Virus record (IMG/VR): IMGVR_UViG_3300033145_001613
Coordinates: 1-32,452 of that record
Strand: one strand, 5' to 3'
Source of the DNA: a virus
DNA: 32,452 bases
Shown: piece after piece, positions 1 through 32,452 of the stretch
How the letters are laid out: each line of letters begins with the position of its first letter
Position numbering within the stretch: the first letter of the stretch is position 1
Translations under genes and position numbers: made by a program
The notes under the pieces: model-generated
Told to the model about the DNA's origin: nothing
Database searches by the model: none
Seen by the model: only the letters and a program-made list of their open reading frames with translations

Positions 1-90
1 ACTACAACCCACAACCTTATCATCAATTTTAATATTTTCTATTGAAACCACACCTCTATCAGTATCGACCGGCGTCCCAGGCAGAAGGCA
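1..90 (-). other. Intein N-terminal splicing domain (block A), truncated by window edge
   Basis: Starting at Cys289 of the glycosyltransferase frame (codon at 90-88), the protein switches to a classic intein block A: CLLPGTPVDT, then G-VVSIENIKIDDKVVG. This matches the family pattern C-L-x-x-x-T-x-V-x-T-x-x-G-x-x-x-I-x-x-I-x-x-G-D-x-V with Cys1 as the splicing nucleophile. D311-D312 stands where G-D is usual. The insertion point is just after SATEGF, inside the most conserved donor-binding motif, which is typical of inteins because conserved sites favour homing. Only 30 intein residues are visible. Any endonuclease domain, the C-terminal HN and the +1 extein residue lie outside. Some GT4 enzymes read EGFC-x-P, so a Cys +1 residue is plausible (inference). 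Confidence 0.82.
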
Positions 91-954
91 AAAGCCCTCT
101 GTGGCACTCATGCTGACAACAGCATCACATGCAGTGTAGAGAGAGCCTATATCTGGAATGAACGTATTTATAACTTCAATTTGCGGCGGGTTTTTCTTTC
201 CTTTTAAGGCAGATTCAATGATCTGTTTTACATCTACTTCAAACGGCTTTCCTTTAGATTCTTTAACAAACTTTGTTTTTAACACCAAGCAAACATCATC
301 GTGTCCTGTAAATGTTTCTACATATCCTTTAATCACTCTTTCATGTAGTTTCCTATGATGGGGTATGGCATTATGTAAAAACTTAACCCTTTTATTTGTT
401 TTTAACTTAAACGGAGGAATATCAGGATTAAACATAGTGGTATCAACACCATGTGGCACGACCAACATTTTATCTTTAGGTATGCCATTATTTGCAAATA
501 TGTCATATGAAAATTGACTTGATGGTAATATATAATTAATTGCCCTTGAATAAATAGGCCACCCAGGAGGTAAAATAGAACTCTCAAAGTTCCATATAGC
601 CGCACGGCGTCTTGATTCTGGATAGAAGCGTCTTGGGAATTGATAAGGTATGGTGTAAGCCAGTTCAAGGTCATAGGGCCTATTTTTATCTTGTATTTCT
701 GGCTCAGGATTTTTTTGCAAAACAATTTTATCGTTCCCTTGACCATCAAGATATTTGGCATCACCAGTAGTCAGAGCGCCGTGATAGCCGGGCAGGAGAA
801 GATGTTTCAGGTCTTCCGGGAAGTGTTCTAAATTATTAGTTGATTTTAGAAAGATTTCATGGCCGCCGATATTTTTCACGGCGCGCGCCAAAAACTGCAT
901 AGTATACGACCAACTGTGAGATGTTCCCAACATGCTGTGTATCCTAATCTTCAT
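1..954 (-). CDS. GT4-type glycosyltransferase, intein-interrupted, 3' end outside window
   Basis: Open frame of 318 codons from ATG at 954 to the window edge with no stop. AAGGAG lies 7 nt upstream of the ATG, and the ATG overlaps the stop of the upstream endonuclease gene (ATGA). The protein resembles a GT-B fold, GT4-like glycosyltransferase: an N-terminal MKIRIHSML strand, then VVPHGVDTTMFNP at the start of the donor-binding half (about residue 180), then DAVVSMSATEGF at 277-288. In the family this last motif belongs to the E-x7-E donor-sugar site, normally followed by x-x-P-x-x-E. Here F288 is followed instead by an intein N-terminus (separate entry). The likely role is transfer of a sugar from a nucleotide sugar to a phage or host acceptor; the acceptor cannot be told. 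The glycosyltransferase call is fairly sure, the specificity is not. Confidence 0.8.
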   Translation of the reverse strand, partial: MKIRIHSMLGTSHSWSYTMQFLARAVKNIGGHEIFLKSTNNLEHFPEDLKHLLLPGYHGALTTGDAKYLDGQGNDKIVLQKNPEPEIQDKNRPYDLELAYTIPYQFPRRFYPESRRRAAIWNFESSILPPGWPIYSRAINYILPSSQFSYDIFANNGIPKDKMLVVPHGVDTTMFNPDIPPFKLKTNKRVKFLHNAIPHHRKLHERVIKGYVETFTGHDDVCLVLKTKFVKESKGKPFEVDVKQIIESALKGKKNPPQIEVINTFIPDIGSLYTACDAVVSMSATEGFCLLPGTPVDTDRGVVSIENIKIDDKVVGCS

Positions 955-1859
955 CTATTTCTCCTTATCTTAAATAACTTTAATTTTTTATCTATCGTGG
1001 ATTTCGCACAGCCTAGTTTTTCAGCAACCAATACTCTGGTCAAGCCATCTTTAATATATAATTTATACAGAGTTTGTTTTGATATATCCATTTTATGATT
1101 TATTCTACCTATTGGATTTAGTTTCCACTTATAAGCAAGCGCACAGATTGGTGGTTTTCCAACATATTCCAGTAGTTTTGGCACCGATGTTTTTGGCACA
1201 AACAATCTGTGGTATTTTCCATATGGCATCACAGATGACTTGATATTTATTGCCTCATTCAGTTTCTCTGATAAAATAGACACCTCTTCTAAAGAAAAGC
1301 CGTCCGTACAAAAAATAGCATATTCTTGTCTTGGCAAAGAGCCATCTCCTAGAAACCAATGTAAAACGAGATTAGGCGATATAATCAAGTCTTCAGGAAC
1401 CATCTTCTTTCGTTCTTTATACCATTTTGTTTCCAGATCTTTAAATTGAATTGAACACAAGGTAGAAAAATTATATCTAGTATACCACTTATCCCAGTTT
1501 TTATGAAAATAAACATCTTTATAGGCCCCAGAACCCGTTAGATCTATGCCGCTTTTCACAAATAATTCTGCTAGCCAAAAAGTATATTCCTTTTTGCTGT
1601 TTGTAAAAGAAAACTTTGATTGATAATTTCGCCTTATCAAACACCCATCTCCTAGCAGTTCACCCTCTATTCTTTCCATCATTTCAGCATTAAGAGGCAT
1701 GCTGTTTTCTTTTCTCAAGCGAAGCCCATCACGAGACGACCTCATATCTATATTAGAAGAAATAAGTATTTTTCTAATTTTAGAAGCGGAAAAAGGAGAC
1801 TTACACGCTATTTGCCTAATTGATAATCCTCTCTCATATTCCTGAACAATATCAATCAT
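951..1859 (-). CDS. LAGLIDADG homing endonuclease, free-standing, with terminal HTH segments
   Basis: 302 residues; ATG at 1859 preceded by AAGGAAGG. Two LAGLIDADG-type motifs are visible: IEGELLGDG (64-72) and VLHWFLGDG (165-173). Each ends in the acidic residue that binds catalytic metal in this family, and the spacing of about 100 residues fits a two-motif, monomeric enzyme. Residues about 1-40 (YERGLSIRQIACKSPFSASKIRKIL) and about 263-300 (YIKDGLTRVLVAEKLGCAKSTI) both look like small helix-turn-helix DNA-contact modules. Expected role: cutting an allele that lacks the element so the gene spreads by repair. It sits between the RHH gene and the glycosyltransferase and overlaps the latter's ATG by 4 nt. 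No intron splice features were recognised, so it is treated as free-standing. Confidence 0.85.
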   Translation of the reverse strand: MIDIVQEYERGLSIRQIACKSPFSASKIRKILISSNIDMRSSRDGLRLRKENSMPLNAEMMERIEGELLGDGCLIRRNYQSKFSFTNSKKEYTFWLAELFVKSGIDLTGSGAYKDVYFHKNWDKWYTRYNFSTLCSIQFKDLETKWYKERKKMVPEDLIISPNLVLHWFLGDGSLPRQEYAIFCTDGFSLEEVSILSEKLNEAINIKSSVMPYGKYHRLFVPKTSVPKLLEYVGKPPICALAYKWKLNPIGRINHKMDISKQTLYKLYIKDGLTRVLVAEKLGCAKSTIDKKLKLFKIRRNR

Positions 1860-1861
1860 TA

Positions 1862-1911
1862 TACCTTCCTTTTAACTATAACCGTACCTTCCTTTTAACT
1901 ATAACCGTACC
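1862..1911. repeat. 23-bp tandem duplication at the RHH/endonuclease junction
   Basis: Two perfect adjacent copies of a 23-bp unit (1862-1884 and 1885-1907) plus 4 bases of a third. On the minus strand the unit contains GGTACGGTTATAG and AAAAGGAA, the latter being the ribosome binding site of the endonuclease gene. With only one copy, the RHH frame would end ...KRKV and its TAA would overlap the endonuclease ATG (TAATG). The duplication moves the RHH stop upstream into the repeat (TAG at 1876) and separates the two genes. Confidence 0.95.
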
Positions 1912-2097
1912 ATCCTCGCTTCTAATAAGAGCTTGCTTATGCTCTTTATACAAAGTGGCGATCATTTCACGCACAACAGCCGTAACAGTTTTGTAATTAC
2001 CTTTTGAATACATGACGAGAAACTCGTAAAGTTCCTGCTCCAGGCGGATATTTATTTGCTTGCGTAAACTATTGATTTTATTGAGTTTTTCATCCAT
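1876..2097 (-). CDS. Small ribbon-helix-helix-like DNA-binding protein
   Basis: 73 residues from ATG at 2097, which has AAGGAGAA 5 nt upstream. A longer in-frame reading back to a GTG at 2292 exists but lacks a Shine-Dalgarno sequence and is in frame only because of a 23-bp duplication. After a charged N-terminus comes a short beta-like stretch (KQINIRLEQ), then helix (ELYEFLVMYSKG), turn (NYKTV) and helix (TAVVREMIATLYKEHK), the layout of Arc/MetJ/CopG ribbon-helix-helix proteins. Such proteins bind operators as dimers. The target is unknown; it could regulate its own small cluster. The last residues VRL are templated by the duplicated repeat. The family call rests on pattern only. Confidence 0.6.
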   Translation of the reverse strand: MDEKLNKINSLRKQINIRLEQELYEFLVMYSKGNYKTVTAVVREMIATLYKEHKQALIRSEDGTVIVKRKVRL

Positions 2098-2144
2098 TAT
2101 TATTCTCCTTGAATCCCCATTATTATTCTCCTTGAATCCCCATT
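2094..2144. repeat. 23-bp tandem duplication covering the RHH ribosome binding site
   Basis: Two perfect adjacent copies of a 23-bp unit (2094-2116 and 2117-2139) plus 5 further matching bases. On the minus strand each copy holds ATGGGGATTC followed by AAGGAGAATAATA, that is, a start codon and a strong Shine-Dalgarno sequence. The real RHH ATG follows the second copy. The extra copy adds a decoy six-codon ORF (MGIQGE, stop TAA) just upstream. Collapsing to one copy would make an upstream frame end with TGA overlapping the RHH ATG (ATGGATGA). Confidence 0.95.
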
Positions 2145-2307
2145 TGTTTTCTACTTTTATATCCATTATTTTACCTGTTGCGGCAAAGGTTGATGTTGGT
2201 GGACCTCTACCACCACCAGTTGCCCAATACTGTAGATGGATCCCCTCTCCAGTTGCACCGGATATCTTTTTATTAGTAGATTTGAGGCACACAACTGCTA
2301 TATTTTT
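2098..2307 (-). other. Intergenic leader between the tail operon terminator and the RHH gene
   Basis: About 210 bases with no well-supported gene. A minus-strand frame without a Shine-Dalgarno sequence is open from GTG at 2292 and is glycine/threonine-rich (GATGEGIHLQ, TGGGRGPPTS). It fuses in frame to the RHH protein because of the duplicated 23-bp unit. A promoter for the downstream cluster is expected here because a terminator lies just upstream, but I find no convincing -35/-10 pair or phage late motif. It may be an RNA leader, a decayed gene end or a small virion ORF. Confidence 0.35.
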
Positions 2308-2342
2308 AAAGAAAAAAGGGAGAGCATTTCTGCTCTCCCTTT
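2308..2342 (-). terminator. Rho-independent terminator of the tail operon
   Basis: On the minus strand a 12-bp perfect stem (AAAGGGAGAGCA paired with TGCTCTCCCTTT) encloses a GAAA tetraloop and runs into TTTTTTCTTT. It lies 18 bases after the stop codon of the fibre-like gene, the last gene of the tail series. Confidence 0.92.
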
Positions 2343-2360
2343 AATTTGGCACTTTAATGG

Positions 2361-5225
2361 TTAAATATTTAGTAGTGTTCTCATCTGAGCCATAGTGATC
2401 GACCCAGTTGTGTTTGCGAACCCTGCTTTTTTCAAGTACACAGAAACCAATATCTTTGTGCTGAGGGCTGGCCTTGTTTCATAGCCATCGTCCAACAGAT
2501 TACTTAGGTGTAGTGTCATTAGTGATGTGCTAGGATCATAATACATTCCCACTACATCTTCAATTGGCGTAGAAGTAAAATTACTTGCAGTGGACTGAAT
2601 AGAGGGAGCAATTTTAACTCTACCAACAGAAAAATCACTTGACTGGACATATGTTCCATCTGCAAACTTCATAGCATTAAAACCTGAAGAGGTCAAGCCT
2701 GAGTCAGATTCTGCTACAAAATTGTCAAACAAGAGCAACCCTGTATAACCATCTAAAAGTGTTGGGTCACCGTTCGAGTCTGTCACTGGAATATCCAAAG
2801 ATAGGTGGTTCATCTCAAAATCAACAGAATAATGTGTTCCATCTGGATTCAATTGTATTTCACCTATAACCAAATTTCCAGGAACATAAAAATTGTTTTT
2901 TCCGCCATCACAGGATGCTATATCGTCTGTAAAAGTAGTAGGCATTTCTCGCCTGGTATCAATTATTGATATATTATCTGGAAGCCATGTGGCAAAATAT
3001 TCTATTCTCCATGTTAAAGACACAAAAGGCACAGTATCATACTGCACGCAAGATGCGGGAATATCTACAGCTGTTAGAAGTGGATCGACCAAGTTTTCTA
3101 CCAATACCTGTAATCTTGGAAAATAAGATCCTGTTACAAAAGAAGTGATTGACCTGTCGACAAAATTTTGTATGAGTTGAGAGTCATCTGCTCCTACATA
3201 TCCATCATCATTAACATCTGCTCTTAAAAGAGATAGGGCATTAAGCTCACCGTCGCGAACTTGAGCTTGGAAATAGCCATCACTCAGACTTATTTTTTGG
3301 AAACCAACTGGCAATGTAGTTAAATAAGCATTGTATTTAACAAGCCAACCATCAATGGTGGCGTAGTCAGCCGCAGTAATTGTGCCGTCACCCGTAACAT
3401 CGCCATACGCATCGCTAAGCGATGTGGCTTGTATTATTCTATATTCAGATGTACAACTTACATTGTCTGGTCTAATCACAGATCCTAGTAAACCATTATT
3501 TAGAAGGTCAGCATCTGGGTGTAAAAAATTCAGTTCATTTTGGTCGACGAGACCTATTGTATCTACAGCTCCAGTAATCTGAGTAGGATTTCCTCGCGGA
3601 TTTTGATCCCGCGCACATGCCAACATAATTGGAGACGATTCTGTAGTTAGTAAAGTTGTTAGTTGAGCATCGCTTAATAACGTAAATAAAGGACTCGCTA
3701 GGACTCTAGAAAACACCTGATTTCCAGTTCTTTGATCCTGTACCGGATCAGAAAAAGAATCCTGTCGTTCTACTATAACATTATTATAGGCATCTTTAGT
3801 AGAAGTATAAAATGAGTGATATCCGCTAACATATGGAACTTCTGTATTCGTCGAATCTACAGCAAGTTTAGGAACTTCTATTCCTATACCATCATCATAA
3901 GCTACGCCATCGGCCATTTTGACATAATCCCCATATACAGCAAACCACATATCACTCTCAGTAACATTAATCCACTGGGTTCCATCAAAAATAATCATAT
4001 ATCCATTGTCTGCTTGCTGTGGAGACTCTGTAAAGACAATAGTTCCAACTGTAGTGTCACCTGACCTATGGATGGCCAAGGCATAATACCGACCGGACGT
4101 CACCGATGTTCTTGTGGGATCAGATATTGGAGATCCTGTAAAAACAAAATCTACGGACTGATAGGCATCATAGCCGTCTGACAACACAACGCCCTGTTTT
4201 TCCAAATCATCTATATCTAAGGAAAGCTGAGCTATAATAGTGGGATCTGGGTCAAAATCTACAGCAGTATCTGGAACTGGGCTCACAGGACATGCTACTT
4301 CGGTTTGTAAAGCATAGAGCGTTATAGTCACAGAGCCAGACCAACCATAAGCATCGGCGGCAGGAACTGTTTTATCTTCCTTTACTGCCATTAGGACAGA
4401 CACTTTTTGTATATTTGATCCATTGGCAAGGAACTTTTGACCAACTATAGTGCTTACATCGTTTGGCTCAATAAGTCGTGCAGACGATGCTACAAAACCG
4501 ATGTTCAAATCTGACACAGGTTTATCACTGCCAATGCCATTTTGTAACATACTACTGATTGAATCGCTTGCGTTGCCAGGCACAAAATCTCCAAAAAATT
4601 GAGTAGGTTGAGACATCTGAGATGCTATAATTACGTCTCTAGAAACTTCCATAGATTTGGCTTCTCTAACCATCATGCTACCAATTAACGCTCCGTAAGC
4701 ATCCCCACCAACTCTAGCTGGAGAAAGACTACCATATAAATTGCCTGCGAAGTTATGTGTAATAACAGACCGCAGTGTTTTATATCTACCTCTTGTTATC
4801 TGAGTGCCATTGGTTTGAAATACTAAATCATCATGAATTAAATCGCCACCAAACTCATCACCTATAATGGAGACCTTTGTTTCAATAGCCCCATCTAGGT
4901 CAACGCTAGCTAAAGTAACAGATATTTGTACGCCTTCAGCTTCATCTGAAACAGACGACAAAGGAGTACCCACATATAGATCTTGTCCATCAAACGCATA
5001 GGCGTCAAATATGGCTTGCTGTTGCGTGTTTAGACTATTTGTATTGATGAGCACTGTGTCTGATAGAGTATGGTTTAATACTCCACTGCCCATAAAATTG
5101 TTTACAGTAGCGGCGTCTATATCTACGTTTCTGGTTTGTTCGTCATCCATATCACTTTCGGTGACCTGTTGCCCGTCATGCCAGTTAACCTTTTTAACAC
5201 CTACATCTAGGCGTTTAGTTGTCAT
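2361..5225 (-). CDS. Fibre-like/baseplate-associated virion protein with dockerin-like module
   Basis: 954 residues; ATG at 5225 preceded by AGGAGGAG. The N-terminus (VNWHDGQQVTESDMDDEQ) resembles the start of baseplate-attached fibre proteins that carry an F-x-D-G-Q-x-x-T-x-x-D-x-x-x-x-Q signature. The body is beta-rich. Residues about 605-690 carry two F-hand calcium loops: D609-V-T-G-D-G-T-I-T-A-A-D620 and D670-V-N-D-D-G-Y-V-G-A-D-D681. Both have acidic or polar residues at positions 1, 3, 5 and 12, as in type I dockerins. DGY or DAY occurs about ten times. It is the last gene before a terminator and follows the wedge genes, where fibres and adsorption proteins normally sit. Likely an outer baseplate or fibre component; receptor and partner are unknown. 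Confidence 0.72.
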   Translation of the reverse strand: MTTKRLDVGVKKVNWHDGQQVTESDMDDEQTRNVDIDAATVNNFMGSGVLNHTLSDTVLINTNSLNTQQQAIFDAYAFDGQDLYVGTPLSSVSDEAEGVQISVTLASVDLDGAIETKVSIIGDEFGGDLIHDDLVFQTNGTQITRGRYKTLRSVITHNFAGNLYGSLSPARVGGDAYGALIGSMMVREAKSMEVSRDVIIASQMSQPTQFFGDFVPGNASDSISSMLQNGIGSDKPVSDLNIGFVASSARLIEPNDVSTIVGQKFLANGSNIQKVSVLMAVKEDKTVPAADAYGWSGSVTITLYALQTEVACPVSPVPDTAVDFDPDPTIIAQLSLDIDDLEKQGVVLSDGYDAYQSVDFVFTGSPISDPTRTSVTSGRYYALAIHRSGDTTVGTIVFTESPQQADNGYMIIFDGTQWINVTESDMWFAVYGDYVKMADGVAYDDGIGIEVPKLAVDSTNTEVPYVSGYHSFYTSTKDAYNNVIVERQDSFSDPVQDQRTGNQVFSRVLASPLFTLLSDAQLTTLLTTESSPIMLACARDQNPRGNPTQITGAVDTIGLVDQNELNFLHPDADLLNNGLLGSVIRPDNVSCTSEYRIIQATSLSDAYGDVTGDGTITAADYATIDGWLVKYNAYLTTLPVGFQKISLSDGYFQAQVRDGELNALSLLRADVNDDGYVGADDSQLIQNFVDRSITSFVTGSYFPRLQVLVENLVDPLLTAVDIPASCVQYDTVPFVSLTWRIEYFATWLPDNISIIDTRREMPTTFTDDIASCDGGKNNFYVPGNLVIGEIQLNPDGTHYSVDFEMNHLSLDIPVTDSNGDPTLLDGYTGLLLFDNFVAESDSGLTSSGFNAMKFADGTYVQSSDFSVGRVKIAPSIQSTASNFTSTPIEDVVGMYYDPSTSLMTLHLSNLLDDGYETRPALSTKILVSVYLKKAGFANTTGSITMAQMRTLLNI

Positions 5226-5238
5226 TAGAAAACTCCTC

Positions 5239-8200
5239 CTATTTCGTAAAGCTCACAAAGGCTCTAGTGTGAGCCGGCTTAATTCTGTTAATTAGCGCTG
5301 TTATTAAATCATGCGCCAGTGTCGTATCTACTAAGCTAAAGGTATCAATTACTTCCACAAAGAAGTCAAAGATTCCTGTTGCCGCATTTCTAACAGTTAT
5401 TAGATTAGTTACATCTTCCTGTGTTGTATTGAAATCCAAAAGCAATCTTGTAAAAGCGTCACTTACCACTGGCTGGGCTGTATTAGTGTTTCTTGTGAAC
5501 AGAAGATCTCTACCAATAAGCCTACCAGGTCCCTCTCCGCCAAGATATGTTATAGAGCGTAGGGCACTGGAAAATCTCATATTATCGATTCTGGCAAGTG
5601 AAGTGAACTGTCCTGTAAAATCAGCACCGACGTTTACCGTGTTAAATACGTCTAGCAAATTTATGTCCGATAGTATGTTTCTAGCGGATGTCGTTCCGGC
5701 AATTCCAGAACCCCACACTGTACTTTGGCCATAACGTACGCCAGTACCATATTTGAGCCCAGTGCCATATCGAATGGTGCCAGTTTCTATACCATCAACC
5801 ATCATAATAAGTCTATCCTGATTGTCTGTATTATTTAAATCCCATCCCACGAAAACTCTATGCCATGTGTTTTTCTTCCAGAAAACTGAAGAACTAATCT
5901 GATAATCAACTTCAGACGCCGTTACAGACAAAACAATGGCACCCACTTCGTTCTTTAATATGCTGAATCTATCACCAGAACTAGTTATTGGAACATATGT
6001 AACGGTAACCGTTCTTGTAACACCAGGAAGAGGTTGCCCTAACGTAACAGTCAGCCCATCATCTGATAAAGAACCGCCAGTAAAGTAGTTTATTTCACTG
6101 TTTGCTACAATAACTTCACTGACAGATCTTGCTCGAACGGTAAGTGGAACAGTAATAGAAGTTGCCGCAGTCACGTCAGTCTGTTGGTTTGGCGTTAAAT
6201 CCACATAATATCGTGCGGTTGGATCATTCCATGTATCCAATATGGGGCTTACCCAAAACTCAATAGTCCCCGCACTATTATTAAAAATTGATTGATTATC
6301 GAACTGTAATGGCGTTTGTTGGATAAACACACCAGACTGATTAAAGTTAGAGTTGACGCTGTTCTCACTCTGTTTATATGATCCTGAGAAACTAGATAGA
6401 AAATCAGCACTATTAACCACATCATCATTAAAGTGGAATAGCCCAAGTGTCTGGTCCGTTTTCTCAAATTCACTTACTACCAATGAATCTGTGGTTATAG
6501 ATCTACCTGAACTAGGAGCTTCTTCTCCAGGCCCAGTATCAACAGACAGTTCGTCCAATATACGCATCTCATCTATAACAGCATTTGCTTGGTTGTTCCC
6601 ATTCATGTCAGAACCTATATAAACTGTTTCTGGGGTTTTATCCCAAGGAACAGTAAGAAATGCTGAATGATCTACTTCATACCAACAACTTCTCAATAGA
6701 AATGGCTTTCCACCACTTCTCATGATCTCAAATGTTAGTAAGCCGTTGGCGAATCCACTATCTCCGTATGACGTATTCAGCAGCCTCCAGGTAATGTCCG
6801 CATACCCGTCAGCCCAGGTTGTATTGAGAACAACTGTATCGGAATCTTTAACGGTGCTAGAAGGGTCTAGTGGAACATTCAATACAGTATAAATACCTGC
6901 GATACTTGCGGGAGAATCTATGTTAAAAGTTTTACCAATATCTTCTTGCCCGAATCTAGAGTAAGTATCAGATAATGTTGATGTTCCTATAGAGGCAACG
7001 CCACTGACACCACTTTGCTCTTGTACCGACAGATGTATTTCTGCATAGTCACCACTGTTCTCCTGCCAATTTATTGGGATAGCCTCTCGAACCGAAAGGC
7101 TACCAGCATTTAGTGAAGAGTTAATTGGAGTTACTGAAGCAACCACATCAGTTAAAGAAGTAAAAAATCTAGTAGTGGTTTGCGTGCCAACCTGAGAAAA
7201 ACTTATTGTTTCTGTATCATAGCCGTCCGTGGTATCTCCCACAAAAATAACTTGACATGCTCCACCAAAATCTATGTTGTCTCCAGATAGAGTAGCCGAT
7301 AGTCTTTTCCCAGTAACGGTATTCGAAGGTTGACAGAAATCTAAGCTGGCAGTTAATGAGGAAATTATATGTCCACCAACCACTGTTGCGATAAGAACAA
7401 ATGCCCCAGAATCTACAATAATTCTTTTTACAATAAGATTAGTGACATTTATTTTAGAAACTGCTGTTGGTGTTGGAGTTATAGTGTTAAGAAGATTTAC
7501 AAGTTGGTCTGGCCATACATAAGCCTCTTGTATACATCGTTCAACATTAAGGCCATATGTTTTCAGAAGAGCACTAGACCCAACGCCTAAACCGTTGAAT
7601 ATGTTAATAATATCATCATATCCATCTTCTGTGGCGATATAATCTGGTGTTAAAGTACTTGGAGAAAATAGTTCCGTTTCAACACCATAAGAATCAAGTT
7701 CAAATACCCTCACTCTTTCTATTTCCGGGTCGCTAGCTGTTTCAAGTTCCAAAGGATTTATAGAGAAGCTAACATCAGATAAGGTGGATACAGCAATGAA
7801 TGGCACAGCAGACCCGACGGGACCAACTTCTAAAGTCAAAGTATTTTGTCCAGTAACTGCTAATACGTACACATATGGATCAATCCCGGTTGTCAATCCA
7901 TCAGCCGTGCCATCTCTTATTAAGAATCTACTTCCAACAGCTACATTGCTCGCAATAAAGTTCGAACCAACAGATGATACAATATTTGAGCCTGCTGTGG
8001 TTCTTAAATCGAACCCACCAATAGTAGGCCAAGCCACAGTGGCTATGAGCACTTCAGATGCCTCATCCATGTATAATGGACCATCAGGAGCATTCAAATA
8101 GCCTTTAAACCTATAAGTGTTTGGTACTTCCGCACCATCAACAAAAAGATGTAGCTCATCCTGTTGTTCCACCGTTCCCATTTTCCATGAGGCCGCGATG

Positions 8201-11200
8201 TGATGTGTGGAGTTAAAATCCCAATCATCAATGTTGTAACTCAACATTTTTATACGATTATTTCCATCATAAACTCGATACCTTAAAAAACTCTTTCCAT
8301 CTTTATATAGAGACATTCTACAATCATTGGCTGCCGCACCTGTGTCAAAGAAATAATGTATATTGTCCGATAGAAAATCTATTCCATCGAAGCCTGCGTA
8401 AGCTCCATTATATGCGTCATAAGCATCATAGGCCATGTTTAGAGAATCATAGGCATCTACGACAAAAGCGAACCTTATCATCTCATCTGTCGATCTCAAA
8501 AGATCATTGATTTCGTTGATGTTAGCAGAGCCATCATAGCCGTCATAGCCATCAGCGGTGCTAGCTATTTTGACATCGCTAAATTGTCCAGTAGTTGTGA
8601 TTTGTCCCGTAAACACTCTCTCTTCAGCAATGGGTGCCCTGCTTCGCATTCTCCATTTATTTGAAGATGTATCAAACCAAATGAAATATCCTGTTTCAGA
8701 GTGTAGGTTGCTTGGCCTTCCCAATACTTCTGGACTACTACTATCTAAAGAAAATGGTATCTCGTCTGGGCTATAGGCAGAGGATCCTATGAAAACCTTA
8801 TCTGGATTGCTGGCCCCGTCAAAAAGCAAATTGAAAGTTAGCGTGGCATCATTTTCTATGCCCTTCCATTGAGGAGTAACAAACGCTTCCCAAGTCCCCT
8901 CGTTGAAGCTAATGTTGGAATTGGCCGGTATAACAGCAGTTTGTGATTCTGTATCAAGCAGAAGACCATTATCAAATTTTCCAGGGGCAAATCCTGGGAG
9001 ATTGGCCTGGCTATCCGCATTTAAATCCATCTCAAGCAAATAAGAAGAGTCGCGCCCTAGAATCCACTCCAGGAAAGCTGTCTCTGTAATGTTAGGTGTT
9101 ATTTGGGTAAACGCCTCAACCAGTTTTTCAATGGATGGAATAGTCGGACCTTTCAAAAATGACTGTAAAGACCCATCAACAGCATTTCGATATGTCTCAC
9201 GATCTAGTTCATCCGGAATAGTAGAAAGCTCTTCAAGACTGGTAAGAATACCAAAATTATCCACTAGGGCAGATCTAAGTGCCCCATACCTATATGTTAC
9301 AAAGTAATCTGTTCCTTCAGCAACAGAATCTGATATGCTCCAATCCAGAACGTTATCTCCATATTCATAACTAACAAGAAGTTCATCCGTAGTATATGTA
9401 TAGTCTGCAAACATATCGCCAACAACGTAATCTACCAACACTGTAGCACCACTTCTAAGAGACGCATTATATTGTGCCGCAACACTTCTTCCAGCTAGCC
9501 CCAGCCCTGTGGGCAAGAATATGCGATTATTTATCACATCCACATAACCATCTGTTCCTTGAGTGTAATAATTTGTGTTTCCGTTCAGAGGATGTATGCT
9601 GATAGCTGACTCCAACATAACAAGCCCAGCGGTATGGAGAGCCGAGATTCTTTGGGCATCTACATATTCTCTAGACCCAGCAGTTTTCACCAAAAGGCCC
9701 GCACCACCATAGTTATCATTAATTTCCACACCATCCGAATCCAATGTTATTACAGTTGGTGCAGATATTGTAGTTGTAGCACCCACAGAAAAATCAATTG
9801 GATCATAGGTGACTTGTAGATCTGTAACCTGATATAAACGATTCAAGCGGAAAATATCTCCACTTACAGTCACTGTTGATGTGGCCGATACTGTAATTAT
9901 AGAGCCACTCACAGTGCGTTCTCCAACTTCAGACAAATCGATTACATCAACCGTGGTATCAGAAACTGTGCCAACAGTTAAAGTTTCTGTATTATCAGCA
10001 GTAACAGAAGCACTTCTATATACATCGTCAACTCGTATAATATGCCCATTACGGCTTTTAATTTTTCCTCTACGATAGGAGGCGTCCCCAATATCAGTGC
10101 TGATTCCAGAAGTTACGGCTATATAGGCAATACCACTTGTATAGTTGACCATATAATCACCAACCAACAAAAGACGTGCCAGGTTATCATCGACAGTGTC
10201 GTCGGAATCGTAAAAGAACTCTCTAACAAATACAGTTGAGTCAGAGAACATTAAAGAGCTGTTAAAGCTAGCTCCTACAAAACTGCCAACAGCTGACATT
10301 ATATCAGTATCTGAAAGGAGAATTCTAAATACATCAAATGACTTTCCACTTATAGACAAAGTGTCCGTAATGGCCAACTGCGATTGAATCACTTGGTCAA
10401 ACTCCGCAGCTTCTCTGGAAACATCTACAGTATTAGGAGGATTATTGGAAGAAAAGAACACTTCTTTTCCGCTAATCCTAGTTGGTGTATAAATCTCACC
10501 TGTGGTCTCATTGAAAATTCTAAAGACCTCATTAACTGGGCCATAAGAAGTTGTGAGACCAATTGTATCAATTAGCCTGTTCTCTACTCTTTCATTTATA
10601 ACTTCAATGTGAGAAGCAAAATTGAAATCTTGTCCATTGGCAAAGGTGTCTTCATAATCAAATGCTATGGTTCCTGGACCATCACGTAGCTCTCTTCCTG
10701 GCAATGATGCGATTTCATTTAAATCAGAGAAGAATCTATAGTCCAAGCCTTCCTGAAATACGCGCTTGAATTGGTAGGTGGCTACAGGAGGTATTGTTGT
10801 GGTTCCATCCGTGGCGGTACCATTAACGCCAAACACAATAACTTGTCCTGTGTTGTAGTTAACAGAGTATTGACCCGGAGATTTCGGTAAATTAGACGTA
10901 TTATACACAATCTCTGTTGTAAACGCCGGATGATCCTGATTGGAGTCAAAGTTTGTAGCAGGGTCAAGCCATGTAACACCACCAGTGGATGGTATATCCC
11001 CACTGGAATCTATGATTGGGGCGTTTCCCAGCGTAAAGGATACAGCAACAGAAGGAACACTTTCTCTTGTTACACCCACTGGAGTAGATACTTCGACAGA
11101 ACTTTCGTCTATGACTCTGCCCACCTTTTTGTAATAGTAGGTTATAGTTATAACATCACTCCCTTGCGGAAAGGGAAATGATGAGCCTACAGCTGTATTG

Positions 11201-12090
11201 CTCAGTCTTATTTGGTCTTCATTAAGGTCTAGTGCCGGATAAGAATTATCAGAATCATACTTGCTCTCCAGTATCCCATACTTGTAGACTTCTATGTCAT
11301 ATGTATACTCTACAGAATCTCTAGTTAAAGTGATATTTGTCACCTGAATCACAGGACTTTGGGCAAGTGTAATATCCAACCCAATAAAACTGTTGGCCTC
11401 ATTTGCGGTATTGGAAACTGTTTCTCCAGTAACCAATATTCTTTGTAAGCTGACAGGGTCGCTAGGGAACTCGGTGAAAGATATTGTGTCACTAGTGGTA
11501 GCTCCTGTAATAGCAGAACCTACTCTTAATATCTGATAAACTCCCTCATTGGAGAATCTATCAAATGGGCCACTCCCTCTTGTAACTATTTCATCTGTAA
11601 CATCTATTGCTACATAGTTAGCACTACGAACTTCTCCGCTAGAATGAGCAGATTTTAGAATTTCTTCAGCTCCAGCATCTATGGTATCAAAAACTAGGCT
11701 ACCTGTCTCTACATTATAAACCCCGCTATCCAAATCTGCAATAATCTCGTCGCGCACAATATTCTCTTCTTGCTGTCCGACAAAGAATACCACATTAGTT
11801 GTACCATCCTCCAGGAAAGGCTGACCAATAGCACCCTGTACTGTTTGGGTGGTAGTGGAAGCTACAGTCAATTTATAGTGTGCTCTGGGAACCATAGGAC
11901 GTATGGTTATTTGCAGTATGTTAGAATCTACAACGACAGACAATATGGTCAGATCACTAACACCACCTGCGGCACCTACTATTGTTATGTTTTCAATTCC
12001 TATGCTAGTGTTTAACGTATGCGTAAAAGAAAGCTCTAGAAGGCTGCTGCTTGTAACTGCCAATCTAACGATGCGTAAGTTGTTGGTCAT
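5239..12090 (-). CDS. Giant baseplate wedge/tail protein with LamG-like domains and gpI-like C-terminus
   Basis: 2283 residues; the ATG overlaps the stop of the J-like gene (TAATG) behind GAGGAG. The N-terminal 1000 residues are beta-rich with no clear family. Concanavalin/LamG-like folds are suggested at about 1040-1355 (GTWEAFVTPQ, HIAASWK, LHLFVDGAEVP), about 1780-1865 (VYIGSDMNG, VIDEMRILDE) and about 1880-2190 (LGLFHFNDD, GTIEFWVSP, WHRVFVGWD, LIMMVDGIETG, ARIDNMRFSSA). About 2102-2130 is a short RYGTG/KYGTG/RYGQS repeat. The end, LINRIKPAHTRAFVSF, resembles the tail of phage tail protein I. Position after gp25- and J-like genes corresponds to T4 gp7 or P2 gpI, but it is far larger (T4 gp7 is 1032 residues). 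LamG folds often bind glycans, so host-surface contact is possible (inference). Confidence 0.75.
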   Translation of the reverse strand: MTNNLRIVRLAVTSSSLLELSFTHTLNTSIGIENITIVGAAGGVSDLTILSVVVDSNILQITIRPMVPRAHYKLTVASTTTQTVQGAIGQPFLEDGTTNVVFFVGQQEENIVRDEIIADLDSGVYNVETGSLVFDTIDAGAEEILKSAHSSGEVRSANYVAIDVTDEIVTRGSGPFDRFSNEGVYQILRVGSAITGATTSDTISFTEFPSDPVSLQRILVTGETVSNTANEANSFIGLDITLAQSPVIQVTNITLTRDSVEYTYDIEVYKYGILESKYDSDNSYPALDLNEDQIRLSNTAVGSSFPFPQGSDVITITYYYKKVGRVIDESSVEVSTPVGVTRESVPSVAVSFTLGNAPIIDSSGDIPSTGGVTWLDPATNFDSNQDHPAFTTEIVYNTSNLPKSPGQYSVNYNTGQVIVFGVNGTATDGTTTIPPVATYQFKRVFQEGLDYRFFSDLNEIASLPGRELRDGPGTIAFDYEDTFANGQDFNFASHIEVINERVENRLIDTIGLTTSYGPVNEVFRIFNETTGEIYTPTRISGKEVFFSSNNPPNTVDVSREAAEFDQVIQSQLAITDTLSISGKSFDVFRILLSDTDIMSAVGSFVGASFNSSLMFSDSTVFVREFFYDSDDTVDDNLARLLLVGDYMVNYTSGIAYIAVTSGISTDIGDASYRRGKIKSRNGHIIRVDDVYRSASVTADNTETLTVGTVSDTTVDVIDLSEVGERTVSGSIITVSATSTVTVSGDIFRLNRLYQVTDLQVTYDPIDFSVGATTTISAPTVITLDSDGVEINDNYGGAGLLVKTAGSREYVDAQRISALHTAGLVMLESAISIHPLNGNTNYYTQGTDGYVDVINNRIFLPTGLGLAGRSVAAQYNASLRSGATVLVDYVVGDMFADYTYTTDELLVSYEYGDNVLDWSISDSVAEGTDYFVTYRYGALRSALVDNFGILTSLEELSTIPDELDRETYRNAVDGSLQSFLKGPTIPSIEKLVEAFTQITPNITETAFLEWILGRDSSYLLEMDLNADSQANLPGFAPGKFDNGLLLDTESQTAVIPANSNISFNEGTWEAFVTPQWKGIENDATLTFNLLFDGASNPDKVFIGSSAYSPDEIPFSLDSSSPEVLGRPSNLHSETGYFIWFDTSSNKWRMRSRAPIAEERVFTGQITTTGQFSDVKIASTADGYDGYDGSANINEINDLLRSTDEMIRFAFVVDAYDSLNMAYDAYDAYNGAYAGFDGIDFLSDNIHYFFDTGAAANDCRMSLYKDGKSFLRYRVYDGNNRIKMLSYNIDDWDFNSTHHIAASWKMGTVEQQDELHLFVDGAEVPNTYRFKGYLNAPDGPLYMDEASEVLIATVAWPTIGGFDLRTTAGSNIVSSVGSNFIASNVAVGSRFLIRDGTADGLTTGIDPYVYVLAVTGQNTLTLEVGPVGSAVPFIAVSTLSDVSFSINPLELETASDPEIERVRVFELDSYGVETELFSPSTLTPDYIATEDGYDDIINIFNGLGVGSSALLKTYGLNVERCIQEAYVWPDQLVNLLNTITPTPTAVSKINVTNLIVKRIIVDSGAFVLIATVVGGHIISSLTASLDFCQPSNTVTGKRLSATLSGDNIDFGGACQVIFVGDTTDGYDTETISFSQVGTQTTTRFFTSLTDVVASVTPINSSLNAGSLSVREAIPINWQENSGDYAEIHLSVQEQSGVSGVASIGTSTLSDTYSRFGQEDIGKTFNIDSPASIAGIYTVLNVPLDPSSTVKDSDTVVLNTTWADGYADITWRLLNTSYGDSGFANGLLTFEIMRSGGKPFLLRSCWYEVDHSAFLTVPWDKTPETVYIGSDMNGNNQANAVIDEMRILDELSVDTGPGEEAPSSGRSITTDSLVVSEFEKTDQTLGLFHFNDDVVNSADFLSSFSGSYKQSENSVNSNFNQSGVFIQQTPLQFDNQSIFNNSAGTIEFWVSPILDTWNDPTARYYVDLTPNQQTDVTAATSITVPLTVRARSVSEVIVANSEINYFTGGSLSDDGLTVTLGQPLPGVTRTVTVTYVPITSSGDRFSILKNEVGAIVLSVTASEVDYQISSSVFWKKNTWHRVFVGWDLNNTDNQDRLIMMVDGIETGTIRYGTGLKYGTGVRYGQSTVWGSGIAGTTSARNILSDINLLDVFNTVNVGADFTGQFTSLARIDNMRFSSALRSITYLGGEGPGRLIGRDLLFTRNTNTAQPVVSDAFTRLLLDFNTTQEDVTNLITVRNAATGIFDFFVEVIDTFSLVDTTLAHDLITALINRIKPAHTRAFVSFTK

Positions 12091-15000
12091 TAGCGCTCCT
12101 CTACCTCAACAGTAACTGTTCCAGGCGCGAGATACTCGTTTTTTTGTGCCACTATACTCAACACTGTACCCGAAGCTCCAGTTTTATTAAATGTAATTAT
12201 TCTTATCCTATCTAAACCAGCGACATTATATGTGTTGGCCTTAACGTCAGATGAATCCAAGGTAGTTGCTAAAGCAGTTGCGCTGAGACTTGCGCTGATG
12301 TTATCAGCTACATCCTGCCTAACGGTTGTTCGTTTGTCACTAAAATCTGGAAGTACTATGATTTTTACTGACACATCGATCTCTATCTTCGTGCCTGATT
12401 TTGTTAAAACGTCCGCTGTTATGGGACGACTATCTTCAACAGCTTGGGCGGAATCAACTATTAGCTTGTTAAATTCCGTATTTATAGTGATTCTCTCATT
12501 TTCTTTTGGAGAAGTATAATTATAATCAGCAAGATAGGTTGTATTAGGTGTAGGCTGGTTAAACGAATCTATTAAGAATCTGCCTGAAGTTGTTCCACTT
12601 GAGTCTTGGAACCCTGACAGTCTATTAATTGAAGATATCATACCAAATCTCTTGTCACTTATACCAGTTCCATTACGAGAGAAGAAGAGGTTCTCAACAT
12701 CATTTTCCTTGGCGTAATAGAATGTTGCTCGCAAAACAGTTCCTGTAATAATAGGACTAGTGGTGTTTGCGCTAACAGCAGAAAGGCTAACCACAGTTTT
12801 TGCCAAAGATGTTTGTTGAAGGGCATTTGCTTTATCCCATTTCGCATCTCGAACGGCATAGTTGGTTAAATCATATGTTGTAACGACAGATGCGACCTCT
12901 CCAGCAACTGTTAATGTTACAGCCTCCAAGGAAACCATCCTAGCAACTGAAATAGCCGTAGATATAGTGGCGCTACTCGCAAGACCCTCCGCCTTTCTTA
13001 TAGGTACGGATAAGTCAAATGTTGGAGATGTTGATGTAAACACATCGGTTACCTTGTTTATTGTAGTCCCAACAATCTTCAAGGTGCCCTGTGCTGGGAT
13101 ATTAGACGCCGTTACACTTAAGTTACTAGGCGATCTTCTTTGATTTGTAACCACGTCTGAGCCAGCATATGTATTCTGGACGGGTTGATAACCATCAATA
13201 TCCAAAAAGGAGTTGAGGCCGTCAGTAGAAACGGGCAGCACAGAAATGTTTGTGCTAGGGATCAAGTTCAAGAAATCAGCAACATAGTTAGCATATACAG
13301 CTGTTCCAGTTGATATAGCCGTAGACGGATTCAATGTAATTACATTATTAAGAGTTGTGGCCGCGTCATAACCGTCAACTTCTGAAACATCTCCAAGATT
13401 GTAAACAACAGTTACAGAATCTCCTTGCTGAGCCAAAGTATCTGTTGGAAGAGTAATGAGTACATTGGAGAAGGTACCATCGTCAGCTTTAGTGTTATAG
13501 AGTTCTGGGTTACCACTAATACTCGTATCCGTGATACTATGGATATTTGTAATGACCTGTGATACCTGTATGGTAGCCTGAGAACTAACAGCCGTTGTTT
13601 CTGACACAAAAGTATTCACAGATAAGATTCTCGTGATTGGATACTGTGTTGTGACTGTCAAATTATCATAAGCATCCAGTATGGCATTTGACACTTCATC
13701 TCTGATATAGTTTGAAAACCCCCACTCTACTGAATCCTGCGCCGCGTTTAAAGTATCTTTGAGGTCAAAATTGTCGAAGTCTATGTTGCTATCCATTTCA
13801 AATATCCAGGTATAGTCTACTTGTAGTACGTCACTTGCTGTAGGAAGTGTCCTACCACTTATTTTAACTCTTCCTGTTGTGTTGGTTGAGCCGCTATCAT
13901 CAGGAGTCTGGTCAACTATTGTGTATCGTTCCCCAGTTGTCAGATTAAACACTCTGCTCACTGTTTTTACAGGAACATGATTAACAGTAACATAGTTTCT
14001 ACTGGCAGTAGAAACACTAGAGTTTTCATTTGTGATCTGCGTCTCCTGCCTGATTGCTGGAATTTCCAGTACATCCGTGAATGACAAGCCATCTATGCTG
14101 TTGTGCGAGCCCTTAGCAACAGATTCATTAATAAGGTCTATTCTGTCAGATGTCCAAACAAACTTATCCAAGCCAAAGGGGCTGCCGCCAGCTGAGCCAG
14201 TGTCTTTCACAAGGGCATAATTTCCCTGTAAGTTGCCGGCAGAATCAGTATATTGCTCAACAAAATTTGGTCCAGAGGAACTACCATTCACAGATACTAT
14301 ATTTGATACTGGTTGATTTGGAATGTCTGCTCCCTCAGAGAAAGTAGCCACTCTTCTTGAATTCAAGGTAAGTGTGTCATCAGCAGTCAAACTGCTCTGA
14401 CCCAACACAAAATCGTTGTTTGAGTGTGTTGGGTCTCCAGCACCGCTTAAATCATTAAACACAAAGCTGTCAGTGCCAGCCTGCAGATTTTCTCCCATAA
14501 CATATATGTCTACTCTGCCACCAGTTCCCGGCTCAGATACAATCTGGTTGCCGTAAGCATCTATAACCGTTACTGTGCCATCGCGAATCATTAGAGGGTC
14601 GCCGGGCTCAACTACTAGAGCATCAATGGATGCAGAAAGATTTAGAATTATACTCCTATATCCAACAGCTGTACCTACATTAGTGCCAGCGAATGTGGCC
14701 AATATGCGGGATCTAAGCGCTGCGTCACTCTCCAGGTCTGTGCCAGCCGTAAAAGAGGACAGGTTTGTGACATTGGTTGCCTCAGCAAGATTAGATATAA
14801 TTATTGAGTAGGCCGCAATGTTGCCAATAGAACCTTCGCTTTGGGCCTCGACAGAAACTTCTATCGCGAATTCGTCTGTGATACTAGCTACATTAAGCTG
14901 GTCACGAAGTCTAGTAGCCGTAGCACGCAGAGAGTTAGCCTGCGCTGTGGTGATATTAACCGTAGAAATCGTTATAAACGGCAGCCCATTCCTGGTCCTA

Positions 15001-15326
15001 GCTGTCGTGCCGGCAGGAATGGTTATGTCAGTGTCTATATCCTTGAAGGTAAAAACCACCGTTCCAATGGATTTCGTTCCACTTTGTCTAGTCACACCAT
15101 AATTGGAAGCATAGTTTGTAAGCTCCAAACCAGTTATGTTGGAGATTGACTGTAAAGCAGAAATTTCTCTAAGCGCCTCATATATGCTGGACATCTGTTG
15201 TGCCTGTAAGTCGATCATCAAATCCCTAGCCACTGTTGCCGGTTTTGTGTCCAGACTGGGCTGAGTAAGCCTAAGCTGTTCTATCATATCTAGGACAATA
15301 TTGTTAAAGCTTTTAGAAGTTACCAT
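12090..15326 (-). CDS. Baseplate wedge protein, gp6/J-like (enlarged)
   Basis: 1078 residues; ATG at 15326 directly follows the gp25-like stop (TAAATG) behind GAGG. The Baseplate_J pattern is clear: TVVFTFKDIDTDITIPAGTTART (about 88-110), a beta domain ending EGSIGNIAAYS, then SFTAGTDLESDAALRSRILA (about 190-210) and the following helix. The C-terminal part (ITADVLTKSGTKIEIDVSVK, near 970, then a helix rich in NISASLSATA) is the usual gp6/J end that dimerises around the hub. T4 gp6 has 660 residues and P2 gpJ about 300. The extra length is a beta-rich block of roughly 600 residues between the two conserved ends. It contains four DGY/DAY motifs. Role: forms the inner wedge ring with gp25- and gp7-like partners. 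Confidence 0.88.
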   Translation of the reverse strand: MVTSKSFNNIVLDMIEQLRLTQPSLDTKPATVARDLMIDLQAQQMSSIYEALREISALQSISNITGLELTNYASNYGVTRQSGTKSIGTVVFTFKDIDTDITIPAGTTARTRNGLPFITISTVNITTAQANSLRATATRLRDQLNVASITDEFAIEVSVEAQSEGSIGNIAAYSIIISNLAEATNVTNLSSFTAGTDLESDAALRSRILATFAGTNVGTAVGYRSIILNLSASIDALVVEPGDPLMIRDGTVTVIDAYGNQIVSEPGTGGRVDIYVMGENLQAGTDSFVFNDLSGAGDPTHSNNDFVLGQSSLTADDTLTLNSRRVATFSEGADIPNQPVSNIVSVNGSSSGPNFVEQYTDSAGNLQGNYALVKDTGSAGGSPFGLDKFVWTSDRIDLINESVAKGSHNSIDGLSFTDVLEIPAIRQETQITNENSSVSTASRNYVTVNHVPVKTVSRVFNLTTGERYTIVDQTPDDSGSTNTTGRVKISGRTLPTASDVLQVDYTWIFEMDSNIDFDNFDLKDTLNAAQDSVEWGFSNYIRDEVSNAILDAYDNLTVTTQYPITRILSVNTFVSETTAVSSQATIQVSQVITNIHSITDTSISGNPELYNTKADDGTFSNVLITLPTDTLAQQGDSVTVVYNLGDVSEVDGYDAATTLNNVITLNPSTAISTGTAVYANYVADFLNLIPSTNISVLPVSTDGLNSFLDIDGYQPVQNTYAGSDVVTNQRRSPSNLSVTASNIPAQGTLKIVGTTINKVTDVFTSTSPTFDLSVPIRKAEGLASSATISTAISVARMVSLEAVTLTVAGEVASVVTTYDLTNYAVRDAKWDKANALQQTSLAKTVVSLSAVSANTTSPIITGTVLRATFYYAKENDVENLFFSRNGTGISDKRFGMISSINRLSGFQDSSGTTSGRFLIDSFNQPTPNTTYLADYNYTSPKENERITINTEFNKLIVDSAQAVEDSRPITADVLTKSGTKIEIDVSVKIIVLPDFSDKRTTVRQDVADNISASLSATALATTLDSSDVKANTYNVAGLDRIRIITFNKTGASGTVLSIVAQKNEYLAPGTVTVEVEER

Positions 15327-15755
15327 TTACAACCTCAAACCAAAGGTTTCCTCAATGACTGTCAATTTTCGAGTGAGAACCGTTATTGTTATTTCCCATT
15401 GTCTGGGATCTGTTGAATTTTTTACTATAGCCACATCTTTTATGGCAGCAATAGTCTCGCCAGCTGACACATACTGTCCGCGTGCCTGAACTTTCTGTAA
15501 AGCAACTATATTACTCAGCGTATTCTGTACCGCTCGCTCTATTTCGATCTCTGTTTGCGACGAACTAAGAATATTTCCAATAACCCTTGCACCTATCATA
15601 CTACCATACCACCTGAAAAATTTATTAGATCCTAAAGGTGTCAGCACCGCCTTTACAACATCTTGAGCTAGCTTGCTGTTATCATGTACAGTTTGTAGTG
15701 TCCCATCAGGGTTTAGGTTTAAATCATTGTTCTCTATTTTTAAATCAAAAGACAT
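15327..15755 (-). CDS. Baseplate wedge protein, gp25/GpW-like
   Basis: 142 residues, close to T4 gp25 (132). ATG at 15755 has CGGAGAA upstream. The sequence has the family's features: a beta start (DLKIENNDLNLNPDGTLQTV), a helix (LAQDVVKAVLTPLGSN), the F-R-W-Y-G-S-x-I-G-x-x-V-G-like segment (FFRWYGSMIGARVIGN), a second helix (TEIEIERAVQNTLSNIV) and a final beta pair (WEITITVLT). In myophages this protein initiates sheath polymerisation on the baseplate and binds the J-like protein, whose gene follows immediately. Confidence 0.93.
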   Translation of the reverse strand: MSFDLKIENNDLNLNPDGTLQTVHDNSKLAQDVVKAVLTPLGSNKFFRWYGSMIGARVIGNILSSSQTEIEIERAVQNTLSNIVALQKVQARGQYVSAGETIAAIKDVAIVKNSTDPRQWEITITVLTRKLTVIEETFGLRL

Positions 15756-15767
15756 TTGGTTCTCCGG

Positions 15768-17387
15768 TTATTTGGAATTAAAAGAAGAGTCGCGCTTAGT
15801 TTTTACAGACTTCCTTTTATTTTTGCTACCCCTAACTGTCATTTCTTTTCTATCAGTCACCCTTCTTATGTTTATATCAAGAAGCTTGTATAAACCGTCG
15901 ACTACATCTTCCAATTCCCCCACAGCGTCAGCGGTATCAATAGCAGCACCAACGGAATTCAATGCTTTTTTCAGTACGGTATCTTGTTCCATCTCATGCC
16001 TGGTCTCCTTATCTACAAGACTTATAAGCTCTTTTTCACCGATAAGAAAAAGAGCCATCATTACTATAATTACATCCGGCATAGATAGCCCAGTAAATTC
16101 GCCAGTCATTACGTCAAGTTCAACTCTCAGCTTATCCAGCTCAGCTGAGATCTTCTTTCTTTTTGCCCTTAACTCATTAAAACTTTTTTTGTATTGTGTA
16201 AGGTCATGATTTAGAATCTCATTAAATGGCCCCGTTAAAGCACTTTTTGAAATGTTTTTTGTTTCCTTTACTTTAGATGTTGTCTTGTTTGGACTCGCAG
16301 AGTCATCTGAAGTTAACAGGCTCATATATGATTCTTCTATTACCACATTTAAAGATGCCCTTTTGATTTTTTTTCCAAGAACCGAATCGTCTGAGATCAC
16401 AGTTGAAACACTAGCGCGCCTTCCAAAAACGCTCGATTTCGCAGATGTACTATTAATGCTCACATTAAAATCAACCTGGCTGGCAAGCCGCTCTTGTTTT
16501 TTCTTTAGAGATACCCACTTGTTGGCGAGTAACTGTAGAGAAGCCGTTAATTTAGCAATTACAAATCCTTCGCGCACATCAGTATGTTTTAAAATATCTT
16601 TATTTGGGAAAACTTGATCAAAAACACTATTTTCAAATTTATCCAAACCAAGAAAATCTGCTATGGCGTTGGTTATGTCAATTTCTTTACTTTGATTTTT
16701 TGTGCTACCACCACCTGCCGTTTCCATTAGTCTCATGCGTATCACAGTTTCTATAAATGGCTTGACAAGTCGAGTTTCGGAATCTATCATATCATCATCT
16801 TCGCCAGACAAAAAAGGTCGAGCCAACTCATTGCGCCTAGGTAATATGCCATCGGGCATATAAAATGTTAGGAGAGGCTTTAGTTGTTTGACGATTGTTC
16901 TATTACTACTCGCGACAGATGTTACATCGGCTTGTAATGGTATTGGAGTTTTCAACGCCTCGACCATTCTTGTGTTCATTTCCTTAGTTCCTATCTCCTG
17001 CTCCATTTTCATAAGGGCTTGTTCTCTAGCAGCTGCTAGAGCCCCATCAGTTGTTGTGCCATTATGGACAATTGTATATAGACTCGTTAACTTTGGACTA
17101 ACAGTTCTACTAAAACCAGGCGTCAAACTTCTTTTACCTTCGAAGCCGGCATTCTCTGCCTCCTTCTTTTTATCCGCTTTCGCTTTAATTTCCACAAACA
17201 TTGGTAGCCCAATTAACCTAAAAAACGCATTGAGCCGGGATTCAGCATATAGTTGAAACTGTTGGCCGGTCTTATCATCCGTTACCTTTGAGAACGACCT
17301 AATTGATTCAACCTCCGACAATATCTTTCTAGCGAAAGATATTACATCGAAGTTCATTAGAGAATCTTTGTTTGAAATGTCTGTCAT
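15768..17387 (-). CDS. Uncharacterised baseplate-module protein
   Basis: 539 residues, not recognised. ATG at 17387 follows the previous stop by 4 bases, with GCGGAG as Shine-Dalgarno sequence. It is helix-rich and charged. A basic segment lies at about 66-80 (EIKAKADKKKEAE). A likely coiled coil lies at about 395-425 (YKKSFNELRAKRKKISAELDKL). A hydrophobic run at about 440-460 (MPDVIIVMMALFLIGE) could be a buried or membrane helix. The C-terminus is strongly basic (RGSKNKRKSVKTKRD). It sits between the hydrophobic protein gene and gp25, inside the baseplate cluster, so a structural or assembly role is the best guess. Its composition is less beta-rich than its neighbours. Function unknown. 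Confidence 0.7.
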   Translation of the reverse strand: MTDISNKDSLMNFDVISFARKILSEVESIRSFSKVTDDKTGQQFQLYAESRLNAFFRLIGLPMFVEIKAKADKKKEAENAGFEGKRSLTPGFSRTVSPKLTSLYTIVHNGTTTDGALAAAREQALMKMEQEIGTKEMNTRMVEALKTPIPLQADVTSVASSNRTIVKQLKPLLTFYMPDGILPRRNELARPFLSGEDDDMIDSETRLVKPFIETVIRMRLMETAGGGSTKNQSKEIDITNAIADFLGLDKFENSVFDQVFPNKDILKHTDVREGFVIAKLTASLQLLANKWVSLKKKQERLASQVDFNVSINSTSAKSSVFGRRASVSTVISDDSVLGKKIKRASLNVVIEESYMSLLTSDDSASPNKTTSKVKETKNISKSALTGPFNEILNHDLTQYKKSFNELRAKRKKISAELDKLRVELDVMTGEFTGLSMPDVIIVMMALFLIGEKELISLVDKETRHEMEQDTVLKKALNSVGAAIDTADAVGELEDVVDGLYKLLDINIRRVTDRKEMTVRGSKNKRKSVKTKRDSSFNSK

Positions 17388-17391
17388 ATTA

Positions 17392-19404
17392 TCACTCCGC
17401 TCTCACTGAACCAAGTGGCTCAGTTACTCCGCCACCCTCTACTACAGGTCTGCGTGGTACGAATTCTACTTCAATTTCTCTTTTAATAAGATCACTTCCA
17501 TTAAAGTCTGCTACATCTTCTCCACCAACAACAGCGCTAAGCTTAGCAATTGTGGGGACATTACTTGTAAGTGTAGCTATAAAATTTCCTGTCGAGTCTC
17601 CACCATCATCAAACACTTCTGTAGTATTGGAGATATCACCAGCATCCGTTTCTATTGTTGCCTCAATCACGCCAGGAGGTAAAGTTTGCCCCAGAGGCTG
17701 CCCACTTAAATCTATAGGTGTTAAAGTAACTATAATATCTTCTCCAACCACCTGAACTAATGGATCAGCAGAGAGTAGTGAATTTTCTGGGCTGAATAGA
17801 ACAGGATATATATCTTCAGCATAATCTATTAGTTCACCCTCAAACGTAGTAAGCGTGGCCGTTAAGCAGGAAGACAGCCCCGCTGCTCCTGTAGCTATAC
17901 TTGTAAGATTGTTAAGCACATATTCTGTATCAACTGTTATAGGGGCAACTGCGGCCAAACATGCGGTGACATCAACTAGTAGCTTATCAAAATCTGGCAA
18001 GGCCGGCAGAGTTAGATTGGCAGCAAAAGGAAACCTGTTTGCTAGGCCAGCAGCAGCAGCCTTAATTGCCGGATGACAACCAACGCCTATTAAACCATGC
18101 CTGATAAGTTCGTTATGATTAATGTCGAGCTGAAAACTTTTCCCTGACCCAGCAGACGGTATTGCAGGAGTAACTTTCCAATCCATATGTACTGATGGAG
18201 CAGCACCCGAGTTGAAACTCCATGTGCCCGATTCTCTCTGCAGCTTTACGTTATAACCATCGTACACTTGCTTTATCAGCCAGGTACCATTATTGGTTGC
18301 GGCGAAAGCACTACTGTTTCTTTCGATGATCTCTACATATCTTGTGTTTACAAAGCTCGGCAAGAATGTCTCTGTATTTGTACCAAACCTTACATCAAGA
18401 GCACTAATTAACGGTGCGCCACTCACTATGTCAGATAAATAGCCGTCTGCCAAAAATGGCTCAGGTATAACCGAAATAGCTGCGGCACCCTCAGAATTAA
18501 CACCCTGTACAGCATATACTATATCATCTATTTCTATAGTATATGCCAGGTCATCTTCATCCGTTATTGTGCTATAGTTTATGCCCTTTGGGAAAAAATC
18601 TCTTATTTGTAGTAAACTACTTTTTTGAGACTCCGAATAAAAACGCAACTGAAACTCTGAGCTACTAGAACCATAAAGCACATATAGAATACCATCGGAT
18701 CCAACTATGCTGGACTGCTGTATGGTAGATGGACACTGGTCTTCGCCGCAACCAGAGCAGGAGCCACCAGTGCCGCTACATGGGATGGCAATTCCAGCAT
18801 CTAATAAAGCCTTAATCATGACAAAGAGAGCACTCAAGACAGCTAGAACGCCAACTACGCTATAAAGCTCTTTAATCAGAGAGGTTATCTTGAAAGAGAT
18901 AGCTGAAATGGCCTGTAGGTTCCCATCGGCTACAGCATCAATCAGGTTCGTTATGTTTTGAATTAGGTCCTGAATTAAAGGCAAAATCACAGTAAGAATA
19001 TACTCTACAATTGCTATGACAACTTTAATTATACAGATTATCTTGGCCGGTATTGCCAACTGCGGTAGGATTAAAATAAAATCTGGAAGGCATGTTCCAA
19101 ACAATCTAATCATAGCGTCTATTAACGCAAATGGATTATTTATGGCACACAATACCTCCATTATACAGGTTATCATCTGCATAACAACTGCCACAACACC
19201 ATACGCCGAGGCCAACGCACTTAGAACTCTCGAATGGTCAGCTATAATATCACCTATATTTACTGTTGCGCTGGGCAGCGAAGAGGGTCTGATTTGAGCC
19301 CCAGCTGTACAAGTACACTTAAGCTTATCTAAAAGCTGTGGGTACGTTAAGGGTTGCTCTCCTGTAGATGGTGGTAAAACTAGCACTGGATTAGGTGCTG
19401 CCAT
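17392..19404 (-). CDS. Hydrophobic, cysteine-rich baseplate-module protein with Ig-like C-terminus
   Basis: 670 residues, not recognised as a family. ATG at 19404 behind AAGGAGAG; the upstream gene's TAA overlaps this site. No signal peptide is obvious, but there are three strongly hydrophobic blocks: about 68-88 (VVAVVMQMITCIMEVLC), 106-146 (LPDFILILPQLAIP then KIICIIKVVIAIVEYILTVI) and 182-207 (VVGVLAVLSALFVMIKALL). Then come four cysteines at 209, 216, 219 and 224 (C-x6-C-x2-C-x4-C) in a Gly/Ser-rich linker. Residues about 560-640 look like an Ig-like domain of Big-1 type (VTLTPIDLSGQPLGQTLPPG, then a G-x-F-x-A-x-L-T-S strand). Located directly after the spike gene. It could be a membrane-inserting component of genome delivery, but that is inference; a buried structural core is equally possible. 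Confidence 0.7.
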   Translation of the reverse strand: MAAPNPVLVLPPSTGEQPLTYPQLLDKLKCTCTAGAQIRPSSLPSATVNIGDIIADHSRVLSALASAYGVVAVVMQMITCIMEVLCAINNPFALIDAMIRLFGTCLPDFILILPQLAIPAKIICIIKVVIAIVEYILTVILPLIQDLIQNITNLIDAVADGNLQAISAISFKITSLIKELYSVVGVLAVLSALFVMIKALLDAGIAIPCSGTGGSCSGCGEDQCPSTIQQSSIVGSDGILYVLYGSSSSEFQLRFYSESQKSSLLQIRDFFPKGINYSTITDEDDLAYTIEIDDIVYAVQGVNSEGAAAISVIPEPFLADGYLSDIVSGAPLISALDVRFGTNTETFLPSFVNTRYVEIIERNSSAFAATNNGTWLIKQVYDGYNVKLQRESGTWSFNSGAAPSVHMDWKVTPAIPSAGSGKSFQLDINHNELIRHGLIGVGCHPAIKAAAAGLANRFPFAANLTLPALPDFDKLLVDVTACLAAVAPITVDTEYVLNNLTSIATGAAGLSSCLTATLTTFEGELIDYAEDIYPVLFSPENSLLSADPLVQVVGEDIIVTLTPIDLSGQPLGQTLPPGVIEATIETDAGDISNTTEVFDDGGDSTGNFIATLTSNVPTIAKLSAVVGGEDVADFNGSDLIKREIEVEFVPRRPVVEGGGVTEPLGSVRAE

Positions 19405-19413
19405 ATTCTCTCC

Positions 19414-21651
19414 TTACAAAATTGTTCTTCCCGATCTTGCTATATATCTAGGGTTGTCTGTATAAACTTGAACCTTAACTCCGTCAAGTCTTAAAATTCC
19501 CGTCTCACTTTTTAAATTCATATCTTCTTTACTAATAAAATTCATAACTCCCGCAGACTGTATCGTAATTCCAGATGAGTCACAAATTATTAAATGATCA
19601 TCATCGCCTGCGGCAGATCCAGCTAAGTTTGATCTCCTTACTCTAATTACAACTTTGCCGTCTCTAAATATGGTTTGGTCCAGTGGAAGGGAAGTGACTC
19701 TATTATCACCTCTGCCAACAAACCTACTATCTGTTGTGTCACTACTGCTATCTCCGACATAGTCAAAACCGCCAACTTCCAGCGCAACGGAACCATCAGC
19801 ATGAACAATAGCACTTCTACCAGATCTGTCTCTTCCTAATCTGGCAATCAGAGCACCAGCCGTATCCAGCGTCCATGAAACTCTATCTATGGTGTTTGCT
19901 CCGATAGATGTCTCCAAACTGCCATCAAGATTGATTTGTACGCTTCGTCCACCAGCATTTGGTTGGTTGCTAACCAAACCCTTGGAGTCTCTAACTGCTG
20001 GAGATACATCAGCTTTTGGGATATTCTGGTTTATGGAGTTAGACACTGCGGGAATATCGGCACTTACGCTGCTTGGAGATTGCTTTAAAATCCCCCTTGC
20101 TATATTTAATGTAGTATTATTAATACTTTCTTCAAGTAAAGCGGCAGCAGTTGCGGTAATGTCGTGAAATGCTGTCCCAGCTTCTATGGAAGGAGGAAGT
20201 AATGTTTTGCTTCCTTCCACCCAGCTCGTTTGTTTGTAAGACAGCCTATTATTGGCTGAACCCGAGTCAAGCACGATGCCACCTGGACCAAATTGGTCCA
20301 AGAAGATGTCCTGGTTTTTATCGTTTCTAAATATCTTTCTAGCATCATCTGCATCCCTTACCTTGTCTTTTGGTAGACCATCACTACCCACTTCTATAAC
20401 ACTAGAAGTTTCATATCTTGTAAGCAGCGGCACATTTCCAGTCTCAGAGGTAGAGGGAATGTTTATTTTTGTTAACCCCTCTTTATCCACATCTATAAAC
20501 CATCTGCTCCTGTCTCTGGAGTTGTTTGCGGCAGTTAAAGGATCAGGTGCTTCTGTCAGCAATATAGGCTTTTTGTTATTTACCAAATCTTCTCTAAAGC
20601 CCCAGCCTTTCCTTGTATTTATTTCTTTATGATAAACGACTGTATGCCTAGCTTTTTCTAATGTATCGTGGAGTAAGATTTTGGCGTCTTTGCCGCCTGG
20701 AAAACCGATTATATTTCTGTTTATATCAAGAGGGTTTCCAAAAAGATCTACGACCGTTCCCTGAATTTCCTCTATAAGTTCATTTGGATTAGTTAAAGAT
20801 AACCCTAAAGCATTACTTCTTCTCTCCGCACGATCTTCGGGCTCTCTCAAGGATACGTCATCCCCGCGCAGCCGCGCAAGCTCTTCGTCAAATGTTCCCA
20901 CAGCCCATTCTCTGCCGTATTCCAATAATACACTTTTCTCTTCGACGAAAGCAGGGTTTCTAAAATTCTTATTTGATGTACTTCCGGTAGCTCCAGATGT
21001 TTCTGTATTCCTTGAAACATAAGTAACCTTTCGGCTGGGATCCCAACCAATTTCTTCCAACACCGCTTCAGAATCTGGATCTACTAGGAAATCAAAATAA
21101 TCTTCCTCACCGTCTTCTATGCGCACATCTCTTCTAACAATACCCTTTGATTTTGTGCCAGCGTGGGAGATATTATATTCAACAGGAGGGGCTACAGAGA
21201 TGAGGCACCTTCTTTCATCGTCATCACCTGTTATAATAAAGCCTTCACTATACTCATTTTCAAGTATAATCTCACCGCCCTTGTTGAGCCTTATTTCACC
21301 ACCAGTCGGGCCATGTAAAACTACCTCGCCAGCTTCTATGGGCGGAAATCCTACGTCATCAAACTGAGCTTCTGGAATGTTGGAGATGTCATCACCGTAA
21401 TATGCTCTAATAGGTATAACACTAACTGGAGTCCAACGCTCATATGAGGCCATAGAAAGAGCTACTATTGTGCCTATTCGTATTCCAACAAAGATGCCAC
21501 TTCCGCCCTTATTTGCAAAAGGATGGGGAATCGGAATCACAGGGCCTATCTCTTCACCTTGGTCTAGCCATCTGGTGTAGGCAATGCCATTATCATAGTT
21601 TACGCTAATTATTTCTGCTAAACGAGTAACGTTTGTTGTATATCTTGACAT
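19414..21651 (-). CDS. Baseplate central spike protein (gp5/gpV/VgrG-like)
   Basis: 745 residues from ATG at 21651, which overlaps the hub stop (TAATG) behind GGAAGGAC. An in-frame TTG four codons upstream is less likely. Residues about 8-80 look like the spike OB-fold (LAEIISVNYDNGIAYTRWLD, then GSGIFVGIRIGTIVAL). The C-terminal part is made of short beta repeats with G-x-x turns (GEIRLNKGGEIIL, SVQINLDGSLETSIGANT, SAIVHADGSVALEVGG, GIRLDG-type), as expected for a trimeric beta-helix. No His-rich PAAR tip motif (HxH) is visible at the end, so a separate tip protein may exist. The middle (about 200-500) is less regular. No lysozyme catalytic domain was recognised. Role: forms the membrane-piercing needle under the hub. 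Confidence 0.75.
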   Translation of the reverse strand: MSRYTTNVTRLAEIISVNYDNGIAYTRWLDQGEEIGPVIPIPHPFANKGGSGIFVGIRIGTIVALSMASYERWTPVSVIPIRAYYGDDISNIPEAQFDDVGFPPIEAGEVVLHGPTGGEIRLNKGGEIILENEYSEGFIITGDDDERRCLISVAPPVEYNISHAGTKSKGIVRRDVRIEDGEEDYFDFLVDPDSEAVLEEIGWDPSRKVTYVSRNTETSGATGSTSNKNFRNPAFVEEKSVLLEYGREWAVGTFDEELARLRGDDVSLREPEDRAERRSNALGLSLTNPNELIEEIQGTVVDLFGNPLDINRNIIGFPGGKDAKILLHDTLEKARHTVVYHKEINTRKGWGFREDLVNNKKPILLTEAPDPLTAANNSRDRSRWFIDVDKEGLTKINIPSTSETGNVPLLTRYETSSVIEVGSDGLPKDKVRDADDARKIFRNDKNQDIFLDQFGPGGIVLDSGSANNRLSYKQTSWVEGSKTLLPPSIEAGTAFHDITATAAALLEESINNTTLNIARGILKQSPSSVSADIPAVSNSINQNIPKADVSPAVRDSKGLVSNQPNAGGRSVQINLDGSLETSIGANTIDRVSWTLDTAGALIARLGRDRSGRSAIVHADGSVALEVGGFDYVGDSSSDTTDSRFVGRGDNRVTSLPLDQTIFRDGKVVIRVRRSNLAGSAAGDDDHLIICDSSGITIQSAGVMNFISKEDMNLKSETGILRLDGVKVQVYTDNPRYIARSGRTIL

Positions 21652-24600
21652 TAGTCCTTCCAACCTCCAGTGGGCGGACGTCTCAGACGCACTTCAATGA
21701 CACTTCCCAATGTTTTATCTAAAGCAATAGATTTTTGATCTGCCACTATTCCCTTATCTATAAGATCTCTTTCTGCTGGTGTAAGCTGCGATTTCTCTGA
21801 ACACATATCAACTCTCTGTGTTTTTATGAGTTTCGGAGGAATCTTATAGCTCTTTGGATCGTCTGTAAGGTTCTTAGCATTCGTAATATCATTAGAAGAG
21901 ATTCCTCCAAGAACCCCTTCGTCCCCAGCCGCTGCCACTGGCGAAGATGGATTGCCAAACCAATGCGCTATTTGGGTGGCACGTGCCTCGGACAGTTCTT
22001 TTTTTTCGCCAAATGACATCACATAAATTCTTGAACTGGTACTTGGACTCTTTTCGTCCATGTCGGTTCTCGCAGTTAAAGACGAGTTAACAAGCTCATG
22101 ATAATTCTTTGTGGCAAACTTGCCCTCTAGAAACCTTATCGTACTAGAATCTTTCGGAAACTGTATAACACCGAGAAGTGTATCTGATCCCGGTCTATCA
22201 CGTTTTATTCTGTAAGATCCCTGTGTCCTACCGACAGACGATATATTTTTACCAATAACATCAAGAGGTGTAGGTATATATTCTCCAATTGGATGCCCAT
22301 AGGTTAGATTCAAAGTTGTTTTAAGCCCACCAGTATATGAAAACTCATGGCTCACCTTGTTTACATAATAAAGCATCTGTCTATGGGTTATGTATACAAC
22401 ATCTCCAAGTTGATAGAACTCATTGCCCATCACGGTCACAGTTCCTGTGACAATATTTTTCCTTTGCCTGGACAACAACATTACTGCATATGGTGCACAT
22501 TGCTGCTCAGCACTCCAGAAAAACGGCTTGTCAAAGTTTTTCTCAGCTCGCCAACCATATTGCCTCCACATATCGAAGTCTACGCCATACGCAAGGTACA
22601 TTGGAACACCAGCTAGATTTCCACCACCCTCACCAACAATTGGCTCGGTACCAGTTACAACAACGTTGGTCATCTCAGGAGGTTTCTCTTCAAACGTAGA
22701 GGTGATAATGTGCTCATCCTTTATGATAAACCTACTACCAGACCTATGGCCCAACATATGCTTTGTGTCGTCTTCTATAAGTTTGCTAAATATCTCTGAA
22801 TCTGAAAATGCTGCTGTACTTAAAAAGTTTTGAGTCTGTATTTTAAACGTTCCGTCGCCACTTATAGATCCAATCTCAATGTTTTGGTCAAGAACTTTTT
22901 CCAATGTTTTAAGTAGCTTTGATCTTCTACTAACAAGTTCACCTATGTCAGAGATGGTTCGCGCGATATCACTAGCAGGCGTGCTCTGTCCGTTACGCGA
23001 CGCTCCGATCTTTTGTTGATCAAACTCTCCAAAGCTTTGTGGCCTTCTGCCAGTTAGTTTTGCTATCGCGTTTCTGGCCGCAATATACGCTTCCTGATTA
23101 GCTTTCGTGCTTAGACTAGTTAACTTCTTAGAGTCAATGCCTTTTTCTCCAACAAAATCTGCCTGTAAAGCTTTTTGTCCGCTGGCAGTAAAAGTACCAA
23201 TATCTATATTAGCAACAGAGCTACTAATAGCCGATTTGACCAATGTTTGTAGAGCAGCACGTTCTCTGGGAAGCTGCGAAGAACTTCTTTTGGCCGCCTC
23301 TTTTTTGATCTTATCCATTTGATCTGTAATAAAAATCAGGTCTCCCTCTGCCGTAAGACTAGATGAAAGGGTCTGAACCTCTTCTAGTGTTTTCTTTCCT
23401 AGCAAAGCAGCTTTTAGTCTAATTTCCCACTCTAGCACAACAATATCATTTGTTAAACTATCTTCTCTATTTTTAAAAAGGCTGGTAAGAAATTCTGGAA
23501 ATACCCTAATGCCGGATGTTTTGTTTAGAGCTATCATCTGGTTGAAAACTGAGAGAGGAGTTCTATTATATTGCGGTGGTCTAAAGACTAAATGTCCTTG
23601 ACTACAACAAAAAAACTCAAAGTTAAGTATTTCGGCCACTTGCTGACATAAAGTATAAACTGTCATCCATGTAGATTTCCATAAGTCTGGACTTTGCTCT
23701 CTGAGCTTCAAAATAAAAGACTGAATGTCAAAATCTTTGTCATATTCATCTGAGACGATAAACAAATTTGAGTCCCTGTTGTTGATGATATTCTCTCTTC
23801 TTCTAAGGGCCGCATGTGTTAAGCGATCCGAAAACAACTTAAAATTCTTATCTCCTCCAGTCAGGTCATACGATATGTCATTGCCAGCGACTTCAAGGAC
23901 ACCACCCTTAAACCAACTATTATCTCCGGTAGAAGTACGCGGATCACTAAGACCAAACACCTCATCGTCAAGCTTGTCTAAATCGGCTGTTGTGCTTCTC
24001 AGCTTTCTGTCCAGCTCTGCTAAGAGCGGCTTGTTCTGCTGCTTCATTTCTTTAAGCTGAGATAACCTATCTACCTGACGTGCCTGCTGTGTCCTTAACT
24101 GAGACAATCTAGAGGACTTCTGTGTAAGTTGCTGCTGAAGCTTTACGCCATCAGCCAAAGCTGCTGGGCTGGTAGTAAGGGGCTTAAAAGGCACGAAGCC
24201 GCCATGCACAAAGTTTAGAGATCTTTGAACATCTAAAAATGTATGGAAGTAGTTTTTGTTGCTGTTAAGAGTTGAGTCAATATTAAAAGAGCCGTTGTTG
24301 ATGGCTGCTTGGAGAAAAGTCGCGGCGTCATGCGGGAATCCTGTAACCAACAAACTAATAATGTTTGCGGCGTCCATATTGTCAAAAGGCGTATTTGAAC
24401 TGAAAAAGCCGACATCTCTGCGCAGTTGTTTTCCATCAACCAACGAACCATCCAACGGATCAACTGTAGACATTGTATATGTCGCAGTCTGAATCCCGTC
24501 TTTCCACTTATAAAGAAGTCCTGGAGCATGCTGATAAAGAGTTACGATATTGCCGCCCAATCTTCTTACATCCTGGTTCATGTCATCCGTGCTCTTAAGT

Positions 24601-26393
24601 TCTTGCCCAATTTTTGGTCCGTTATTAAAATATCTTTTACATGTTCCAGCCTCTTGGTTTGCGGCACTAAGAGTTGGCTTCCCAACTGGCAACCCTGTAG
24701 CAGGGTCAGTTTGATATTCAAATGGAGTAAGAGGATCATATACAATCCCCTGAGTCTGGTCTAAAGAGGGTTGCTGATTATACCGCGAAATTTTGAGCCA
24801 CTTCATGTTTGATTCGCCGTTTACGGCTAGAACAAACTTTCCAGAGCTAGCATCATATCTGTCCGAAACCGTTTCTATAAGGCCGCCAAAAACATGGATT
24901 CCTCCCTCTCCGCTAACCTGCATCGTGCGGAGTTTTTTGAAATCTGAAAATCTCATGTGCTGGCCTTCTCTGCGCCACTCCATCTCTAAAAGATCATCGT
25001 CAATTTGAGCATCATCATTGATACCATGAATATCACTAGCCACGTTAATGTGGCCCTCAAGAGTAGCAAGGTTTCTGTTTTTATCTAAAGAAACGTTGTC
25101 TCCCTCGCCCAGTCTTCTTGTGCCAGAATCCATGAGAATGTGAACAGTATCCATTGGCTGAATGATAGATTTTCCAAGATAAAACAGTCTCATCTTCTTT
25201 CTGGCGTACTCTACATCGTTACGTATGCTTTTTGCGTTTATACCACTTAAGCCATTTAGAAGATTTTTATTCATGGCTTTTTGGTATGTATCTAGAGAGT
25301 TTAACGTTAAAATAAAAATGCTCTGTTCATTAGAGTCCAGGGCATGTACTTCTGGCACATCATCGAGATTATTTTCATTAATCTCAAAACCTATGGCGTC
25401 GATTATAGCTATAGGAGAAGTACCCCCAACACCTATGGTAAAGCTTATCTCGCTTTTCCCTCTATCTTTTCTGCTTTTAGCAAGTAGAGAATCCTGTGAC
25501 TGCGCATTGTCAAGGGCTAATGAGGCTGCAGAACTTACAGCATTTACCAAAGGAGATAAAGAGGTGGCTTGTAGCGCCTGCTCTATATCCTGCTCAGTAA
25601 CAAACAAAATGCGGTATGGGTCTTCTATGTTGAAAGAGCATGTGCCAGTTCCATCAATGGCCAGGTTTGTATTAACATCTGATATCATCGTGATTTCAAA
25701 AATGCCATTCCCTACACCAAATTCTTCTATTAATGGAAGATCCTGGTCTATAAAATAGGTGGTTATTTCTGGGGCCTGACGATCCAACGCAGCGTTTTGG
25801 AGATGCATGGCAGATGTGAATGCTGTTGAGTCAGTGTTTCCTTCTGTGAGAGTTGCGACGATAGAAGCGATTATAGCTCCAGGCTTAGCTCCAAGCTCCT
25901 CTAGTTTTGTTATTTTAGTTAGTCTTTCATAGTCAGCTATAATAGCACACTTGTTAAGGATAAGCCTCTTCGTAGCTCTAAACAACCATTGCTCAGCTGG
26001 ATCCATAAATATTGGGTTGTATAGATTCTTTAAAGAAGAAAAGGGTCTCTTTTTAATTATGACACTTACCTGCGGGCTTTGGCTATAGATCTGTCTCACA
26101 TTTGCTTCTTCAAGAGGAGACACTTTACCACCTTGAACATCACCACCAGCCATGGCTTGTTTTCCGCTTTCCACATAGTTTTGATCCCAAGACTCTTGAT
26201 CTGCGTTTCCAACCAACTTGGAAAATACATCGTTCATTTTACTTCTAAGTTGACTTAGTACTGCGCCAGCGCCAGTATCTCTGTTTGGTGGTTGAGGAAA
26301 GCCTTCTATACCAATAGCTTTTCCAAAATCGCCTAGGACATTTACACCATCACTGGTAGAAATATTTGCCTGACTTGACAGGATAATAGACAT
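21651..26393 (-). CDS. Baseplate hub protein (gp27/gpD-like), enlarged
   Basis: 1580 residues; ATG at 26393 follows the upstream stop directly (TAAATG) behind GGAGAAG. Hub-like features are GIFEITMISDVNTNLAIDG with GTCSFNIEDPYRIL (about 225-265), GGIHVFGGLIETVSDRYD (about 490-510), and YYVNKVSHEFSYTGGLKTTL (about 1340-1360), which resembles the last beta strands of gpD/XkdQ-type hubs. A long coiled coil of Q/K/L-rich heptads covers about 748-815. The last 175 residues form an extra domain with an OmpA-like pattern (see findings). It is much longer than T4 gp27 (391) or P2 gpD (about 390), so the hub core seems to carry large inserts. Role: central trimer linking the tube to the spike, whose gene is next. 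Confidence 0.8.
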   Translation of the reverse strand: MSIILSSQANISTSDGVNVLGDFGKAIGIEGFPQPPNRDTGAGAVLSQLRSKMNDVFSKLVGNADQESWDQNYVESGKQAMAGGDVQGGKVSPLEEANVRQIYSQSPQVSVIIKKRPFSSLKNLYNPIFMDPAEQWLFRATKRLILNKCAIIADYERLTKITKLEELGAKPGAIIASIVATLTEGNTDSTAFTSAMHLQNAALDRQAPEITTYFIDQDLPLIEEFGVGNGIFEITMISDVNTNLAIDGTGTCSFNIEDPYRILFVTEQDIEQALQATSLSPLVNAVSSAASLALDNAQSQDSLLAKSRKDRGKSEISFTIGVGGTSPIAIIDAIGFEINENNLDDVPEVHALDSNEQSIFILTLNSLDTYQKAMNKNLLNGLSGINAKSIRNDVEYARKKMRLFYLGKSIIQPMDTVHILMDSGTRRLGEGDNVSLDKNRNLATLEGHINVASDIHGINDDAQIDDDLLEMEWRREGQHMRFSDFKKLRTMQVSGEGGIHVFGGLIETVSDRYDASSGKFVLAVNGESNMKWLKISRYNQQPSLDQTQGIVYDPLTPFEYQTDPATGLPVGKPTLSAANQEAGTCKRYFNNGPKIGQELKSTDDMNQDVRRLGGNIVTLYQHAPGLLYKWKDGIQTATYTMSTVDPLDGSLVDGKQLRRDVGFFSSNTPFDNMDAANIISLLVTGFPHDAATFLQAAINNGSFNIDSTLNSNKNYFHTFLDVQRSLNFVHGGFVPFKPLTTSPAALADGVKLQQQLTQKSSRLSQLRTQQARQVDRLSQLKEMKQQNKPLLAELDRKLRSTTADLDKLDDEVFGLSDPRTSTGDNSWFKGGVLEVAGNDISYDLTGGDKNFKLFSDRLTHAALRRRENIINNRDSNLFIVSDEYDKDFDIQSFILKLREQSPDLWKSTWMTVYTLCQQVAEILNFEFFCCSQGHLVFRPPQYNRTPLSVFNQMIALNKTSGIRVFPEFLTSLFKNREDSLTNDIVVLEWEIRLKAALLGKKTLEEVQTLSSSLTAEGDLIFITDQMDKIKKEAAKRSSSQLPRERAALQTLVKSAISSSVANIDIGTFTASGQKALQADFVGEKGIDSKKLTSLSTKANQEAYIAARNAIAKLTGRRPQSFGEFDQQKIGASRNGQSTPASDIARTISDIGELVSRRSKLLKTLEKVLDQNIEIGSISGDGTFKIQTQNFLSTAAFSDSEIFSKLIEDDTKHMLGHRSGSRFIIKDEHIITSTFEEKPPEMTNVVVTGTEPIVGEGGGNLAGVPMYLAYGVDFDMWRQYGWRAEKNFDKPFFWSAEQQCAPYAVMLLSRQRKNIVTGTVTVMGNEFYQLGDVVYITHRQMLYYVNKVSHEFSYTGGLKTTLNLTYGHPIGEYIPTPLDVIGKNISSVGRTQGSYRIKRDRPGSDTLLGVIQFPKDSSTIRFLEGKFATKNYHELVNSSLTARTDMDEKSPSTSSRIYVMSFGEKKELSEARATQIAHWFGNPSSPVAAAGDEGVLGGISSNDITNAKNLTDDPKSYKIPPKLIKTQRVDMCSEKSQLTPAERDLIDKGIVADQKSIALDKTLGSVIEVRLRRPPTGGWKD

Positions 26394-27173
26394 TTATTCT
26401 TCTCCAGAAAAACTAAGAGGAGTTGTTTTAGCATCTGATTTCCTATATCCAGTTGGGTTTCCAGATGCGTCGAGGCTAGCAGGACTTCGGTGCCAGTCTA
26501 TGAAGTTACTCCTTGTTCCTCTTCTATCCAGAACAGTAAAGGTTAAACTATAGTTGAATACTCCAGGGCCATTAGAAACACTTTCGTTAACACTTAAATC
26601 TTCGAAAAATCCTTTAAACACCCAGCCTTGGTAGAAAAGTTCAACGGATACTGCCAGAGAGCCAAGTGTTGGTAATAGAGATGGGCTTGAGCCACCGCCA
26701 AATAAGCCGGTCATAAGTCCACCGCCAATGTTTCCAGCAAGATCACCAGCAGCAGCACCAGCTCCTTGAGCAACAACATTCGCTATGTTCCCACTTGATG
26801 TAAAAGCATTCACTCTATCTGAAAGAGTCTGAGCAATCTGCTGAAACGAATCTTGTTCAGCGCGATATACTTTTCTTAGGATGTTGATGCCTTCGATACC
26901 AGAAGCGCCAGTAGAACCAGCGATCTTAATAGACATTAGCTCTTCACCCCAATATTGGATAACGTAACCGCCTTTTGTTCTTTGCTTTTGTATAATCTTT
27001 TTTTCCTGTATATCCATACTTTGTGGATTGATATACATATCTACAAAGCCCATGCCAGGAACACGCCACCTAATAAGTTGACGACTCCTTACTCCCTTTG
27101 GTGTTTGGGGATTTTCAGCAATGATATCTGGAAACCTTAAATTTCCTTCTCTGGTGGTTTGCTCATTGGCCAT
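26394..27173 (-). CDS. Baseplate hub adaptor / tail-end protein (gpU- or XkdP-like position)
   Basis: 259 residues; ATG at 27173 with CGGAG upstream. The N-terminus has IRWRVPGMGFVDMYINPQSMDI followed by a TKGGYVIQYWGEEL motif and IKIAGSTGASG. I associate these with proteins encoded between tape measure and hub in contractile phages and bacteriocins. A Gly/Ala-rich low-complexity linker (about 125-165) precedes a beta-rich C-terminal half (VSVELFYQGWVFKGFFEDLSV, then FNYSLTFTVLDRRG). No LysM repeat is seen. Position between tape measure and hub supports a role in joining tube, tape measure and hub. The exact family is uncertain. Confidence 0.65.
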   Translation of the reverse strand: MANEQTTREGNLRFPDIIAENPQTPKGVRSRQLIRWRVPGMGFVDMYINPQSMDIQEKKIIQKQRTKGGYVIQYWGEELMSIKIAGSTGASGIEGINILRKVYRAEQDSFQQIAQTLSDRVNAFTSSGNIANVVAQGAGAAAGDLAGNIGGGLMTGLFGGGSSPSLLPTLGSLAVSVELFYQGWVFKGFFEDLSVNESVSNGPGVFNYSLTFTVLDRRGTRSNFIDWHRSPASLDASGNPTGYRKSDAKTTPLSFSGEE

Positions 27174-27185
27174 ATTAGTGCTCCG

Positions 27186-29318
27186 TTATTTTTGTATTCC
27201 TAAAGACGATATAGATAGTTCTTCATGTTTTTCTTTAATGAGATCTATGACAGCCTTTTTAAAAGCGGCTGTATTAGGTTCTCCGACCAACTTAATCAGA
27301 AGAGTTGATTCTGTTTCTCCAGCTATTTTTGAAATAGGAGAGCCGGCAGTGGCAGGAGTTATACCTTTAGCAACAGACGCTGCTGTTGGAGTAATCGTTG
27401 GTCGCGATACGCCCATCCCTTCTTGAAGCAAGTTTTCTCCTATGCTAGGAGGCATTGCTGCCAGGTTTGGAAGGGCTGGCGGCATAGTAGGAACTCTTGC
27501 CTGGCCTGCCTGTGGACCTCCACCTCGCAAAGCGCGCGCTATAGTTGTACTAAGTTGTTTTAAAGTATCCAAAATACTGCTTTGATTACCTTCTTCTGCC
27601 AACTTCAGGTTTTGCATTATTTTAGGTAGCTGCCCAATAAGTTCAGCGGCTCCTGCTTTAAATCTAGGATGAGCCATAGCTTCGGTGCCACGGCCTCCTT
27701 CTAAAAGGCCCTGTCTTTGCAGACCTAATGCCCCACCAGCCCCTTTGGAAACTCTAGCACCAACTCTATCTGGGCCGCCTATCTTGTTGATAGATTCAAG
27801 CACTTTGTCTAATTTACCACCAATGGTAGATCTAAGAATCATATTTTGCTGCTCCAAGACTGTTAGTTGCTTCAGCTGTAAATCTTTGCCCTTAGCAAAC
27901 GACTCTTGTAAATCTTTAGATCCTTGTAACCTGGAAATTCCGCCGCGTTGAACATTACTCAACGTTTCTAATATTCTATTCTGCTGCTCTGTATTTGTAA
28001 TGTTTGTTAACTTACCAAGCATTTGTCTTTGTAAAACAAACTGCATCTCCAACTGAGGATTATTAGCTGCTTGCTCCAATGTAATAATCTTGCCGCCGCC
28101 AAATCTAGCTAGCGTCGAGGTCATTGATTCCAGGTTCTTTTCTAATCCCCCAGGAGTCCTCATGTTTATTTCCATTTGAAGGGCTCCGCCAAGAGCTGTT
28201 CTTCCACGAGCCATGCCACTCATAAGTCCGATGAAAGCGCGGTTTTGGGTGGTCATATTAGCCATACTGTTGGTTACATCTTTAACCATCGCACCCATCT
28301 GGGTGATCGGCACACCAGAGTCTCTCAACGCAGATCTAAAAGAATTCCAAACATTAACAGCAGCAGTGGTTTTCCCGCCAAATATTGCCATAGATCCGCT
28401 TGCTTCGAGAACCTGATCTGCAGTTTTACCGAAATCTACGCCACCTTCTTTTGCTGCGCGAGCAACAGTACCCATCAAATTAGCCGTTTCTACCGGCTTT
28501 TGATTAAAATCAAACCATGCCTGACTTCCCAACTTAGCAGCTTCTGCTGTGTCTTTACCGAAAGCCCTCATTACTGTTGCCAAATACACAGCAGGTTGAA
28601 TCATGCTTTTCTGAAGTCCTGCTATGTGTGTTTGAGCACCACCAACTTCATTTAGAGCATCAGGCACGCCTTGTAGAGTAGTTCCCATCTCATGCAAACT
28701 TTTAGTGGTAAGACCAAACGCGGCAGACATTGCCCTTAAGGTTTGAGGGTATTTTTCAGCAGCCTCGTCAGCTTCCTTCATGCTCATACCAACTCTAATA
28801 AAAGATGATCGAGCAACATTTTGAGTTTTTATAAGACTGCTAATTGCGTTATTCAAGCCACCTAAAAACGTATCGCTTTTAGATATTAATAAGTTTGCTT
28901 CGCCAATAGGATTAATGAAATTCTGTACAGTGGAGTTTCTAACAGCAAGTATGCTGCCGCCCAACTTAACGAAGCCCGCTATTAAAGAGGTGCCTATTTT
29001 AGTTCCTAGGTCTAGAGCCTCTTTACCACTTGAACCAAATACTGATCCTAAATCACCAAGTATTTTTGTAGTGAGAGTCGCTTCTGCGTTGGTCGCAATT
29101 AAATTTCTAATAACTGCTGGCAATTTTGAGGCCGCTTGCTCAGTTTTAATAGCCCATTCTGCCGCAGCTTCGGCCGCAGCTTTTGTTTTTACGCTTGTTT
29201 CGCCCAGCTCCTTTCCTAATCTTGTTGCCTCTTCTCTAAAATGCTGGGCCTTTGCGCTTGCATCAGCCCACACCGCTTTTAGTTTTTCTATTACATTTGG
29301 GTCATTAGGATCAGCCAT
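27186..29318 (-). CDS. Tape measure protein
   Basis: 710 residues; ATG at 29318 with TGAGG upstream. It is the expected gene after the tail assembly chaperone. The protein is Ala/Gly/Lys-rich and mostly helical: heptad-like helices at the N-terminus (AKAQHFREEATRLGKELGE), a hydrophobic stretch about 105-128 (LGTKIGTSLIAGFVKLGGSI), a middle region of helices with repeated Met/Ala (about 200-400), another Gln/Leu coiled-coil-like part (about 430-520) and a Pro-rich linker (about 600-660). Using the usual 1.5 angstrom per residue, the tail would be around 105 nm. No peptidase or muramidase motif was recognised. Role: sets tail length and leaves the tube during genome ejection. Confidence 0.82.
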   Translation of the reverse strand: MADPNDPNVIEKLKAVWADASAKAQHFREEATRLGKELGETSVKTKAAAEAAAEWAIKTEQAASKLPAVIRNLIATNAEATLTTKILGDLGSVFGSSGKEALDLGTKIGTSLIAGFVKLGGSILAVRNSTVQNFINPIGEANLLISKSDTFLGGLNNAISSLIKTQNVARSSFIRVGMSMKEADEAAEKYPQTLRAMSAAFGLTTKSLHEMGTTLQGVPDALNEVGGAQTHIAGLQKSMIQPAVYLATVMRAFGKDTAEAAKLGSQAWFDFNQKPVETANLMGTVARAAKEGGVDFGKTADQVLEASGSMAIFGGKTTAAVNVWNSFRSALRDSGVPITQMGAMVKDVTNSMANMTTQNRAFIGLMSGMARGRTALGGALQMEINMRTPGGLEKNLESMTSTLARFGGGKIITLEQAANNPQLEMQFVLQRQMLGKLTNITNTEQQNRILETLSNVQRGGISRLQGSKDLQESFAKGKDLQLKQLTVLEQQNMILRSTIGGKLDKVLESINKIGGPDRVGARVSKGAGGALGLQRQGLLEGGRGTEAMAHPRFKAGAAELIGQLPKIMQNLKLAEEGNQSSILDTLKQLSTTIARALRGGGPQAGQARVPTMPPALPNLAAMPPSIGENLLQEGMGVSRPTITPTAASVAKGITPATAGSPISKIAGETESTLLIKLVGEPNTAAFKKAVIDLIKEKHEELSISSLGIQK

Positions 29319-29327
29319 TTATTAGCC

Positions 29328-29747
29328 TCATTTAAAAGGAGTAAATTTTACCTCATCAAGTTCAGCATGTAGATAAGGATTTATGTCTGGCATATCTTGC
29401 GCCTCGTTCATCAGCTCTGTTAAGCTCTTTTTTTCTTGCTCATCTACCTTTGGCATTGACCTGCCAAAAGTATCTGACAATAGATCATCAAAATCTTCAT
29501 CTGTCGTTTCAAAAGAGTTGTCGCGCGCATCTCTTACTTGCTGAACGCCTTCTGGGTTCGTAAACATTGCGTTATGTTCGGCAACATCTCTTAACATTTC
29601 AAATTGATCTTTATCATCCAACGAACCTTGAAGTTGATACCACATAAGTTGCGCGTTGTTGGCTTTATCCAACATCTTATGATCTACTGGCACTCTAAAA
29701 GTTTTACATAGTTTCCATCGGAGCCTGTGCCAGAGCCCCTCTGCTAG
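29328..29747 (-). CDS. -1 frame extension of the tail assembly chaperone (gpT-like part)
   Basis: Open frame reached by -1 slippage at 29747-29753; it adds 139 residues to give a fusion of about 306 residues with the upstream 167. It begins LAEGLWHRLRWKLCKTFRVP and continues MLDKANNAQLMWYQLQGS. The aromatic, Trp-rich opening resembles the C-terminal part of many myophage chaperone fusions, and the rest is acidic. Its only free-standing start is a GTG at 29693 with no Shine-Dalgarno sequence, which argues it is made only as a fusion. In lambda and many other phages the longer product binds the tape measure protein, whose gene is next, while the shorter form is made in excess. Confidence 0.85.
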   Translation of the reverse strand, partial: LAEGLWHRLRWKLCKTFRVPVDHKMLDKANNAQLMWYQLQGSLDDKDQFEMLRDVAEHNAMFTNPEGVQQVRDARDNSFETTDEDFDDLLSDTFGRSMPKVDEQEKKSLTELMNEAQDMPDINPYLHAELDEVKFTPFK

Positions 29748-30247
29748 TTTTTTACTTGTTCTGCCGTAAACTGGCCATCACATCTATTAGTTATCGTTTC
29801 ATAGAACCCTAGCAACTTGGCAATTACAGGAGTTTGTAGACTCCTAATTATATCTGTTTTAAGATCAACTGGGTTGTCAGACTTCTCCGGATGTAACTGT
29901 TCCAGCGGCCGACCATTTACAGTTTGAATGGATACAGCTAAGAGTTTGGCGTTGAAATCGAAAATTTGTTCTGCGCTGCCGCCGCCGTCTACAAGATCGT
30001 TATTTGCGGCACCAGCTAGAGAAAGTCTCTCCGCTGAATTTAGAGAGCGCATCTCAAAAACAGATCCACCTATATCGATGGTGTCTCTAATACACCCCAA
30101 TTCTATTAAAGATTGAAGGTCATTGTTTGTCATTGGTTCTTGATTTTTTGGAGCTTCTTGATTTTTTGGAGCTTCTTGATTTTTTGGAGCTTCTTGTTCT
30201 TTTGGGGCTCCTACAGATCCCAAAGTCTTGTGAGTTATTTCTACCAT
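29744..30247 (-). CDS. Tail assembly chaperone, zero-frame product (gpG-like)
   Basis: 167 residues; ATG at 30247 with GAGGTG upstream. After a repetitive N-terminal leader (three copies of QEAPKN, residues about 18-36) comes a compact domain beginning NNDLQSLIELGCIRDTIDIGG and containing FEMRSLNSAERLSL, a motif style common in phage tail assembly chaperones. It ends QFTAEQVKN just at the slippery site. Location between tube and tape measure is the canonical place. Role: coats and chaperones the tape measure so tube subunits can polymerise round it. An alternative internal start at Met39 would drop the repeats but has no better ribosome binding site. Confidence 0.85.
   Translation of the reverse strand: MVEITHKTLGSVGAPKEQEAPKNQEAPKNQEAPKNQEPMTNNDLQSLIELGCIRDTIDIGGSVFEMRSLNSAERLSLAGAANNDLVDGGGSAEQIFDFNAKLLAVSIQTVNGRPLEQLHPEKSDNPVDLKTDIIRSLQTPVIAKLLGFYETITNRCDGQFTAEQVKN
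29747..29753 (-). promoter_or_regulatory. Programmed -1 ribosomal frameshift site A AAA AAC
   Basis: Minus strand reads GTA AAA AAC TAG in the zero frame, so the canonical X XXY YYZ heptamer A AAA AAC sits in the correct phase one codon before the stop. Slipping back one base opens a frame of 139 codons. A small hairpin (CAGAG-GGG-CTCTG, 29731-29743) follows after a 3-nt spacer; this is a shorter spacer than usual, so its stimulatory role is uncertain. Confidence 0.9.
30137..30208 (-). repeat. 18-bp coding tandem repeat (NQEAPK) in the chaperone leader
   Basis: Three perfect 18-bp units (30137-30154, 30155-30172, 30173-30190) followed by a degenerate fourth unit. They encode the hexapeptide repeat QEAPKN near the N-terminus of the tail assembly chaperone. 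The identity of the units at DNA level suggests recent slippage expansion. Confidence 0.95.
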
Positions 30248-30249
30248 AA

Positions 30250-30334
30250 TTACACCTCTACCAGTGCCGTTGCGGCTACTGTCGTTAAAACTATATTGAT
30301 TTTGTGGAAAATATTCTTATGTTCCATTCTATAG
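30250..30334 (-). other. Short intergenic gap before the chaperone gene
   Basis: AT-rich gap of about 85 bases between the hairpin and the chaperone ATG. A promoter could lie here (it contains AAGAATATTT), but no element is clear enough to call. It ends with GAGGTG, the chaperone Shine-Dalgarno sequence. Confidence 0.3.
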
Positions 30335-30374
30335 AAAAGAAGGAGAGAAAGGGCGGAGGCATTGTGCCCCCGCC
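30335..30374 (-). terminator. Hairpin terminator after the tail tube gene
   Basis: On the minus strand GGCGGGGGCA and TGCCTCCGCC form a 10-bp stem (one G-T pair) around CAA, at 30374-30352. A pyrimidine/T-rich run (CTTTCTCTCCTTCTTTTC) follows. It lies about 10 bases after the tail tube stop codon. The tail is less uniform than a classic U tract, so partial read-through into the chaperone gene is plausible and would lower chaperone expression relative to tube protein. Confidence 0.7.
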
Positions 30375-30385
30375 AATAAAGTTGA

Positions 30386-31021
30386 TTACTCTTCTGCGGC
30401 TGCGGTGATGATACCAGCAACATCCATTGTACCTCTGAATCCGCCGCCATTATTGCTTCCGCCAGCGCCAGAGTCAGTCTGTTGCTCTCTACCAAGATTA
30501 TCCTTGACAAAAGCAATGCCGCGAGCACCACCTGTAACAGCGCTTGCCTGAGAAGTTCCAAGATTTGTGCTAATATCTTCGATCCATATAGTTGCCTCTT
30601 CCTGGATGATGAAGTTATCAGACTGATATCTTGGGCTATACCTATTGAACCAGCAGTTTGTAAGTTTATGAACTACTGCTCCTTCTCCATCTCCATTTGT
30701 ACGGTCTATAATCAGAATGTCAAATGGAAGCAGCTGTGATTTAATATTGATAAATGCGCGAGCAAAAGCCTGAGTCATGCTAAGCCTATCAAATACAATA
30801 CGAGTAATTGTAGCCTCGTATTGCGTTGGAGCCCTTGGCACGATCTCCAATACTCCATCAAGGCCAACTTCCTTGACTCTTTCTAAATCTCTGGTCTGAT
30901 TGACCGTAATATTTTGAATCGCACCAACAGTCTCATTGTCCACCTTTACCAATATTTGTGTCGATAAGCCGGTCGATATAGTACTATTTAGTGTTGATCC
31001 AGTGATTGGATAGGAACTCAT
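30386..31021 (-). CDS. Tail tube protein, paralogue 2
   Basis: 211 residues; ATG at 31021 behind CGGAGG. The sequence has tail-tube character: a beta strand with STQILVKVDNETVGAIQNITV, then a loop EVGLDGVLEIVPRAPTQYEATITRIVFD, a helix (SMTQAFARAFIN), and FDILIIDRT with NCWFNRYSPRYQSDNFIIQEEATI. In T4 gp19-type tubes a similar order of beta hairpin, helix and beta sheet builds the hexameric ring. It aligns end to end with the product of 31844-32452 apart from a different Gly-rich tail (GAGGSNNGGG). Followed by a terminator, as expected for an abundant virion protein. Tube versus tube-like cap or initiator cannot be decided. Confidence 0.8.
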   Translation of the reverse strand: MSSYPITGSTLNSTISTGLSTQILVKVDNETVGAIQNITVNQTRDLERVKEVGLDGVLEIVPRAPTQYEATITRIVFDRLSMTQAFARAFINIKSQLLPFDILIIDRTNGDGEGAVVHKLTNCWFNRYSPRYQSDNFIIQEEATIWIEDISTNLGTSQASAVTGGARGIAFVKDNLGREQQTDSGAGGSNNGGGFRGTMDVAGIITAAAEE

Positions 31022-31035
31022 TATAAGCCTCCGAG

Positions 31036-31057
31036 ATTATTGAAATTTTTCAATAAT
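31036..31057 (-). promoter_or_regulatory. AT-rich hairpin just upstream of the tail tube ribosome binding site
   Basis: An inverted repeat (ATTATTGAAA paired with TTTCAATAAT, 2-nt loop) lies in the 41-bp gap between the endonuclease stop and the tail tube ATG, ending a few bases before CGGAGG. It is not followed by a T run on the minus strand, so it is not a typical terminator. It may be an mRNA processing or stabilising element protecting the tube transcript. Confidence 0.4.
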
Positions 31058-31062
31058 GTTTG

Positions 31063-31833
31063 TTATTTTTTCCTAGTTAAAAAGTTTTGGGCACAATCTT
31101 TATATAACCAATCCCTTATTTTAGGAACTTGCTTGTTTCCACTAAATGAAAGTGAAAAAGCCGCAGTATCTTTTCGTTGTAGAATATTTGGATTTCCAAT
31201 ATCAAGTGCTGACTTCATTTCACTTTTAATCCACTCTAAAAAGATTTTAGAGCCAGAAATCACAGTGAATCTTAAACTAAACCCATTACAATCCAAGCAC
31301 CCATCACCATCGAAATATCCTCTTATATAATGATGTGTTAATTCATCCGGCACATTATATGGCGGCTTCAAAATCAAAGATTTGCGTGGAACTATATTGA
31401 AATTGTTTTCCAAATCTCTAATCATTATTTTGGATCTTATACCCATTTGGCAATACTTTCTGATCTTTCCAAACATGTTTCTTTCTCTATACCATAATTT
31501 AGGCTCACGGTCTATAAAGTTACAAAGTTTTTTAAGATGCTCATCATCTTTAATTGACAGTTCCACACCTATAAGACCATTACTTATCCAACCATCGGCT
31601 GCTATAAATCCAGCCCAATAACAACTTTCTTTTGTGAATTTAGCAAATGACAAGTCATTAAAATTATATTTCCTTTCATAAGCGTTTGGTCGCATGGCGA
31701 CTTTATTTTCTCGCAACCTTTTTAAAATAGTAGGTTTTGATACACCAAACTTTCCTGCTATTTGTATGCTTGTTAGGCCACTTTTGTATAATTTTACTAT
31801 TCGTGCTGAATCAACATTTATTCTTGCTGGCAT
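31063..31833 (-). CDS. LAGLIDADG homing endonuclease with N-terminal HTH
   Basis: 256 residues; ATG at 31833 behind AGGAAAT, 10 bases after the upstream tube-like stop. Residues about 8-42 form a helix-turn-helix of resolvase/Hin type (IVKLYKSGLTSIQIAGKFGVS then KPTILKRLREN). LAGLIDADG motifs are WAGFIAADG (73-81) and IRGYFDGDG (170-178), each with the metal-binding acidic residue, spaced as in a two-motif enzyme. It lies precisely between two homologous tube-type genes without disrupting either. Expected role: cut an uninvaded tail tube locus and spread by repair. Different subfamily from the endonuclease at 951-1859 by motif context. Confidence 0.88.
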   Translation of the reverse strand: MPARINVDSARIVKLYKSGLTSIQIAGKFGVSKPTILKRLRENKVAMRPNAYERKYNFNDLSFAKFTKESCYWAGFIAADGWISNGLIGVELSIKDDEHLKKLCNFIDREPKLWYRERNMFGKIRKYCQMGIRSKIMIRDLENNFNIVPRKSLILKPPYNVPDELTHHYIRGYFDGDGCLDCNGFSLRFTVISGSKIFLEWIKSEMKSALDIGNPNILQRKDTAAFSLSFSGNKQVPKIRDWLYKDCAQNFLTRKK

Positions 31834-31843
31834 ATTTCCTATT

Positions 31844-32452
31844 CTACCCAGCTAAGTCTCCGCCTATGGCAGATCCAGAACTGTTCGGCTCTAGTCTTCC
31901 TCTTTGGCCGTTAACATCTGTCGCTCTTTCTACGCTGTCTATATCAAGTCCGATTCCTCGTAAACCACCAAACGCTGCGCTTAAAGCATTGCGGTGAGTT
32001 GTTACATATTCACACTGAATGGCGGCAGTCTCTGAAATGATAAAGTTATCAGCACGAAAAGTTGGAGAATAAGATTTGAACCAACAATTATTGAACACAT
32101 GAACAATGGCGTTTATGCTTGTGCTGGCATTTGCTTTATCTATGAGCTGAATATCGAAAGGAATTCTCTGAGCCTGCAGATTTATAAAACCTCTTGCAAA
32201 TGCTTCTGGTAGCCTCATGTCATCAAAAACTACACGAGTTATCTGTAGGTCTACCTGCGCAGCACCTTTAGGGTGTATTTCGACAACACCATTTGTCCCA
32301 ATTTCTTCCCACCTATGGGTGTCACGATTCTGATTTACAACAAGCTGTTGTATAGCTCCAACAGTGGTCCCGCCAACCTTGATTGTTATCTGTGTTGACA
32401 AACCCGAAGAAATCCTACTATTTAATATGCTGCCAGAACTAGGATATGTCAT
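31844..32452 (-). CDS. Tail tube-like protein, paralogue 1 (start at window edge)
   Basis: 202 residues; ATG at the very last base of the window, so the ribosome binding site and any longer start are not visible. Collinear with the other tube paralogue: GLSTQITIKVGGTTVGAIQQ, then NRDTHRWEEIGTNGVVEIHP, FARGFINLQAQRIPFDIQLID, NCWFKSYSPTFRADNFIISE. Identity looks close to half by eye, so this is an old duplication rather than a recent copy. One member may form the tube and the other a tube initiator, terminator or alternate ring (inference). Confidence 0.78.
   Translation of the reverse strand: MTYPSSGSILNSRISSGLSTQITIKVGGTTVGAIQQLVVNQNRDTHRWEEIGTNGVVEIHPKGAAQVDLQITRVVFDDMRLPEAFARGFINLQAQRIPFDIQLIDKANASTSINAIVHVFNNCWFKSYSPTFRADNFIISETAAIQCEYVTTHRNALSAAFGGLRGIGLDIDSVERATDVNGQRGRLEPNSSGSAIGGDLAG

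Follow-up and report, generated by a model that had tools for sequence, protein, structure and literature searches.

The window, by which we mean the whole stretch of DNA that we analysed, is a record of 32,452 bases in total, and a glycosyltransferase gene runs off its base 1 on the minus strand. A single frame of 318 codons starts from the ATG at 954..952 and continues to base 1, which is the end of the contig. Across the junction described below, this frame reads SATEGF/CLLPGTPVDT (the slash marks the bond at which the intein is inserted), and residue 289 (codon 90..88) begins CLLPGTPVDTDRGVVSIENIKIDDKVVGCS. For comparison, we used ten homologues of the window's glycosyltransferase from scans of IMG/VR; their contigs carry labels such as L001. 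The features at this end of the window are:

91..954, minus strand: N-extein, made up of the first 288 residues of a GT4-type glycosyltransferase, the last of which (MSATEGF) reach into the E-x7-E motif
88..93, minus strand: N-terminal splice junction, F288/Cys1; L002 is uninterrupted here (EGF-CLPLLE), and L001 and L020 have inteins at exactly that bond
1..90, minus strand: first 30 residues of the intein, with block A (Cys1 is codon 90..88), up to where the contig stops; identified by a match to Hint_2 and by a junction like those of L001 and L020
951..1859, minus strand: free-standing LAGLIDADG_2 homing endonuclease gene, 302 residues, with helix-turn-helix segments at both ends (PF03161, E 1e-20)
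1876..2292, minus strand: open reading frame ending in KQINIRLEQELYEFLV..., which on side-by-side reading resembles an 83-residue open reading frame that directly precedes the glycosyltransferase in L001

The interrupted glycosyltransferase

Residues 1-288 of the window's frame match the PHROG family phrog_2170, "glycosyltransferase" (E 1.6e-13), and share 64-75% identity with six phage homologues. In relatives where it is full-length, the protein has about 745-758 residues and two glycosyltransferase domains, the first of which is the one that houses the intein. Glycos_transf_1 scores above its cut-off in the whole proteins from L002 and L016, and the PDB sequence matches of the L002 protein are sucrose-phosphate-synthase-like and group 1 transferases. 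We also compared a structural model of the first domain from L002 with Foldseek, which returned the GT4 enzymes MshA, PglA, PimA and GlgM with a probability of 1.00; the confidence of this model is moderate overall (mean pLDDT 54) and is highest in stretches that lie within residues 181-280. Together, the sequence and fold comparisons point to an extein of the GT4 type with a predicted GT-B fold. The Phe-Cys bond lies in E-G-F-C-L-P-L-L-E, which we take to be the E-x7-E donor-site signature of the GT4 family. All ten relatives keep both glutamates of this motif, and the window itself shows the first glutamate only.

A protein-level comparison of the window's glycosyltransferase with 50,697 phage records gave no match, and among 84,980 cellular genomes the only match was weak, covered 38 residues and lay in an ordinary glycosyltransferase of a cyanobacterium. 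Because relatives are nearly absent from cellular genomes, the enzyme looks phage-specific.

After Phe288 the frame changes character. In the alignment with L002, the window's protein is 75% identical through Phe288 and diverges right after a shared Cys-Leu. The 30 residues from there to the contig end include an intein block A with Cys1 (CLLPGTPVDT, 90..61). When these residues were scanned alone, the top Pfam profile was Hint_2, ahead of Intein_splicing; the match begins at the model's second position and scores 19.4 bits (E 0.0015), which is below the curated cut-off of 28.4. Their similarity to the N-termini of the two intact inteins at this site, those of L001 and L020, reached scores that only 1 of 5,000 shuffled sequences attained in one comparison and 7 of 5,000 in the other. 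(The best match to the 30 residues was a helicase intein in L003, which we dismissed because its host protein is unrelated.) A scan of the whole window with Intein_splicing gave no match, as expected with 30 residues of intein. No exact match to the DNA of the intein's start was found among viral contigs, and a search with the C-terminal half of the glycosyltransferase recovered relatives but nothing from the part of this genome that lies beyond the contig end.

Occupied and empty sites in related phages

In two of the ten relatives, the same bond is occupied by a complete intein:

L001:5877-7187: complete intein of 437 amino acids, between SSCEGF and CLPLLEAMACEKLVIAPRHGG, on a 49 kb contig
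L020:3747-5000: complete intein of 418 amino acids, between SSTEGF and CLPLLEALACKSLVIAPRHGG, on a 33 kb contig

The layout is SSCEGF/CLLPDIEVDT...TPEH...LAGLIDADG...GGMATHN/CLPLLEAMA in L001 and SSTEGF/CLIPDTLIDV...TKEH...LAGLIDADG...GIIVHN/CLPLLEALA in L020. Both inteins thus start with CL[LI]P, carry a block B TxxH (TPEH and TKEH) and end in HN, after which the GT4 sequence resumes at CLPLLEA. Block-F-like stretches (GKVYNLHIDEDHSF in L001 and GRVHNLEVENDHSY in L020) are also present, and LAGLIDADG_3 scores above the Pfam cut-off inside both. The L020 intein clears the Pfam cut-offs for Intein_splicing (43.2 vs. 35.8) and LAGLIDADG_3 (43.3 vs. 22.5) as well as that of NCBIfam intein_Cterm (29.6 vs. 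15.6). (An AlphaFold model of this intein had a pLDDT of 39.7 and was set aside.) The two inteins are homologous: aligned along their full length, they are 30% identical (E 1e-66). Because the junction is identical in L001 and L020, the case for an intein in the window, which the 30 residues by themselves would only suggest, is secure: by sequence comparison, the interruption of the frame at F288/Cys1 by an intein is confirmed. We infer that the window's intein is complete past the contig end and that it splices and homes.

The intein is absent from eight of the homologues. In L002 (a record of 301 kb) the protein has no insert and is continuous at the site, SATEGFCLPLLEA. The intein-free alleles of L002 (EGFCLPLLEA) and L005 (EGYCLPLLEA; 340 kb) and the occupied alleles of the window, L001 and L020 differ in frame and at the identical bond. 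Furthermore, L002 is the window's closest relative (their sister relationship has support of 99/99), so in the single clade that is well supported the presence of the intein is discordant with the tree. The residue that follows the bond in the extein (+1) is Cys in four of the ten relatives (L001, L020, L002 and L005); it is Trp in L016, L018, L030 and L031, His in L029 and Tyr in L032. The Trp, His and Tyr alleles lack the +1 nucleophile, and therefore only the Cys alleles would be open to this intein. These six might be resistant alleles. The sporadic presence of the intein fits a homing parasite, as does the endonuclease domain that both intact relatives carry, and the sequences indicate that a canonical class-1 homing intein occupies this site in some phages and not in others. 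With the site either filled by a complete intein or empty in related phages, the insert has the look of a mobile element, ordinarily selfish, in a kind of host protein for which inteins have rarely been reported.

These comparisons bear out the first-pass annotation, which had read a GT4-like frame as far as SATEGF and then an intein block A, CLLPGTPVDT: the alignment with L002 and the junctions in L001 and L020 agree with it. It had also placed the site inside E-x7-E, and the insertion bond does lie between the motif's two glutamates. The further intein blocks (B, F and G) and the resumed GT4 sequence that it expected downstream are found in L001 and L020 (TxxH, LAGLIDADG, block F, HN/Cys and CLPLLEA). 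Had CLLPGTPVDT been a native segment of such glycosyltransferases, homologues would carry it, and eight of them do not.

Two other features of the relatives' records stood out. The records of L002, L005 and L018, which are large phages (300-340 kb), each contain several further matches to Intein_splicing in long frames. L001:473-2770, within a phage structural region, encodes a 765-residue protein that consists mostly of Cys-rich repeats (CTGxC...).

A free-standing endonuclease beside the glycosyltransferase

The LAGLIDADG_2 gene at 951-1859 is directly upstream of the glycosyltransferase, and its stop overlaps the glycosyltransferase's start as ATGA. Its last codons include AGGAGA, which is a likely ribosome-binding site for the glycosyltransferase. 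A homologous gene occupies the identical place in L002 (62% identity) and in L018 (39%), and it is missing from the glycosyltransferase locus in L001, L005, L016 and L020, so it is sporadic at a fixed locus. In the window, this gene separates the open reading frame at 1876..2292 from the glycosyltransferase. In our scan for related endonucleases, the members with at least 39% identity were all at the glycosyltransferase locus, and the rest (at most 33%) were elsewhere. On these sequence comparisons, a clade of endonucleases appears to be tied to the glycosyltransferase. We considered whether the intein's endonuclease derives from the neighbouring free-standing gene and rejected this, as the free-standing endonucleases of the window and of L002 showed no significant BLAST similarity to the intein of L001 (E 1.2 or worse). 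Upstream in L018 (2267-2825) is a second LAGLIDADG-like gene, apparently split into two overlapping frames, which would make it a decaying homing endonuclease beside an intact one.

Free-standing endonucleases of this kind have a parallel in the Seg and Mob endonucleases of phage T4 (PMC2988022). Like those, the 951-1859 gene stands alone beside a conserved gene, is sporadic among relatives and does not disrupt its neighbour; unlike them, it has a LAGLIDADG_2 product that begins and ends with helix-turn-helix segments, and it has its locus in common with an intein. For group I introns, "collaborative homing" has been proposed (PMC2988022). A version of this at the protein level, in which the free-standing endonuclease cuts intein-free glycosyltransferase genes near the same E-x7-E site and the two elements are driven jointly, strikes us as unlikely. 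If it were true, the window would represent an intermediate stage in which an intein has met a pre-adapted endonuclease, and the window's intein might even be without an endonuclease of its own.

The window contains a second free-standing LAGLIDADG gene at 31063-31833 on the minus strand (LAGLIDADG_3 with a helix-turn-helix N-terminus). It is a gene-flanking homing endonuclease, with a virion-protein gene on either side (30386-31021 and 31844-32452); these two genes are similar to each other. Separately, the proteins of the tail/baseplate region (2361-5225, 5239-12090, 12090-15326 and 17392-19404, minus strand) contain 15 Asp-Gly-Tyr tripeptides, as compared to about 1 predicted by composition. 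The codons for these tripeptides vary, and there are 11 Asp-Ala-Tyr tripeptides besides. Neither tripeptide occurs in the other proteins that we counted; similar Asp-Gly-Tyr tripeptides are visible in L001, L002 and L005.

Proposed mechanism, alternatives and precedents

We consider it very probable, from the sequences, that this phage GT4 gene is interrupted by a class-1 homing intein at the Phe-Cys bond of E-x7-E (EGF/CLPLLE). Class-1 inteins splice by a standard four-step route (PMC4031507). Here, the translated intein would fold, and Cys1, the TxxH of block B, the terminal His-Asn and the extein's Cys+1 would drive its own excision. Splicing would then join EGF to CLPLLE and restore the E-x7-E motif exactly. 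The LAGLIDADG domain that is present in the intact relatives would cut intein-free glycosyltransferase alleles of phages that infect the same cell, and the intein would thereby be copied into them. Inteins favour conserved sites, from which they can be lost by exact deletion only and at which immunity is hard to evolve (PMC2814812). The location in a catalytic motif can thus be explained without regulation, because conserved sites are where homing inteins usually insert (PMC2814812).

Alternatively, the intein might be a regulatory switch that is retained because glycosylation becomes conditional on splicing (through redox state, timing or temperature). Since the donor-site motif is divided by the insertion, the sequences and what is known of GT4 enzymes make it reasonable to expect that the unspliced enzyme would be inactive, and both Cys1 and Cys+1 are in principle redox-sensitive. 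However, eight homologues, including the nearest relative, do without the intein; homing and resistance to deletion already account for the preference for a conserved site (PMC2814812); and both intact relatives have kept the endonuclease domain, as a mobile element would. A switch therefore seems very unlikely. The first-pass annotation's suggestion that sugar transfer is conditional on splicing finds no support, given that homing inteins are usually found in conserved motifs (PMC2814812) and that eight homologues are intein-free.

Two other readings deserve hardly any credence. The insert could be a Hint domain of the bacterial-intein-like (BIL) or hedgehog type, which would cleave without splicing, so that the glycosyltransferase is matured by cleavage. 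The ranking of Hint_2 over Intein_splicing for the window's 30 residues would agree with this, as would a BIL chain among weak PDB matches (E 0.52), but the relatives show HN/C, a C-extein, LAGLIDADG and an exact empty site, which are features of inteins rather than of BIL domains, and we regard a BIL domain as highly implausible. Just as improbable is an assembly artefact that joined the glycosyltransferase gene to an unrelated intein at the contig end. The contig does end 90 bases into the insert, but the reading frame is kept across the join, inteins in two independent contigs occupy exactly this bond, and a polymorphic insert is a simple explanation for a contig being truncated there.

The intein is of a known type. 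It shares Cys1 and insertion in a conserved motif with other class-1 homing inteins of phages, whose hosts include terminase, DNA polymerase, thymidylate synthase and methylase; the intact inteins of L001 and L020 also share TxxH, LAGLIDADG, a terminal HN and Cys+1 with them. The L020 intein matches those of the Lactococcus phage 949 DNA polymerase and the Aeromonas phage PS1 thymidylate synthase, among others, with 22-27% identity along 53-100% of its length. What differs is the extein, which is here a GT4 glycosyltransferase. Chitin synthase is a GT2 enzyme. The inteins of fungal chitin synthases are a precedent for an intein in a sugar-transfer enzyme (PMC5784728); they too have a glycosyltransferase as host, but one of another fold and family, encoded by a eukaryotic nuclear gene. 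In the literature that we searched (open-licence papers, hence weak evidence), we found no intein in a GT4 enzyme or in any phage glycosyltransferase.

In summary, this is a known type of intein in a new host protein of a large uncultured phage, and not a new kind of machine. It extends the hosts of phage inteins, which are mostly nucleic-acid enzymes, to a sugar-transfer enzyme, and the relatives provide a clean series of occupied and empty alleles at the glycosyltransferase site. Within about 0.9 kb, the locus combines a site for inteins with a free-standing endonuclease from the same broad family of motifs, and it thus offers a place to test for inteins the assembly that has been proposed for composite homing elements.
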